64,000 nt of DNA from a bacterium (GTDB lineage: Bacteria > Planctomycetota > Planctomycetia > Planctomycetales > Planctomycetaceae): positions 124,001-188,000 of the forward strand of contig WGME01000017.1 of the NCBI GenBank assembly GCA_016125225.1, read 5' to 3'. Shown one piece after another: positions 1 to 64,000 of the stretch. A model generated the notes under the pieces. It did no database searches. It was not told the origin of the DNA and saw only the letters and a list, made by a program, of their open reading frames with translations. The translations under genes and the position numbers were made by a program. The number at the start of each line of letters is the position of its first letter. Positions within the stretch are counted from its first letter, which is position 1.

Positions 1-362
1 AACAATTTGAACATTTTCTCAATCCGCAATTGCGAGAAACCCTGGCGGAAGAACTCCGGCAACCACAGCAGGACCCTCACGGTGCCACCATTCCGCCGGC
101 CAATCCTCCGGCCTCACAAAGCTAACGTATTCGTTATCCTTCGGGTGGTGGCGAGGTCACCTTACGTAATCGTTACGGACCTATCTAGCCGAACCGAAGA
201 ACTTCACGTAGTGTTCTATTGAACGCTGGCAAAAGAGCTTACGCTTGCATGGCTAGTTGTTCCCGCCGCGAAGTCTTGACCCAGAATACCTACGTGGTTC
301 GGGCTTTTCCCTCCAGCGGTGTTCGGAACAGACCCAGCCGTTTTCCATACGGTGCAATTGAG
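1..362. other. Upstream region of dabA, no supported gene
   Basis: I see no convincing gene here. A 71-codon open frame at 7-222 has no recognisable domain and no ribosome binding site. The frame of dabA stays open back to 219, but the 48 extra residues (rich in Arg, Cys and Ser) do not look like the start of a DabA protein. The region probably holds the promoter and 5' leader of the DAB operon. Confidence 0.4.
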
Positions 363-3300
363 ATGGCGTATTCACAGCCAATGTTACAATCCGAGATGGA
401 AACAACAGAGACGCTGACTGATGACTGGCTGCGTCAGGATATTGAAACGGCCGCTCAGTTACTGCCTGGTCAAGGACCCATTACCGCGTTTGCGTTCGTT
501 AACCCATTACAGGCCATGGAAGGGTTGCCTTTCGATGAAGGCCTGCAGTTGGGCAGCCGGTTGTACGGTTGCCAGCCCTATCTACCCGAAGGGCGTTATC
601 GTGAGATGCTCGAGAAGGGCCGCATTCGTTGCGAAGACCTGATCGAAGTTTTGCTGGAAACTCTGGGCGATCGCGCGGACCAATTGATCGGTCGACTAGG
701 CACACGCTTTCACTTCCAGTTGGCGATGCTGGAACACCCCCTGCGATTGGGGTCGTCGGCCGAACTCAAGTGGGTTGTGGCCGAATCGGATGCTTTGGTC
801 AAGTTTCGGCCGGAAGTCTCGGAGAAAACGCGTCAGTCAATGCTCCGACGAACGGAAGCCTGGCTGACTCTGCCGGAAGCAAATGCCGATGCTCCGGGTG
901 CGGAAAACGCGTTGCGTAAAGTGTTGCTGCAGCGGTTCGGTCACGATTTCGCAGACTGGTCGGAAGGACGCTGGACTCGCGTCTGCCTGAATCTGTTGTG
1001 GAATGTCTGTCGGCAGGGAGTGCATCAATCTCCGAATTCTCATCATGCTTCAACGACTGGCCCAATCCGTCCGCGGGATGTGATCTGGAATCTGCAGGGC
1101 GAAGATACCGATCAGCTTGTCCACGAGGTTTTGATTCGATTCTGCGCGGCCTATCTTGACCAAGGCCAGGCCGACTGGAGCATGCCGAACAGTGATCGCC
1201 GGTTCTGGCAAGCCTTCTGCGACTACTACAGCCAACCTGCTCGCATACGGCAACGCTGGTTAAAGCCCCTGCCCGCGATTCTTCAGCAATTACGTGCCTC
1301 GGAAACCGAGCCGTTGCAGTTGATTCGTAATATCCTGCATGGATTTGGCATTTCTCAGGCCGATGCTCCGAATTTTCTGCGGCAGTCGTTGCTCGCGTTT
1401 CGCGGTTGGGCCGGCATGATCTGGCATATGGAATCGCGTCCCGATCGTGTGCCTTTCCCGGTCGAGTCGGGCACGCTGATTGAATTCCTGGCGTTGCGGT
1501 TGCTGCTGGATCAACTAGCCGCCCAGCATTGTGCCAAAAAACTTAAACATGGTTCCGCGATCGTCTGGTCCGATCTCCGCCAGCAGGCTGGTCGCAAAGG
1601 GCGGACCCAGCATGCCCTGCAACTCGATCAGCGGGCCTTTCTGATCTTTCAATTGGCGCAGGTTCGAAACTGGCATCCGGTCGAACTTCTGCAGCAGTCG
1701 CCTCAGGAATGGCAAGTTTTACTGCAGGAAATCGAAGGTTTTTCCAATCTCGAACGCCGTCGGATCTATCATCATGCCTTCGAGCGTGCCTACCAGTCGA
1801 AGGCCCTCGATGCCATCGCGATTCATACCCGGCAGCCGTTGACGGAGCGTCCTGTTCCCAAGTTTCAGGCAGCCTTCTGCATCGATGCCCGTGAGGAGTC
1901 GTTTCGCCGGCATCTTGAAGCCGTTGAACCTGCAGCGGAAACGTTCGGGACGGCCGGTTTCTTTGCCGTGGCGATGCAGTTCCGTGGCGTGGCCGATGCC
2001 TACTATGCCACGCTTTGTCCCATTGTGGTAAAACCCAAGCACTGGGTTTCGGAAGATGTGGCACTCACGGAAGAAGAGGTCCATCGTCGACGCGCCCTGG
2101 TCCGGCGAACGCTCGGCGCTGCGTCACGGCAGTTTCAGGTTGGCAGCCGCAGTTTTGCCAGTGGTGCCTTGCTGTCGGCAGGTATGGGTGTGCTAGCCTC
2201 CGTTCCCCTGGTGATGAGCGTGATGTTCCCCCGCTGGAGCAGCCGGGTACAGGCATCGGCCCGTCAGTGGTTGGCACCGCCGCGTCTGACCCGATTGCGA
2301 CTCGAACGAACCGCCGAAACGCCGGGGCCGAATAACGGGGGCATTGGCTACAATATCGATGAAATGACCGATATCTGTCGTCGATCACTGCAGGACATCG
2401 GCTTGACACACCGGTTCGCCCGCATGGTTTTCATGTGTGGCCATGGCAGCGAATGTCTCAACAATCCGCATAAGTCTGCCTACGATTGCGGGGCCTGCTC
2501 CGGGAATCCGGGTGGCCCGAATGCTCGCGCTCTGGCTGCGATGTTGAACGACATTCGTGTGCGGACCAACCTGTCAAAAATCGGTATCGAAATTCCGCTC
2601 ACGACGGTATTCATCGGCGCACAACACAATACCTGTAACGACACGTTCGAGTACTTCGATCTCGATCTTGTTCCCACATCGCATCTGGATGATTTTCGGG
2701 CAGCACGTGCGGCATTGGAAAAGGCTTGTGAACTCAATGCCTTGGAACGTTGTCGCCGCTTCGCTTCGGTCCCCAGGCAACTGACTCCCGCTCAGGCCTA
2801 TCGCATCGTTGCACAACGGGCCGAAGATCTGGCGGAAACGCGTCCTGAGTATGGCAATTGCACGAATGCCATGTGTGTGGTCGGCCGGAGAGATCGCACG
2901 CGTGGGTTGTTTCTCGATCGTCGGTCATTTCTGATGTCTTATGATCCGACGCAGGATGACAGTGAAGCTACCGTTTTGGGACGCATCCTGGGAGCCGTGG
3001 TTCCGGTTTGTTCGGGGATCAATCTGCAATACACTCTGTCGAACATCGATCCAGTCGGTTGGGGCTGCGGGACTAAGTTGCCGCATAATGTGTCTGCCCT
3101 GCTGGGTGTGATGGATGGTGCTGCGAGTGATTTGCGCTCGGGGTTGCCGTGGCAAGGTTGTGACATTCATGAACCGATGCGGTTGCTTTTCGTGATGGAA
3201 ACCACGCCCGATGCGATTCGAAAAGTGATGTCGCGTAATGAGGGTGTCCGCAACATCCTCGAAAATGGCTGGGTCCAACTGTCGCTGCTCGACCCCGTGA

Positions 3301-3461
3301 CGTCAAAAATCACGGTCTATCGCCAGGGGGAATTCCATCCCCATGTGTCGCGAACCAGTCAATTGCCACGAGTGACTGATTGGGCCGACTGGTTTGTCGG
3401 TAAAGAAGACAATCTGGGATTTGTTGAGCGCTGCGAGGAAGTGAGCACGCAAACGCCATGA
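363..3461 (+). CDS. dabA: DabA, zinc-binding subunit of DAB inorganic carbon uptake system (DUF2309)
   Basis: This is the 1032-residue cytoplasmic subunit of the DAB complex, a beta-carbonic-anhydrase-like protein that in characterised members hydrates CO2 to bicarbonate when coupled to the ion flux of its membrane partner. The four expected zinc-site residues are visible: C506 and D508 in an FCIDAREESF motif, H694 in CGHGSE, and C709 in DCGACSGNPGG, with the same 15-residue H-to-C spacing as in known DabA. I chose the ATG at 363 because upstream residues are not DabA-like. The stop codon overlaps the ATG of the next gene (ATGA), which implies translational coupling. The family assignment is firm; activity in this organism is inferred. 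Confidence 0.93.
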   Translation: MAYSQPMLQSEMETTETLTDDWLRQDIETAAQLLPGQGPITAFAFVNPLQAMEGLPFDEGLQLGSRLYGCQPYLPEGRYREMLEKGRIRCEDLIEVLLETLGDRADQLIGRLGTRFHFQLAMLEHPLRLGSSAELKWVVAESDALVKFRPEVSEKTRQSMLRRTEAWLTLPEANADAPGAENALRKVLLQRFGHDFADWSEGRWTRVCLNLLWNVCRQGVHQSPNSHHASTTGPIRPRDVIWNLQGEDTDQLVHEVLIRFCAAYLDQGQADWSMPNSDRRFWQAFCDYYSQPARIRQRWLKPLPAILQQLRASETEPLQLIRNILHGFGISQADAPNFLRQSLLAFRGWAGMIWHMESRPDRVPFPVESGTLIEFLALRLLLDQLAAQHCAKKLKHGSAIVWSDLRQQAGRKGRTQHALQLDQRAFLIFQLAQVRNWHPVELLQQSPQEWQVLLQEIEGFSNLERRRIYHHAFERAYQSKALDAIAIHTRQPLTERPVPKFQAAFCIDAREESFRRHLEAVEPAAETFGTAGFFAVAMQFRGVADAYYATLCPIVVKPKHWVSEDVALTEEEVHRRRALVRRTLGAASRQFQVGSRSFASGALLSAGMGVLASVPLVMSVMFPRWSSRVQASARQWLAPPRLTRLRLERTAETPGPNNGGIGYNIDEMTDICRRSLQDIGLTHRFARMVFMCGHGSECLNNPHKSAYDCGACSGNPGGPNARALAAMLNDIRVRTNLSKIGIEIPLTTVFIGAQHNTCNDTFEYFDLDLVPTSHLDDFRAARAALEKACELNALERCRRFASVPRQLTPAQAYRIVAQRAEDLAETRPEYGNCTNAMCVVGRRDRTRGLFLDRRSFLMSYDPTQDDSEATVLGRILGAVVPVCSGINLQYTLSNIDPVGWGCGTKLPHNVSALLGVMDGAASDLRSGLPWQGCDIHEPMRLLFVMETTPDAIRKVMSRNEGVRNILENGWVQLSLLDPVTSKITVYRQGEFHPHVSRTSQLPRVTDWADWFVGKEDNLGFVERCEEVSTQTP

Positions 3462-4849
3462 GCATCTCCATCGGCCTGTCGTTGTTGAGCCTGCTGGTAC
3501 TGGGGGCTCCCACGGCCTTATTTGCCAGCCTCGGCATTGTGACGCTGCTGGGCATTCCCCTTCAGGAACGCACGATCAGCCGGGCGACGCTAATCACGAC
3601 TTTAACGGGTCTGGTGGCTGCACTCGGCATTCTGGCCGTGATGCTGACGACTGGCTCTCGATTTGTCCCGATCGACTTGGGCAACTGGGTCGATGTGGAA
3701 AGTCTGCATTTTCATTTTCATGTCAAATTTGTCTTTGATCGACTCTCGGTTCCCTTCGTCATTCTCACGTTTCTGCTGTGTGGCACGATCAGCGCCTTTA
3801 CCAGCCGGTATCTCCATCGTGAGCCGGGGTTCACGCGGTTTTTCCTGCTCTATTCGATGTTTCTGCTCGGCATGGTGGTCTCGACAGCGGCAGGGACCAT
3901 CGAAATCCTTTTCAGCGGCTGGGAACTGGTCGGGCTTTCTTCGGCCATGCTCGTCGCCTACTTTCTGGAACGCGCCAATCCTGCGATCAATGGTTTGCGG
4001 GTCTGGACGGTTTACCGCGTCTCAGATGCGGCCTTTCTGGTGGCAGCCATTGCCCTGCATCACTGGGCCGGTGAAGGAGACTTTGCCCGCATGGTGGGGG
4101 AAGGTACCTGGCCCAGCGGGCATTCGCTCTTAACTCCACAGCAGGCACTGTGGGTGGGGCCACTCCTGATTATTGCTGCGGCCGGTAAATCGGCGTTGAT
4201 TCCGTTCTCCGGATGGTTACCCCGTGCGATGGAAGGCCCGACACCCTCCAGTGCGGTCTTTTACGGTTCGCTTTCCGTGCACTTGGGAGCATTTCTACTG
4301 CTTCGCATCAGCCCCGTGCTGGAAATGTCGGTGTTTCTCTCAGGATCGGTCGTGATCCTCGGACTCGCGACCGCTGCCTTTGCTTCGATGGCTTCACGTG
4401 TGCAGACCGATATCAAAAGTTCGTTGGCGTTTGCCTCGCTGTCACAAGTGGGGGTGATTATCGCGGAGATCGGTTTTGGTCTGCGCTATATCGCCTTGGT
4501 GCATATGCTGGGGCATGCCTGTCTGCGGACTCTGCAGTTGCTACGGGCTCCCTCTTTCCTCCGCGACCATATGGAAATGGAAAATGCCCTGGGGGCTCGC
4601 CTGACTCAATACCAGGGCTTCTGGGAAATGGTGCTGCCCCAAACCCTGCGCGACCGGTTGTATCGCTTCGCACTGGAGCGTGGTTACCTCGATGTCGCTC
4701 TTGATGAATACATTGTGTCGCCCTTGGTAGGCTTACTGCAGCAATGCGATCGCTGGGAACGCCGCTGGACGGAATTTCTGGATGGTGATGCCGACCTGGA
4801 ATCGGACCATGTGCCAGTGGTGACTGACTCTCTGGAGGAGTGGCAATGA
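3458..4849 (+). CDS. dabB: DabB-like proton-conducting membrane subunit (NuoL/MrpA family)
   Basis: This 463-residue polytopic membrane protein belongs to the antiporter-like family of complex I subunits and is the expected cation channel partner of DabA. Visible family features are E156 in WELVGLSSAM, K244 in GKSALIPFSGWLPRAMEGPTP, and a late HACLRTLQLLRAPSF segment that resembles DabB proteins. These charged residues lie on the proton path in complex I homologues. It overlaps dabA by four bases and the next gene by four bases, so all three are one translationally coupled unit. It is somewhat shorter than classical DabB or NuoL, and a second antiporter-like protein follows. Confidence 0.87.
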   Translation: MSISIGLSLLSLLVLGAPTALFASLGIVTLLGIPLQERTISRATLITTLTGLVAALGILAVMLTTGSRFVPIDLGNWVDVESLHFHFHVKFVFDRLSVPFVILTFLLCGTISAFTSRYLHREPGFTRFFLLYSMFLLGMVVSTAAGTIEILFSGWELVGLSSAMLVAYFLERANPAINGLRVWTVYRVSDAAFLVAAIALHHWAGEGDFARMVGEGTWPSGHSLLTPQQALWVGPLLIIAAAGKSALIPFSGWLPRAMEGPTPSSAVFYGSLSVHLGAFLLLRISPVLEMSVFLSGSVVILGLATAAFASMASRVQTDIKSSLAFASLSQVGVIIAEIGFGLRYIALVHMLGHACLRTLQLLRAPSFLRDHMEMENALGARLTQYQGFWEMVLPQTLRDRLYRFALERGYLDVALDEYIVSPLVGLLQQCDRWERRWTEFLDGDADLESDHVPVVTDSLEEWQ

Positions 4850-6348
4850 GCGAACTTCATCTGCCAGCCCTGGAACTGGCGATTGTTTTACCATTGATCG
4901 GGGCTTTCTATCTGCGTCGATGCCAGGACGGTGTCGAAGCCCGACTGCACAGCCTGATCTTCCTCACAGCGACGATGTTTCTGTCGATGGTGGCGTCCTG
5001 GGATTTCGGTCTGCTGCACGCCTTTGAAGCTCATGACCGCTGGGATCTGGCTTCGCGAATTCTCGGCCCCGATACGCTGGTGATTGATGAACTCAGTGCG
5101 CCGTTGATCCCATTGTCGGCGTTGTTATATCTGTTGACTGGACTCTCCACGCTGCGAACCAAAGTGCATCGCGTCTCGTTTAGCGGCCTCCTCGTCTCGG
5201 AATCGATCCTGCTGGCGACACTGAGTTGCAAAGACCCGTGGGGGATTATCGTCCTGTTGATTCTGGGGACGATCCCGCCATTTCTGGAATTGCAGCATCG
5301 CAACAAGTCAACACGCTGTTTCAGCATCCATATGGGGCTGTTTCTAACATTGCTGGTCATCAGTTGGGCCATCATTGATCGCGTGCCTGATGGGCAACCC
5401 ATTCCGGTCTGGGCCCTCGGCGGACTGATGTTCGCGATTCTCATCCGCAGCGGTTGCATTCCCGTTCACTGCTGGATGACCGACCTGTTCGAGAAGGCCA
5501 CGTTTGCCTCGGCGTTGCTGTTCGTGACGCCAATGGTGGGGGCCTATGCCGCAATGCGGTTACTGGTCCCTATCTCGCCCGACTGGGTCTTGCGGACGGT
5601 GGCCCTTATTTCACTGCTGACGTCAGTCTATGCGGCTGGGATGGCGTTGGTGCAACGCGAAACCCGGCGGTTGTTCTGCTACCTCTTCCTGAGTCATGCC
5701 TCACTGGTGCTGGTCGGATTGGAACTGGCGACTCCGGAAGGTTTGGCGGGCGGCTTAGCCGTCTGGTTATCGGTGGGGCTGTCGCTGGGGGGATTTGGAC
5801 TCACGCTGCGTGCTATTGAAGCGCGGATGGGGCGCTTGTCCCTCACCAGCTTTCATGGCCTGTACGAGCATATGCCCGTGCTGGCGAGTTTCTTTCTGTT
5901 GACCGGGCTCGGTAGCGTGGGCTTCCCCGGCACCATTGGATTTATTGCCACCGAAATGCTCATCGATGGGGCGGTGCAGGTCTATCCATATTCGGGGATG
6001 GCGATGGTGATTGCGGCCGCTTTGAACAGCATTGCGGTTATGCGGGTCTTCTTTCGCATCTTCACGGGGACACGACACTTCGCCACGGTCTCGATTCGCA
6101 TTCGTCCGCAGGAACGCTGGGCTGTGTTAACGCTTTCCGCCCTGATCATCGGCGGCGGGCTCTATCCGCAACCCGGCATTACCTCGCGACATCACGCCGC
6201 GGTCGCTTTGCTCAAACAGCGGGAAAAGGTACTGGGTGTGCCTTCGACACCCATCGTGCCCGAACATCCGCATGAAGAGGTTTCTGAAACGCACGCCCAC
6301 GTGGAGCAATCACCTCAAGCGGTCACTTCCATGGCGACCATCCCGTAG
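4846..6348 (+). CDS. Second antiporter-like membrane subunit of the DAB operon (NuoM/L-like)
   Basis: This protein of 500 residues has about a dozen hydrophobic segments and aligns by pattern with complex I NuoM/NuoL-like subunits (IPVHCWMTD near residues 205-213 corresponds to the family's P-x-HxWLPDA segment). The usual lysine before this segment is replaced by R201. The C-terminus is soluble and rich in His and Glu (PEHPHEEVSETHAHVEQS), which could bind metal or stay disordered. I chose the ATG at 4846 because a GGAGGAG Shine-Dalgarno sits five bases upstream; a GTG at 4840 is also in frame. Its presence means the DAB membrane part here has two channel-like proteins rather than one. Confidence 0.8.
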   Translation: MSELHLPALELAIVLPLIGAFYLRRCQDGVEARLHSLIFLTATMFLSMVASWDFGLLHAFEAHDRWDLASRILGPDTLVIDELSAPLIPLSALLYLLTGLSTLRTKVHRVSFSGLLVSESILLATLSCKDPWGIIVLLILGTIPPFLELQHRNKSTRCFSIHMGLFLTLLVISWAIIDRVPDGQPIPVWALGGLMFAILIRSGCIPVHCWMTDLFEKATFASALLFVTPMVGAYAAMRLLVPISPDWVLRTVALISLLTSVYAAGMALVQRETRRLFCYLFLSHASLVLVGLELATPEGLAGGLAVWLSVGLSLGGFGLTLRAIEARMGRLSLTSFHGLYEHMPVLASFFLLTGLGSVGFPGTIGFIATEMLIDGAVQVYPYSGMAMVIAAALNSIAVMRVFFRIFTGTRHFATVSIRIRPQERWAVLTLSALIIGGGLYPQPGITSRHHAAVALLKQREKVLGVPSTPIVPEHPHEEVSETHAHVEQSPQAVTSMATIP

Positions 6349-6395
6349 CCGGGTGTCTGATCCGTGTGAATCCGAGTGCGACTCGGCCACAACGA

Positions 6396-6438
6396 AAACA
6401 GGCCCCGCTGTCAGTGTCACCGACAGCGGGGCCTGTTT
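6396..6438. terminator. Bidirectional hairpin terminator between convergent genes
   Basis: A perfect 17-bp stem (6396-6412 with 6422-6438, core GGCCCCGCTGTC / GACAGCGGGGCC) closes a nine-base loop. The stem ends are A-rich on the left and T-rich on the right, so it can end transcription of the DAB operon from the left and of the minus-strand gene at 6463-6984 from the right. Confidence 0.88.
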
Positions 6439-6462
6439 GTTTTGGTCAAAGCGAGGCTTGAA

Positions 6463-6984
6463 TCAGCGGGTATTCATCGGACGGCTGGCATCGGCCGGGC
6501 TGGTGAGTGCCTCGTACAACCCGCCCCCGCCACAACATTGGGGCTCTTCGTCGACGGTCGGTGCCACCGTTTTTCGGGATGATTTGTTTCCAGGCTGACG
6601 AGCCGGATAGGCACACACCCGCTCGCTTTCAATCCCAGCGAAGAAGCCGGAGTCGCCGTCATCAGTTTCAATTTTCCCGGCGATAAAGCGACCTCCCATG
6701 AAGTCGAGCATGGTGTAGACTGGGTTTTCGGGAGATTCGATTTCCACTTCGTAGTACGAGAAGAAGAAGATGCTCTCTTCGCTCCATTCGCCGGTGATCA
6801 ACCCAAACGATGCGATGAAGTCGTTATCGTCCGTGAACTGGAAGCAATCGGTGTTGAAGAAGTCGAGGAACATCACGATCGTGAAGTAGTTCTTGCCACC
6901 GATATCGGCTGACGCCGTCCGGGGTGTGATGAGCAGAAGGGTCAAAGCACTCCACAGCAGCAAAGCGGGCAGACGAGGCAACAT
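6463..6984 (-). CDS. Exported hypothetical protein
   Basis: The 173-residue product begins with a clear signal peptide (MLPRLPALLLWSALTLL, predicted cleavage after TASA). The mature part is acidic and aromatic (FFSYYEVEIE and similar) and ends with a CCGGGG segment. I recognise no family. The ATG at 6984 is preceded by CAGGAG at a good distance and is preferred over the in-frame TTG at 6987. It converges on the DAB operon across the terminator at 6396-6438. No function can be assigned. Confidence 0.65.
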   Translation of the reverse strand: MLPRLPALLLWSALTLLLITPRTASADIGGKNYFTIVMFLDFFNTDCFQFTDDNDFIASFGLITGEWSEESIFFFSYYEVEIESPENPVYTMLDFMGGRFIAGKIETDDGDSGFFAGIESERVCAYPARQPGNKSSRKTVAPTVDEEPQCCGGGGLYEALTSPADASRPMNTR

Positions 6985-7065
6985 CAACAGCTCCTGAGCA
7001 ACAAATGCGTGATGGTCGACACCGCTCTATTCTGTGCGGGGAGGGCACCGCTCGCCAGATAAGAT

Positions 7066-8619
7066 TCAGGGTTGTCCGGCGGCTGCCGAAGACTTCAGGG
7101 CCTGTTGTACAGCATCGGCCGGCCCTTTCAGTAGCTTCGCCAGAATGTCCGGATGTTCCGCGGCGACGTTGCTGTGTTCCTGGGGATCATGTTCCAGATC
7201 GAAAAGCAGAAGCTGCTGATTTTCCGGGTTGTAACGGGCCTTCCACGGACCGCTCCGAACAGCCTGCGCCACCGGTCGGTTGGATGTTTTCCAATAAAGC
7301 AAATCGGCCGATGTGCGTGCCTTGCCATCAAAGAGGGGCAGCAGCAAGCGTCCATCGCTGACCACCTCTGGAGCACTGGCGACACCGATGGCTTTGAGTG
7401 TCGGCAAGAGATCCCAGGCCGCTGTCACACTCGTGTTGACCGTTCCCGGTGACGTATGTCCCGGCCATTGAATCAACAGCGGCACCCGCAGATTCTCCTC
7501 GCTCAAGGGTGCCACATCGGCTGCGGGGCTACGACCAGTTAACGCCGTCACAACCACGCAGGTCTGTTGTTGCAAACCCTGCTCGGTGATCTGCGACAAA
7601 ACGGTCGAAATCGCACCGTCCCACGCCTCCCCTTGTGCTGCGGAAGACAATTCAGGACAACGTGGTAGCCGCATGTGTAAGAAGAGCGGTCGCGTTCGTT
7701 GAGGCTGACGCTTGAGCAACGCAGCCGCATCGGTCGACTGGAGTTCCCAGATCGATACGGTGGATTGACCGTTCGTATTATCAGAGATTGTCATCGATCC
7801 ATCGCCGCTCCCCCAGTGCTGCGGGTACTGCGGGCAACTCTTCGGGGATTTGTCCGGCATTTGCCAGAGTCCCGACCAGTGGTCCCAACCACTATCCAGC
7901 GGGCTGACAGGGCTGGTCCAGGGGCCGATCATGGCCGTGTCGTAGCCCGCTTTCCATAACAGGTGGGAGAGGGTGTGACGATCGGACGCCCGTAATGTCC
8001 GTGGTTGATTAACCGGGTGCGTGGCATGGCCGGTGTTCTGTCCGGTCATCAGCGACCAGAACCCCGACTCGGTGTCACTGCCGCCGGCGTAGTGCTGCGA
8101 AAAGACCAACCCCTGGCTGGCCCAGTCGCTCCAGTGAGGGAGATCGAAGGCATCGGTCGGCGACGCATCGCCCCATTCGTCGACCGTGATCAGAACGATG
8201 TGCGGAGCTTGACGGGCGATGCCCACGCTCGGACCGCGTTGCAGTCGCCGCAGAGCCTCCCGGTTTTGTGCTTTGGTGCGCGACCAGAGTTCATGGGCCT
8301 GATCGAGAGAGTCCATCAAATCCTGCTGCACACCGGCTTCGTCAAGAATCTGCGAGGTCCGGACCTGCTCGCGGAGGGCTTCAACCAGTCCGCGTGTCGG
8401 GCGCGGTTGTTGAGTCTCGTGGACAGGTGAAACGTCAGTGGGTTTAACGGCGGTTGCTGATGGCCGGGGTTGTAGCGATTGTGTCGGTTCCTGTGCCCAG
8501 ATGAGCCGATCGCTGGTTCCATTCAACAGCAGTCTGCCACTGCTCACGTAGGTCAGTGCAACAGTCGCCAGAACTCCCAAACCAAGGAAACCTAACGAGA
8601 CCCGGAACAATGCGCGCAT
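7066..8619 (-). CDS. Sulfatase/alkaline-phosphatase-fold protein lacking the catalytic motif
   Basis: The 517-residue product has an N-terminal membrane or signal segment (residues 8-26), a polar linker, then a sulfatase-like domain from about residue 138 (HIVLITVDEWGD). Sulfatases need C/S-x-P-x-R, whose Cys or Ser becomes formylglycine. The equivalent stretch here is GGSDTESGFWSLMTGQ (residues 179-194), where the LMTG end of the motif is kept but Cys, Pro and Arg are gone. The first metal-binding pair DD is reduced to DE (147-148). The fold and length are typical, with a TVTSVTAAWDLLPT-like segment and a C-terminal DLEHDPQEHSN segment, so I read it as a pseudo-enzyme rather than a decayed gene, since the frame is intact. 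Confidence 0.78.
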   Translation of the reverse strand: MRALFRVSLGFLGLGVLATVALTYVSSGRLLLNGTSDRLIWAQEPTQSLQPRPSATAVKPTDVSPVHETQQPRPTRGLVEALREQVRTSQILDEAGVQQDLMDSLDQAHELWSRTKAQNREALRRLQRGPSVGIARQAPHIVLITVDEWGDASPTDAFDLPHWSDWASQGLVFSQHYAGGSDTESGFWSLMTGQNTGHATHPVNQPRTLRASDRHTLSHLLWKAGYDTAMIGPWTSPVSPLDSGWDHWSGLWQMPDKSPKSCPQYPQHWGSGDGSMTISDNTNGQSTVSIWELQSTDAAALLKRQPQRTRPLFLHMRLPRCPELSSAAQGEAWDGAISTVLSQITEQGLQQQTCVVVTALTGRSPAADVAPLSEENLRVPLLIQWPGHTSPGTVNTSVTAAWDLLPTLKAIGVASAPEVVSDGRLLLPLFDGKARTSADLLYWKTSNRPVAQAVRSGPWKARYNPENQQLLLFDLEHDPQEHSNVAAEHPDILAKLLKGPADAVQQALKSSAAAGQP

Positions 8620-8922
8620 ACTTTTGCCTCCTGCTGTTCACGCGATGCAATCGGTATGCCGTCAGCAACGAATACACGGGTCGAACCGAGGTGTTGCATT
8701 TCAGAAACAGCGAAGACTTTGCGGAGTCTTCGTGGCTGTCGGGCCACGTTGACTCCCCCGGATCTAACATCTGTGGGTCTGTCGCCGCGAGTGAGTGGCG
8801 GGAATTGCCGAATCGCATGATTGCGGGATGTCGGTGTCGGCGGATTCTGCCGATCTGATGCGTGGCAACTCCCATACTGGTGACGCTGGCCGCCCAGCTG
8901 CGGCGATTGTTGAGGACCCATT
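8620..8922. other. Divergent intergenic region
   Basis: These roughly 300 bases separate the minus-strand sulfatase-like gene from the plus-strand gene at 8923 and should contain both promoters. I see no gene and no strong hairpin. Short open frames here are GC-driven shadows without recognisable domains. Confidence 0.5.
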
Positions 8923-9627
8923 ATGCAGACACTCGCAGCCCTGCTTCTTCTGGGACAGATCGAAGTCGTCTCAGACTCTCAAGGCATTCCCCCCCGCAGA
9001 CTTCCCAGCGATATGATCGCGGTTCAATACGAAGTTCCTCCGCGTGCGGCGCTCCCGAAACTGGCACAAGTTCCGCCCCCGCCTCCCGCGGAAGACGGTG
9101 TTCAACCTGTTCCGGCTGAGATGGCTCCGGCACCGGTCGCGATGCCCGTCACGGAACCCGCACTGGGTTACTCGCTGGATCAACCGATGGCCGGCTGTTG
9201 CAGCGATGGCGGTTGTGAGCCGTGGGTCAGTTGTTGTGATGCCGGAACCGGTTGTCCCCATTGCCAAGGGGCGGGTGGCTGTCCGACCTGCATGTATCAG
9301 AAGAACGATGGTTGCCTGTGCAAACTGAACAGCACCTACGATCTGTATCCTCACTACGCCTACTATCCTCGTTACCACGGCTACTACTACTTCCGTCCGT
9401 ATAATTATCAGACCATCGCCGAGCATCAACAGTTTGCTGCCTGCATCGGTCTCGATCCGCGGATGCCCTACTCTCTCAGCGGGTTTGACCGGATTTACGC
9501 GGGCTTCCCGCAGAAGTATCCTCGCGATCGCAGCCCGCTGACATCGACGATGCCCACTGGCAGCGGTTTGCCCCAACTGGAAGACCTGATCACAACGTTA
9601 CCCACACCGCCGCAACCGCAGCCGTAA
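8923..9627 (+). CDS. Exported Pro/Cys/Tyr-rich hypothetical protein
   Basis: The 234-residue product starts with a short hydrophobic segment (MQTLAALLLLGQ) that may be a weak signal peptide. It then has a Pro-rich linker (residues 40-80), a Cys/Gly-rich central part with many paired cysteines (CCSDGGCEP, SCCDAGTGCPHC, CPTCMY), a Tyr-rich stretch (YPHYAYYPRYHGYYY) and a Pro-rich tail. This layout is common in planctomycete surface proteins of unknown role and could be disulfide cross-linked. It is followed 37 bases later by another exported protein in the same direction, probably co-transcribed. Confidence 0.7.
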   Translation: MQTLAALLLLGQIEVVSDSQGIPPRRLPSDMIAVQYEVPPRAALPKLAQVPPPPPAEDGVQPVPAEMAPAPVAMPVTEPALGYSLDQPMAGCCSDGGCEPWVSCCDAGTGCPHCQGAGGCPTCMYQKNDGCLCKLNSTYDLYPHYAYYPRYHGYYYFRPYNYQTIAEHQQFAACIGLDPRMPYSLSGFDRIYAGFPQKYPRDRSPLTSTMPTGSGLPQLEDLITTLPTPPQPQP

Positions 9628-9664
9628 CTGTTGTGGCTGTCTGTCTTTCCCATGAAGTGATTCT

Positions 9665-10642
9665 ATGCGTTTGTCTCCTGTTGTCCGTTGGACGGTGATC
9701 TGCTGGCTGACAATGACCGCCTCATTGTCAGCCAGCGATCTCGTTTTCCGCCTGGAGACCGAGACCAACCGGGCCTTTGAACGTGGTTTGCTGCCCGCCA
9801 CGGACTTTCTGGATCATCACTCTGCTGCCGAAGAAGTCCGATTGCAGCGGTTAAGCGACCCAGACAACCCGCAGGCCATTCGAGCCGCGATGCAGCCCCG
9901 ACGATTGGCACTGCAACACGCCGTGCAGTTGATGGAACGCTTTCAGCAACCGGCGGCGGCGAACTGGTCGGCCGACTTAAAGCTTTTGCGGCACTCGCTC
10001 CTGCAGCTTGAAGTGCAGATGGCATTGTGGACCGGTGAACGCGAGCATCTGGCCGCTTTAACACGCGAGACGCAATCGCTGGCCTGGCAACACTATCGGC
10101 AGCGCGTCTTTGATTCCCGATTTCTCGGGCATGGATCGCTGCTGCAATTGATGGATGCGGCGGCGCTCCTCGGCCTACCGCCTGATCGGGAAATTGCTGG
10201 CCGACAGCGGACGTTAGCGACGCTTGAGACCTGGGAACGCAAGGGGGCGGGCATTGGACGGTCGGATGCGGTATTGCTGGCTGGATTAGAACTGGCAAAC
10301 GCACAACTTCGCATCCGCGACGTTCAGTTGCCTCAGGCGGCGTTGCCACACTTTCAGGCCGCAGATCATCTGGCCGCAGCCTTATTTGCCGATCAGCAAC
10401 GGTATTACCAACGGGGCACGGCAACCCTCGGCGAGATGTCGCATTCCTGGCGGATGCGCCGCCAGATTCACGATCAGGCCCTGTGGCTGGAAGTCGAACT
10501 TCCACGGTCTATGAGCGATTCTCTCAGCCAAGACCTGAGAGTGCTGGAGCAAACGGCGGCAGAAATCCGAGATCAACGCGGCCGCATCGCCAGCGATATT
10601 CTCTATGTGCAGGTGCTGAGAGCCGGCGTCACCGAACGGTAA
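9665..10642 (+). CDS. Exported hypothetical helical protein
   Basis: This 325-residue product has an N-terminal signal peptide (VVRWTVICWLTMTASLSA) and an otherwise soluble, Ala/Leu/Gln-rich, mainly helical sequence with possible coiled coil in the last third. No domain is recognised. It probably forms an operon with the Cys-rich protein at 8923-9627. It converges on the small membrane protein gene at 10658-10834. Confidence 0.7.
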   Translation: MRLSPVVRWTVICWLTMTASLSASDLVFRLETETNRAFERGLLPATDFLDHHSAAEEVRLQRLSDPDNPQAIRAAMQPRRLALQHAVQLMERFQQPAAANWSADLKLLRHSLLQLEVQMALWTGEREHLAALTRETQSLAWQHYRQRVFDSRFLGHGSLLQLMDAAALLGLPPDREIAGRQRTLATLETWERKGAGIGRSDAVLLAGLELANAQLRIRDVQLPQAALPHFQAADHLAAALFADQQRYYQRGTATLGEMSHSWRMRRQIHDQALWLEVELPRSMSDSLSQDLRVLEQTAAEIRDQRGRIASDILYVQVLRAGVTER

Positions 10643-10657
10643 TTCCTGTCTGATTTA

Positions 10658-10834
10658 TTACGAACGCTGGACCGCAAACCCCATCGGTCGCGACTCTGCT
10701 TTGATCAGGCCCTGTTTTGCGGCCCGTCGAGCCCGCCAGATCCGTGCTGCATAATGCACGCCATACAAGGCGCCGCCCGCCACCAGCACAAAGCGAGCAA
10801 ACCATCCCAGAAACAGCCATTGAATATCTTGCAT
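10658..10834 (-). CDS. 58-residue membrane protein at the end of the minus-strand pilus operon
   Basis: A short reading frame from the ATG at 10834 to the TAA at 10658 encodes 58 residues: MQDIQWLFLGWF at the N-terminus, one hydrophobic segment (about residues 6-28) and a strongly basic tail (IWRARRAAKQGLIKAESR). CAGGGAG lies eight bases before the ATG. It starts 19 bases after the TadE-like gene at 10853-11449 in the same direction. The positive-inside rule suggests that the C-terminus faces the cytoplasm. I do not recognise a family; a role in pilus assembly is inferred from context only. Confidence 0.6.
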   Translation of the reverse strand: MQDIQWLFLGWFARFVLVAGGALYGVHYAARIWRARRAAKQGLIKAESRPMGFAVQRS

Positions 10835-10852
10835 GCTGGCGGCTCCCTGAGG

Positions 10853-11449
10853 TTATTCCAGAAGGGATCGGGCACTGGCTTGCAGGATGACCTCGGAATG
10901 CCGTTGTTCCGGGCCGCCGAATTCTTTGGTCGCATAGCCCGATTGCTGATCGCTGCCTTGTCGTCGCGGTAAACGGACGGCGAGGACGATTTCGACTTCA
11001 TCGGGATAAAGTTCATTGCGAAGCGGGCGTACCGGAATGGTGGCGTCGCCACGTTCCCACACCTGGCCATTCCGGCGAATGACGATGTGAACCCCGGCAT
11101 GCGTGCGGTTGAATTCCTTACGGCCCGCCGGACGAATCGGCAGTCTCAGAATTCGCATGCGGCGTTCTGCCACCATTGAGACACGATCCGCAAAATCATC
11201 GAGATCCTGCGGATCGTAACTGGGTTCACCCTGCGGATCGGACCAAGACGTACCATCAGCGAAGGCTTGACCGGCTTCTCGGGCAGCTTCGATAGCCGCG
11301 AGCGACATGCCATTGGCAATCGCGGAATCAAAGGTCATATCAATGATGTAATCCGACATGATCACCAGTACCGGAAGCCCGAGCAACAGCTCCAGCACAA
11401 TCGCGCCGGCGCGTGTTCTCTTCCGCGGGGATCGTTGTCGTAAGAACAT
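10853..11449 (-). CDS. TadE-like pilus assembly protein
   Basis: The 198-residue product has an Arg-rich start (RQRSPRKRTRAGAIVLELLLGLPVLVIM) followed by a single membrane segment carrying the conserved Glu of TadE-like prepilins, then a periplasmic domain. TadE and TadF are pseudopilins needed for Flp pilus assembly. I chose the ATG at 11449 because the open frame upstream of it has no coding character. It follows the Flp pilin gene by 40 bases. The glutamate five residues into the hydrophobic stretch is the expected prepilin-peptidase context. Confidence 0.78.
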   Translation of the reverse strand: MFLRQRSPRKRTRAGAIVLELLLGLPVLVIMSDYIIDMTFDSAIANGMSLAAIEAAREAGQAFADGTSWSDPQGEPSYDPQDLDDFADRVSMVAERRMRILRLPIRPAGRKEFNRTHAGVHIVIRRNGQVWERGDATIPVRPLRNELYPDEVEIVLAVRLPRRQGSDQQSGYATKEFGGPEQRHSEVILQASARSLLE

Positions 11450-11489
11450 CACGGGTCTGGTCACCTTGGGTTTGGGATAACAACCGGGA

Positions 11490-11672
11490 CTACAGCAATT
11501 GGCGGATCGCCAGGGCCAGGTCGCGCAGTTCAGCCACCAGGGCATCGCGCACACAGGCCAGACCAGCAATCAGACCAATCCCGACAATCGTTGCAAGCAG
11601 AATGTACTCGACAGCGATCGAACCCTTACGGGAGTGCCTCAGCAAGGCTGACGGCGATCGGCGAAGAAGCAT
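11490..11672 (-). CDS. Flp-family type IVb pilin
   Basis: The 60-residue product has the hallmark of Flp pilins: a short basic leader, then GSIAVEYILLATIVGIGLIAG, where the Glu-Tyr pair at positions 5-6 after the cleavage Gly is diagnostic, then a short amphipathic tail (ALVAELRDLALAIRQLL). Flp subunits polymerise into adhesive Tad pili. I chose the ATG at 11672 because it gives the normal Flp length. It is the first gene of a minus-strand pilus operon (pilin, TadE-like, 58-residue protein). Confidence 0.82.
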   Translation of the reverse strand: MLLRRSPSALLRHSRKGSIAVEYILLATIVGIGLIAGLACVRDALVAELRDLALAIRQLL

Positions 11673-12040
11673 CAGAGACCCTTTGACAGTAATTCGGCGG
11701 CAGCGGCGCAGCGTGTGCGCACCACACGCCAGTCGTGAATCGCAGATTGCGTGCCGAGAGGGTTTCCAAAGCATTCCAGCCGGGTTGCATCGGTTTCACT
11801 AGTTCTAGCGCGACCAACTGGGCTCTCGCGGCGCTAACTTACCGGTTTACACTGCGAACCTTGGGAGACAATCACTACGGCTCCGTCTGTCCGGTGGCCT
11901 CCGATCGACCGTCACAACACGGCCAATACCACCGCACCCGGTGACGTACGCCTTTGCGTTTCGCGGCACGAATCGTGCTGATTAGTGAATCCGCTTCGGT
12001 ACCGAATGTGATCTACTGAGTACGGGAATTCACGGCAGCC
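11673..12040. other. Divergent intergenic region between two pilus operons
   Basis: These 368 bases separate the minus-strand Flp operon from the plus-strand TadE/TadG/secretin operon and should hold both promoters. Nothing codes convincingly here. The arrangement would allow one regulator site to control both halves of the pilus locus; no specific operator could be recognised by eye. Confidence 0.5.
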
Positions 12041-13000
12041 ATGCAGGTCTGGCGCGGTTCAACAGCACAGTCTCGTCAGCGGCGTGGCATCATCACCATT
12101 GAGGTGTTGGCCGTGATGCCCTGCCTGTTGATCTTTGCGGTCAGCCTCGCCGAATTCTCGATGGCCCTGCGATTGAACCACAAGGTGGCCTTCAGCAGCC
12201 GATTCGGTGCGAAGCTCGCTTCGGAACAACCACGGTTCGGTACGACATCGCTCGCGACCTGCAATCAGTCTCAAACGGTCGATAATCTCAAAGCCCGGAT
12301 CGATCGCTGGCTGGTGGGTTCGAATCTCACCCCGTCGGCGGCCGTGCTGCTGGAGCACAATGCCTGCGGGGTCGATGCCCCCCTGCAACTCCAATCGGCG
12401 GCCGGGGTCCAGATCGATGATCTCCAGGAATTGCCGGCCTTGCCCGTTGCTCAACCCGAATTGAATGTCGCCTACGTCCGCGTGACCGTCTGGTTACCCG
12501 TGGTGGGAAATGTGCCCAACGCCTTGAAGACCTTTGGACTCGACTGGCAAGGGGCTTTGCTGCGGCATTCGACGGTCTTTCGACTGGAATCGGACAATGC
12601 CTTCCCGGAACCGGTGATCTCGGTGATGGAAGACAGCCTGCCCGAAGGCGTGACGGTCGCGGCTGTGTCTCAGGATTCCGGCGCGGCTCAGTTTCAAGTC
12701 GGACTGCATCGCTCGGGACGCACCACGCTCACAATGACAGCGGCCGCCAGTCACGACCGCGAAACCCCGCGACAACAACTGAAGTATCGCTGGACCTCCA
12801 CAGGCCGTTCCGTCGGAAACGCGAATGGACGGGAATTCCGGATGGTCCTCGATCGGCCAACCAATGGTTCCCGGCAATTGCTGCAGGTGGGGTTGGATGT
12901 GACAGACGATTGCGGTTGTTCGAGTCGCCTGGAAATTCCCGTCGAAGTCCTCGCGGGTGATGATCTGCCCTTAACCCCCATTCCAGAGACAGGAAACTAA
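12041..13000 (+). CDS. TadE/TadG-like pilus protein
   Basis: The 319-residue product begins with a basic leader and one membrane segment with the TadE pattern (RRGIITIEVLAVMPCLLIFAVSLAEF), followed by a periplasmic domain. The C-terminal part (residues 200-310) resembles an Ig-like beta domain (SHDRETPRQQLKYRWTSTGRSV), ending in an Asp/Cys-rich stretch. It is the first gene of the plus-strand pilus operon, with eight bases to the next gene. Exact role among TadE/F/G is not resolvable by eye. Confidence 0.72.
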   Translation: MQVWRGSTAQSRQRRGIITIEVLAVMPCLLIFAVSLAEFSMALRLNHKVAFSSRFGAKLASEQPRFGTTSLATCNQSQTVDNLKARIDRWLVGSNLTPSAAVLLEHNACGVDAPLQLQSAAGVQIDDLQELPALPVAQPELNVAYVRVTVWLPVVGNVPNALKTFGLDWQGALLRHSTVFRLESDNAFPEPVISVMEDSLPEGVTVAAVSQDSGAAQFQVGLHRSGRTTLTMTAAASHDRETPRQQLKYRWTSTGRSVGNANGREFRMVLDRPTNGSRQLLQVGLDVTDDCGCSSRLEIPVEVLAGDDLPLTPIPETGN

Positions 13001-13008
13001 GTCACGCG

Positions 13009-13638
13009 ATGTTAGCGACTGCGCAGCAGACCCGTAGCTCTGAATGCAGCCGACGTTGTCGACCACGACAGCGGCGCGGTGCGGTGCTGGTCTGGTTCGT
13101 CTTCATTATCCCTTTGATGTTGATGATTCTGCTGGCGCTCACAGACTTTTCCGGGGCTTCCATGGCCAAGATCGAGCTGCGAAACGCGGTCGATGCGGCG
13201 GCGTTGTCGGCGGTCAAAACCTGGGATCGCGGTGATCTGGCGGCTGCGGCTTATGATGCTGAGGCCGTGTTGAACGGGAATATCCAGTCGAGCGCGATCA
13301 TGTCGCGTGCTGTTACCGAATCGTCGACGCAAACCGATCTGCCCTCCATCGCGACGGTGATTACCTTTGGCAGTGTCACGGCAAAGAATGGGCAGTCGGT
13401 TTTCACGCCGGGAAATCTCGATCCCATGATGCTGGTGGGTGAAGGCGACACATTGGCCTGCCAGCGGTGTGTGATGATTCAAAAAACGTTGAATGTGCCC
13501 AGCATCGGCGGGACCTGGCTGGGGGTTTCCTTCGGACCATATACCGTCACCACAGAATCTTTTGCCCGGATCTGCCCTCGGCAAAACACGCCCCAACTGG
13601 TGTTTGTCGATGTCATTGCCTCGGAGAGCCAACCATGA
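13009..13638 (+). CDS. TadG-like pilus assembly protein
   Basis: The 209-residue product shows the TadG-type N-terminus: a basic leader, RRGAVLVWFVFIIPLMLMILLALTDF as a membrane segment, then ELRNAVDAAALSAVK, the conserved region of Flp pilus assembly TadG/TadE family proteins (the Asp-Ala-Ala-Ala-Leu-Ala segment). The remainder is predicted periplasmic. Its stop overlaps the ATG of the following lipoprotein gene, so the two are translationally coupled. Confidence 0.78.
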   Translation: MLATAQQTRSSECSRRCRPRQRRGAVLVWFVFIIPLMLMILLALTDFSGASMAKIELRNAVDAAALSAVKTWDRGDLAAAAYDAEAVLNGNIQSSAIMSRAVTESSTQTDLPSIATVITFGSVTAKNGQSVFTPGNLDPMMLVGEGDTLACQRCVMIQKTLNVPSIGGTWLGVSFGPYTVTTESFARICPRQNTPQLVFVDVIASESQP

Positions 13639-14072
13639 AGATCAACGCACGCATGATTCTGGGAGGACTGCTCGTCTGTCTGGCTTTGGCGAGCACCGGG
13701 TGTTATCAGTCCCCGCGGCAGAAATTGATGGGCCGCTGGTACAACGGCGACATGTCGCTGCGTTTCCGTCCCGACGGGATCGTGCTGTTCAACAATCTCG
13801 ACGGCATGGCTAGCGGTCGCTACTTCTTTACGGAAGATCGGCCGTCCGGTGGGAGTGCCGGGGTTCGGCAAAACCTGCTGCTCGATGTTGTTCGAAACGG
13901 CAAACGGCAACACTATGCCTTCGATGCGACTTTCCTGGCAGATGATCGCCTGCGGTTGGTCGAAGTGCCCTTGCAGGCCGTGACCGAACGCCCCACCGAC
14001 GAGATTCGGCAGTTTGCTTTGCTGCGTAAAGCCGCCGAAGATACTGTCGCTACCGCCACAGCGGCTCGCTGA
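13635..14072 (+). CDS. Small lipoprotein of the pilus operon
   Basis: The 145-residue product has a lipoprotein signal (GGLLVCLALASTGC, lipobox ASTGC). The mature part is a small beta-rich domain (KLMGRWYNGDMSLRFRPDG, RYFFTED), which resembles lipocalin-like or META-like folds that start with a G-x-W motif, but I cannot assign a family. The ATG at 13635 overlaps the TGA of the TadG-like gene. Location suggests an outer membrane or periplasmic accessory for the pilus. Confidence 0.72.
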   Translation: MKINARMILGGLLVCLALASTGCYQSPRQKLMGRWYNGDMSLRFRPDGIVLFNNLDGMASGRYFFTEDRPSGGSAGVRQNLLLDVVRNGKRQHYAFDATFLADDRLRLVEVPLQAVTERPTDEIRQFALLRKAAEDTVATATAAR

Positions 14073-14101
14073 CCGGCGAAAGCTGCCGGATGCTAGGGTC
14101 G

Positions 14102-14131
14102 AGCTTTCCAACTGCGGAGAAGTGGAAAGCT
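14102..14131. promoter_or_regulatory. Hairpin in the leader of the secretin gene
   Basis: AGCTTTCCAACT and AGTGGAAAGCT form an almost perfect stem with one bulged A. It lies between the lipoprotein stop (14072) and the secretin start (14344). There is no T-run, so it is not a classical terminator; it could be an attenuator or mRNA-processing site that sets secretin expression apart from the upstream genes. Confidence 0.4.
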
Positions 14132-14343
14132 GTAGGGGATTCGCCACGCGTTCGGCTTAGACCGGATGTAGGCGAGCGTCGCAACTTCTCGGTCGTCGGA
14201 GTTCTAACCGGCGTAGAAACGATCCCATTTCGTCTAGTAATTCCCGAAATAGGAAGACTGCGACCTGGATGGCTCTTGTGGCCACCTTTAGCGGGCTTGC
14301 AGGCTCGGTAGGCATTGTTACTTCATTCGAAATCGGGCGCGAA

Positions 14344-15927
14344 ATGGACTTCTCACGCTGGATTCGCAAGCATCGCCCCTGGGCCTTGGGATGCACGGCA
14401 TCGCTGTTATGCCTGGCGCCAACTCTGGCTGACGCACAACAGGATCAGCGACTCAAGGAAGAAGTCGGGGCGGTTGTTGAAGAAGTCGTGACGGCCAAGC
14501 TCGAGGTCAAAGTCACGCGCCGTCGCTCTAAGATTCTGCGCATGAAGCAGGATGTCTTCCGCGTTGCCGTGGCAGACCCATCGATTCTCGACTTCGTGGC
14601 CTTCGGGACTCGGGAAGTCGAGATCATTGGTAAAGAAACCGGTAGCACCACGGTCACCTTGTGGGTGGGCAATCAGGAAGCCCCCAAGGTTTTGAGCATG
14701 CTGGTGACCGTGATGAAAGACGACGCGGTCGATCAGCAACGACGGCTGGAATATGCCGAGCTGGAAAGCATGCTGAATGAACTCTTCCCGAACAGCCGGG
14801 TACAACTCATTCCCATCGCCGACAAACTGATTGTTCGCGGACAGGCTCGTGACGAGCAGGAAGCGTCTCAGATGATGTCGGTCATTCGCGAAAACTCCGA
14901 TCAGTTGGGTGTCGGACAAGGCGGCGGATCGTTGAACGTGACTGTCGCGGGAACGGCAGCACAACCCTTCCCGGATGCCTCGCAACTCCCCATCAGCAGC
15001 GTGATCAACATGCTGGTGGTTCCCGGAGAAAAGCAGGTGATGTTGAAGGTTCGCATTGCCGAACTCAAACGCTCCTCGTTCCGGGCACTTGGTGCCGATG
15101 TCGATTTCACGATCAATGAGTTTTTCCTGTCATCTGCCCTGGGCACCACTGCCGCGAACGCGATCTTCTCGGGTACGTTTGATGACGGTGCCTTCAATGT
15201 CGCGTTGCGAGCACTGGAGAATAATGGGACGGCAAAAATTCTGGCCGAACCGAATCTGGTAACCATCAGCGGTCAACCTGCAACATTCCTGTCCGGGGGT
15301 GAGTTCGCTGTTCCCACCGTAGTCGGCGTGGGTGGAGCCCAGGCTGCCACCACCACCTTCAAGGGCTTCGGAACGGCGATCGCGTTCACGCCGACGGTGC
15401 TCGATAAAGATCGCGTGCGTCTGCAAGTCTCGCCCACATTCAGCACGCTGAACAAAGACAATTCCGTGAATGGCATCTTCGGCCTCGACACTCGCTCGGT
15501 GACGACGACGGTCGATTTGCGTGAAGGGCAAGTCCTCGCGATTGCCGGTTTGCTGCAGGAACAGCAGAACGGACAGATCCGCCGGATTCCCTACCTCGGT
15601 TCGATTCCCGGACTCGGCATTCTGGGCAGCGATAAATCGATCAGCCGTGATGAATCGGAACTGATCATTCTGGTGACACCGGAGCTGGTCCATGCGATGG
15701 AACCCGGCCAGGCGCCGCAGGTGTTGCCTGGGATGGAAGTGACCGAACCCGATAACAAGCGGTTCTTCTGGTACGGCGACATCGAAGGTGGGCCCAATTG
15801 CCATCATCGCAGCACGGTCTGGCCGTTGTACAAGCGACGGTTAAAAGATGCGGGTTATGACGACATCGAATCGGTCCAGCAGTCTCAGAATTATTACATG
15901 AGCGGACCGTTTGGATTCAGTGAGTAG
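14344..15927 (+). CDS. Secretin of the Tad/Flp pilus (CpaC/RcpA-type)
   Basis: The 527-residue product is the outer-membrane secretin of a Tad pilus. After a signal peptide (ending near ADA-QQ) it has the pilus-assembly N-terminal domain (RRRSKILRMKQDVFRVAVADPSILDFV...), a BON-like region (ELESMLNELFPNSRVQLIPIADKLIVRGQA), and a C-terminal secretin domain with ILAEPNLVTISGQPATFLSGGE and the closing LRLQVSPTFSTL, LREGQVLAIAGLL segments. A further 70 residues follow the secretin core. I chose the ATG at 14344 because it begins a normal signal peptide; the frame is open from 14269. Confidence 0.88.
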   Translation: MDFSRWIRKHRPWALGCTASLLCLAPTLADAQQDQRLKEEVGAVVEEVVTAKLEVKVTRRRSKILRMKQDVFRVAVADPSILDFVAFGTREVEIIGKETGSTTVTLWVGNQEAPKVLSMLVTVMKDDAVDQQRRLEYAELESMLNELFPNSRVQLIPIADKLIVRGQARDEQEASQMMSVIRENSDQLGVGQGGGSLNVTVAGTAAQPFPDASQLPISSVINMLVVPGEKQVMLKVRIAELKRSSFRALGADVDFTINEFFLSSALGTTAANAIFSGTFDDGAFNVALRALENNGTAKILAEPNLVTISGQPATFLSGGEFAVPTVVGVGGAQAATTTFKGFGTAIAFTPTVLDKDRVRLQVSPTFSTLNKDNSVNGIFGLDTRSVTTTVDLREGQVLAIAGLLQEQQNGQIRRIPYLGSIPGLGILGSDKSISRDESELIILVTPELVHAMEPGQAPQVLPGMEVTEPDNKRFFWYGDIEGGPNCHHRSTVWPLYKRRLKDAGYDDIESVQQSQNYYMSGPFGFSE

Positions 15928-15997
15928 TTTCCAACTTGTGACACACGAATGACAGCTCTTTGAGTGCAATTGGCTCAGTGACCTTACGGGGAAAGTC

Positions 15998-16579
15998 ATG
16001 ACCATCCAACAGACAAGCCGACGGGGTTGCCTGCTGATTCTGGCAGCGGCGGCCTGCGGTTGTGCCAGTAAGTCGAAGCAGACTGTGGCGGTTGATCAAT
16101 TGCGGCCAGCCCCGCTGGGGACGATCAGCGATTCCATCTGGCAGCAGCAGGAAGAGAATGCCGAAGCGTCAGATTTCGTGATCTACGAGCATGAGTGGGT
16201 CGGCAACTCCACTCAACTGAATGCGGCCGGCATGGAGCACGTCAAGCAGATTGCCGCCCGTGCTGCGGAAACACCTTTTCCGGTCCTGATCGAACGTGCC
16301 AGCATGAGTGCGGAACCCGGCACGCGTCACGGCTTCCCGGTGAACGGGAACGACGATCTCGACCTGCATCGCCGCGAGTTTATCGTGCATGCCCTGGGAG
16401 AAATGGGCGTGCAGGAATCGGATAGCCGCGTGGTGGTGTCACCCGCCCTGACGCCGGGCTTCCAGGACTTTGAAGCCGAACGGGCCTATAACAGCGGCTT
16501 CTCGGACTACAACAATGGTGCCAGCGGATTTGGCGGTGGTGCCACGTTCGGTGGTTTCGGGGGCGGCGGTTTGTACTGA
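15998..16579 (+). CDS. Lipoprotein, CpaD-position pilus accessory
   Basis: The 193-residue product has a lipoprotein signal (GCLLILAAAACGC). The central part (FVIYEHEWVGNSTQLNAAGMEHVKQIAARAAETPFPVLIE) has the shape of an OmpA-like or CpaD-like periplasmic domain, in which a bacterial cell-envelope ligand is bound. The tail is Gly/Phe-rich (ASGFGGGATFGGFGGGGLY). It sits between the secretin and TPR genes, the place usually held by the CpaD/RcpB lipoprotein in Tad loci, but sequence similarity to CpaD is not certain. Confidence 0.65.
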   Translation: MTIQQTSRRGCLLILAAAACGCASKSKQTVAVDQLRPAPLGTISDSIWQQQEENAEASDFVIYEHEWVGNSTQLNAAGMEHVKQIAARAAETPFPVLIERASMSAEPGTRHGFPVNGNDDLDLHRREFIVHALGEMGVQESDSRVVVSPALTPGFQDFEAERAYNSGFSDYNNGASGFGGGATFGGFGGGGLY

Positions 16580-16636
16580 GAATCGTTTGCAGCCGGAAAT
16601 TTGTACCGACCGCCGACCGCGGCGCAGGAGAGGGAC

Positions 16637-17596
16637 ATGGAACGTCCGACACTCAAGCAACAATTGTCGATGCTGGCTCTTTCGACGAGCCTGTTCGCAG
16701 GTTGTACGCAGTTGCCCCAATGGGCACACAATCCGTTCAGCGATCCTATCAAAGATCGTGAGATGCGATTCAGCTACGCGCAGGTCATTGAACAGGACGG
16801 CAGTCTGCACAAGGCCGAGCAAGCCTATCGCCAGTTGCAGAAGGAAGCCCCGAAAAACGCGAAGTATACGCACCGCTTGGGAGTGACACTGGTTCGAGAA
16901 GGGCGCGCGGAAGAGGGTTTGGTCGAGCTGCGCAAAGCCGCCGATTTGAAACCGGAAGACGTCGCTATTCTGAACGATCTCGGTTATGCCCTGGTCATGA
17001 CCGGCGAATACGAGGAAGCGGAGACGGTGCTCAAGTCGGCTTTGAAGTTCGATCAGCGCAATCCGCGAACCATCAACAATCTGGCGCTCGCGATGGGATA
17101 TGAAGGCAAGAGTCAGGACGCCTACGAACTCTTCCGCCGCAACGGGTCTGAAGCCGAAGCCCGCTCGAACCTGGCTTATGTGCTGGCTCAGCGCGGCGAA
17201 ATGGAACCCGCCGTCCGCGAATACAACCTGGCACTCTCCAAAGATCCGAGTCACCGCCCTGCGGCGGAAGCCCTGGTCCAATTGACAGACATGCAGAAGG
17301 AACTGCAGACGATGGACCCGGACGTGCAGTATGCCGGGGCGACAGCACAAGACGGCATCCAGCAGGTCACGCATCGTGCGGCTGTCATCAAGGGTTCGTC
17401 AGAACGGCGCGACACGCTCAGTCGGCAGACCCCGACGATCTCCCAGAACTCGCAGCCGGTGATGACAGACCTCGTCGAACTGGTACAGCAGTTGGAAGAT
17501 GCGGAAGAAATTCTTCCCGAAGATTCGGTCCCTCCACGAGATGCCCCGCGGGTGTCAGGGCCGATGGGCATCTGGATGACGGCCCCGGCGAAGTAA
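16637..17596 (+). CDS. TPR lipoprotein, TadD-like
   Basis: The 319-residue product has a lipobox (STSLFAGC, Cys near residue 22) and several tetratricopeptide repeats between about residues 50 and 230 (for example AEQAYRQLQKEAPKNAKYTHRLGVTLVREGRAEEGLVELRKA). In Tad systems TadD/RcpB-type TPR lipoproteins help secretin assembly. I chose the ATG at 16637 because CAGGAGAGGG lies directly upstream. It closes the plus-strand pilus operon; the motor ATPase, platform proteins and prepilin peptidase are not in this window. Confidence 0.8.
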   Translation: MERPTLKQQLSMLALSTSLFAGCTQLPQWAHNPFSDPIKDREMRFSYAQVIEQDGSLHKAEQAYRQLQKEAPKNAKYTHRLGVTLVREGRAEEGLVELRKAADLKPEDVAILNDLGYALVMTGEYEEAETVLKSALKFDQRNPRTINNLALAMGYEGKSQDAYELFRRNGSEAEARSNLAYVLAQRGEMEPAVREYNLALSKDPSHRPAAEALVQLTDMQKELQTMDPDVQYAGATAQDGIQQVTHRAAVIKGSSERRDTLSRQTPTISQNSQPVMTDLVELVQQLEDAEEILPEDSVPPRDAPRVSGPMGIWMTAPAK

Positions 17597-17813
17597 CTCA
17601 CAGCTTGTGTCGTGGACAGGATCACTGGACGGCTGGCAATTTTGGCCTTCTGGCACATCCGGGAATGAAATTCGCCCTTGCCAAGGAACATCGCTTTTTC
17701 ACATGATGGGGACAGGACTGGACGTTGGTCGATGATGAGTCATACTGAGGCGGATCGACAACAGGCCTGTCGCGCTCCTGATGACCGTATGACCGAATTC
17801 CAGGAAAAGTTCC

Positions 17814-19337
17814 TTGCAGCGGACTTGGCAACTGTTCGAAGCACGCTTCACCAGCGGTGATCATCACTGGCTGGTGTGGGGAGCTTTGATCGTCTGTTCG
17901 GTCTTCACGCTGGTTCAATTGCTCCGCATGTGGGGCAGCCGCTGGGGCGACCAGAATTCGCTCACCAAGTCGTTCGTGTTGTCGCTGCTGGTCCATATCT
18001 GCGTGGGGCTCGGCTGGACGACCATTATTGAGCGGGATGCCTGGTCGAACGCGGCGATGAGGGAAACACCCATCGCCGTTCAACAGATTCGAGTGGAACC
18101 GGATTCCGAACCGCAGCAGACCACAGCCGACGCGGCAGCCTTCCTGTCGCAAACTCCCACGGAATTAATGCTGCCCGATGACGCGCGGGTGCCGGTTGAC
18201 CGGCCGACGATGCCGTTGGAGCAGCCCCCACCTCTCGAAGTCGAGCCGTTGCCGATGCCAACGGTCGAGGCTCCGGCGATGTCCTTGAATGATGTCTCCG
18301 ACGCGACTCCGCGCATCGTGACCACCGAGTCGCCCCGTGTCACCCAGCCCGAGTATTCCGATCTGCCCGAGGAAGTCACGCCGGCCACCGCTCGCAGGGA
18401 ATCGACCCCGGTCATGCGGTCACGACAATCTCCCACAAGCCGTTCACGTAGTGAATCGGCTATGCCCCAAGAATCGGCAGCGACACCGAGCATGGCTGGT
18501 AAAGACCGTGGCGAACTGACGGAAGTAGTCGCCAGCCTGACGGGGCCACGAACGCCCGATGTGAGCCCCCGTGTGCCGCAGCCACTGGCGAATTCTCGTG
18601 GTAATACGGCGGCATCTCAACCGCGATCAACTCCCAGGGCAGACCCCGTACCCCCAGCGCGAACCTTGGGCGTTCTCTATGGAGTGGCTCGTGATGCGGA
18701 AACCGGCCAACGTCTGGGAACGGTGACCGTTCGCGTCGAACTTCCTCAAGGTGCACCAGTCCTCGCCCGCACGAATGCTGAGGGTTTGTACGAACTGACA
18801 CTCCCACAAATCCCCGATAACATAGCCATCACGGCGTTCCGACCGGGTTATGTCCCCCAGTCACAAAATCTGCGAGCCGCCGACGTGACGGGAAAGCCTC
18901 GACCATTGAATTTTGATCTGCGGCGAGCCAGTGATCGGGTGATTGCCACCGAGAGTGAGCCGCAGATTCATCACTTGGGGAACGACCAGTTTTCCGGAGC
19001 AGCCAACAGTCAGTTCCAGCGGCCCTCTGAAGGGGCGTTTCAGGTCGTCAAGTTTTCTTTGACCAAGCCACAGACCGAGGAACCGATCTCACGGGCCAGC
19101 ATTACTTTTCTGGCGAAGGGCATGCAGTGCGTGCCGGAAATTCGCCTGAATGAACATGTGCTGACGCAGGGGCTGACCGCGTCTCCCGAAGATGGATCGT
19201 TCGGCACAATGGTGCTGCCAATCGATCCCGCTTGGCTTAAGACCGTGGACAATGTCATCAGTTTCCGTGCGGTCTTATGTCATGGCGATCTGGACGATTT
19301 TGAGTTCGTGAATGTCCAGGTGCGATTGTCGCCTTAG
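17814..19337 (+). CDS. Membrane protein with carboxypeptidase-regulatory-like domain
   Basis: The 507-residue product appears to start at a TTG preceded by CAGGAAAAG. Two hydrophobic segments (about residues 21-40 and 53-70) are followed by a long Pro/Thr/Ser-rich linker (90-270). Then comes a carboxypeptidase-regulatory-like beta-sandwich (VLYGVARDAETGQRLGTVTVRVELPQG...TNAEGLYEL), and a C-terminal beta domain of unknown type. The layout recalls TonB-like linkers but I see no TonB domain. Function unknown. Confidence 0.68.
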   Translation: MQRTWQLFEARFTSGDHHWLVWGALIVCSVFTLVQLLRMWGSRWGDQNSLTKSFVLSLLVHICVGLGWTTIIERDAWSNAAMRETPIAVQQIRVEPDSEPQQTTADAAAFLSQTPTELMLPDDARVPVDRPTMPLEQPPPLEVEPLPMPTVEAPAMSLNDVSDATPRIVTTESPRVTQPEYSDLPEEVTPATARRESTPVMRSRQSPTSRSRSESAMPQESAATPSMAGKDRGELTEVVASLTGPRTPDVSPRVPQPLANSRGNTAASQPRSTPRADPVPPARTLGVLYGVARDAETGQRLGTVTVRVELPQGAPVLARTNAEGLYELTLPQIPDNIAITAFRPGYVPQSQNLRAADVTGKPRPLNFDLRRASDRVIATESEPQIHHLGNDQFSGAANSQFQRPSEGAFQVVKFSLTKPQTEEPISRASITFLAKGMQCVPEIRLNEHVLTQGLTASPEDGSFGTMVLPIDPAWLKTVDNVISFRAVLCHGDLDDFEFVNVQVRLSP

Positions 19338-19369
19338 TGCGGATTCCGTTGTGATGGGATCAATCGCCC

Positions 19370-20467
19370 ATGTCAGATGTCGACCCTGCAAAGCTCCCCT
19401 CATCACGCACGAATGAATGTTCCCGCCGCAGCATTTTGAAGAGGACGGCGGCGGGGAGTGCCATCGTGTGGAGCCAATGGGCCAACCAGGCACGGCCTCA
19501 GGCTGTTGCTGGTGCGGATGTCCCGGATCTGCCACCACATGTCACATTGGAAACCATGCGGGCGATCGAACGCGGACTCGTCTGGCTGTCAGCGCAGCAA
19601 CAGTTCGACGGGGGCTTTGGGCAAGGGCGTTCTTACACACGGAATGTCGGGGTCTGTGCCTTGTGTGGACTAGCGTTTCTGGCATCGGGACGGAGTGGTT
19701 CTCTCGCCCAAGCCGTTCGTCGCTGCACCGACTATCTGTTGGCCCACGCGTTGCCCAGCGGCTTCATCGTCGAAGAGGATGTGGTCACGCATGCCCCGCT
19801 TTATGGTCATGGGTTTGCGACGTTGTTTCTGGGACAGATCTACGGAATGGATGCCCGGCCCGCCGTAAGGGAAGCCTTAAAGCAGGCGGTGCAATACATC
19901 ATCGCCGCGCAGAATCCCTCAGGCGGATGGCGGTACACCGATGATCCCAACGATGCGGACGTCTCGATCACCACCTGTCAGATGATGGCGTTGGTATCGG
20001 CTCATCAGGCCGGCATAGCAGTGCCGCAGCACATCATGGAACACAGTGCCGCGTTTGTGCGGCGTTGCCAGAATCCCGATGGGGGCTTCCGCTATCGCCC
20101 GCTGGACCCTCCCGACTCGCTGTTTCCACGCTCGGCTGCAGCCGTTGTGGCTTTGTACGCTGTAGGCGGACATACAGAGCCAGCGGTGTTGCGAGGACGG
20201 GACTATCTGAGTCAGCCGTCTACCACACGTGCTCCGCAACATGCCGAGTACTATTACTATGGCCGCTTTTATGCGACGCATGCGGCCTGGCAGGCGGGGG
20301 GCGATACGTGGGATGACTGGTATCCAAGGCTGCGCGAGGAACTCCTGGCACGCCAGTCTGAAGCAGGGTTTTGGGACGATCCGTGCATCGGCAACGAATA
20401 CGCGACCGCGATGGCATTGACCATGCTGCAGTTTCCCTTGGACAGCGTTCCCCTCTTTCTACGCTGA
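19370..20467 (+). CDS. Exported prenyltransferase/squalene-oxidase-repeat protein
   Basis: The 365-residue product has a twin-arginine-like start (CSRRSILKRTAAGSAIVW) and then alpha/alpha barrel repeats of the prenyltransferase and squalene-oxidase superfamily: RGLVWLSAQQQFDGGFGQGRSYTRNVGVCALCGLAFL, QYIIAAQNPSGGWRYTDDPNDADVSITTCQMMAL, AFVRRCQNPDGGFRYRP. These QNPDGGW-type repeats are very common in exported planctomycete proteins without known substrate. The catalytic DxDD of squalene-hopene cyclase is not visible. It starts 32 bases after the previous gene. Confidence 0.78.
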   Translation: MSDVDPAKLPSSRTNECSRRSILKRTAAGSAIVWSQWANQARPQAVAGADVPDLPPHVTLETMRAIERGLVWLSAQQQFDGGFGQGRSYTRNVGVCALCGLAFLASGRSGSLAQAVRRCTDYLLAHALPSGFIVEEDVVTHAPLYGHGFATLFLGQIYGMDARPAVREALKQAVQYIIAAQNPSGGWRYTDDPNDADVSITTCQMMALVSAHQAGIAVPQHIMEHSAAFVRRCQNPDGGFRYRPLDPPDSLFPRSAAAVVALYAVGGHTEPAVLRGRDYLSQPSTTRAPQHAEYYYYGRFYATHAAWQAGGDTWDDWYPRLREELLARQSEAGFWDDPCIGNEYATAMALTMLQFPLDSVPLFLR

Positions 20468-20520
20468 GAGAGAACGCTACCGAAAGGCTGCCGGAATCGT
20501 CCGTTTGCCACCCACTCAAA

Positions 20521-21873
20521 TTACGGCGTGGCGACTTCCGTACCGCTGGAGGCACCGAGGTCGAGTTTCGACCACGTCTTCGATTCCAGCTTCTTCAAAC
20601 CTTCCGGCGTAACGGCTCCGTTTTCCTTGAAAGTCAACGATTGCAGATGCGGCATCGCGAGGAGTTTGTCGATGCAGGCATCGGTCACTCCGGTGGCCCG
20701 CAAGGAAAGCTCCTTGAGTTGTGGCAGGGTCGCGATCACATCGACGGTCGCATCGGTCATCTGAGGAACCGACCAGATATCGAGCAATTCCAGCGACTTG
20801 ACGCCCGCCAGATGCGCTAACCCATAGTCGCTGACGGAGGAGAGTTCGTGCAGATACAACCGCTTGAGTTGGGGCAAATCGTCAAAGACTTCGATGCCGC
20901 GATCGTCGACATTTGGAAGGTCACGCAGTGTTAACCGGGTCAGTCCCATGCCTTTCAGTGCCAGTACCCCGTCCGAACCAAAGCCCTGGCAGCGAAAGAC
21001 TTCCAGTTGTGTCAGCTTGCCGAGTTTCGCGAGATGCGGACCCGATTGGTCGGTGATCGCAAAATCCTGCAGCAGCAGGGCGTCCAGCGTCTGGTTCCGT
21101 GACAGCGACTCCATTCCGGTATCGGTGATGGCGGTACTGCGATGTTTGAAGGCCGTCAATTTGGGCAGATCAGCGATCACATCGAGCGCCATATCCCCGG
21201 CTTCCATGTTGCCCCGCAGGTCGAGTGCCCGCAGTTCCTGCAACTTCGAGAGTCGCATGGCACCAATATCGTTGACCTTATTCTGGACCAGGGTGAGGCG
21301 TTGCAGCTTGGGCATTTCGCTGATGATCTTGATGACGCCACTCGTCATGTTGGTGTTCGACGACAGGTCGAGATCGGTCAGTTCCGGAAACGAAGTCGCA
21401 ATCATGCTGACGGCGGCGTCGTTGATAACTGTGTTGGTAAGTGCCAGGGTCTTCAGGTGCGTGAGCCCCTTCAGTTCCGCAGCCATCTCGTCGTTCAGGT
21501 TGCGGCAGTTGAGGATCTGCAGCTTTTCCAGGTCTGAAAGCTTGCCGAACATGGTCAGGTCTTCGGCCGTGAGATTCGACCCATCCTGAATACTGATAGA
21601 AGTAATCAGAGCACCATCATGGGGGGCATAGTTGGCACGCGAGCCCAGTTCATCAACGCGGGCTTTGGCGGCCTTGACAATTTCCGGATCGGCAGTTCCC
21701 TGACGCTCGGGTTTGGCGGCCGTGGCACCGGGGGCGTCTTTTGATGCCGCCGTGCCATTTCCTTCCGCAGGAACGGCTTCGTCCTTCTTGGCTTCGTTGC
21801 AACCCGTGGCACCGAGCATCACCATTGTGATGCAGGCCCATCCGCACAACCAACCGCTTCGCATCCCCATCAT
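20521..21873 (-). CDS. Leucine-rich-repeat lipoprotein
   Basis: The 450-residue product begins with a lipoprotein signal (CGWACITMVMLGATGC). A short acidic Ala/Pro linker is followed by about a dozen LRRs from residue 90 onward (LTSLEDLTMFGKLSDLEKLQILNCRN-like units, DLSSNTNMTS, LTLVQNKVND). Planctomycetes have many such exported LRR lipoproteins; ligand unknown. I chose the ATG at 21873, since residues encoded further upstream are Arg-rich and lack signal-peptide character. It is transcribed toward, and convergent with, the prenyltransferase-like gene. Confidence 0.78.
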   Translation of the reverse strand: MMGMRSGWLCGWACITMVMLGATGCNEAKKDEAVPAEGNGTAASKDAPGATAAKPERQGTADPEIVKAAKARVDELGSRANYAPHDGALITSISIQDGSNLTAEDLTMFGKLSDLEKLQILNCRNLNDEMAAELKGLTHLKTLALTNTVINDAAVSMIATSFPELTDLDLSSNTNMTSGVIKIISEMPKLQRLTLVQNKVNDIGAMRLSKLQELRALDLRGNMEAGDMALDVIADLPKLTAFKHRSTAITDTGMESLSRNQTLDALLLQDFAITDQSGPHLAKLGKLTQLEVFRCQGFGSDGVLALKGMGLTRLTLRDLPNVDDRGIEVFDDLPQLKRLYLHELSSVSDYGLAHLAGVKSLELLDIWSVPQMTDATVDVIATLPQLKELSLRATGVTDACIDKLLAMPHLQSLTFKENGAVTPEGLKKLESKTWSKLDLGASSGTEVATP

Positions 21874-21912
21874 GCCGATCTCATTCCCGAGGCTATGCCA
21901 TGAAAAAAACAG

Positions 21913-21937
21913 GGGCGCACGCGATGTGCGTGCGCCC
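21913..21937 (-). terminator. Hairpin terminator after the oxidoreductase at 21957-23441
   Basis: A perfect 10-bp stem (GGGCGCACGC / GCGTGCGCCC) with a five-base loop lies 20 bases past the oxidoreductase stop. On the minus strand it is followed by CTGTTTTTTT, the T-run of an intrinsic terminator. Confidence 0.88.
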
Positions 21938-21956
21938 GGATCAAAAAACCGTGTGA

Positions 21957-23441
21957 CTAGTCGAGCCGATGACCTTCGGCATAGACCGGCTTGATCAAGT
22001 CGGCCACGCGCGGGGTCTTCAGCTTGTCGAGATTGGTCACGGCGAGACCCTTGGCGTCCCACTCGACCTTTTCGCCCCAGTCGCCCATAGCGCCTTCGGC
22101 TCCGCCAGTTGCTGCAGCCCAGACCGCCAGATTCCCCAGCAGAATGGTTTCGGTGAGCGGACCGGCACGGTCGATGAAGTTCGACTTGCAGATCTTTGGA
22201 TCGTTGGCACGCTTGGCACGGAACAACTCGTACATGTTGTTCAGGTCGTTGTTGCCTTTGTTCTCGGCCTTTTCGTAATCGACAGTCACCTTGTCGACAC
22301 CCTTGAGCTCGTAACGACCACAGTAGTCGTCGGTGCTGTAGAAGGTGCCCTTTTCGCCGACAATCATCACACCGCTGTCGGAGACATTGGTGATGCCATG
22401 CTTTTCGAATTCTTCCATCGGCGGCTTATTGCCTTTGCGGTCATACCACCAGAACGGAATCGCCGGACGTTCGGCGGTTTCCGGGAACTCGAAGCGGATG
22501 ATCGAGCTGGCCGGGAAGCTGTCGTAGTCGTGTCCCGTGGTGCGGGCCACAACCGAAATCGGATCACGCAGTCCGCACGAGGCGAAGGGGACCGTCAACT
22601 GGTGACAGGCCATATCGCCCAACGCACCAGTGCCGAAGTCCCACCAGCCACGATGCTGGAAGGTGTGATACAGGCCCGGCCAGTATTCACGATATGGGGC
22701 CACACCGATCCAGCTCTTCCAGTCGACGCGTTCCAGGGCTTTTTCGATCTCAGTCTTTTTCTTAGAAATCAGCAGCTCAGCATTTTCCGGATCTTCCTTT
22801 TTGGCTTGAGCTGTGAATTTCGCCATGTCCATCCGGCGGCCCGGACCCTGTGCCCACACCGGACGGTTGGACCAGGCAAAGACTTCCTTCAAAGTGCCCA
22901 GCACACCCGACTGAATCTGGGCGATGGCTTCGCGTGAAGAATCGAGGGCTGTGCCCTGGTTCCCCATCTGCGTGCAGACACCGGTTTCCTGAGCGACCTG
23001 GGCCAGCAAACGGGCTTCGTAAATGGTGCGGGTCAAAGGCTTCTGGGTATAGCAGCTGATGCCCAACCGCATGGCAGCGAGAGTGATTGGCCCGTGCATG
23101 TGGTCCGGCGTGCTGACGGTGGCGATATCGATCTTATCGCCGTACTTGGCCAGCAATTCGCGGTAATCGGTGAACTTTTCGGCGTTCTCAAAGCCGGACG
23201 ACTTGCCCTTGCTTTCGAGCGTGTTGCGATCGACATCGCAGATGGCAATCACTTTGCCGAACGTGGCGGCATTGCTCGAATCGCTGCCCCCCTTACCGCC
23301 GACGCCGAAGCACACGACATTCAGTTCTTCGTTCGCGGAGCGTTCTTGACCCCGCAGATCGATAGCTCCCCCCACATACAATGCCGCTCCAAGCGCGGAC
23401 GTATTTTGTAGGAACTCGCGACGTGACTTTTGTCGACTCAT
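21957..23441 (-). CDS. Exported Gfo/Idh/MocA-family oxidoreductase
   Basis: The 494-residue product has a twin-arginine signal (SRREFLQNTSALGAALYVGG), a Rossmann domain (VVCFGVGGKGGSDSSNAATFGKVIAICDVDR), and the family catalytic region (STPDHMHGPITLAAMRLG...QKPLTRTIYEA) where QKP stands in place of EKP. The C-terminal domain carries the typical GDMACHQLTVPF His motif. These periplasmic NAD(P)-dependent oxidoreductases act on sugars or inositols; substrate unknown. The ATG at 23441 is preceded by CAGGAGAGACGC. Confidence 0.86.
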   Translation of the reverse strand: MSRQKSRREFLQNTSALGAALYVGGAIDLRGQERSANEELNVVCFGVGGKGGSDSSNAATFGKVIAICDVDRNTLESKGKSSGFENAEKFTDYRELLAKYGDKIDIATVSTPDHMHGPITLAAMRLGISCYTQKPLTRTIYEARLLAQVAQETGVCTQMGNQGTALDSSREAIAQIQSGVLGTLKEVFAWSNRPVWAQGPGRRMDMAKFTAQAKKEDPENAELLISKKKTEIEKALERVDWKSWIGVAPYREYWPGLYHTFQHRGWWDFGTGALGDMACHQLTVPFASCGLRDPISVVARTTGHDYDSFPASSIIRFEFPETAERPAIPFWWYDRKGNKPPMEEFEKHGITNVSDSGVMIVGEKGTFYSTDDYCGRYELKGVDKVTVDYEKAENKGNNDLNNMYELFRAKRANDPKICKSNFIDRAGPLTETILLGNLAVWAAATGGAEGAMGDWGEKVEWDAKGLAVTNLDKLKTPRVADLIKPVYAEGHRLD

Positions 23442-24192
23442 GCGTCTCTCCTGGCGGCAAAGCTGTGAGGAATGGAAATTCCATGCGTGGCAAACGGTTA
23501 AACCAACCAGCATCTATCGTAACCGGGGCTAATGGCGTTGAAAAGCAGGCCATCAAATTGTTCCGATATCACCCGGCACGAGAATGACCGCCGGAGAGGG
23601 CAGATTTCCGCGTCTGATGCTGGTTCCCAACGTTTTACGTCGCCGGCGAGAGGTTTCGTTGGCCATCAGGGACGTGGTCAGGGTTCCAGAAGCGATAAAA
23701 CCGGCACCATTGTAAGAGATTGACATCGGTCCCCTGCCCTTCAAACACGGTTTGGGCAGAAGAGCTATTCCGCATGCCAAGTGGAATGGGTTAATTGGCG
23801 TAACATGCTTTTGGTTTGTGGTTTGTGGTTTGTGGTTTGTGTCGCAGTGTCCGGCTTCGGAGTGGGGCTGTTCTGTCGGCCGCGATCAGAGTTCGTGACC
23901 GGATCACCAGGGGCATGGGGAAGGTCAGCTCTTGAGATCGATTCTGCATGCTTCGATCGGCGGCAGAATTTCTCAGCCACGGAGAAAACCAGTGGTGCAC
24001 AGTCACTCCTGCCGGAATCGTGGCTTCAAGAAGTCGCTGAGCCACAGCACCATACTTAGTTACCCAAAGATCCCATGCAGGTCGGGCGGGACAGGGATGT
24101 GACGCATAACAGAGTCTCTTGCAGTGGGGATGGCAAGCTGCCAAACTCGAACCATTCATGGAAATATGATTTGGTTCAGCGGGTTGGCAAAA
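23442..24192. other. Non-coding stretch with a short tandem repeat
   Basis: About 750 bases between divergent genes hold no convincing gene. Open frames here lack domains; a 92-codon frame at 23781-24059 gets its apparent hydrophobic segment from a tandem repeat. This region should contain the promoter of the oxidoreductase (minus) and of the NHL protein (plus). Confidence 0.45.
23811..23841. repeat. Tandem 7-bp repeat (GGTTTGT)4
   Basis: Four successive copies of GGTTTGT occur in the intergenic region. On the opposite strand it reads ACAAACC. Such slippage-prone repeats can vary in copy number, but there is no evidence of a role. Confidence 0.75.
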
Positions 24193-25284
24193 ATGCGGTT
24201 CGACCAGATTGGTTCACTGAGCTTCGGCTGTTGCTGTGGTGTGCTGGTTCTCTCCACGCTCCTTTCTGCGGCCGAGGTGCATACCATCGCCGGAAATGGT
24301 TCCCACACCGTCAGTGGTGATGGCGGGCCGGCGTTGTCAGCGGGCGTGTGTGAGCCGTTTGGTCTAGAAATCGGACCGGATGGGGCGTTGTATTGGGCCG
24401 AGTACACCGGCCATGTGATCCGCCGTATGGACCGGCAAACCCAAATCATTTCGACCTATGCCGGGGTGCCCAACAAGGCGGGGTATGCCGATGGACCCGC
24501 CGCGACGGCAATGTTCCGGCTGCCGCACGAAGTTCGCTTCGATGCACACGGCAACCTGTTCATCTCAGACATGCAGAACCATACCATCCGCCGGATTGAC
24601 TGGAAAACAAAAGAGGTCACGACCGTCGCGGGCAACGGCAAACCGGGGTTCAGCGGCGACGGCGGATTAGCCACCGCGGCAATGTGCAACCAACCGCATG
24701 CGGTGGTGCTGGACGGCGACCGTGGCTTCTTCATCTGCGATATCAAAAACCATCGCATCCGTCAGGTCGATTTTCCCACCGGCGTGATTACCACCGTGGC
24801 AGGGACCGGCGAACCGAAGCCGACTCCCGATGGAGCGCCCGTCGCAGGGACGCCCCTGAAAGGACCACGCACGCTAGCCATCGATGGTCAGGGCAACATC
24901 ATCATCGCGCTCCGTGAAGGGAACGCGATTTATCGTTGGAACCGACCAGCCAACACGCTCGAACATCTCGCCGGAAATGGCAAATCGGGCTATGCCGGTG
25001 ATGGTGGCGATGCCAAACTCGCGACCCTAGCTGGCCCCAAAGGCGTGGCGATTGGTCCGGAGGGGGATATCTATCTTGCCGATACTGAGAGCCACACCAT
25101 CCGGGCGATTCGCCTGAAATCGGGCCTCATCGAAACCGTGGTGGGCAATGGCCAAAAAGGAGACGGCCCCGATGGCAATCCCTTGAATTGCCGCCTGGAC
25201 CGACCCCACGGCGTCTATTTCGGCCCCGAAGGCGAACTCTACATCGGCGACAGCAGCAACAACAAAGTGCGCCTGCTGAAGTAG
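24193..25284 (+). CDS. Exported NHL-repeat beta-propeller protein
   Basis: The 363-residue product has a signal-like segment (SFGCCCGVLVLSTLLSAAE) and five to six NHL-type blades with repeating TVAGNGKPGFSGDGG and NLFISDMQNHTIRRID motifs. Extracellular six-bladed NHL propellers bind ligands or act as lactonase-like enzymes; no catalytic site can be assigned. The start is uncertain: ATGs at 24124, 24166 and 24193 are in frame. I prefer 24193, which puts the signal segment near the N-terminus. Confidence 0.78.
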   Translation: MRFDQIGSLSFGCCCGVLVLSTLLSAAEVHTIAGNGSHTVSGDGGPALSAGVCEPFGLEIGPDGALYWAEYTGHVIRRMDRQTQIISTYAGVPNKAGYADGPAATAMFRLPHEVRFDAHGNLFISDMQNHTIRRIDWKTKEVTTVAGNGKPGFSGDGGLATAAMCNQPHAVVLDGDRGFFICDIKNHRIRQVDFPTGVITTVAGTGEPKPTPDGAPVAGTPLKGPRTLAIDGQGNIIIALREGNAIYRWNRPANTLEHLAGNGKSGYAGDGGDAKLATLAGPKGVAIGPEGDIYLADTESHTIRAIRLKSGLIETVVGNGQKGDGPDGNPLNCRLDRPHGVYFGPEGELYIGDSSNNKVRLLK

Positions 25285-25311
25285 TTCCCAGCCGAATACG
25301 ATCCGAGTCTG

Positions 25312-26619
25312 TTACACCACTTCATAGCCGCTGCGCTGCGGACGTTGCAGCAGTTTGTTGGCTTCGTCATCGCCGATGAAAACTTCGCGGTCCGGGTCCC
25401 ACTTCAAATTCCGTTGCAGACGGAATGCGATGTTGCCGAGATGGCAGGTGGTCGCCGAGCGATGCTGGCTTTCGACATCGGAAATCGGTGTCTTCCGCGA
25501 CAGCGTGCAATCATAGAAGTTGCCCATGTGATTCTTGATGGCGTCGATCTTTCCCGCCAGCTCCGGGCGATCAAGATTATCGGCGTCATACAACTGGAAA
25601 TCGCCGCGTGACAGCGGCTTGTCCTTGAGTTCATCGACCGGCGTACCGGTGATGCTGCCGCGATTAACGAACATCCGCCCCGCTTCCCCTTCAAAGAGGA
25701 TGCCATTGCGGCCGGTATCGAGCACGTCCATTTCCAATCCGTCGGCATAACGGAAGGTGACCTGGAAGTCGATCGGCACGTTGTAGCCATTTTCCACATG
25801 GGGCAGTTTCGATTTCGCGATCACTTCCACCGGGCCGGTATGCTGCCGACCAATCGCCCATTGAGCGATGTCAACATGATGAGCCCCGGTATCGGTCATT
25901 TCGCCACCGGCGTACTCGTACCAGAAGCGGAAGGTGTAATGGCACCGTTCCGATGTGTAGGGGACAAAGGCCGCTTGACCCAGCCAGCGGTCCCAATTCA
26001 AATTCTTGGGCTGCGGCATCGGTTCAAACGGCCCGCCCGTGCGATTCTTACCGAGCGCGACGGTGACTTTCGTCAGCTTGCCCAACCGACCCGCCTGAAT
26101 CATTTCCGCGGCTAACCGAAAGCGGGAATCACTCCGCTGCCAGGTCCCCACCTGAATCACCTGCCCGGTTTCGGCGGCCACTTTCCGCAGAAACTTGCCT
26201 TCGTCGATAGTCAATGAAACCGGCTTTTCCACGTAGACATCTTTGCCAGCTCGCAGCGCATCGGCCGCCATCTTCACATGCCAATGATCGGGGGAGCCGA
26301 TCATGACGACATCGATATCGTTCCGAGCGATGAGGTCGCGATAGTCTTCGAACAGGGTGGCTGTGCTGCCGAAACTGGCCCGGGCCTGATCACGCACATG
26401 GCTGTCGACATCGCAGATCGCCGTCACATCACCAAAGGCGGTGGCTTCGCGTGTGATGACCGTTCCCTGGTACCGCATGCCGATGGCTCCAATCCGCCAG
26501 CGGGCATTCGGAGATTTCACCGTCTCGGTTTGGGCTCGCGATGTGTTCCAGGGGACCAGCAGAGAGGTGGCAGCGGTGGAGGCCGTGGCCAGCATGTGCC
26601 GTCGGTTCAGGCGGGGCAT
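25312..26619 (-). CDS. Exported Gfo/Idh/MocA-family oxidoreductase
   Basis: The 435-residue product has a twin-arginine-like leader (LNRRHMLATASTAATSLLVPW), a Rossmann region (RIGAIGMRYQGTVITREATAFGDVTAICDVD), the DHWHVKMAADALRAGKDVYVEKPVSLT catalytic segment with the normal EKP, and a C-terminal domain with EMTDTGAHHVDIAQWAIG. It is shorter than and only distantly like the enzyme at 21957-23441. It is convergent with the NHL gene, 27 bases away. Substrate unknown. Confidence 0.87.
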   Translation of the reverse strand: MPRLNRRHMLATASTAATSLLVPWNTSRAQTETVKSPNARWRIGAIGMRYQGTVITREATAFGDVTAICDVDSHVRDQARASFGSTATLFEDYRDLIARNDIDVVMIGSPDHWHVKMAADALRAGKDVYVEKPVSLTIDEGKFLRKVAAETGQVIQVGTWQRSDSRFRLAAEMIQAGRLGKLTKVTVALGKNRTGGPFEPMPQPKNLNWDRWLGQAAFVPYTSERCHYTFRFWYEYAGGEMTDTGAHHVDIAQWAIGRQHTGPVEVIAKSKLPHVENGYNVPIDFQVTFRYADGLEMDVLDTGRNGILFEGEAGRMFVNRGSITGTPVDELKDKPLSRGDFQLYDADNLDRPELAGKIDAIKNHMGNFYDCTLSRKTPISDVESQHRSATTCHLGNIAFRLQRNLKWDPDREVFIGDDEANKLLQRPQRSGYEVV

Positions 26620-26825
26620 GTTTTGCTCCTGAGGATCGTCAAAGGTCGGGAAATCGTTGCAGCAGACATCATTTCATTCAGTCTCTGCAAGGGTAACAGA
26701 TCACAGGGGTTCGATGCGACCCGAATTGCCGAACCAACAGGGTAGTAAGGTTGTCGGTAGTAGCGGTGCTGACTTGACCGCTGGCACCTCGTCGCCTATC
26801 CTCAGGATCAGATTTCCAGGTCTAC

Positions 26826-26899
26826 GGGCGATTGGCTCAGTTGGTTAGAGCGCAACGTTGACATCGTTGAGGTCACAGGTTCGAATCCTGTATCGCCCA
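26826..26899 (+). tRNA. tRNA-Val (GAC anticodon)
   Basis: A 74-nt cloverleaf fits fully. The acceptor stem is GGGCGAT with ATCGCCC, the D arm is GCTC-loop-GAGC, the anticodon stem CAACG/CGTTG holds the loop TTGACAT with anticodon GAC, and the T arm is ACAGG-TTCGAAT-CCTGT. The discriminator is A and CCA is not encoded. Confidence 0.93.
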
Positions 26900-27211
26900 T
26901 TCTTCCTCTTCTGCGTGCTCCCCCAATAGCAGGAATCGCTGTGATTTCTGCAACTCTTGTGATGGGGTGTACGCCGTGCCATTCCCGGATATTTCCCAAC
27001 GTGCACCACTTTGTGCTCACTTTTTAGTCCGTTGGGAGTCTCTCTGGTTCAAGATGTGTGTCGGCTGGCAAGTGTTTCGGCCGTCTCTGTTCTGGCAAGA
27101 GACTGGTAACCAGTTTGCTTCAGTGCGTTGTTGAGTTTTTCCCGATGTTGCTGGGGTGTCGCCCACCGCTTGGCTATCGGTTTAATCTCAGTGGCATCGG
27201 CAAGATAGCCC
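26900..27211. other. Intergenic region after tRNA-Val
   Basis: About 310 bases between the tRNA and the stop of the BRCT/TPR gene. I see no supported gene, hairpin or mobile-element end. tRNA 3' ends are common integration sites, but no repeat of the tRNA end was seen nearby. Confidence 0.4.
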
Positions 27212-28234
27212 TTACCGCCCTTCCGTGGTCGACGCGCTCAAACATTGCAGGGCTTGGTGGGCGGCGGTGAAGTTGGGGGCGAGTTCCAGGGCACGAGATA
27301 GCGTGCGGATCGCCAGTTCTCGTTCTCCGAGTTCGGCGGCGACTAGTCCCAGGTTGTACCACGCCTCGACCATGCGGGGTGACAACTCGACACACAGCCA
27401 CAAGCGTTCCATGGCAGCTCGGCGTTGTGCGCGGCGGACCAGCACGTTGGCCAGGTTGAAGCAGACATCGACATCGGGGCCATCCGACAGCAGCAACTCA
27501 CGATAGACCCGTTCGGCGGCGGCATCGTTCCCCTCGGCTTCATAGCGCACGGCCAGGCCGAACGGGTCGCGATGATCAGGCAGAGGCAATGTCGTGAACC
27601 GATCGGTGCCGGGTTGATCATTCTCTGTGGGAACATCAAGCAGCAACTGTCCCGATTGATCACACCACTGCCCACTCGGCAACCGCAGTAGTAACTGGCG
27701 ACCATCCCATTGCAGTGATTGAGTGCTCCAGGTGTGTCGAATCTCCGGCAACCACCGGCCGAGCTCGTGCAGGGCACGACCAATCCGCTGGGGTGAGACT
27801 CCCGCCGTTAACCAGTCGGCCAGTAACCGCGCCTGTTGCCAGTCTGCGAAGTGATGAGAACGCAGATCGTGGACCAGATCGGACGATGGCGATGACATTT
27901 CCGCTGACGCTGAGCCCGGAGGAATGGATGTTCCTGTCAGTTGCGGGAACCATTGGACAGCCACGGCTTCGCTGAGAATCTGCGGAGTTCCGTGCCGCAT
28001 CTGCAGCAGATGGGCGACCAGCAGATTGCGTGACACACGGCCGCCGCGACGTAAGGCAAAAGTGCGGTCACCGACGATGACCAGCGTGGTAGCGGTGGTC
28101 ACCTGCCGTTCGATGGTTGCCCCGGCTGCGCGAAGTGATGCCGACCAGTCGCGACGCGTGCCACGGACAAAATGCCCCGCGAGCACGATGTGTGCGTCAG
28201 CCCAATCTCCAGGAATTTGAGCACCGTGCTGCAT
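27212..28234 (-). CDS. BRCT-like plus TPR protein
   Basis: The 340-residue product has a BRCT-like N-terminus (about residues 14-60, HIVLAGHFVRGTRRDWSASLRAAGATIERQVTTATTLVIVGDR), a central part (120-220) that includes a helical DNA-binding-like stretch (QARLLADWLTAGVSPQRIGRALHELGRWLP), and two to three TPRs near the C-terminus (AERVYRELLLSDGPDVDVCFNLANVLVRRAQRRAAMERLWLCVELSP). No signal peptide, so it is cytoplasmic. The BRCT assignment rests on pattern only. A role in DNA damage signalling would fit its place beside Ku. Confidence 0.68.
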   Translation of the reverse strand: MQHGAQIPGDWADAHIVLAGHFVRGTRRDWSASLRAAGATIERQVTTATTLVIVGDRTFALRRGGRVSRNLLVAHLLQMRHGTPQILSEAVAVQWFPQLTGTSIPPGSASAEMSSPSSDLVHDLRSHHFADWQQARLLADWLTAGVSPQRIGRALHELGRWLPEIRHTWSTQSLQWDGRQLLLRLPSGQWCDQSGQLLLDVPTENDQPGTDRFTTLPLPDHRDPFGLAVRYEAEGNDAAAERVYRELLLSDGPDVDVCFNLANVLVRRAQRRAAMERLWLCVELSPRMVEAWYNLGLVAAELGERELAIRTLSRALELAPNFTAAHQALQCLSASTTEGR

Positions 28235-28303
28235 GCCAGTATCCCGCCGATGGTGAGTCTGCGGGGTTTGTGATTATAACGCAAGTCTGTTCAGCGAACG
28301 CCC

Positions 28304-28407
28304 GTCTTAGCCCCCGGCGAGTCGCCGGGGGTGATGGGGATGACGACGTCCAGACGCATCGGTCGTCGATGAGCCATGGCCCCCGGTCATTGACCGGGGG
28401 CTAAGAC
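28304..28407 (+). repeat. Paired-hairpin repeat element, copy 1
   Basis: The element is bounded by GTCTTAGCCCCCGG and CCGGGGGCTAAGAC and contains two hairpins: CCCCCGGCGAGTCGCCGGGGG and CCCCCGGTCATTGACCGGGGG (each 20-21 nt, perfect stems). It lies between the 3' end of ku and the 5' end of the BRCT/TPR gene, both minus strand. Compared with copy 2, the first hairpin has a compensatory T-A to C-G pair change, which suggests selection for the stem. Confidence 0.85.
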
Positions 28408-28439
28408 AAATTCGTTCACCAATTTGTAGGGAGTGTTCT

Positions 28440-29321
28440 TCATGCACTCTTCGGCAGCGATTGATCATTGTCCGCTGTCAGCGTGCGTTCGGTGCGGCTG
28501 GGGATGCGGGGTGGCAGGTCATCGACTCCGGCGGCTGCGAGACTGGCCCGCAGGGCCGCGACCAGTGTCTCTTCGTCGGCTGCTTCCAGCGACGCATCGT
28601 TTGTCGCCGTCATCATTGTGGTGCCGGTCTCTGCGAGCTTGCGTTCAATTAAGGCATTCAAGCCATCAATATACCGGTCCCGATAACGGGAAATGTCCAA
28701 GTCGCGTTCGGTGAGGGAGTCAATCAACTGGCCGATCAACTGCTGTTCCTGCGAACCGACTGACATCTGCGTGACATCGCCTTCATATTCACTCGCGGAA
28801 CGGACTTTCTGCGGATACTCCAGCACGGTCATGGCGATGAGTCGCCCCAGGGGACGCAGCAACACGAGGTATTCCCGCTGATGCATCACCACGCGTGAGA
28901 CGGCGTGCCGTTCGAGTTGCCGCATGCCGTCGCGCAGCACACCGAATGGTCGTTGACCCGGTGGACCATCGGGGACGACATAATACGTCCGGCCGGAATG
29001 GTAGACCGGATCGATCTGCTGAGCCGTCACGAAGCAATCGACGGCAATCGCTTTGCCCTCTTCCGGCTGGAGTTGTGCCAGATCGGTGGCATCAATGGGC
29101 AGGTACTGACCCTCGGCACAGGCATAACCCGCGATGATGTCGGCCGCATCGACTTCCCCATGCGTCGGACAAACTTTGTGTTGCCGAATGCGTTGCCCGC
29201 AGTCGCGATGTAATTGATTGAGGGAAATTTCCGGTTGAGTACTACAGGCACTAAAAGTTTTGACGGGTATTTGCAGTTGATGAATTTGCAAAAACCCTTT
29301 CCAGGCGGCACGGGCGGGCAT
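28440..29321 (-). CDS. ku: Bacterial Ku, non-homologous end-joining protein
   Basis: The 293-residue product aligns with prokaryotic Ku: ARAAWKGFLQIHQLQIPVKTFSA at the N-terminus, ISLNQLHRDCGQRIR (family FHxxDxGxRI), YLPIDATDLAQLQPEEGKAIAVDCFV, and the core strand-loop region KVMHQREYLVLLRPLGRLIAMTVLEYPQKVR-like. Ku homodimers thread onto DNA double-strand ends and recruit LigD. No ligD lies within the window. The ATG at 29321 follows TAGGA at eight bases and is preferred to the TTG at 29327. The tail after residue 250 is acidic and low in conservation. Confidence 0.9.
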   Translation of the reverse strand: MPARAAWKGFLQIHQLQIPVKTFSACSTQPEISLNQLHRDCGQRIRQHKVCPTHGEVDAADIIAGYACAEGQYLPIDATDLAQLQPEEGKAIAVDCFVTAQQIDPVYHSGRTYYVVPDGPPGQRPFGVLRDGMRQLERHAVSRVVMHQREYLVLLRPLGRLIAMTVLEYPQKVRSASEYEGDVTQMSVGSQEQQLIGQLIDSLTERDLDISRYRDRYIDGLNALIERKLAETGTTMMTATNDASLEAADEETLVAALRASLAAAGVDDLPPRIPSRTERTLTADNDQSLPKSA

Positions 29322-29616
29322 GATCAATTCCTACAGCGGGTGATAGGACGCCCTCCGTGGAAACAGCAACCGGCTCCGTCGAGCTTCAGTATCCTGCGAA
29401 GATTTACTACCCGTCCAGCAAATTCTTTACGAGTTGCAGGAAAATCTTTGAGTCAGAGATCTGGCAGCGTGTCCATGCGTCTGCTAAGGTCGCCTCAACA
29501 TTTTCCATTTTTTTCAACAAAGTATTTCCGTTGGACCGTGGATGTCCAGTTCGCGTTTCTATGCTGTTTTTCAACACGGATGGACAAGGCTGAGCACGGA
29601 CGCCCTGCGGTAAAAG

Positions 29617-29746
29617 GATCTGTTTTCAAAATGGGTGCCACGGCTCTGTGAGCCGTGAAACTCTGTGAGATTGGCCTGGAAGCGTATGGCCGACACGGCC
29701 GTGGCACACAATTCCAATCTCTCCGATCGATTTTGAAAACAGGGTC
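29617..29746. mobile_element. MITE-like palindromic element upstream of the CRISPR regulator
   Basis: Imperfect terminal inverted repeats (GATCTGTTTTCAAAAT at 29617-29632 and ATTTTGAAAACAGGGTC at 29730-29746) flank inner inverted repeats GTGCCACGGC (29635-29644) and GCCGTGGCAC (29698-29707). The 130-bp unit carries no gene, so it fits a non-autonomous element or large cruciform. It lies 28 bases before the WYL gene ATG. The remaining bases of the 29322-29773 gap show no gene. Confidence 0.65.
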
Positions 29747-29773
29747 TTAGTTTCAGCACCGGCATGGGCTTTT

Positions 29774-30823
29774 ATGTTTACCAGTACAAAACCGCCGCTG
29801 CGACGTTTCCTGGTGATCGATCGGGAACTCCGTGCGAAGACGTATCCCACGGCGGAACGTCTGGCGGAACTCACCGAAACCAATGCCAAGACCATTCGCA
29901 GAGATATTCAATTTTTACAGGATGAGTATCACGCCCCCATCGAGTTTCATCACGCGAAACATGGCTGGGAGTACACCTGCCCGACCTATCGGCTTCCCGC
30001 CGTTCTGATCACCGAAGGCGAACTGGTCAGCGTGTTTCTCGCGGCTCAGGTGTTGCCTCAGGTCCAGGGAACGCCCTATGCCGCCGATCTCGAACGGGCG
30101 ATCCGCAAGATCACCGAACTCTTGCCGGATGAGATTTCGGTCCATTGGGAGACGATCGAGCAGGCCCATTCGTTCCGGCAGTCGGTGACGACACTGCACG
30201 ATTTCGATTTGTTCCGCCAACTGGCCGATGCCGTGCTGCATCGCCAGCAGTTACGCATCCGTTATTGGACCGCCTCGCGCGAGGAAGAATGCGAACGGGT
30301 GATCGATCCCTGGCATCTCGCCTGCATCGATGGGGCCTGGTATGTGATTGCCTGGTGTCATCGACGGCAGGCCCGCCGGATGTTCGCCCCCAGTCGCATC
30401 CGCGAACTGACCGGGACGGGTGAGACCTTTGTGGTGCCCGAGGACTTTCGCATCGCGGAGTTCTTCGATGGCACGTTCCGCGTGGTGACCGACAGCAGCC
30501 AGCCGTTGCAGAGGGTGCGATTGCGGTTTGCCCCCTCGGCAGCGAAGTACATCCGCGAGAAGGTCTGGCATCTGTCGCAGAAGCTGCAGACCGCAGCCGA
30601 TGGCAGCGTAATCGTGGAATTTCACTTGCGGAATCTGTTGGAAATCCGGCGGTTCGTGATGTCCTGGGGGAGTGAATGCACGGTGCTTGATCCGGCGGAA
30701 CTGCGGGCCGACATCCACCGCGAAGCCCAAGCCATGCTCGAGCAGTCAACAGAGATCACGTTACCGGAACTGCTGCCGTCCAAAACCACACGCACCCCGA
30801 AGTCGCGCAAGGAAACCGCGTGA
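29774..30823 (+). CDS. WYL-domain transcriptional regulator of the CRISPR-Cas locus
   Basis: The 349-residue product has an N-terminal DeoR-type winged helix (about residues 11-55, with the recognition segment NAKTIRRDIQFLQD), a WYL domain (about 155-235; the motif reads WYVIAWC at 189-195), and a C-terminal WCX extension. WYL proteins bind nucleotide or nucleic acid ligands and often control CRISPR-Cas and other defence loci. It is 49 bases upstream of cas6 on the same strand, with a hairpin between them, so it probably controls the operon or is autoregulated. Confidence 0.87.
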   Translation: MFTSTKPPLRRFLVIDRELRAKTYPTAERLAELTETNAKTIRRDIQFLQDEYHAPIEFHHAKHGWEYTCPTYRLPAVLITEGELVSVFLAAQVLPQVQGTPYAADLERAIRKITELLPDEISVHWETIEQAHSFRQSVTTLHDFDLFRQLADAVLHRQQLRIRYWTASREEECERVIDPWHLACIDGAWYVIAWCHRRQARRMFAPSRIRELTGTGETFVVPEDFRIAEFFDGTFRVVTDSSQPLQRVRLRFAPSAAKYIREKVWHLSQKLQTAADGSVIVEFHLRNLLEIRRFVMSWGSECTVLDPAELRADIHREAQAMLEQSTEITLPELLPSKTTRTPKSRKETA

Positions 30824-30851
30824 AGCCCAGGGATCGCTATCCCTGGGCTTC
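30822..30851 (+). terminator. Hairpin overlapping the WYL stop codon, possible attenuator
   Basis: A perfect 12-bp stem GAAGCCCAGGGA / TCCCTGGGCTTC with a six-base loop begins within the TGA of the regulator gene. No T-run follows, so read-through into cas6, 22 bases on, is likely. It may reduce expression of the cas genes relative to the regulator or stabilise the mRNA end. Confidence 0.6.
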
Positions 30852-30872
30852 CTGTGACACTCGGATCACTCG

Positions 30873-31952
30873 ATGACCACACAACTCCTCACATTGCCAG
30901 AGCCGGAAGCCCGTCTGCTACCGCAGATTCGTGCCGTGCGGCTCGTCATCCGCACGCGGTGGCGGCGGCCGAATCTGATTCCGGGGCCCGTCGTGGCGAA
31001 TGTGCTGCGCGGAGCGCTCGGCATTACCTTTCGCAAGCTCGTCTGTCCCGAGGGCTGGCTCGATCATGCGTGTCATCCCTGCCCGTTGTACGCCGAGTGT
31101 GGGTATGGCCAGGTCTTCGCACCGACCCCGCCGGATGATGCCACGCAACTGCGGCTGCAGCAGGATTTGCCCCGGCCGTTTGTGATCGAACCGCCCGGCC
31201 TGCACCCCGACGAACCGATCACCGACGCTGGTCTCACGTTCCGCCTGATGTTGTTCGGCACGGCGATCGAGCGGCTGCCGTATTTCATTTCGACCTTGGA
31301 TCGGCTGGGACACGATGGTCTCGGCCGCGACCGGGTGCCCTTTCGCATCGAACAGATTGCGACCTGCCACCCGGCAGGCGACGAAGTCCTTTACACCGGC
31401 GATTCAACCACGGTGCGGCTGCCCCAGCGAACGATCACCACCGACGATCTGCTGTCTTCCCCCATCCCAACACTTGAAGAAACGGGAACACCGCTCTGTC
31501 TGCGGCTCGACTTTTTGACGCCGTTGCTGCTCAAATCGGGCAGCGGCATCGATAGCCACGGGCGTCGCATCGCGGCGACGGAAATCCGCGAGCGGCCCCC
31601 GTTCGGCGTGATCGCCCGGCGGCTGCGTGACCGACTGTCGGCGTTGTGCACATTCTTCGGCGAACCGTGGCGGCATCCCGACTTTGCCAGCCTCGGCACC
31701 CAGGCCGACCGCGTGAGCCTCGTCGATTCCCACACGGTGTGGCTCACTCGCAGCCGCCGCAGCACCCGCACCGGCGACGCGCACGAAATCAGCGGCCTCG
31801 TCGGCCACGCGACCTACGAGTTCCCGGACGACGCCACCTTCGCGGCGTTATCGCCGCTATTAAAAATCGGCGAACTCCTGCACGTCGGCAAACACGCCCC
31901 ATGGGGGAATGGTGCGATCAAGATGACGCAGTTGGTGGAGACAAAATCATGA
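30873..31952 (+). CDS. cas6: Cas6 pre-crRNA endoribonuclease
   Basis: The 359-residue product matches the Cas6 C-terminal family (PF10040-like), which cuts the repeat to make crRNAs with an eight-base 5' handle. It has four N-terminal cysteines (C58, C67, C70, C76 in VCPEGW...HACHPCPLYAECGYG) that could bind zinc, a second RAMP half with GLVGHATYEFPD, and the terminal Gly-rich RNA-binding loop LLHVGKHAPWGNGAI (335-349). His residues 337 and 341 are candidates for catalysis. Its stop overlaps the cas8 start (ATGA). Confidence 0.9.
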   Translation: MTTQLLTLPEPEARLLPQIRAVRLVIRTRWRRPNLIPGPVVANVLRGALGITFRKLVCPEGWLDHACHPCPLYAECGYGQVFAPTPPDDATQLRLQQDLPRPFVIEPPGLHPDEPITDAGLTFRLMLFGTAIERLPYFISTLDRLGHDGLGRDRVPFRIEQIATCHPAGDEVLYTGDSTTVRLPQRTITTDDLLSSPIPTLEETGTPLCLRLDFLTPLLLKSGSGIDSHGRRIAATEIRERPPFGVIARRLRDRLSALCTFFGEPWRHPDFASLGTQADRVSLVDSHTVWLTRSRRSTRTGDAHEISGLVGHATYEFPDDATFAALSPLLKIGELLHVGKHAPWGNGAIKMTQLVETKS

Positions 31953-33541
31953 CACCCCCCCTACTGAAATGGACCGGGCACCCGCTTGCCGATGTCGGCG
32001 TCGCCACGCTGTGCGCGATGGCGGACAAAGACGACCCAAGCGAACTCACACTGGAAGATCTCACAAAGTGCGGAAAACAACTAAAAACTGCCTACACGGA
32101 CGGTCTCTTTATCGCCTACCTAACCTGCGTGTTCCCCAATTCCCCTTATATCAACGCAAATCCGAAATACACGAGTGCCAGTCGAGAGATCGACATGGCT
32201 AGGCTGCTTCAGCCGCATTCCAGTCAGCCAGATGAAGGTGTTGAAGGGATTTCCTGTATCTTTTCGGGAGAGCCTGCAACACATTTTCTCAATCGCTCGA
32301 ACGTACCCATGCTCACCGGGGCGGGGGTGCTGAACTTCTTTCCGGCGGGGCTCTCGGAGATGCCGGTCGCGGCTCCGTATGTGCTGGCCATTCAGGCGTT
32401 GGCACTCGGCGGCCGTCGCAGCGAAGGGAAACTGCTGATCGTCCATTGCGATGATCCCCAGTGGACGCTGCACTTCGCACGGAAATATGTCGCCCGCAAC
32501 CGGTTCATCATCAACCTGGCGACCAGCAACCGGTTACCCACCGATGACGACCCCGACAACCTTCTGCAACGCGAATCACCCGGCGGGTTGAACAAGGAGA
32601 AGAAGCCCAAGTACCCGGATGCCAAAGCCCCGAAATCGCTGGTGATGGACGACCTGATGGAAGTCATCACCGAGCGGAACATGGGGCGGCTGGCGGAATC
32701 GTTCACATCGGTGACGGTCTATCTCCTCAGCAATTCGGGACAGGGGCCGTCGCTGGCGATCGAACAGATTCCCGGAGAATTCGTCAGCTTCCTGCAAGAC
32801 CTGCATGGCACCAAATTCAGCGCCAAGTGGAAACGGCTGGTGGCCCGGGCCTGGCGTGGTGCTGCCGTGGAAACGGAGACCGAGGAAGAGACCGGAGGAA
32901 AACGAAAACCGAAGAAGCCGCCGAAAGCCATGCCCAGCGGTCCCGGCCGTTCGCACAACGACTTGTACAACGACCTGCTCGACATCTTCGATCACGGCTT
33001 CTGCAACTGGCAGGCAGCAACCCGTTTCATCCGCCGGCATCTGCTGGCGAGGGCAAAATGTTATCGAAGCATGGCTAGAGCTGCATCATCAGACGGAATC
33101 AGCAATGACAAGTATGAACTAATCGACTGGACGTTAACTGAGTTATTCCTGACGGAGGTTCTGGGTATGGATAAAGCACGTGTTGAGATGATCAAAGACC
33201 TTGCAACACGCTTGGCGAATTTGATCTACGATCACAATGACAAAGGAGCATACAAACAGCTTGTCTTTACTGGCAAGGAATTTGAATACCGCTCGCACCT
33301 GACTAGATTGCAGCGAAAGTACGCAGAGAAGTCCAAGGATATCCCATTTACGTTCGACGAGTATGTCAATGTCTTTTTGCTAGCACCTCCGGAGGAACGG
33401 GTGAATTGGAATCTTATCCGCGACTTGATTTCCATTCGGCTTGTCGAGGTTCTTCACGAAAGGAACTTCTTAACTGAAGATGATGACGAGCCGGAACAAG
33501 ATGTTACCGACGAACGCACTGAAGAATCTGTGGATGCGTGA
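31949..33541 (+). CDS. cas8b1: Type I-B large subunit Cas8b1 (Cst1-like)
   Basis: The 530-residue product is the Cascade large subunit by position and by family segments: WTGHPLADVGVATLCAMA at the N-terminus, CIFSGEPATHFLNRSNVPMLTG (where family members usually have a CxxC finger; only one Cys remains here), NFFPAGLSEMPVAAPYVLAIQALALGG, and IVHCDDPQWTLHFARKY. A charged linker (about residues 305-335, ETEEETGGKRKPKKPPKAMP) precedes a helical C-terminal part that may act as the small subunit. Large subunits recognise the PAM. G+C drops sharply in its last third. Confidence 0.84.
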   Translation: MTPPLLKWTGHPLADVGVATLCAMADKDDPSELTLEDLTKCGKQLKTAYTDGLFIAYLTCVFPNSPYINANPKYTSASREIDMARLLQPHSSQPDEGVEGISCIFSGEPATHFLNRSNVPMLTGAGVLNFFPAGLSEMPVAAPYVLAIQALALGGRRSEGKLLIVHCDDPQWTLHFARKYVARNRFIINLATSNRLPTDDDPDNLLQRESPGGLNKEKKPKYPDAKAPKSLVMDDLMEVITERNMGRLAESFTSVTVYLLSNSGQGPSLAIEQIPGEFVSFLQDLHGTKFSAKWKRLVARAWRGAAVETETEEETGGKRKPKKPPKAMPSGPGRSHNDLYNDLLDIFDHGFCNWQAATRFIRRHLLARAKCYRSMARAASSDGISNDKYELIDWTLTELFLTEVLGMDKARVEMIKDLATRLANLIYDHNDKGAYKQLVFTGKEFEYRSHLTRLQRKYAEKSKDIPFTFDEYVNVFLLAPPEERVNWNLIRDLISIRLVEVLHERNFLTEDDDEPEQDVTDERTEESVDA

Positions 33542-34697
33542 AACTGCCGTCTTGGCGATCTCAGAATTGCATGCGGCATATCCCCTCTTAGCAAAGGTCA
33601 AACGGATGGCGTTTCTTACAGGTCTGATGTTAATTGATGCTCCGGCATCGGCTCTGAACAATGCAGGCTCCGAAGCGGGAGCCAAAACTGAAAATACAAT
33701 AGCAGTCAAGAAGATCAATACCCCAGACGGACAGTTTCCCTACGTTTCGTCCCAGGCATTTCGTTTCTGGTTGCGAACAACGCTTGAGCAGTCCGATCTC
33801 GGCTGGAAAGCTGCACCACTGGTACGACAATCGAAAATTGCCTTTTCGGAGTCAGATCCCATTTCAAATTGGGATGACGATCTTTTTGGCTATATGCGTG
33901 CCGAATCAAAAAAGGGAGACAAGGCGGAAAAGGAAGCCAATGAAGCCAAATCGAACGAGATTCTCGCGTTGGAAAAGGGACGCGAGGTGACCCGCGTCTC
34001 TCCATTCCGCGTCAGTACCTTCGTTTCTGTCACACCTGTTCGCATCGTGACGGATTTTGGCACAATGGCTCGCCATGAAGGGAACCCTGTGCCATACGAA
34101 CACGAATTCTATCGCGCGCATTTGCGCGGGCTGGTGTCGCTCGACCTCACCAGTTGTGGCACGTTCTATGATGCAGAGCGCGTGGGTTACAAGAACCTCG
34201 ATTCCTATCGTCGCGAAAAAGCGAAAGAAGCGAACTGCACGGAACTGACGATTCGCAAGCAGAAAGCGGTGCGGTTGCCCGACGAGGTCCGCCGCGAACG
34301 CGTCAGCACGTTGATCAAGGGTCTGGCGGCGTTAGGAGGCGGAGCGAAGCAGACGCTGCATTACACCGACCTGATGCCCGCCGTTGTGGTGATGGCCGTG
34401 ACCAAGGGGGGCAATCATCCGTTCTACCGGATGTTCCAGGGTACCAGATCTGGCCGAACCGAGTTGCATGCCGAAGCCGTCGAAGAGATTTTCCAGGCGT
34501 TTCAGGATGACCTGTTGTCGCCGGTGTATGTGGGCTGGGCAAAAGGTTTTCTCGATGAGGAACGGAGCAAGTTCGAGAGCTTGACGGCGAATCTGAAAAC
34601 GCCGCACGGCATCGCGAAACTCGATCATCCCCGGACCGTCCTTCTGAACCTGGCAACGGAACTGGCAAAAGATGAGCACACCGACTGGTACGCCTAA
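33534..34697 (+). CDS. cas7: Type I-B Cascade backbone Cas7 (Cst2/DevR)
   Basis: The 387-residue product carries the Cst2/DevR signature MAFLTGLMLIDAPASALNNAGSE and FPYVSSQAFRFWLRTTLE, and later LTSCGTFYDAERVGYKNL. Cas7 subunits form the helical backbone that holds crRNA. The ATG at 33534 overlaps the cas8 stop and is listed here; an ATG at 33606 just before the conserved MAFLTG is an equally good start (363 residues). G+C is low up to about 34080 and high afterwards. It overlaps cas5 by 26 bases. Confidence 0.87.
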   Translation: MRETAVLAISELHAAYPLLAKVKRMAFLTGLMLIDAPASALNNAGSEAGAKTENTIAVKKINTPDGQFPYVSSQAFRFWLRTTLEQSDLGWKAAPLVRQSKIAFSESDPISNWDDDLFGYMRAESKKGDKAEKEANEAKSNEILALEKGREVTRVSPFRVSTFVSVTPVRIVTDFGTMARHEGNPVPYEHEFYRAHLRGLVSLDLTSCGTFYDAERVGYKNLDSYRREKAKEANCTELTIRKQKAVRLPDEVRRERVSTLIKGLAALGGGAKQTLHYTDLMPAVVVMAVTKGGNHPFYRMFQGTRSGRTELHAEAVEEIFQAFQDDLLSPVYVGWAKGFLDEERSKFESLTANLKTPHGIAKLDHPRTVLLNLATELAKDEHTDWYA

Positions 34698-35526
34698 ACG
34701 CGTCGCGAAGGTGACGATCGAGGCGCCAGTGGTGTCGTTTCGTTACCCGCATTTTTTGATTGGTCAGCAGCCGTCGTTCGACGTGCCGCCCCCCTCGACC
34801 ATTTTCGGTCATGTCGCGAGCGCGCTCGGGGAATGGCCCACAGAGCCGTTGCACTTTGCCTATGCCTTTACCGCACACGGCCGGGGCAGCGATCTCGAAC
34901 ATCAGCACATCATCAGCCGCGCTCCGGGGAAACTTCCCGAGCCGATTGTCGATCCGCTGTGGAAACCCGAAGAACCCCCGCCGGGAAAAAAGCTGACGAA
35001 GAAGCAACTGGCGGCGCTCAACACGCCGCGATTGCTGGAACGGACCACCGAGGGGACGGTGCAGCCGCACAAACGCGACTTCCTGTTCGATGTGCGGCTG
35101 GAGTTGTATCTCGATCCACCGGAACTCGCGGAGGCCTTTCGGTCGCCCGTTTTTACGGTGGTGCTGGGACGCTCCCAGGACCTGGCGTGTGTCCGCCGGG
35201 TGGAAGTCGTTGACCTGTTACCGGCGACACAAGGTTACCTGGAACGCACCATCATTCCGGGTTCGATGCGTCCCCGCTTACCCTGGGGAATGACGACACT
35301 GATGCCTCGTTACATTGGCCCGGCTCCGGAACGGCAACCGGTGTTTGAGTCGTATATTGTGTTGCGAGAACGGGTCTATGTGGGCTATCCGGAGAGAACC
35401 CAGGCCCGGCAACTGTTAACCTTCGCGGGCGCCGAAGACACGTGGTGGACCGATCCCGCGACGACAGAAGACCGCGGCGGCAAACGCCTGCTGTACTTTC
35501 ACACGCTGGAGGGGGGAGCGTCTTAG
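34672..35526 (+). CDS. cas5: Type I-B Cas5 (Cas5t-like)
   Basis: The 284-residue product has the Cas5 N-terminal RAMP pattern (VTIEAPVVSFRYPHFLIGQQPSFDVPPPSTIFGHVASALGEW), in which Cas5 caps the crRNA 5' handle. An insertion at residues 95-120 is Pro/Lys-rich (PEEPPPGKKLTKKQLAAL). The stop TAG lies inside the paired-hairpin repeat that begins at 35520, so the repeat provides the natural stop codon and the last one or two residues. Confidence 0.88.
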   Translation: MSTPTGTPKRVAKVTIEAPVVSFRYPHFLIGQQPSFDVPPPSTIFGHVASALGEWPTEPLHFAYAFTAHGRGSDLEHQHIISRAPGKLPEPIVDPLWKPEEPPPGKKLTKKQLAALNTPRLLERTTEGTVQPHKRDFLFDVRLELYLDPPELAEAFRSPVFTVVLGRSQDLACVRRVEVVDLLPATQGYLERTIIPGSMRPRLPWGMTTLMPRYIGPAPERQPVFESYIVLRERVYVGYPERTQARQLLTFAGAEDTWWTDPATTEDRGGKRLLYFHTLEGGAS

Positions 35527-35608
35527 CCCCCGGTGAGTCACCGGGGGCGTAGGCTCTCATCCGCGACGATGGCACATCGGCCCCCGGTCATTGACCGAGG
35601 GCTAAGAC
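35520..35608 (+). repeat. Paired-hairpin repeat element, copy 2, at the cas5-cas3 junction
   Basis: This shorter, 89-bp copy has GTCTTAGCCCCCGG at the left end, first hairpin CCCCCGGTGAGTCACCGGGGG, second hairpin CCCCCGGTCATTGACCGAGGG (one mismatch) and CTAAGAC at the right end. It is in the same orientation as copy 1. It lies fully inside the cas operon and its first hairpin encloses the end of cas5. Confidence 0.87.
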
Positions 35609-35668
35609 CGAGTGCCACACATCGAACGGACGCAACTGATCGATCCGGACGCATTCACGGAGGTGAAG

Positions 35669-38086
35669 ATGGTGTCTTCCGAGACCTACTGGGCTAAAGG
35701 TCCGCGCGATGATGCGGTCCTCGGCGAATCACTGGCCGATCACACTCGTGCCGTCCTCCAACGCGTAGCCAGCTTGCGGACCCGCGCGCCATTTCTGAGT
35801 CAATTCGGTGATGAGCCACGCTTATGGCATCGTCTGGCACTCGCCGCCGCGGTCCACGATCTTGGCAAGACCGACCCCCGGTTCCAGCAGATGTTGAAAT
35901 CTTCCAAGCCTTACGATCAGCGACATGAAATCTTATCGCTGGCCTGGCTCGACTGGCTGCTGGGTGATGATCGCCATGAGGATCGCTTATGGATTGCGGC
36001 CGCCGTGGGTTCGCATCATCGCGACAGTTCGTTCCTCTTTGAGAAGTATAGCCTGGGCAGTGTGGTGCGCCCGACGACCAACATTGCCGACTTTCTGGAA
36101 CCGATCCCGGATGTGCTGTTCCAGCAGGCAGCTGATTACTTTCTCGATTCCATCGTGCCGGAATTGCTCTCGCTCAAGCTGCTCGATCCGGAATGGAGTG
36201 TGCCTGCCCGATGGACGCCGTCCCCCGATGATAAGCGGCTCGCGGAAACCAGCATCACCCGCCATCTCCGCTTGTGGAGCATCTGGATGCAGGACCGGCA
36301 ACCAGCCGAGGCGAAGCGGCTGGGCATTCTGACACGTGGCTTGATACTCCTCGCCGATCATGCCGGATCGGCGCAGGAGAACTTTCGCCGGATTGATCTA
36401 CTGACAGATGCGGCGGCGACGACCGCGCGGTTAGCACCACCGAAGGGGAACGCGTTCTATCCTCATCAGGATGAGGCGGGCGAAACTGTCGGTCAGGCAT
36501 TACTCATTGCACCCACAGGCAGCGGCAAAACGGAGGCGGCATTGCGTTGGGCGGCGAATCAGTACGAGCAGACCGCGGGGTATCCGCCGTTGTTCTATGT
36601 GCTGCCGTTCAAGGCGAGCATGAATGCCATGCGTCATCGCCTGGTGGAAAAACTCACGCCGGTTGCCGCGGGTGAGAAAACTCGTGGTGACTTGGTCACC
36701 TTGCAGCATTCGAGTGCGTTACAGGTGCTCTACAATCAATTGATGCAGGACGACCCGAAGACGGCCAGGCCGGCCGCCAAGTCAACGTCTCAGGCGGCAT
36801 GGCTGGCCAAACGTCAGCAGAATCTCGCTAAGCTCCACACCACGCCCCTTCGCATTCTCAGCCCGTATCAACTGCTGCGAGCGGCCTATCAACTGAAAGG
36901 GCACGAAGCCATCTGGACCGATGCGGCGGGCGGGCTCTTCATCTTCGATGAAATCCACGCTTATGAGCCTGCGCGACTGGCCCGCATTCTGGAAATGCTG
37001 CGATTCCTGATCGAGAAGTTCGGAGCAAAGGCCTTTGTGATGACGGCGACCATGCCCCCGCCAATCCGCGAGTATGTCGCCGAGATTCTCGGGCATCCCG
37101 AACCGATTCGAGCCACGAACGAAACCTATGCCCAGTTCCGACGCCATCGGCTGAGGTTGTGCGAGACCGGTTTACTCGATGATGCGACCGTGGCTCAGAT
37201 CGTCGACCGCATCCGGGAAGGCGAAGCCGTTCTGTGCGTGGCGACCACGGTTAAGCGGGCTCAGCAGCTGCAACAGAAATTGCGGGAAGCGCTCGGCGAT
37301 CAGACCGAGGTCAAACTGCTGCACAGCCGGTTCACCGGGAAAGACCGCGACGCACTGGAAACCGAGGTGAGAAAGGCCGTCGCTACCAACGCCCAGGCCG
37401 GACAACGAAAGAACATTGTTCTGGTCGCGACGCAGGTGGTCGAGGTGAGTCTTGATGTCGATTTCGATGTGCTCTTTTCCGATCCCGCCCCCATCGAAGC
37501 CCTGCTGCAGCGCTTCGGACGCGTCAACCGCAGCCGACGACCGGAACCGCACGATGTCATCGTTTGTGCCGTGTTGGACGATGCGTTCCCGGTTTATGAA
37601 GACCAACGAAAGCTCGTCGAAGCAGGGTTGCAGGTGTTACGCACGGCCGACGGATCAATCATCGATGAAAGCCAGGTGCAGACCTGGATCGATTACGTCT
37701 ACGCCGGGCCGACTGGTGCGAAAATACTTCACGATATCAAGGGAGCCGCCGACGATTTCCGAACAACCATTCTCGATCAGCTACAACCTTTCGACACCAA
37801 AGATGACCTGGAGCAGATGTTTTACGACCAGTTTGACGGCGAGGAAGTGCTGCCGAAGTGCAAAGTCGATGAGTATCGCGAATTGCTCGAAACAGAACCG
37901 ATCCAGGCCGCGATGCTGACGGTCCCCGTGAGTCAAATGCAACACCAGCGACTCGGTTGGCAAAAGCGTTTGATCAAGCCCGCCGCGTTGGGCCTGCCGC
38001 CGAAGTCACCCGATATTGCCGATGTCCCCTATGACAGCACATCGGGCTTGAAGCTCGATTTATCACCTAAAGAAGACCACAGCTAA
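35669..38086 (+). CDS. cas3: Cas3, HD nuclease fused to DExD/H helicase
   Basis: The 805-residue product has the HD nuclease first (H63 and D64 in AVHDLGKTDPRF, later RHEILSL and VGSHHRD) and then a superfamily 2 helicase: Walker A APTGSGKTEA (K287), motif II FDEIHAYEP (DEIH 427-430), motif III TATMPPP, and motif VI ALLQRFGRVNRS. It unwinds and degrades target DNA after Cascade binding. I chose the ATG at 35669 because CGGAGGTG lies right before it; an upstream GTG at 35612 is in frame but directly follows the repeat element. HD-helicase order is the common fused form. Confidence 0.93.
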   Translation: MVSSETYWAKGPRDDAVLGESLADHTRAVLQRVASLRTRAPFLSQFGDEPRLWHRLALAAAVHDLGKTDPRFQQMLKSSKPYDQRHEILSLAWLDWLLGDDRHEDRLWIAAAVGSHHRDSSFLFEKYSLGSVVRPTTNIADFLEPIPDVLFQQAADYFLDSIVPELLSLKLLDPEWSVPARWTPSPDDKRLAETSITRHLRLWSIWMQDRQPAEAKRLGILTRGLILLADHAGSAQENFRRIDLLTDAAATTARLAPPKGNAFYPHQDEAGETVGQALLIAPTGSGKTEAALRWAANQYEQTAGYPPLFYVLPFKASMNAMRHRLVEKLTPVAAGEKTRGDLVTLQHSSALQVLYNQLMQDDPKTARPAAKSTSQAAWLAKRQQNLAKLHTTPLRILSPYQLLRAAYQLKGHEAIWTDAAGGLFIFDEIHAYEPARLARILEMLRFLIEKFGAKAFVMTATMPPPIREYVAEILGHPEPIRATNETYAQFRRHRLRLCETGLLDDATVAQIVDRIREGEAVLCVATTVKRAQQLQQKLREALGDQTEVKLLHSRFTGKDRDALETEVRKAVATNAQAGQRKNIVLVATQVVEVSLDVDFDVLFSDPAPIEALLQRFGRVNRSRRPEPHDVIVCAVLDDAFPVYEDQRKLVEAGLQVLRTADGSIIDESQVQTWIDYVYAGPTGAKILHDIKGAADDFRTTILDQLQPFDTKDDLEQMFYDQFDGEEVLPKCKVDEYRELLETEPIQAAMLTVPVSQMQHQRLGWQKRLIKPAALGLPPKSPDIADVPYDSTSGLKLDLSPKEDHS

Positions 38087-38199
38087 TTTCTCGACACGGA
38101 GGGGACGATGTTTGCGAATGGTCACGCAACCGCGGCCGATAAGGTAGAGGGATTGCGCATCGGGCGTGGTCGATGGACCGTGGCTGGTGGTAGGGGCCG

Positions 38200-38661
38200 A
38201 TGTCGAAGGCGACGCGAGAATCGCTGCTGGCGGCGCTGCGGAAGCTGGTGCGCAAATGTGGCCCGGATGTCACCTTGTTCGATTTTCGCGAAGCGACGGG
38301 CATCCCATATCATTATGTCTACGACCGTTGGGGAAGCTGGACGAGGTTGCGTCAAGCCGCCGGTCTGTCGCCCCGCAAAACGCTGGCGAAAGTTTATACC
38401 GACGACGAACTGCTGCAGGCGTATCACGATGTCGCGGTGCGGGTGGATGCCTATCCCGGCATCGTGCAGTTCAATCGCTTATCACCTCATTGCTGGAACA
38501 CGCTCGCCGCACGGTTTGGCAAACACACCGAGGTTCAACGGGCGTATCTCGACTGGTTAGCACGGCTCCCGGATATGGCGAAACCGAGCTTCCTGCAAGC
38601 GTGTCCGCCGGGCTGTGAACCGACGAACGTGCCGGGCGTATACGTGGTCAGACATGGCTAA
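38200..38661 (+). CDS. HNH-repeat-type DNA-binding protein embedded in the cas operon
   Basis: The 153-residue product holds two copies of the homing-endonuclease-associated repeat (HNH_repeat, PF18780-like): residues 5-58 (ESLLAALRKLVRKCG...LFDFREATGIPYHYVYDRWGSWTRLRQAAGL) and 67-125 (TDDELLQAYHDVAVRV...FNRLSPHCWNTLAARFGKHTEVQRAYLDWL). These helix-turn-helix-like repeats bind DNA beside an HNH nuclease in other proteins, but no HNH motif is present here. It lies between cas3 and cas1 on the same strand. A strong GGAGGGG motif before an out-of-frame ATG at 38108 is unexplained. Function unknown; a regulator or adaptation accessory is inferred. Confidence 0.7.
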   Translation: MSKATRESLLAALRKLVRKCGPDVTLFDFREATGIPYHYVYDRWGSWTRLRQAAGLSPRKTLAKVYTDDELLQAYHDVAVRVDAYPGIVQFNRLSPHCWNTLAARFGKHTEVQRAYLDWLARLPDMAKPSFLQACPPGCEPTNVPGVYVVRHG

Positions 38662-38750
38662 GGGTTGAGGGCTAGCGCTAAAGGCCAGTCGGGATGTCTT
38701 ATCGCTCTTGTGATCTGCACTCAACTCTTAGCACTTAGCCCTCAGCTTTT
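38658..38750. repeat. Imperfect inverted repeat between the HNH-repeat gene and cas1
   Basis: GGTTGAGGGCTAGCGCTAA near the left end and TTAGCACTTAGCCCTCAGC near the right end are imperfect inverted arms of about 20 bases. The arm core TGAGGGCTA resembles the outer arm (GGCTGAGGGTCTTAG) of the repeat copy at 40104-40226, so it may be a decayed relative of that element. Confidence 0.45.
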
Positions 38751-38777
38751 TATCAACTCCTCTCTCGGAGCTTTCCG

Positions 38778-40097
38778 ATGCCGTTATTGCCCCCGGCCCA
38801 ACTGGTGGAACACCCCGCCGATCTGATGATCGATGTCTTTGGCACGTTTCTCGGCAAGCGGTCGGAACGGATGGTGGTCCGTTGGCGGAACAATGATCCG
38901 CCATTCCGTCGCAGTGTGATGATCAATCGCGAACAAGCCCCGACCGTTGCTGCATCGAACACCAATGCAGAGAACAGCGCATCTTCGATTGGAACCGATC
39001 AGCCCGCCTTGACCATTCATCCCGCTGACGACGCCATCACGCAACTGCGCGATCTCTGGGCGACGGAACCATTGACAGAACCGCCGCCTCGACCTGCCCC
39101 ATCCACCCGGCTGCAAACACAACTGCAAGACATCACCGGCGTCGCGGTCCCTTCTGTCACGGAGTGGTGTGAGCAGGTCGTGCCGTTGTCGCGCTTGCGG
39201 AGCGTGACGGTTTCCGGCCGTGGCGTCACCGTCAGTAGTGATCTGATTGAAGCCCTGGTCGAACGGGGCATCGCATTTTCGTTCCTCAGTCGACGGGGTC
39301 AACCGGTCGCTCAACTCAGTGCTCCAGGATTGGGGGGCACCGTGCAAACCCGCCGTTCACAACTCGCCGCTTATACCACTCCGCTGGGTGTGCAACTCGC
39401 GGTGGAATTCATTCGTGGCAAGCTGCGGAATCAGAAGCACCAGCTGCAATACTCGGGGAAGTATCTGAAGGCGGCTGATCCCGAGCGTTTTGCTCAATTG
39501 GAAAAGAAGGTCGCCGCCCTCGCCAATCTGCGGAAGCAACTGCAGGGTTTTGAAGCCGCCGACCTCGACCGTGTGCGTGATAAATTGATGGGCTATGAAG
39601 GAACCGGTGCCCGCATTTATTGGGAGGGCGTGAAGATCCTGCTCGATGGCCGCGTCGAATTCCCCGGCCGTGAAACGCGTGGGGCCATCGACCCCGTCAA
39701 CAGTGCTCTCAACTACGGCTATGGCATTCTGTATGGCCAGGTCTCGGCGGCGGTGGTCAACGCGGGACTCGAACTCTATGCCGGGTTTTTGCATGTTGAT
39801 CGACCCGGCAAGCCCGCATTGGTTCTCGATCTCGTCGAAGAGTTTCGGGCACCCGTGGTGGATCGAGCCGTCCTGGCGATCGTCAATCAAGGTTCGCCGT
39901 TAGAGACCGATGCCCACGGCCTCACCACCGCGACCCGCAAACTGGTAGCCGATCGCGTGCTGGAACGACTCTCCACGCCCGTCCCCTACGAAGGCAAACG
40001 CTGGTCGCTGGGCAACATCATTCAGAATCAGGCCCGGCATCTCGCCGTCGCCGTCCGCGGCGAAAGAGTCTATCGATCCTTCGCCAGCCGATGGTGA
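38778..40097 (+). CDS. cas1: Cas1 integrase with an N-terminal-domain insertion
   Basis: The 439-residue product is Cas1: DVFGTFLGKRSERMVVRW at the start, QVVPLSRLRSVTVSGRGVTVSSDLIEALVERGIAFSFLS, ALNYGYGILYGQ, and the catalytic residues E274 (GYEGTGARIYW), H339 (FLHVDRPGKP) and E354 (LDLVEEF). Cas1 with Cas2 inserts spacers at the leader. Normal Cas1 is about 330 residues. Here about 90 residues (41-130), rich in Ala, Asn, Thr and Pro, are inserted between two strands of the N-terminal beta domain that in most Cas1 are directly joined. The catalytic domain is complete. Confidence 0.92.
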   Translation: MPLLPPAQLVEHPADLMIDVFGTFLGKRSERMVVRWRNNDPPFRRSVMINREQAPTVAASNTNAENSASSIGTDQPALTIHPADDAITQLRDLWATEPLTEPPPRPAPSTRLQTQLQDITGVAVPSVTEWCEQVVPLSRLRSVTVSGRGVTVSSDLIEALVERGIAFSFLSRRGQPVAQLSAPGLGGTVQTRRSQLAAYTTPLGVQLAVEFIRGKLRNQKHQLQYSGKYLKAADPERFAQLEKKVAALANLRKQLQGFEAADLDRVRDKLMGYEGTGARIYWEGVKILLDGRVEFPGRETRGAIDPVNSALNYGYGILYGQVSAAVVNAGLELYAGFLHVDRPGKPALVLDLVEEFRAPVVDRAVLAIVNQGSPLETDAHGLTTATRKLVADRVLERLSTPVPYEGKRWSLGNIIQNQARHLAVAVRGERVYRSFASRW

Positions 40098-40111
40098 AAA
40101 AATGGCTGAGG

Positions 40112-40218
40112 GTCTTAGCCCCCGGTCATTGACCGGGGGGCGATGAACCATCAATAGAGATTTGTCATCGATACGGATTGCAGCGAACGCCCCCCGGTGA
40201 CTCACCGGGGGCTAAGAC
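40112..40218 (-). repeat. Paired-hairpin repeat element, copy 3, at the cas1-cas2 junction
   Basis: This copy has the opposite orientation to copies 1 and 2: the CCCCCGGTCATTGACCGGGGG hairpin comes first and the GGTGACTCACC hairpin second. Its terminal inverted repeats extend to a perfect 23 bp (40104-40126 with 40204-40226), beginning GGCTGAGGGTCTTAGCC. It fills the gap between the cas1 stop and cas2 start. Confidence 0.87.
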
Positions 40219-40232
40219 CCTCAGCCCTCCCC

Positions 40233-40571
40233 ATGCCTCAACTCGAAACCACCACCGTCGTCCTCTATGACATCCCGCATGACCGCACGCGGACCAAGGT
40301 GAGCGAGAAGTGCCTCGACTTTGGTCTGGTGCGGTTTCAGTACAGCGCCTTTCACGGTCGACTCACACGCAATCGTCGCGAGGAACTCGCCCTGGTGCTC
40401 GAAAGTCTCATCGAAGTCTACGGCGGATCGATCGCCCTCATTCCGGTCTGTGCGGCGGATTGCGAACATTGGATCAACGTTTACATCGAACCGCCGCCGC
40501 TGGAGGTTCCCCCGTTAAAAGTCAAATCGGAGCCGGATGATGACCGTTCTGCCGCTGGCCCAACCGTGTGA
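40233..40571 (+). CDS. cas2: Cas2
   Basis: The 112-residue product is Cas2: VVLYDIPHDRTRTKVSEKCLDFGLVRFQYSAFHGRL, with the conserved Asp at residue 13, and a ferredoxin-like fold that pairs with Cas1. The C-terminus (residues 88-112) is extended with an EPPPLEVPPLKV tail. I chose the ATG at 40233, since the upstream in-frame ATG at 40197 is inside the repeat element. It overlaps cas4 by 35 bases. Confidence 0.92.
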   Translation: MPQLETTTVVLYDIPHDRTRTKVSEKCLDFGLVRFQYSAFHGRLTRNRREELALVLESLIEVYGGSIALIPVCAADCEHWINVYIEPPPLEVPPLKVKSEPDDDRSAAGPTV

Positions 40572-41151
40572 ATTGCCGACACCGATCCTGCGCGTCTCCG
40601 ACCTGCGCCAATGGGTCTATTGCCCACGCGTGGTCTGGTGGACCCACGTCTGCCCCGTTGGCAAAGTCGAGTCATTCAAGATGCGACAGGGTCTCGCGAA
40701 GGAACGCCGTCAGCAACGCTTACAGAAGCGACGCACCTTGCGGGCCTTCGGTTGGAGGCACGGCCACATCGAAGCCAACGTCCAACTCTTTTCGCCCGAG
40801 TTGGGACTCTCGGGCAAGCTCGACATGCTGCTGCACACCGGCGTTCAGCGCTTCCCCATCGAGATCAAATTCACTCACGGACCGGCCCGGTTGAACCATC
40901 GCCTGCAACTCGCGGGGTATGCCCTGCTGCTCGAAGAGTACTACGGCATCGCAGTCCCTCACGGTTATGTCGTCCGCCTGCCCGATGATACCGTCGATCA
41001 GATCCCGATCGATGGCCCGCTGCGCGATCTCACCTGGAAGACCATGCAGGCCCTGCGAAACACTATCCGGCACGAACGCATGCCCCCGGCGAGCACCCTC
41101 CCCGCCCGCTGCATCGACTGCGAATACCGCCACTTCTGCGGCGACGTGTGA
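40537..41151 (+). CDS. cas4: Cas4 nuclease
   Basis: The 204-residue product is Cas4, a RecB-like nuclease that trims prespacers and selects the PAM end. The iron-sulfur cysteines are C29 (WVYCPR), C192, C195 and C201 (RCIDCEYRHFCGD). The nuclease residues are D96 (GKLDML), E109 and K111 (IEIKF), and the QxxxY motif at Q124-Y128 (LQLAGYALLLEE). It follows cas2 with an overlap; in most I-B loci cas4 precedes cas1. No terminator is seen before the array. Confidence 0.92.
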   Translation: MMTVLPLAQPCELPTPILRVSDLRQWVYCPRVVWWTHVCPVGKVESFKMRQGLAKERRQQRLQKRRTLRAFGWRHGHIEANVQLFSPELGLSGKLDMLLHTGVQRFPIEIKFTHGPARLNHRLQLAGYALLLEEYYGIAVPHGYVVRLPDDTVDQIPIDGPLRDLTWKTMQALRNTIRHERMPPASTLPARCIDCEYRHFCGDV

Positions 41152-41401
41152 CCCAATACCCCCACCGCCGAGTGTATCGACATCAATTGACTCATGGCTT
41201 GGCCACCAGGCCATTGAACCCGGTCCACAGCAATGTTATGAATGAGAACGTGCTAACAACTCTTGTGGAGAACGATTCGCCATGCATCCAAAATGGCCAA
41301 AACTCGCAAATCTCCCGTTGTTTGATGCAAAATTCGATATTGCGCAAAACCCGGCAACATCGCTTGTCGTAACCGGAGATTTGCAAACATCTTGCGGATA
41401 A
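41152..41401 (+). promoter_or_regulatory. CRISPR leader
   Basis: The 250 bases between the cas4 stop and the first repeat are more AT-rich than the flanks and contain no gene. They should hold the array promoter and the integration signals. An inverted repeat GCAAATCTCC (41306-41315) with GGAGATTTGC (41375-41384) brackets about 60 bases just before the array. The sequence next to the first repeat is CATCTTGCGGATAA. Confidence 0.75.
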
Positions 41402-44400
41402 GTCACAACACCCCGCCCAACCAAAAGGGCACTGAAACCGGTAGTTCCGTGGGCGGGTATTTTCGTCCGTCCCGGTCACAACACCCCGCCCAACCAAAAG
41501 GGCACTGAAACTGCGTCCGCTTCTGGCCCACGTCCAGAAGGTTCGCGGTCACAACACCCCGCCCAACCAAAAGGGCACTGAAACGATCGTCGATTCTGGT
41601 GGAACTGGTGATGCGTGGCGGTCACAACACCCCGCCCAACCAAAAGGGCACTGAAACAACTACGAAAGCCGAAAAACATTTATTCACAGAAAGGTCACAA
41701 CACCCCGCCCAACCAAAAGGGCACTGAAACCAAAAATCCGGGCTGCTCAAGTTCTGCAGCGTATTTGTCACAACACCCCGCCCAACCAAAAGGGCACTGA
41801 AACCGTTGCTGCCCCGTCAGTTGCTCCCGATCCGCGTTTACGTCACACCACCCCGCCCAACCAAAAGGGCACTGAAACTGCGGCTGAACTGGAGCGGGAT
41901 AGCATGCCATGCAGTCACAACACCCCGCCCAACCAAAAGGGCACTGAAACGGCTGCGGAATTCATCCCGCCCCGCCCCCGGTCAACGTCACAACACCCCG
42001 CCCAACCAAAAGGGCACTGAAACATCGTCCACACAATTTTTCTCCGGGCTGCGGAATGTCACAACACCCCGCCCAACCAAAAGGGCACTGAAACACAACT
42101 TCCACGATAAGGAATATCATGGATCAATATGTCACAACACCCCGCCCAACCAAAAGGGCACTGAAACAGCGGCGAGTGAACCGCCACCCCTACTGGCAGG
42201 ACGGTCACAACACCCCGCCCAACCAAAAGGGCACTGAAACTCACTTTCCTTCCAAGGCATCGGCCACGTCCGTCCAGTCACAACACCCCGCCCAACCAAA
42301 AGGGCACTGAAACTCGAAGTCGCAGCCCGGGATCTCGTTGCGGTCTGGCGTCACAACACCCCGCCCAACCAAAAGGGCACTGAAACGCGGGAATCGCGAT
42401 GGCAATGCACTGTACGATGCGTCACAACACCCCGCCCAACCAAAAGGGCACTGAAACACCAGTCCTGACGCCAAGACTCACCCGTGTCACGTGTCACAAC
42501 ACCCCGCCCAACCAAAAGGGCACTGAAACCGGCCGGCGGGTACAACTCGTCTAATTGCTGCTGGTCACAACACCCCGCCCAACCAAAAGGGCACTGAAAC
42601 ATAAACAGGGGCATCCGTGCCCGGACAGAGAGAATCGAGTCACAACACCCCGCCCAACCAAAAGGGCACTGAAACTCAATCCAAGTTGCCTCATACTTTC
42701 TGACCATCCGTCACAACACCCCGCCCAACCAAAAGGGCACTGAAACCCCTCTTTGGCTTCGAGCAGGGGCAGGTCATCGCGGTCACAACACCCCGCCCAA
42801 CCAAAAGGGCACTGAAACGGCAACTTGATCGCGGCCGCGAACTTGGCTTGGTTGGTCACAACACCCCGCCCAACCAAAAGGGCACTGAAACAGTTCCAGA
42901 GTTTCACGCAACTCCTGTTGCAACTGAGTCACAACACCCCGCCCAACCAAAAGGGCACTGAAACACTGTCCAGCCCACAAGGAACCCGAACCATGCGGAA
43001 GTCACAACACCCCGCCCAACCAAAAGGGCACTGAAACACGACGAACTGTCAGCCGATCGGCAGGTTCTGGAATCGTCACAACACCCCGCCCAACCAAAAG
43101 GGCACTGAAACTCTTATTCCGCCGGGTCGAGACGCCTACACTGCCTTGTCACAACACCCCGCCCAACCAAAAGGGCACTGAAACCGGTTGTTCGCCGATA
43201 CGCTCTAGGCGACTATTGGGTCACAACACCCCGCCCAACCAAAAGGGCACTGAAACCCATCATCAAAGGGTCAAAGGTCGTGGGGTCGAATTGTCACAAC
43301 ACCCCGCCCAACCAAAAGGGCACTGAAACTCGACGCCTGCCGAGATCGTGACGCAGCCGCGACTGTCACAACACCCCGCCCAACCAAAAGGGCACTGAAA
43401 CGTAATCCTTCAGGCTTTTCACGAACCCGACTGGATGTCACAACACCCCGCCCAACCAAAAGGGCACTGAAACATCTTCGCGTGCTGCCAGTTCTTCGCG
43501 CCAAGGCTGTCACAACACCCCGCCCAACCAAAAGGGCACTGAAACTTTAGGGCCTGATTTGTGTGCCAAAGCGAGGCGAGGTCACAACACCCCGCCCAAC
43601 CAAAAGGGCACTGAAACTCCCCGCCAGTTCGAACGCCGCCGAACACTCCAGCAGGTCACAACACCCCGCCCAACCAAAAGGGCACTGAAACCCCTTCCTC
43701 GTCGGTCCATTCCCACGAAGCCACACTCGTCACAACACCCCGCCCAACCAAAAGGGCACTGAAACATATCGACGCCATCGTCGACCGTCTCCCGTCCCGA
43801 GGTCACAACACCCCGCCCAACCAAAAGGGCACTGAAACTTGTGAAGGCGTTGTCGGTCACAATCAGTGGACCGCCGTCACAACACCCCGCCCAACCAAAA
43901 GGGCACTGAACCGAGATTGCTTGCACCGCGGCCGGGCCGAGCACGTTCCGTCACAACACCCCGCCCAACCAAAAGGGCACTGAAACGGCGGATTCTCTGC
44001 CCTATGAATTGAATATCAAGGTCACAACACCCCGCCCAACCAAAAGGGCACTGAAACTTCTGGTGTCAGACTTCGGAAACAGCATTGCTTGTGTCACAAC
44101 ACCCCGCCCAACCAAAAGGGCACTGAAACTTGAGGACTTTCACTATGACCAGGCTTTGGCCGTGGGCTGTCACAACACCCCGCCCAACCAAAAGGGCACT
44201 GAAACCTCTTCCACCTTGCGGCCCGACTCTGACGTCATGAGTCACAACACCCCGCCCAACCAAAAGGGCACTGAAACGATTGATCGGGCGGCTGAACGCA
44301 TTGCCTGCCGCGAGGTCACAACACCCCGCCCAACCAAAAGGGCACTGAAACGGGATGAGATTGTCGGGGTCATAGTCACCTTTCAGTCACAACACCCCGC

Positions 44401-47400
44401 CCAACCAAAAGGGCACTGAAACGGGTGAGCTACCCTTTGCGAATAATGGCCGGTACATCGTCACAACACCCCGCCCAACCAAAAGGGCACTGAAACCAGT
44501 GTAGTTTCCGGCATAACCTTAGCCTCCGAAATTGTCACAACACCCCGCCCAACCAAAAGGGCACTGAAACGCGAGCAGAGCCGCTTCATCCGCAGCCGTC
44601 TGGATGGTCACAACACCCCGCCCAACCAAAAGGGCACTGAAACAGCTCTACAAAGCCACGGGTGATCTGAAGGCGGTTGCCGAGTCACAACACCCCGCCC
44701 AACCAAAAGGGCACTGAAACCGCCTGGGCATCTACGCGTCAGTGAGAGGGAGGCCGGTCACAACACCCCGCCCAACCAAAAGGGCACTGAAACATCAAAC
44801 GTGGCCTCTGTCACGTAGGCTTCGACGTCGTCACAACACCCCGCCCAACCAAAAGGGCACTGAAACTATGGCGATGGTTTTGGCGTCACCACGTCAATGA
44901 GGTCACAACACCCCGCCCAACCAAAAGGGCACTGAAACGTGTGGCGTCACTGTCGAGAATCTGCCGGACCTTGGTCACAACACCCCGCCCAACCAAAAGG
45001 GCACTGAAACAATTCGACGGCAAGGGGCGTCCGGTTGGCAAACGGTCACAACACCCCGCCCAACCAAAAGGGCACTGAAACTGCACCATGTCCGGTCCAC
45101 GGAATCCGTAAACCACGTCACAACACCCCGCCCAACCAAAAGGGCACTGAAACACAACGCCGAATACACGTCGGGGTCGTCGTATAGTACGTCACAACAC
45201 CCCGCCCAACCAAAAGGGCACTGAAACTGAGGAACGGTTGGCCTCAAAAGATGCGTTGGGGAGGGTCACAACACCCCGCCCAACCAAAAGGGCACTGAAA
45301 CCACATCATCCAAACGCGATAGGGCGTCGTCTCGCAGTCACAACACCCCGCCCAACCAAAAGGGCACTGAAACTTCCGGTCTCACCATCCCGAACCACGA
45401 ACCGTCCGTTGTCACAACACCCCGCCCAACCAAAAGGGCACTGAAACTCCAATCGGCGTCGGGAACGTACTTCTTCCAAGTCGGTCACAACACCCCGCCC
45501 AACCAAAAGGGCACTGAAACCAGTTCCCCGGCGGCGCGCTCCACCATCTCTTGAAGTCACAACACCCCGCCCAACCAAAAGGGCACTGAAACTGTCACCA
45601 GAAGTTGCACCGACGACTGCCACGTCGCCAGTCACAACACCCCGCCCAACCAAAAGGGCACTGAAACGAGTGTGGCCTGTGGGTATTTCTTGAAAATCTT
45701 GGAGTCACAACACCCCGCCCAACCAAAAGGGCACTGAAACTAGGATTACTGTCCATTGGCCGCAACAGGTGCTCAAGTCACAACACCCCGCCCAACCAAA
45801 AGGGCACTGAAACGTGAATCTAGCCAGTCCATCTCGATCATCCCTCCTCACCGTCACCACACCCCGCCCAACCAAAAGGGCACTGAAACTAGAGAATTCC
45901 ATCATTGCCACTATCGTTATCGCCGTCTTATAACCCCGCCCCGCCCACCGGGCTCTGCCCCCTTCCCCCAGTCCCCCCAGTTCCGATCTTAGTGCCCGTC
46001 ACAACACCCCGCCCAACCAAAAGGGCACTGAAACTTCGTTTTCCTTTTCCTTTCGGTGAACCATAGACCCGTCACAACACCCCGCCCAACCAAAAGGGCA
46101 CTGAAACGCGGCACCGACCTGCACCAAGGTCGGCGAGCTGTTGTCACAACACCCCGCCCACCCAAAAGGGCCCCGAAGCGCGATGGCGAGCTGCTCGGTG
46201 TAGGCTTCGATGTCTGGTCACAACACCCCGCCCAACCAAAAGGGCACTGAAACAAGTCATGACCTGTGTATCCGCAACCTGCTGGCAGTCACAACACCCC
46301 GCCCAACCAAAAGGGCACTGAAACGCCTCGGTCAGCGACACGCTGCCAATCAGAGTGCCGTCACAACACCCCGCCCAACCAAAAGGGCACTGAAACTGCA
46401 TTCTCCAATCTTCTGGCAGCGATAGACTGGGAACGTCACAACACCCCGCCCAACCAAAAGGGCACTGAAACGGATGATGTTGACGTAAGGAGCCAACTCA
46501 CCATAGAGCGTCACAACACCCCGCCCAACCAAAAGGGCACTGAAACAAGAAAATCGAACCACCGAAACTTATCGGCAGGTCTTCGTCACAACACCCCGCC
46601 CAACCAAAAGGGCACTGAAACAACACAACTGATTCCGCCTCAGTCGCTTTGAGATAGTGTCACAACACCCCGCCCAACCAAAAGGGCACTGAAACTGCAC
46701 AAAATCGAGCTCAACAAACGCGTGCGCATTGTCACAACACCCCGCCCAACCAAAAGGGCACTGAAACTTCATACTGGCTGGCATGTTCTGAGTGCGGAAC
46801 AAAACGTCACAACACCCCGCCCAACCAAAAGGGCACTGAAACTCTTGTGTTGTTCTCTCGCCGCACGGAGCCTTAGGTCACAACACCCCGCCCAACCAAA
46901 AGGGCACTGAAACCAGTGTCAGAGTTCCAATCAACGGATCGGCAATACGTCACAACACCCCGCCCAACCAAAAGGGCACTGAAACCCAACGCAGCCACCG
47001 GATTGGTTAGGTGGGCCGTGGTCACAACACCCCGCCCAACCAAAAGGGCACTGAAACTCGCTCGATAAGGACGGCATCAAAGCCGCCTGGGAGGTCACAA
47101 CACCCCGCCCAACCAAAAGGGCACTGAAACCCAACAGCCCATTCACGGTCTCTGCGGGCATGTTCAGGTCACAACACCCCGCCCAACCAAAAGGGCACTG
47201 AAACACTTGGCGACCAATGGCGAAGTGCTCCGCTATGGCAGGTCACAACACCCCGCCCAACCAAAAGGGCACTGAAACGCGTAACGTCGCACCCGCTTCA
47301 CCAACGCGGCATAGTCACAACACCCCGCCCAACCCAAAGGGCACTGAAACGGTCAGAACGACCCGTCCCAGTCACTGCCACCGGATGTCACAACACCCCG

Positions 47401-50296
47401 CCCAACCAAAAGGGCACTGAAACTTCGGCTCGGGATGTCTGCACCTTCTCGACGCGCTGCAGGTCACAACACCCCGCCCAACCAAAAGGGCACTGAAACA
47501 TGGATGCCTGGGATCTGGCGTCTGTCCGGGAGAGTCACAACCCCCCGCCCCACCAAAAGGGCACTGAAACGCACAATGAGCGGGTCGAACTGCCCATGAT
47601 CGCGAATGTCACAACACCCCGCCCAACCAAAAGGGCACTGAAACCGGTGACCGCGATTGCCCAGCAGAAACTCGACACGGTGGTCACAACACCCCGCCCA
47701 ACCAAGAGGGCACTGAAACGCAGTGAATGTGAAAGTCGATCCGGCCGCGATCGTGCCCGTCACAACACCCCGCCCAACCAAAAGGGCACTGAAACCATGC
47801 CAGTGATTCATCGCCCGCACGAGCTGTGCCGTCACAACACCCCGCCCAACCAAAAGGGCACTGAAACCACCTTGTTTCTTAGTTCGACCAGCAGCGTCAA
47901 CAGGTCACAACACCCCGCCCAACCAAAAGGGCACTGAAACCAATGTTGACTCGCTGCTGAATGTCGAGCACGCGGGCGTCACAACACCCCGCCCAACCAA
48001 AAGGGCACTGAAACCGCAGGTTCGCGTCACGCAGGTTCGCGTCACACAGGTGTCACAACACCCCGCCCAACCAAAAGGGCACTGAAACGCATCAGCTCGA
48101 AGACGGTCGGCTGCGGATGCGTGCTGAGTCACAACACCCCGCCCAACCAAAAGGGCACTGAAACTCGAAATTAAGACACCCGCCCGGCGGTCTGGCAACC
48201 ATGTCACAACACCCCGCCCAACCAAAAGGGCACTGAAACCACGCGGGTTTTCTTCGCTGGGCATGATCGCTTCGAGGAGTCACAACACCCCGCCCAACCA
48301 AAAGGGCACTGAAACTCGCTCGATAAGGACGGCATCAAAGCCGCCTGGGAGGTCACAACACCCCGCCCAACCAAAAGGGCACTGAAACGTCGTGGCATGC
48401 ACGCTCGGCACCAACACTTCACCGTCACAACACCCCGCCCAACCAAAAGGGCACTGAAACGTTAGAATCAGGCCAGACCTGACGCAAAGGAAAAGTCACA
48501 ACACCCCGCCCAACCAAAAGGGCACTGAAACCTGTTTCTGGGGGAGCCGAAAACGAAGACGCCGCAGGTCACAACACCCCGCCCAACCAAAAGGGCACTG
48601 AAACACCCTTCAGACCCGCGACTACACCCGGGCGGTACGCGTCACAACACCCCGCCCAACCAAAAGGGCACTGAAACCCGGGGCATGCGGATTGATAGCG
48701 GTATGTCGGACAGTCACAACACCCCGCCCAACCAAAAGGGCACTGAAACATGACGACAAATCCACGTCGCCAAGCTGAGTTACCGTCACAACACCCCGCC
48801 CAACCAAAAGGGCACTGAAACGCGGAACTCAGACAGTTGCTGCAACGTCGATCACGACGTCACAACACCCCGCCCAACCAAAAGGGCACTGAAACCGGTG
48901 TTCCGCTTCCTGTTCGATGATTGGCAGTAGGTCACAACACCCCGCCCAACCAAAAGGGCACTGAAACACTGTTCGCTCGATACCGCGGCCGGTGGACGTT
49001 ACGGAGTCACAACACCCCGCCCAACCAAAAGGGCACTGAAACCTGCTGTGCCTCAGAAAATGCGAAAGTGTAGGGGCGTGTCACAACACCCCGCCCAACC
49101 AAAAGGGCACTGAAACCCAGATCGGTTGCTTTGAACGTCTGCTCAACGTGGTCACAACACCCCGCCCAACCAAAAGGGCACTGAAACCCGCCAGTATCAA
49201 CAGCGAGGTTTCGCTGGGCACTGTCGTCACAACACCCCGCCCAACCAAAAGGGCACTGAAACTTGAACAAGAACGACCGCAACTTGTTGACGTCATCCGT
49301 CACAACACCCCGCCCAACCAAAAGGGCACTGAAACTCGTAGCCGGTCTCAGGCACGCGGACTTTCAGCGGGTCACAACACCCCGCCCAACCAAAAGGGCA
49401 CTGAAACCGGCGGCAAAAGCGCAGCTAGTGGCTGAGGCTTCGCTGGTCACAACACCCCGCCCAACCAAAAGGGCACTGAAACTGAATTTATACAGCTAGC
49501 AAGCGCGGAAGCAATTGAGTCACAACACCCCGCCCAACCAAAAGGGCACTGAAACTGCCTGTGTGGATCTCAAGTCGCTGGTTCCGAGTGGTCACAACAC
49601 CCCGCCCAACCAAAAGGGCACTGAAACGAGATCTGCGCGACATGCATCAACCCCCCATGCACTGTCACAACACCCCGCCCAACCAAAAGGGCACTGAAAC
49701 TCTTTGTCGACTTGCCCGTTGCCACTGACTCGAAGGTAGGTCACAACACCCCGCCCAACCAAAAGGGCACTGAAACGTTTAGTGGTCGGTCGGACGGTCG
49801 GCGAGATGGTGTCACAACACCCCGCCCAACCAAAAGGGCACTGAAACGCAACTGGATATAGTTATCGGACCCATTGAAATTGAGTCACAACACCCCGCCC
49901 AACCAAAAGGGCACTGAAACCTGGTGGCCATCAACACGCCTGACCCACAGGCAACGAGTCACAACACCCCGCCCAACCAAAAGGGCACTGAAACTGTGGT
50001 TCTCTCCGGCGCCACTCGCGTCGAATGGCAAGCGTCACAACACCCCGCCCAACCAAAAGGGCACTGAAACGCGAAGATGTTGTCTCGATTGCGTCAGTTG
50101 CTGATGCGGTCACAACACCCCGCCCAACCAAAAGGGCACTGAAACCGCACACGCTGGAAGTCAGTTCCGTTAGGTCTCCGCCCAGTCACAACACCCCGCC
50201 CAACCAAAAGGGCACTGAAACCTGGCCGGATGGTCGCACCAAGGCCCCCGACACGGTCCGTCACAACACCCCGCCCAACCAAAAGGGCACTGAAAC
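41402..50296 (+). CRISPR. Type I-B CRISPR array, 122 repeat units of 37 nt
   Basis: The 37-nt repeat begins GTCACAACACCCCGCCC and ends AAAAGGGCACTGAAAC. I counted 122 starts, from 41402 to 50260, spaced 71-76 bases, which gives 121 spacers of 34-39 nt. The repeat end ACTGAAAC is the eight-base handle expected from Cas6, and the leader side is at cas4, so transcription is on the plus strand. Most copies are exact. Variants are at 41842, 43876 (one A lost), 45853, 46143, 47314, 47534 and 47683, and one heavily decayed unit is at 45925-45961. Two spacers are identical (47058-47093 and 48316-48351). Confidence 0.98.
45925..45961 (+). repeat. Decayed CRISPR repeat unit inside the array
   Basis: This stretch begins GTCTTATAACCCCGCCC and ends GGGCTCTGCCCC. 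It has exactly the repeat length (37) and lies on the array period (72 bases after the unit at 45853, 73 before the one at 45998). It differs from the consensus at 13 positions, of which 11 alter an A (seven A to C). The following 36-base spacer is unusually C-rich. Confidence 0.8.
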
Positions 50297-50464
50297 TGTC
50301 CGAGGTGCTCGACATGTAAGGAACTCACCAAGCACCTTTTCTCGATTCAGCAGGAGAATGGCAGTTGGGTCAATTCGCAAGCCACCCGCTGGTTCGAAGG
50401 CGACCCGAACCTGGTGACGGCCTATGTGCTTGTCGCTCTGCACTACTGTGACAAGTCAGAATAA
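50297..50464 (+). pseudogene. 3' remnant of a prenyltransferase/squalene-cyclase-repeat gene
   Basis: Directly after the last repeat one frame reads [17 protein letters not shown], then [21 protein letters not shown]-type residues and VALHYC, ending at TAA 50462-50464. This QQENGSW and the [10 protein letters not shown] segment form the C-terminal repeat of the planctomycete prenyltransferase/squalene-cyclase-like family. Only about 50 residues remain; a start and the rest are absent. The gene appears to have been cut by the array or by a deletion at its end. Confidence 0.75.
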
Positions 50465-50528
50465 ATCAGCTGAGGGACACGCAGCTTCCAGTGCCGGGTG
50501 GAAAGCTTGGCGCTGAAACCTCTCCGGG

Positions 50529-51785
50529 TCACGACTTCGGCGGTGGGTTGTCATGGGTTTCCCAGGTACGGCGTTTGGCGTCCAATAACCGGGATATGGT
50601 ATTCGTTGCAGGAGAGGCAGCATCAGTAGGTGGCGTTGCAGCTGTATCGGTGGCAGGTGGACTCGGAGCCAACGCGGACGGTTGCTGTTTGCGTTCGGAC
50701 AGTGAAGTTGATTCGGATGGCAGCCGCGGCCGTGCAATCGGACGGGATTCTTGTTCTCGGACAGTGGCCTGCTTTTGAGCCAGTAATGTCCCCAAGGATG
50801 TGGCAGACGCGGCTGGCTTCCTCCGGAACCACCGTGGAATCACCGAAAAGTCAATCTGTACTCGTCTTAAAGCGACATCGAGCGGTACCAGCATCGCAAG
50901 GAGTTGCAGCAGGGTTGTCACAATCGACTGCGTTTGCTGTTTCACGACCGTCGATTTGACATAAATCTGGTCTCCGGTTTCGTGTCCTGTCAGTATGCGA
51001 CCACCTGTTTCCTCGGCGATGCGTTTGAGCACTAGCGGACTCGAAGTCAAACGCAGGTACTCTTGTGAATAGGGGACGACGAAACCATCCAAGGCCTGAT
51101 GCGTCCCCGCACCGGTGACCGCGATGTTAAAGCGACCTTCTCCCGGTAACGGAAACTGGCCTTCATACCGGCGTGACCCCTGATGCGACAGTACCACTTG
51201 CTGCCGGAAGCTATTCGGCCCCTGTACGGTGGCTCGCAGTTCCAGCAGTTCCGCTTCAGTGCCAAAGTCCTCGACCTGAATCACTCCCGTGGTACCATTC
51301 GCGAAAGAATGGACCTGCAGGCGGCGGTCGATCTCCGCTCGTGACACTTCGGTCATGAGTTGTTTCACGAATACCTGGTAACGGTTCCATCCCAGCCAGT
51401 CACGTCCCCAGTTGGGTGAGAGGTCGGAGGTGAAGGCCGCCGTGCGACCGACACCGTAGCGTTGCAAGGCCAATAGCGGATCGCTGACATCGTTTGCCAC
51501 TTCGGGGGGAGCCGACAGCACCAGTTCTGCGCGGTCTTTGGGCACCGTGACCACCAGACCATGCAAAGGTGGGATCTCGGCGATCCCTCTGAGAATCGGC
51601 GAAATCGTCTGGGCTTCCGGAGAGAACGTTGTATTCCGTAAGGCGGACTTTCGCAGTGTCAGTGCTTCCCGAATCATGATTCGCGGCAAGCGCTGAGCGT
51701 CGGTCACCACCGTTGACTTCCTGTTCCGAAACATCCCAAGACATCTTGCCAGGCTCGCCTGCAAGATGTCTGGAGTTTCGATCAA
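50529..51785 (-). pseudogene. Probable 5'-truncated VWA/glutamine-amidotransferase-like membrane protein
   Basis: The frame encodes up to 418 residues. LPRIMIREALTLRKSALRNTTFSPEAQTISPILRGIAEIPPLHGLVVTVPKDRAE and YGVGRTAAFTSDLSPNWGRDWLGW match the C-terminal half of large planctomycete proteins that carry a VWA domain and glutamine-amidotransferase-like fold, with a late membrane segment (IVTTLLQLLAMLVPLDVAL) and a Pro/Ser/Thr-rich tail. The N-terminal VWA half and first membrane segments are missing, and only a TTG (51785) or an ATG at 51734 could start it. I read it as a truncated gene; it could also be an expressed fragment. Confidence 0.65.
51739..51771 (-). terminator. Hairpin after the oxidoreductase at 51815-53155
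   Basis: AGACATCTTGC (51739-51749) and GCAAGATGTCT (51761-51771) form a perfect 11-bp stem, with inner AGGC/GCCT pairing. It lies 44 bases after the oxidoreductase stop on the minus strand. The following T-run is weak. It overlaps the extreme 5' end of the truncated gene, which further argues that that gene has no proper start. Confidence 0.65.
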
Positions 51786-51814
51786 TTAGCAACGCCGAAC
51801 TGTTGTTCTAGGAC

Positions 51815-53155
51815 TCAGATCCAGGTGGGTTCCCAGCCTTTGCGATAGGGTTTTGTGAGCAGGTCCTGCACGTGCGGAGCACCGGTCAATTGCAGCATTT
51901 CGGTGTTCCAATTCAGCGTGGCGCCCGGATTGCGGATGGCGACCGTGCCGAGCAGCACGGTCTCGGTCAGAGGTCCGGAATAATCGAAAGCCGAAGTCGC
52001 GTGGTCTTCGCCGCGGCAAGCGTCGGCCCAGGATGTGTAGTGATCGCGAGCGGGAACTTCGGGGATCGTAAAGTCGGCGAATGTTTCCTCGGGGAAGAGT
52101 TTCGGCATCGCGACATGCGGGATCACGAGCGAGCCCTTTTCGCCCAGCAGGACGGAGCCACTCGCGGGCAGCTTATACGACTCGGGAAGACCCAGCGATT
52201 CACGCGGCGGGAACTTGCCCTCACCGTCGTACCACGTGACGTTGATGGTTTCGTTGGCGGTCAACGGCGTGCCCGGGAAGATATAGGAAACGGTGGACCA
52301 GCGTGTCCAGGCTTCTTTATTGATGGGCGGTGCATCGGCTTGAATCGTGAGCGGAGCAGTCAGCTTCAGGGCCATAAAGACGGGGTCAAGAATATGGCAG
52401 CCGAAGTCGCCCAATTGACCATTCGAAAAATCCTGCCAGGCCCGCCAGTTGAACGGATGATAAATCTCCGGGAGATAAGGCCGCTCCGGCGCCACACCAA
52501 TCCAGTTATCCCAATGGACGGTGCTCGGAACGGGTTCGCTCCCGGCCGGCCGGTCGTCCTTGAGCAACCAGCGTAACCCGCCACTCTGCCAGGAATGCAC
52601 TTCCTTCACTTTGCCAATCGTGCCGTCATGCACCAGCTTCACTGCCGTGCGGTAGGCCGAATGCGACTGAATCTGATTCCCCATCTGTGTGACGACATTG
52701 TACTTTCTGGCCGCCTCTTGCATCTGCCGGGCTTCAAAGACCGTATGCGTCAAGGGCTTCTGGCATTGCACGTGCTTACCCAGTTGCATAGCCGCCAGAG
52801 AAATCGGGGCGTGCATATGATCGGGTGTGGAAACAATGACGGCGTCGATGTCGTTCGACTCGTCGAGCAGTTTCCGCCAGTCGGTATAACATTTGGCCTC
52901 GGAGAATTTGGTGGCCGCCTGACCGAGATGCTTTTCACTTTCGTCGATATCGCACAGGCCCACAATTTGAACGTGCGGGCTCGCTGCCGTCGCAGTGAGA
53001 TCCGACCAGCCTTTGCCGCCGGGACCAATCGATGCCACTCGCAGTCGGCTGTTGGCACCGGCCACGCGAGCCCAACTAGCCGCCGGAAGAGCCATCGCTC
53101 CACCTGCAACGACGGCTTGGGCGAGAAAATGACGGCGTGTCAGAGTGTGGGGCAT
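51815..53155 (-). CDS. Exported Gfo/Idh/MocA-family oxidoreductase
   Basis: The 446-residue product has a twin-arginine leader (LTRRHFLAQAVVAGGAMALPAASWA), a Rossmann region (RVASIGPGGKGWSDLTATAASPHVQIVGLCDID), the STPDHMHAPISLAAMQLGKHVQCQKPLTHT catalytic region with QKP rather than EKP, and GQLGDFGCHILDP. It is closely similar in pattern to the enzyme at 21957-23441. It is the last gene of a minus-strand run of exported catabolic genes. Confidence 0.87.
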   Translation of the reverse strand: MPHTLTRRHFLAQAVVAGGAMALPAASWARVAGANSRLRVASIGPGGKGWSDLTATAASPHVQIVGLCDIDESEKHLGQAATKFSEAKCYTDWRKLLDESNDIDAVIVSTPDHMHAPISLAAMQLGKHVQCQKPLTHTVFEARQMQEAARKYNVVTQMGNQIQSHSAYRTAVKLVHDGTIGKVKEVHSWQSGGLRWLLKDDRPAGSEPVPSTVHWDNWIGVAPERPYLPEIYHPFNWRAWQDFSNGQLGDFGCHILDPVFMALKLTAPLTIQADAPPINKEAWTRWSTVSYIFPGTPLTANETINVTWYDGEGKFPPRESLGLPESYKLPASGSVLLGEKGSLVIPHVAMPKLFPEETFADFTIPEVPARDHYTSWADACRGEDHATSAFDYSGPLTETVLLGTVAIRNPGATLNWNTEMLQLTGAPHVQDLLTKPYRKGWEPTWI

Positions 53156-53255
53156 TGTGCAATGTCCTGGCGAGAGTTTCAGTGTGAGAGCGGCTTTCTA
53201 ACGGCATACGCTGTTCAACGCGGAACATACGGCGGCTGGCGCTGCAGACGGCGAG

Positions 53256-54200
53256 TCATTCCGAGAGCTTAATAATAGCCACAGCGTTGTTGTTGTTCAT
53301 AGGGATCACGAGCTGTTTCTGCGGAGTGACATAGCACATGGAAGCTGGGGTGGGGATACCGGCCGCGATGAGCGTGGCGGGCTGACCCGGCGGAATTTTG
53401 GAAATGCTGCCGTAACGGACACTGCTCACGTACTTCGTGCCGTCTTCCACAACGACCAACCCATCGTTACCCGACTCCACGGAGTGTTCGGTCTGGAGCA
53501 GCTTGCCGGATGTGGGATCAAATGTCAGCACCGCATTGTCGCTGACATTCACCGACACCAGATGTCCCTGCCGATCAATAGCCAGCCCATTCGGCATCGC
53601 GAGCGGCTTTCCCTCCAGAAAAGTCGAGACTTCGCCAGCGGGAGAGATCTTATAGATACACTCTGGTGGACGAGTGTTGGAAACGAAGACCGTTCCATCG
53701 TTGGTGACGGCGATTCCATTCAGATACGTGGCCCCTTCGATAGGAAACGAGCGTCCCGGCTTTCCGGTGACAAGATCGAACGTGCGCACCACATCGATGT
53801 CTGCGGTGTACAGCCAGCCGTCATGCAGGGCACTGCCTCGGGGGTGATTCAGCGTCAACCCATCTCGCGTGGCTCCAATCCACTTGGTGGTATAGACGGA
53901 CCCATCGACATGCAGCAGCGACACATATCCATCGTTGGGCTCCACCTCTTGAGGCACCCCGGCGTTCATCACGATGATCAACTGACGCTGCGGGTCATAA
54001 ATGCAGCTCTCAGCGTAACGAAAGCTGCCATAGACCTTCACATTTCCCGTTATGGAAACGAACTGTCCGGCTTCGTTGACCGAGCCGAGCGGTTGACCCG
54101 CCTGGAACTCACCATTCGTGGACGGAGTACTGCTTTGAGCCCGCAATTCGCCGATGGATGTTGCGAGGAGTGTCAAGGCAATCGGAACTAGGAATTTCAT
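53256..54200 (-). CDS. Exported SMP-30/NHL-like beta-propeller protein
   Basis: The 314-residue product has a signal peptide (MKFLVPIALTLLATSIGELRA) and a six-bladed propeller pattern typical of the SMP-30/gluconolactonase-like group (ADIDVVRTFDLVTGKPGRSF, ATYLNGIAVTNDGTVFVSNT, LAMPNGLAIDRQGHLVSVNVSDNAV). The motif LPNGLA-x-D is typical for metal-binding lactonases, but a full metal site cannot be confirmed. The start is the ATG at 54200; frame open further upstream is a shadow of the next gene. It is the second gene of a pair with the DUF1080 protein. Confidence 0.8.
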   Translation of the reverse strand: MKFLVPIALTLLATSIGELRAQSSTPSTNGEFQAGQPLGSVNEAGQFVSITGNVKVYGSFRYAESCIYDPQRQLIIVMNAGVPQEVEPNDGYVSLLHVDGSVYTTKWIGATRDGLTLNHPRGSALHDGWLYTADIDVVRTFDLVTGKPGRSFPIEGATYLNGIAVTNDGTVFVSNTRPPECIYKISPAGEVSTFLEGKPLAMPNGLAIDRQGHLVSVNVSDNAVLTFDPTSGKLLQTEHSVESGNDGLVVVEDGTKYVSSVRYGSISKIPPGQPATLIAAGIPTPASMCYVTPQKQLVIPMNNNNAVAIIKLSE

Positions 54201-54300
54201 GAGAAGGGCTCTTTGTTTGGCAGGAGTCGGGTAGATGGAGGGTGTGTCAGGCAGCAGGATCAGGCAGAGCCATCGCAGTATATCGCTCTCTGTCAGGTGA

Positions 54301-54993
54301 CTAAAGCGGCTTGATGCGGATGTTCCGATATCGAATGGTATTGCCCGCCTTCCAATGCACGATGCCCGGTGTCTTCGGATGAACCTGCAGCCCAATGTAA
54401 CCCTTAGTCCCCACACCTTTGGTGGTGGCTTCCGTGTGCTGGAAATCGGTGACCTTCTCTCCATTGATGAAGAGCTGAATGTGCGACGGCTCCCCTTCGA
54501 CTCGAATTTCCACCTGGTTCCATGCCCCCTGCTTAAAAAATTGATAGCCTTCCGGGTTTGCCAGGACTCGGCTTTGGGTCCAGGGAAGATAGATCGAACC
54601 GATCTGGCCTTCGGGGCGATTATCGAAGGTGATCTGGTGGCTTTTGCCGTCTTCCTGCATTCGGACAAAAATGCCGGTGTCGGTCGGGTAGTCCTGATAG
54701 AGATCGAAACGGAGAATGAAATTCTCATACTGCCCATCGGTGATCAGAAATCCTCCGCCCTGATTCTCGTCCTGATCACCAATCAAGAGCCCATCCCGTA
54801 CTTCCCACTTCCCTCCGATGTGCGCCTTGGGAACACCAAGGTGGGGACGCCAGCCTTTCATGGTTTCCCCGTCAAACAGACTGATGAATCCCTCTTCGGG
54901 AACCAATTTGTCTTCGGCCATACAGTGGTGGCTGGCCCAAAGACCGGTGAACAGAGCCAGCAGAACGGGACGGCTTAAGAACGAGTAAGTCAT
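54301..54993 (-). CDS. Exported DUF1080 (3-keto-disaccharide hydrolase-like) protein
   Basis: The 230-residue product has a signal peptide (SFLSRPVLLALFTGLWASHHCMA) and a single DUF1080 concanavalin-like domain: GFISLFDGETMKGWRPH, KWEVRDGLLIGDQDENQGGGFLITDGQYENFILRFD, and the QLFINGEKVTDFQHTE segment. Members were shown to cleave 3-keto sugars made by GFO-type oxidoreductases, which fits the oxidoreductase two genes downstream. The ATG at 54993 is preferred to the TTG at 54999. Confidence 0.87.
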   Translation of the reverse strand: MTYSFLSRPVLLALFTGLWASHHCMAEDKLVPEEGFISLFDGETMKGWRPHLGVPKAHIGGKWEVRDGLLIGDQDENQGGGFLITDGQYENFILRFDLYQDYPTDTGIFVRMQEDGKSHQITFDNRPEGQIGSIYLPWTQSRVLANPEGYQFFKQGAWNQVEIRVEGEPSHIQLFINGEKVTDFQHTEATTKGVGTKGYIGLQVHPKTPGIVHWKAGNTIRYRNIRIKPL

Positions 54994-55196
54994 GTTCAAT
55001 CGCTTTCCATATCAGGGACACTCGACTGCCACACTGGGCGGTCATCGCGCTGCCAACTCTCACTATTGATTATCAGGTTTCCATCGAAGCCTGTGGCTCC
55101 GCGGATGCTGATTCTGGTTAACGCAACAATCTCACCCCCAGAGCCAAGTCAAGTTCTGCTGGGAGAAATCGAATATCGGCGAAAACCGATGGTCGA

Positions 55197-56621
55197 TCAG
55201 GGTTGGCTGACCGGAATAGCGGTTTCTGTCGCATCGGCTGAAGCCGTTGGATGGCGTGCCTCGACCAATAAATGTGTCGCTGCCAGAACTAACGCTTCGC
55301 CTGAGCCCGGAGCACAACGAGTCGCCAGCCCTTCATACGCCCCTTCCGGATAGGCCCGGAGATTGGGGACATACCCAATCGAACGATTGGCCAGTTCATG
55401 AATCATGGTGAAGCGAAACGGTGAAGCCGCTTTAAGAGCCAGACCGAACTCTACGAACATTTCACCTGGAAGGCCCACCCAGGCCAGTTCATTTCCCAAG
55501 GCAATCACCTGGACCTCGGCCTGAAACCATTGCCGGCCGGGTTCGTTGTAGATCGTGACTTCACCATCGAAGAACTCTGGCTGATTGCCGTAACGGGCGG
55601 CCAGCATGGCTCCCTTTTCGCGAGGGAGATCGATCTCCACTGTTTGACGCAGGTAACGCAGAGAACTGGGTTCGACAGGAATCAGCTGGTCATAGGTGGT
55701 GATGACGGCCTGGGCCAAAGCTGTGCCGATGCGGGCCGATTCTTCGTGTCCTTTCACACGCCGTGGGCCTGCGGCGGCCATGAGATCGTAATGGTTGATG
55801 TTGCCCGCCGCTCCGATCGCGAAGAGGCTGAGCATGTCAGCGCCTCGCTCCTTCGCCAGCAACGCATGTAACGTGGCCGCAAAATCGGCCGTGGGTGCTG
55901 CTCCCCCATCGGTATCCAAGTGCAGAGAAAAATTGACAAGCGTCGCCTGGCTTGCACGCTGTGGTGAAACAAAATGGACAACGCCCACTTCGGGATCGGT
56001 CGGACCAGCCGGACGGACAATCTTGGCATGCAGTGAGGGATCGTCTTTGCCGGGGTTGGTCATCACGCTGCCATCCGCCATCAGATAACGGCGATTGAAG
56101 CTGATCGTGGTTTCGCGTCCAAATCCGGCACTAACCTGTGACGGCTCAAGTCGACGATCGGCCAGAATCACCGCATCGGCAATCTTCTGCGGTAGTGCAG
56201 CAATATAGGCCAAAGCCAGCTCGCGGGATTCAGGGGGAATCTTTCCCAGGAATCGTTCACGAATCTGTGGAGCGGTATGCGTATGCGTGGCCGAGATCAT
56301 GATGGCATCGGGCTGCAGGCTCGTCGCCACGACGATCCGTTGCCGGGCTTCGTCAAACATGTGGTTCGGCAGACTGGTGACATCGATGGCTGCGATGGCG
56401 GCCTTCTTTCCATCGACCTCCAGGACGATAGCACGAACACACAGCGGATCATGGGCCACCTCGGCGAGTTTCACAAACGGACGACTCTGCGGGGTCAGCA
56501 TGGGAGTCCCGACCGCCGGCGTGATGTCGATTACGGCGTGCCCTAGCTTCAGTTCTGCTGCAGCCAAACCGGCGAGGCTTGAATGCAGGACGCATACCAG
56601 ACCGCAGATCCGAAAAGTCAT
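55197..56621 (-). CDS. Exported neutral/alkaline ceramidase-like hydrolase
   Basis: The 474-residue product has a signal peptide (FRICGLVCVLHSSLAGLAAA) followed by the neutral/alkaline nonlysosomal ceramidase N-terminal domain: LKLGHAVIDITPAVGTPM, AIAAIDVTSLPNH, SATHTHTAPQIRERF (zinc-binding His) and AIGAAGNINHYDLM. It lacks the C-terminal Ig domain of full ceramidases, as usual for planctomycete paralogues, so the substrate may not be ceramide. The ATG at 56621 gives the signal peptide; GAAGAAGG lies upstream. Confidence 0.84.
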   Translation of the reverse strand: MTFRICGLVCVLHSSLAGLAAAELKLGHAVIDITPAVGTPMLTPQSRPFVKLAEVAHDPLCVRAIVLEVDGKKAAIAAIDVTSLPNHMFDEARQRIVVATSLQPDAIMISATHTHTAPQIRERFLGKIPPESRELALAYIAALPQKIADAVILADRRLEPSQVSAGFGRETTISFNRRYLMADGSVMTNPGKDDPSLHAKIVRPAGPTDPEVGVVHFVSPQRASQATLVNFSLHLDTDGGAAPTADFAATLHALLAKERGADMLSLFAIGAAGNINHYDLMAAAGPRRVKGHEESARIGTALAQAVITTYDQLIPVEPSSLRYLRQTVEIDLPREKGAMLAARYGNQPEFFDGEVTIYNEPGRQWFQAEVQVIALGNELAWVGLPGEMFVEFGLALKAASPFRFTMIHELANRSIGYVPNLRAYPEGAYEGLATRCAPGSGEALVLAATHLLVEARHPTASADATETAIPVSQP

Positions 56622-56689
56622 ACGAAGGCCTTCTTCCCGTTGTGTCAGGCGGGAGTTCAAAAATTCCAGTGGGACCGCAGATGGATGTC

Positions 56690-58126
56690 CTATTGTCCCG
56701 AGGTCGTAACAGGTTGATACAACCGTGCGAGTTCCTGTTGAAGTTCGCCGAGCTGGGCGGAAGCCGCGGGGGATTTGATCAGATTGGATAGTTCATAAGG
56801 ATCGGCATGGAGATCATAGAGCTCGTCCATTCCGGCTTGGTCCACGTAATGGATGTACTTCCAACTCCCCTTTCGCACCGCACGATAGCCCGCCTTGTGC
56901 ATGCGGGGAAAAACGGTGTCGCTGTAATACTCAATCAGGAAAGAGTCGCGCCAGCCTTCCACCTGCTGCCCCGACAGAATTGGTACCAGCGAATGGCCTT
57001 GAAAGCCGGGTGGAATCTTCGTGTGTGCGAACTCGGCAAATGTTGGTCCGAGATCGAGTGACAACACGATATCCGCAGGAAGTGAGCCCGCTTTCACCAA
57101 TCGTGGATACCGAAAGATCAAGGGAATGCGGATGCTCTCTTCATAGGCCAGCCGTCGCTCGACGCTGAGGCCGTGTTCCCCGTAAAAGTAGCCGTGGTCA
57201 CCCATCACCACGAACACGGTGTTATCAAGTTGGCCCGTTGCCTCAAGGGCCTCGCATAACTGGCCGACGCCTTCATCAACCGCGGCCAGCATCCGTAACC
57301 GATTCAGAATTGAGACATCACTGCTGACGGTTTCTGTGCCGAGCGGGGGCAACCCCGGAATGGTCTGCTGCAGGACGGGCTTATCCAGCGGCGGCACTCC
57401 GTAGTTGGGCCGTCGTGGAATCGTCACACCTTGATAGAGCTCTTTGTGTCGATCCGCCGGAATAAAGTTGGAAGCCGTGGGATCAGATAGCTTCCCATCA
57501 GCCGCCTGGGCGGTTTCAGGGTGGATCGCCTTGTGCGAAAGATAGAGCAAAAACGGTTGTTCGTGCGGTTGCAGGACGAATTCCACACTTTTCTCGGTCA
57601 GCACATCGGTTACATAGCCGACGGTCTGACGGATGGTGCCATTGTCGTTCACGACAGAATCATGAGATGTTCCCTGCCCCTGCAAGGCATACCAGCGATG
57701 GAACCCCGGACGGGCCGTGTTGTCATTCCCCATGTGCCACTTGCCGAAGAACGACGTTTCGTAACCGGCCTGTTGCAGCACCATGGGAAACGTCGGTAAG
57801 CGGTGACTTTGGGGGCCTCGTTCCGTGTTATCAATAATCCCATGCCGATGTGCGTACTGGCTGGTCAGGATACTCGCGCGGCTTGGTGAACAAAGAGGAG
57901 TCGTGACGAAGGCATTCGTGAACCGGGCCCCTTCCCGTGCCAACCGATCGATGTGCGGCGTCTGGGCAAAGGGATGCCCTGCCACACCGAGATCATCCCA
58001 GCGCAGATCATCCACAATGACCAGAACGATGTTGGGGCGAGCCTGCGAATCGGCGGAGAGACAGCGGGACTCTGTCAGCAACAGTCCGATAACGAGACAG
58101 ACACACGCAAACCGCATTAGTCTCAT
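56690..58126 (-). CDS. Exported sulfatase
   Basis: The 478-residue product has a signal peptide (FACVCLVIGLLLTESRCLSA) and a complete sulfatase: PNIVLVIVDDLRWDD with metal ligands D39-D40, and TTPLCSPSRASILTSQ where C79-x-P81-x-R83 is the formylglycine motif. The GKWHMGN and MGDHGYFYGEHGL motifs are present. It hydrolyses sulfate esters, probably on polysaccharides. The ATG at 58126 starts the signal peptide; upstream frame to 58312 overlaps the phosphoesterase gene and is not coding. Confidence 0.92.
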   Translation of the reverse strand: MRLMRFACVCLVIGLLLTESRCLSADSQARPNIVLVIVDDLRWDDLGVAGHPFAQTPHIDRLAREGARFTNAFVTTPLCSPSRASILTSQYAHRHGIIDNTERGPQSHRLPTFPMVLQQAGYETSFFGKWHMGNDNTARPGFHRWYALQGQGTSHDSVVNDNGTIRQTVGYVTDVLTEKSVEFVLQPHEQPFLLYLSHKAIHPETAQAADGKLSDPTASNFIPADRHKELYQGVTIPRRPNYGVPPLDKPVLQQTIPGLPPLGTETVSSDVSILNRLRMLAAVDEGVGQLCEALEATGQLDNTVFVVMGDHGYFYGEHGLSVERRLAYEESIRIPLIFRYPRLVKAGSLPADIVLSLDLGPTFAEFAHTKIPPGFQGHSLVPILSGQQVEGWRDSFLIEYYSDTVFPRMHKAGYRAVRKGSWKYIHYVDQAGMDELYDLHADPYELSNLIKSPAASAQLGELQQELARLYQPVTTSGQ

Positions 58127-58194
58127 TTCATTTCGTCTTGATCGAGCGTTCGTGACCAATCGTGAACCTCTTTGACAATTCGCCGTACTCGTGA

Positions 58195-59169
58195 TCACGA
58201 AGCCGTTGCCGCCATCCAACCGTAGGGAACGTACCGAAGATCGTGCCCGCCGTCGGCATAGAGGTCGAGCAGGGCGTACCCTTCGGCGTAACCATCGTTG
58301 ACTCCGCGCCACCAGTTCCCGCAGACTGCACCATTGCAGTAATAGGTGACGTTTTTCAGCTCAATCCGCTCGCAGCGATGGAGATGTCCGGACAGGCACA
58401 ATTTGATGTTCGGGAACTGCGTAAACAGCTCCACCAGCTTGAGAGAATCCGCATGTAGATGCGAGGCTTTGACCGTGCTGTCATCATGGATCGAAGCACG
58501 GGATGCGAGATGATTGACCACGGCCGAACAGATGGGAATGTGGCTCCAGATCAGCACGGGTGTGGTGGCGGGAACGCTGGCAAGATCCTGCTGCAGCCAA
58601 GCGTATTGGCCGTCATCCAGAAACGCCGAGAAGGTATCGAAGTAGGTTGAGGGCTGAACGCTGTCGAGGGCGATAAAGTGCCAGCCGGCCTGATCGAAAC
58701 TGTAGTATGGCCGATCCAGCCCGAGGATGTCACAGGCCCAACGTTTGCCGTGCTGGGGTTCTGTGCCAGTCGTTTGTGATTTCTTCAGGTCCCAGCCCCA
58801 GATGTCGTGATTGCCCAGGCATGCGCGGATGGGAATGCCATTCTCCTGCTTCAGTACGCTTTGCCACAAATCCCATTGGCGGGCCGTCCGTTCCTTCGGC
58901 TGTCGAAATCCATCCATGATGTGATCCCCCCCCGTGAGGATCAGGTCAGGACGATGCTCCATCGCATTGACGTTCTGCAGACATTGGGCAAAACCGCGCG
59001 CGGCTTCTAATTCGGGTTGAATGTGGATGTCCGTCAGATGAGCGACGCGTAAGGCTGGCTGTTGTGTCGTCGAGTCGGCCAGAACTTGCCTGGGCCGCCA
59101 CAGCCCGGCCAAGGCTGCGATTCCCCCCGCACTCAGAATCTCACGCCGATTCCAGCCTCCACTGATCAT
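58195..59169 (-). CDS. Exported calcineurin-like metallophosphoesterase
   Basis: The 324-residue product has a twin-arginine-like leader (WNRREILSAGGIAALAGLWRP) and all metal motifs of the calcineurin-like superfamily: HLTDIHIQ, TGGDHIMD, CLGNHDIWG, WSHIPI and LSGHLHRCE. It is periplasmic by its leader. It lies 68 bases upstream of the sulfatase on the same strand, so both are likely co-transcribed. Confidence 0.88.
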   Translation of the reverse strand: MISGGWNRREILSAGGIAALAGLWRPRQVLADSTTQQPALRVAHLTDIHIQPELEAARGFAQCLQNVNAMEHRPDLILTGGDHIMDGFRQPKERTARQWDLWQSVLKQENGIPIRACLGNHDIWGWDLKKSQTTGTEPQHGKRWACDILGLDRPYYSFDQAGWHFIALDSVQPSTYFDTFSAFLDDGQYAWLQQDLASVPATTPVLIWSHIPICSAVVNHLASRASIHDDSTVKASHLHADSLKLVELFTQFPNIKLCLSGHLHRCERIELKNVTYYCNGAVCGNWWRGVNDGYAEGYALLDLYADGGHDLRYVPYGWMAATAS

Positions 59170-59300
59170 TGCACAATCTCCATGAGCCTCAACGATTTCG
59201 ATGTTCCTGGGAACGGAAGCACCACACGAAGCCTCCGATTTGTTCCCCTGTTTCGAGGAACTACCTTAGTCGATGAGGCATCCATTCCGAAGCGGATGAA

Positions 59301-60287
59301 TCAGAATTCGCCCATAACCTCACCATCTTGAGTCGCCCCGGCGGAACGCCAGATGTTGAGATCGATGGAATTCGTAAAGAAGCGGACGGAACCATCGCAC
59401 AACAGGGAATTCACCCCACCGGTATGCCGACTCCGCGAGGCCCGCTGCATGTAGCTGAACTGGTTTGTCTGTGCACAGGGAGGATTCTGGGAATTGGTAA
59501 ATGTGATGGTCCCCGTGGGAACCGGTGGCACACAGTAATTCGTATTTTCCCAGTCGGTAATTGGCGAGTTGGGTGTGTTCTGCGTCGTGAAGTATCCACC
59601 ATCAGCATACCCCATGATGCGGCCGCGGAGATCGGCCCGCTTAACACCATCGAAGCCGGACCCCTGAATCAACTCGCTGACCATGACGGTGCTGGTCATT
59701 CCGTCCGTGATCAGTCGGAAATTCACTGCTCCTCGATTGGGCCGATTAGTCACGGAGGCAGAAGCATCCGTCTGCACGTTGCCGAAGGGGGCTCCTTTGA
59801 ATTCCACGCCCGTATAGGAAATCTGCTGATTCAGCGAGGCGTTGCCGTAGTTGGCGGCATAGTTGTGATGAGGGATTTCGGGGGCTGTCGGCGAAGTCAC
59901 ATTCGTGCGAGGCGTATCAGATGGGCAGGAGTAGATGCCGATTCGCGTCTGGGCCACCGCCAGATTGGGCGCCGTCGAGTAAGTTCGGCCGCTGGCTCCG
60001 CTATTGAAATCCCAGGTGTTGTAAATGGTGCTCAGCTCTAACTGCGGAAGGATATACAAGGCCCAGGTCGCATACAGTGTGCTGCGGTTGCCAGGCGGCA
60101 GACAATTGTGAGTGTCGTGGTAATTGTGCATGGCGAGACCAATCTGCTTGAGATTGTTCACACACTGCATGCGCCGCGCCGCCTCACGTGCCTGCTGAAC
60201 GGCAGGCAACAACATCGCGATCAGAATGCCAATAATGGCAATCACAACCAGCAATTCAATCAGCGTGAAAGCCGACCGGGATTTCAT
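59301..60287 (-). CDS. DUF1559 pilin-like protein
   Basis: The 328-residue product begins with a type IV pilin-like leader ([57 protein letters not shown]), the strongest single marker of Planctomycetota. The DUF1559 domain ends with the [17 protein letters not shown] motif. Its role is unknown but these prepilin-type proteins are thought to reach the cell surface. The ATG at 60287 is chosen because residues before it precede the leader. It is followed upstream by a lipoprotein gene, its usual partner. Confidence 0.93.
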
Positions 60288-60453
60288 GAATGCATACCTT
60301 TCTGTGGACTTGTTTTTCTGCAATTCGATGGAAAACAGTCTGACGAGAAAGCGCTGTTCGGGTTTTGTCTAAGGGGCCGATTGCTGAGGCTTGCAAAGAT
60401 GGATCAATGTTGTGCTGGCCAATGTATTCCTGAGTCCTATCCAGCTCCCGGGA

Positions 60454-60930
60454 CTATTTTCGCCGAGGAGGGCTAGGGTTCATCTTCAAATGAAACGCGA
60501 AAGAATTCTCTGCATTGGATTCGAGGTTGGCTTCCAGTTGTGACTTCACGTTATACATTTCAGGTAGAGGTTTCAGCGTGGGTGCTCGACTTAGTTTGTC
60601 GGCAATCGCCGCCCCTTCCGGCGTCTGGGGATCGACACCGTCGGGCAAGTCGGACACATCATCGCGGACGATGCAAACGCGATAGCGCCCCGGGACCGCA
60701 CCGGCATGAGATTCCACTTGAAAACTGCCATTCTGGATGATGGCAGAGGCCTGCGTCGGCTGCTTTTCCATCGGCTCAAGATAGAGAAAGCCTGCCGGTA
60801 ACGGCTCGCCATCCAACGTCACCTCGCCTGAGAACCCGACACGGTCATACGGATCACTGGGGCGGCTGCATCCCGCGATCATACAGAGAGCGAGCACGCA
60901 GACATTTCCATAGAGATATCGCCAGTTCAT
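60454..60930 (-). CDS. Lipoprotein, DUF1559-associated
   Basis: The 158-residue product has a lipobox (VLALCMIAGCSRP). The mature part (VGFSGEVTLDGEPLPAGFLYLEPMEKQPTQASAIIQNGSFQVESHAGAVPGRYRVCIV) is a carboxypeptidase-regulatory-like beta-sandwich seen in small planctomycete lipoproteins that almost always sit next to a DUF1559 gene, as here (166 bases apart, same strand). Confidence 0.85.
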   Translation of the reverse strand: MNWRYLYGNVCVLALCMIAGCSRPSDPYDRVGFSGEVTLDGEPLPAGFLYLEPMEKQPTQASAIIQNGSFQVESHAGAVPGRYRVCIVRDDVSDLPDGVDPQTPEGAAIADKLSRAPTLKPLPEMYNVKSQLEANLESNAENSFAFHLKMNPSPPRRK

Positions 60931-61248
60931 TCCACGTTGGCTCCCACTGCCGGACAGTCGACATCGTGACCACGAAACTAGCGAATGTCATTCCGCTTTC
61001 TGCCAGGCATTCGCTGTGTTGTTTCTATAGGTGATTTCCGAAAGATTTCGAGAGTTAACGCGAAAAGCTGCGAGTTCGCGCGTTCTTCATAACTCCCCAG
61101 AAACTGTCCAGTCGATGGCTGAACAACGTGTCCATTCACCCCTCAAAACTGCGCAACATTGATGAGATTATGGGCATGCACAGGTTGAAACCCGTCAGCT
61201 CGATGATGATCCAACGGCTTGTACAGATCAGCAGTGTGATGGCAGCGG
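60931..61248. other. Intergenic region upstream of the DUF1559 operon
   Basis: About 320 bases separate the lipoprotein start from the FecR/LamG stop, both on the minus strand. No gene is seen. A small inverted repeat CGCGAA...TTCGCG occurs near 61060-61080. The promoter of the lipoprotein/DUF1559 pair must lie here. Confidence 0.45.
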
Positions 61249-62712
61249 CTACAGATAGGGATTGCCGGTTTCAAACATCGTTCGAATCTCGTCGTGGCTG
61301 AGAGCACGCCCCAACAGAACGAACTCATCCATCCGACCGCTGAGGCGTTGAACTCCCGTCCGTGGACTGCCAATCACCAGACGCTGGATTGCCAGTTGAT
61401 GGGTCTTAGCAAATGCCCCCTGATTCACAAGTACGCCATTGACAAACAGCGATGCCCGCCCGTGCTCCGCATCGTACACGGCCGCCAGATGGATCCAACG
61501 ATCCTGTTCGCTTTCAGGCGTTTCGCGAGTCGCAACGGCTTTCGATCGTACAGGCGTGCCGCTGAGCAACAACTGCGGGACCCCTTCGCGATCAATCGTC
61601 CATTGCAGGCTGTGCTTGATTTCCCCCTTGGCATTTGTCGCCAGCAACAGAGAGTGTGGAGTGTCTTCAAGCTGGTTTAAGCGGACCCAGGCCGCCATCG
61701 TCAATTGCGTCCAACGTCCCACCTGTGGCAGGGTGATCCGCAGATAATCCGTCGCTTGATTGAACTCGGCGGCTCGGGATCCAGGCCAACGTCCTTGCAC
61801 GGAGTCAAACATTCCCTCGGGCAGTTCTGGTGATTCAAAATCCAGAATGGCCACGAATGACGGGTCTTCGCGGAGACGCCCTAATTCTGTTTCCGCCTTC
61901 AATGGTTGACCGGCTGACAATGCCGCATGCAGAGGGCGGACTTCTTCCGGGCGGATAAACGCCGCAGACCGCAAGTTACGCGTCGATCCTGCGCCGGATT
62001 TCAAGCGAAACGCTTCCCCTGAATGCAGATTCTTGCGCTGACCACCATTCGACGCCTGTGCGATCACTTCTCCTTGAAAAACGTGGATCTCGGCTTCCGC
62101 CCGCTGGGGCACATCGACGCCAAACTTCGTGCCTAGATCCACCGCTTCACCGGACGGGGTCACCACTGTAAATTTTCGGGCGGAAGGCGGAATATCTGCT
62201 GCCAGCCGACCACGTACCAGATTGAGTCGCATAGGGGAATCGAAGCGGAACGTCGCCGGTGCTTCAATCACCACGCGCGCGGAAGTAGCCGTGAGCAGTT
62301 CCACCGTTCCGCCAGCGATTTCAATCCATTCGCTTCGCAGTTCTGTACCTCCGGGTAGCTCCCGGACACCGGTGCCATTCTCGACTGTGGCAAAGACGCG
62401 ATTGCTCTGCACTGTCCACCACTGATAACCCAGCATGATCGCCAGGCAAAGCCCCAACGTCACCAGAAAGCCTTTTCGGGGTAAGGCTGGCAATAATCGA
62501 CGCCGGGAGATGACGATGGGTTGCGGATGCGCCGCCGCCCATTCGGCCGCGACGGATTCCAGCGCCGATTCCAGATTCAACAGTGTAATAAACTCGTGCC
62601 GGGCGGCTTCACTGTTCCGCAATTCACCGCAAAGCTCTTCCACTTCCAGCGAAGTCGCCACACCATCGGAATAGCGTTGCATCAGCTCCTGAAATCGGAA
62701 TCGGGGGGTCAT
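61249..62712 (-). CDS. FecR-domain membrane protein with LamG-like domain
   Basis: The 487-residue product starts with an anti-sigma-like cytoplasmic part (residues 1-75, RFRFQELMQRYSDGVATSLEVEELCGEL), one membrane segment (GFLVTLGLCLAIMLGYQWW), a FecR domain (about 100-240, TATSARVVIEAPATFRFDSPMRLNLVRGRLAADIPPSARKFTVVTPSGEAVDLGTKFGVDV), and a C-terminal LamG/concanavalin-like domain (about 320-480). Its ATG overlaps the ECF sigma factor stop. The pair is probably a sigma/anti-sigma or signal-sensing module. Confidence 0.87.
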   Translation of the reverse strand: MTPRFRFQELMQRYSDGVATSLEVEELCGELRNSEAARHEFITLLNLESALESVAAEWAAAHPQPIVISRRRLLPALPRKGFLVTLGLCLAIMLGYQWWTVQSNRVFATVENGTGVRELPGGTELRSEWIEIAGGTVELLTATSARVVIEAPATFRFDSPMRLNLVRGRLAADIPPSARKFTVVTPSGEAVDLGTKFGVDVPQRAEAEIHVFQGEVIAQASNGGQRKNLHSGEAFRLKSGAGSTRNLRSAAFIRPEEVRPLHAALSAGQPLKAETELGRLREDPSFVAILDFESPELPEGMFDSVQGRWPGSRAAEFNQATDYLRITLPQVGRWTQLTMAAWVRLNQLEDTPHSLLLATNAKGEIKHSLQWTIDREGVPQLLLSGTPVRSKAVATRETPESEQDRWIHLAAVYDAEHGRASLFVNGVLVNQGAFAKTHQLAIQRLVIGSPRTGVQRLSGRMDEFVLLGRALSHDEIRTMFETGNPYL

Positions 62713-63245
62713 TGAACCACTTCCTTGGCTAATTGGCGGCGGATGCACTCCGACAGCATGCTCCGCATGCGGTACAGCCACTGATAGAACCCGCGCACCG
62801 AACGACCACTCATCGCAGCCACATCCTGAATTTCCACATGGGGCTGGTAGGCCATGGCGAGGAGTTCCTGATCTTTCGCCGGCACCTTTTTAAAGCACTG
62901 GTCGAGCAGTTCCCGCTCTTTCTCCAGTTGCCCATCGGTCTCTTCGGACTTTTCAGCGATCAACTCAATGACATCGCTCGCGAGGACATGCCGGTTGCGA
63001 CTCATATCCCGCAGCCGGGACAACGCCTTCAGACGCGCGATTCCGTAGGCCCAGGAACGAAAACTGCCCTCCGGCTGAAAATCATCAAACCGTTCCCAGA
63101 GGACAATCGCTACTTCCTGCAGCACATCGTCCGCATCGGTTCGTGAAGGAACCAGTTTGCGCACGAACGCCCGGATCGCTGGTTCATGCGACGTGAAGAG
63201 CCGAAGGAAGCGTTGATAACGCTCTGGTGACTGCTGATCGGTCAT
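62709..63245 (-). CDS. ECF RNA polymerase sigma factor
   Basis: The 178-residue product has sigma region 2 ([46 protein letters not shown]) and region 4 ([44 protein letters not shown]), typical of the planctomycete ECF group linked to FecR proteins. I chose the ATG at 63245, giving a normal length. It is translationally coupled to the FecR/LamG gene downstream. Target promoters are not in evidence here. Confidence 0.9.
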
Positions 63246-63619
63246 GGATACCTGGCAAAATCCACGATGTCTCAAAGCAGTTTCCACAGGCAGGCGCAAG
63301 TTAACAATAATTCCCGGAAGAATTCGCATCCCGGGTGCATCTCAGTCGCCGACTTATGGGCATGCGATCACTATGCTTCGCAGTGATTTCGCGACTCGCC
63401 GCCCGCTGGCAAACAGCGCCCCAAGCAATACAAGGGAGAGTCGCCAGCGCGACTGCCAACCCAGGCTCCCGCCAGATACGAAACGTGCTCTTCCCACTCC
63501 CGCAGCCACTGTTACGAAGCCTTCGTGGCGGTTCTCTGATGTCGTCTAGCAACATCAGTCTGCCTTAAGAGCCACATTCCTTACGAGACAATTCTCCGAA
63601 CACAAAACGACGCATTTTT
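63246..63619. other. Intergenic region, no supported gene
   Basis: About 370 bases upstream of the sigma factor and downstream of the transposase remnant. An 84-codon frame on the minus strand (63301-63555) has a hydrophobic patch but no recognisable family or start signal. The outer end of the insertion element should lie near 63560-63620 but I could not define an inverted repeat. Confidence 0.4.
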
Positions 63620-64000
63620 TCAGAAAGCGCAGATGAAGGTCAGGACAGTTTTAATGCTGGCAGGGAAGTTGGTCGCCCGTTTGTCGTAGCAGCTGGCGAT
63701 GTCGCGAACTGTTTTAGCTGGTTAATCAGACGTTCGTCACGATTCCGTTGACGGTAGGATTCCGCCAGTACCGTCCACGGCTCGATACACGTCGAGCCAC
63801 TTGGGATCTGGACCGCCACCAGAGCCTTTAACACCTGCCGACGGAGGCAATGGCTGTCGTATCCTTCGCCGGCCACAACCTCGTCTATCTTGGAAATAAG
63901 CTGCTGAGCCGTCTGGAGCAGTTCGAGAAACTGCGGTGCATCGCTCGCTTGTCCGGGGGCGAGTTCCACCGCGACAGCGGTCTTTTATCGGTACGGCCAA
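63620..64000 (-). pseudogene. IS5-family transposase, frame-disrupted and cut by the window edge
   Basis: The minus strand encodes the C-terminal DDE region: VAVELAPGQASDAPQFLELL, then VVAGEGYDSHCLRRQVLK and the characteristic YRQRNRDERLINQLKQF, where the catalytic E of the family's RNxxERxxxxLK motif is kept. Just after KQF the frame shifts (one base missing near 63705) and the expected RDIASCYDKRATNF tail continues in another frame to a TGA at 63620-63622. A TAA also interrupts the frame near 63981-63985. It is therefore probably inactive. Confidence 0.8.

Follow-up and report, generated by a model that had tools for sequence, protein, structure and literature searches.

The small gene that separates cas3 from cas1 in a type I-B operon of this planctomycete contig is probably a DNA-binding gene of the host family that has entered a variable slot in an operon acquired by horizontal transfer and that has no particular tie to CRISPR. 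It encodes a two-repeat PF18780 protein without a nuclease domain. The gene is absent from the 80 sister I-B loci that we compared, and its relatives, where their surroundings were examined, occupy non-cas sites.

The operon lies in the middle of the window, by which we mean the whole 64,000-nucleotide stretch of DNA that was analysed. As listed in Table 1, it reads WYL, Cas6, Cas8b, Cas7b, Cas5b, Cas3, the ORF under study (38200-38661, hereafter the ORF), Cas1, Cas2 and Cas4, all on the + strand, and with Cas8b accompanied by Cas7, Cas5, Cas3 and Cas6 it belongs to type I-B (Pfam, PADLOC); the window Cas8b matches the PADLOC profile PDLC01387 at 4.2e-108. Given the assigned starts, the genes from cas6 through cas5 overlap, with gaps of 85 nt between cas5 and cas3 and of 99 nt between cas1 and cas2. 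The ORF sits 113 nt behind cas3 and 116 nt ahead of cas1. In the second of these spacers lies a hairpin of -39 kcal/mol (z -3.94; equally stable shuffles, 0 of 200), which a short-loop terminator scan did not report and which is a putative REP-like element or terminator. REP-like palindromes around GGCCCCCGGTCATTGACCGGGGGC also stand between genes at 28311-28407, 35525-35608 (cas5-cas3) and 40117-40218 (cas1-cas2). Elsewhere in the window, a stretch on the - strand (60113-60275) encodes a prepilin-like start that we take to belong to the DUF1559 family; both same-genus genomes contain dozens of matches to this stretch.

Table 1. Features of the type I-B operon, its array and the inserted ORF (window positions).
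Feature	Position	Strand	Basis or remark
WYL-domain regulator	29774..30823	+	Pfam, PADLOC
cas6	30873..31952	+	Pfam, PADLOC
cas8b	31937..33541	+	PADLOC; start chosen within a longer frame
cas7b	33480..34697	+	longest frame; the Herpetosiphon Cas7 starts at residue 43 of this frame
cas5b	34672..35526	+	Pfam, PADLOC
cas3	35612..38086	+	Pfam, PADLOC
two-repeat PF18780 protein, without nuclease domain	38200..38661	+	153 aa; Pfam, codon comparison
repeat 1, predicted four-helix TetR-like HTH	38200..38376	+	AlphaFold2 and Foldseek
repeat 2, residues about 60-126	38377..38577	+	remainder with repeat 2 scanned alone: 18.5 bits, cut-off 26
C-terminal tail, pattern P-x-[FY]-L ... [VI]-P-G	38578..38658	+	by eye; in 12 of 14 other close copies
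long imperfect hairpin, then TTTTT, between ORF and cas1	38656..38755	+	folding energy
cas1, with insertion in the N-terminal domain	38778..40097	+	Pfam, PADLOC, alignment
cas2	40197..40571	+	Pfam, PADLOC
cas4	40537..41151	+	Pfam, PADLOC
CRISPR array, 37-nt repeat	41402..50296		114 copies match exactly; 121 if up to 4 mismatches are allowed

The initial annotation had described a 153-residue protein between cas3 and cas1, on the strand of a type I-B operon, made almost wholly of two homing-endonuclease-associated repeats, of a kind that binds DNA in known HNH proteins, and followed by no HNH nuclease. Pfam and PADLOC confirmed the position and the operon. In the profile search that it had suggested, Pfam-A assigned a single family to the ORF, PF18780 HNH_repeat (E 1.2e-11, two stretches), and the score of 45.2 bits against a curated cut-off of 26 places the protein in that family. 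The two repeats stand in so far as there are two matching stretches and both core motifs are present (W-G-S-W at residues 44-47, R-F-G at 105-107). Residues 1-59, with repeat 1, reach 30.7 bits by themselves and so exceed the cut-off; repeat 2 is the weaker claim, because its score alone falls under it (Table 1). The lack of a nuclease was upheld too: neither an HNH nor any other nuclease family was found in the ORF with Pfam, PADLOC and NCBIfam, the last two giving zero matches of any kind, and the protein lacks the catalytic HNH domain that would make it an HNH homing endonuclease. Its top PHROG is a family of unknown function (7e-7).

Codon comparison suggests that the ORF is a genuine gene subject to purifying selection, and more than a chance frame. 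Against the same-genus copies, pN/pS was 0.31/0.69 and 0.32/0.73 for the two copies of genome G007, and 0.37/0.63 and 0.37/0.68 for the two of G008, a ratio that is rough because synonymous change is near saturation; the third codon position was the most changed. The GC content (0.60) and GC3 (0.69) of the ORF are inside the range of the cas genes.

The repeats look like TetR-type helix-turn-helix (HTH) units, by model and by profile. AlphaFold2, run on residues 1-59 with no alignment, predicted helices at 6-20, 26-33, 37-44 and 47-53 with a mean pLDDT of 89.8; the whole protein, modelled from its single sequence, reached a pLDDT of 42. In a Foldseek search of the PDB with the repeat 1 model, the best 50 of 483 matches were nearly all transcriptional regulators, many titled TetR family, with probability up to 1.00 and a TM by query of 0.59-0.76, the best E among these 50 being 0.12 and none at or below 0.001. 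A profile of 13 homologues, compared with the PDB, likewise retrieved TetR-type regulators, with AcnR at the top (E 0.0056), and Pfam TetR_N gave a sub-cut-off match on one homologue that overlaps a repeat. The predicted repeat 1 overlays the N-terminal HTH domains of AcnR (4ac6), Rv3249c (5d1w) and M. tuberculosis AcrR (6a4l). TetR regulators carry a C-terminal ligand-binding and dimer domain; the ORF protein lacks it and has instead repeat 2, for which the same fold is presumed, and a short tail, so that, unlike those regulators, it would bear two HTH repeats in tandem. Since the fold is predicted to be TetR-like, the protein likely binds DNA, and this part of the initial annotation is therefore probable.

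Homologues of the PF18780 gene occur (E<=1e-3) in 26 of 170 genomes of the host family, the own genome included; at E<=1e-8, an even draw of the phylum gave 8 of 392 genomes, of which six, again counting the own one, belong to the family. The closest come from the genus of the host, G007 with two copies (54 and 53% identity) and G008 with two tandem copies (48-49%); G089 has four (39-41%). The own genome holds no other close copy besides the ORF. In the tree the window copy groups with the G007 pair (support 83/82), which, with moderate support, fits an origin of the window copy within the genus. Twenty stretches of 3 to 20 kb that cover 21 of the better family matches were compared with ten window proteins at E<=1e-3; nothing matched except the PF18780 gene. 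By eye, the neighbours of the homologues vary between genomes, and G091, G092 and G094, of one genus, have some in common. The Cas1 family is present in 15 of the 26 homologue-bearing genomes, the own one included. In the 14 others no cas1 was found near a homologue: nine are drafts with the two on different contigs, where a contig break between cas1 and the homologue is possible, and in the five single-contig genomes (G003, G088, G089, G149 and G157) cas1 is at least about 400 kb from the listed homologue. The window is the only positive case of a homologue near cas1 among the genomes examined.

Some homologues differ from the window copy at their C-terminal ends. In the same-genus homologues L032 9869-10440, L033 9803-10380 and L034 2162-2780 a hydrophobic stretch (19-residue hydropathy 1.6-2.0) lies beyond the V-P-G tail, and the window copy stops before such a stretch. 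From its composition it is perhaps a membrane anchor; beyond it the frames run on for hundreds of codons without a stop, opposite neighbouring genes. The distant homologues L047, L050 and L051 have by eye a common C-terminal pattern, L-R-x-x-W ... S-S-[DE]-[FY] ... H-[DN]-W, and in L047, the one scanned, Pfam named no family on that stretch.

The repeat is also found in other protein contexts. In the own genome, G000:C12:80570 (L002) and G000:C41:58733 (L173) encode proteins that join the repeat to MUG113/T5orf172 domains, which we take to be GIY-YIG nucleases; the repeat itself scores 32.3 bits in the former and 25.7 bits, just under the cut-off, in the latter. The ORF protein had no phage matches and seven matches on haloarchaeal plasmids (28-38% identity over 45-74% of the query), none of which was returned by a plasmid search with a G007 copy as query. 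Among viral contigs the single-sequence query gave zero matches and an alignment query gave one, to a protein of 270 aa in which three repeats are combined with an XRE-type HTH. Because the repeat is joined both to MUG113/T5orf172 domains and to an XRE-type HTH, it seems to be a general DNA-reading module.

The operon itself has a different distribution. Among the 170 family genomes only the own one matches the window Cas8b, and among the 392 phylum genomes drawn only the own one matches its PADLOC profile. The Cas8b query found no relative in the genome collection either; the Cas7 pair did find relatives, and 80 of the 119 were taken in, the plasmid pHAU01 among them. A Cas1 query against 245 phylum genomes gave seven at E<=1e-30, the own included, and neither Cas8b nor the PF18780 gene was found in five stretches fetched from Cas1-positive phylum genomes. 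None of the 80 sister loci carries a PF18780 homologue, by tblastn at E<=1e-4 (0 of 80) or by a six-frame HMM search with a model of 15 homologues (0 of 80; best E 0.89, 9 bits). The same HMM recovered 28 of 28 family loci, some of which had gone into the model; scores ran from 31 to 220 bits overall and from 31 to 178 bits in the 18 positives outside it (L010-L027). Two matches of P0001 were set aside as due to chance: one of 43 residues to the pHAU01 stretch (E 0.03), which lies on the other strand from cas8b, and one to L072 (E 0.84).

Two sister operons are instructive about the order of the genes. The nearest operon, from a Proteobacteria MAG (L075; Cas7 56%, Cas1 52% and Cas8b 42%), has the window's cas order, Cas6-8b-7-5-3-1-2-4, but passes from cas3 to cas1 without the PF18780 gene; no WYL gene was detected in its stretch. 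The operon of the Herpetosiphon aurantiacus plasmid pHAU01 (WYL-Cas8b-Cas7-Cas5-Cas3-Cas6-Cas1-Cas2-Cas4) has the same cas genes as the window, but with cas6 between cas3 and cas1, and again lacks the PF18780 gene. Both cas3 and cas1 are present in 40 of the 80 sister stretches, with cas6 between them in 30 and not in 10, one of the latter having cas1 upstream of cas8b. Compared with the Herpetosiphon Cas1, the window Cas1 carries about 85-100 extra residues inserted in the N-terminal domain, and that of L075 has a different, shorter insertion at about the same place. The initial annotation had taken the protein to be fixed in the cas operon and had suggested a Cas role, which recurrent linkage of homologues between cas3 and cas1 would have favoured. 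That proposal is not borne out: such linkage was seen in none of the sister loci and in none of the 14 other cas1-bearing genomes, and both observations that it had named as speaking against a Cas role, homologues away from CRISPR loci as far as examined and same-order sister operons without the gene, were made.

The place where the gene sits is variable in the sister operons. Gaps of at least 250 nt were counted at 6 of 44 cas3-cas6, 3 of 31 cas6-cas1 and 6 of 9 cas3-cas1 junctions, in sum 15 of 84, compared with 6 of 298 at the cas8b-7, 7-5, 5-3, 1-2 and 2-4 junctions. Five of the 15 (L075, L079, L102, L113 and L145) have no same-strand ORF of at least 60 aa listed in the gap, which comes partly from an unaligned cas1 start, and without them the boundary count is 10 of 84. 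The Fisher p values, 8e-7 for 15/84 and 4e-4 for 10/84, are guides only, as the loci are related and one locus may yield two gaps. The WYL-cas8b edge is also variable, with 7 of 35 gaps of at least 250 nt. Ten boundary ORFs, hand-picked from eight sister loci, were scanned with Pfam; each matched a family, and nine exceeded the curated cut-off. The families are DUF433 (L076), HepT-like and Polbeta (L086), TPR (L098, sub-cut-off), HSDR_N (L091), RelB-like (L093), 23S_rRNA_IVP (L090), HTH_3 and HigB (L121, a stretch in which cas1 was not seen) and DUF6883 (L153). We take HepT with the nucleotidyltransferase in L086, and HigB with the HTH in L121, to be toxin-antitoxin pairs. Six of the ten lie on the operon strand, and the RelB-like, HTH_3, HigB and DUF6883 genes on the opposite one. 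Judged from these gene contents, unrelated genes can enter sister operons between the effector and the adaptation genes, and linkage seen there at a single locus is therefore weak evidence.

We propose that a small DNA-binding gene resident in the host family landed between cas6-8b-7-5-3 and cas1-2-4 of a type I-B operon that would have been acquired horizontally. Each repeat would form a TetR-like helix-turn-helix, and with two per chain the protein would read two neighbouring DNA sites; it would probably be transcribed with the operon and would serve a target of its own, regulatory or selfish, without particular connection to CRISPR. A late insertion is the simplest account because the gene is native to the host lineage and the operon, as sampled, is not, and because the related operons examined lack the gene and the slot takes strays. 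With the examined relatives elsewhere and the related operons without the gene, a local passenger is likelier than a new immune part. Since the own genome has no second close copy, relocation, rather than duplication, would be required, and comparison of the host with same-genus genomes showed no empty or donor site for it. The aspS gene, which stands beside one G007 copy, is on contig C5 in the own genome, and blastn of that site against the G007 stretch gave no likeness outside aspS, which means only that no copy is there. In G007 and G008 the left flank of the cas operon is scattered over several contigs, and matches of the right stretch were almost all to a single dispersed sequence. For the flanks of the ORF (38087-38199 and 38662-38777) the few loci tried offered no counterpart, the one 15-nt match being in the window. 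Against the insertion, an intact, conserved gene on the operon strand also fits a useful role, and four of the ten sister boundary genes lie on the opposite strand, unlike the ORF. A closer clade that carries the gene could be missed, because the nearest sister is 42-56% identical and 80 of 119 relatives were examined.

An inserted HTH protein might also have been recruited locally, binding the cas promoter, the leader or the 38656-38755 region and so tuning the adaptation genes, which we consider unlikely. Its predicted fold, its strand and the purifying selection would suit such a role, as would its place directly upstream of cas1, with a strong hairpin and T tract between; the linkage, however, was seen once only and in 0 of 80 sisters, and the operon already starts with a WYL regulator. 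Nor does a 15-nt motif from the upstream regions of the G007 copies, present twice in one and once in the other, exceed chance in the window (one match with up to 3 mismatches, 2.09 expected). Position, selection and hairpin would fit control of the adaptation genes just as well as they would fit a passenger beside a REP-like element. Similarly unlikely is a tandem TetR-like HTH protein, made of homing-endonuclease-type repeats and captured where effector and adaptation genes meet in one lineage's I-B operon, that controls cas1-cas2-cas4 or acts in leader recognition; if true, it would be a lineage-specific regulator separating adaptation from interference.

It is improbable that the protein is the remnant or half of a homing endonuclease, with the DNA-binding arm kept and the catalytic part of an HNH or GIY-YIG nuclease lost. 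The two repeat proteins with MUG113/T5orf172 domains in the own genome speak for it, as do two of the four G089 PF18780 genes (L037 8635-9201 and L038 11041-11487), each of which lies no more than 1 kb from a separate HNH-type gene; one of the two HNH-type neighbours scores under its Pfam cut-off. Against it, Pfam scans of four close and two distant homologues gave no nuclease family in any of the six, which in this resemble the ORF, and the tail is common to most close copies; nuclease-free homologues with a common tail argue for a standing form rather than fresh decay. Present sampling suggests an old stand-alone clade of many genera with conserved tails. One crude regex found no HNH-like motif in the 64-kb window, and a regex for HNH motifs over 31 loci, in only 9 of which the frames were recognised, found none in those 9. 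In the type I variants I-E2 and I-F4 an HNH nuclease is fused to a Cas protein and cuts (PMC12669027); the ORF has only the name HNH in common with them, differing in that it has no nuclease and that Cas3 is present in its operon. Within the partial coverage of our literature search, no paper with the phrase 'homing endonuclease associated repeat' was found, nor one in which 'HNH_repeat' goes together with 'CRISPR', and a search on CRISPR-linked accessory genes found nothing. An IHF-like host factor for spacer integration at the leader, which a small and probably DNA-binding protein adjoining cas1 could be, is very improbable, given the sister operons that have cas1-cas2-cas4 but not the PF18780 gene.

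The insertion of a resident gene, as the preferred reading, removes a false lead, namely that of a DNA-binding gene, lying in a cas operon, that is probably no cas gene. The boundary between cas3 and cas1 in this I-B lineage appears to admit unrelated genes, some of them presumably toxin-antitoxin parts, and the TetR-type HTH reading of the PF18780 repeats would give the stand-alone repeat proteins a likely job.
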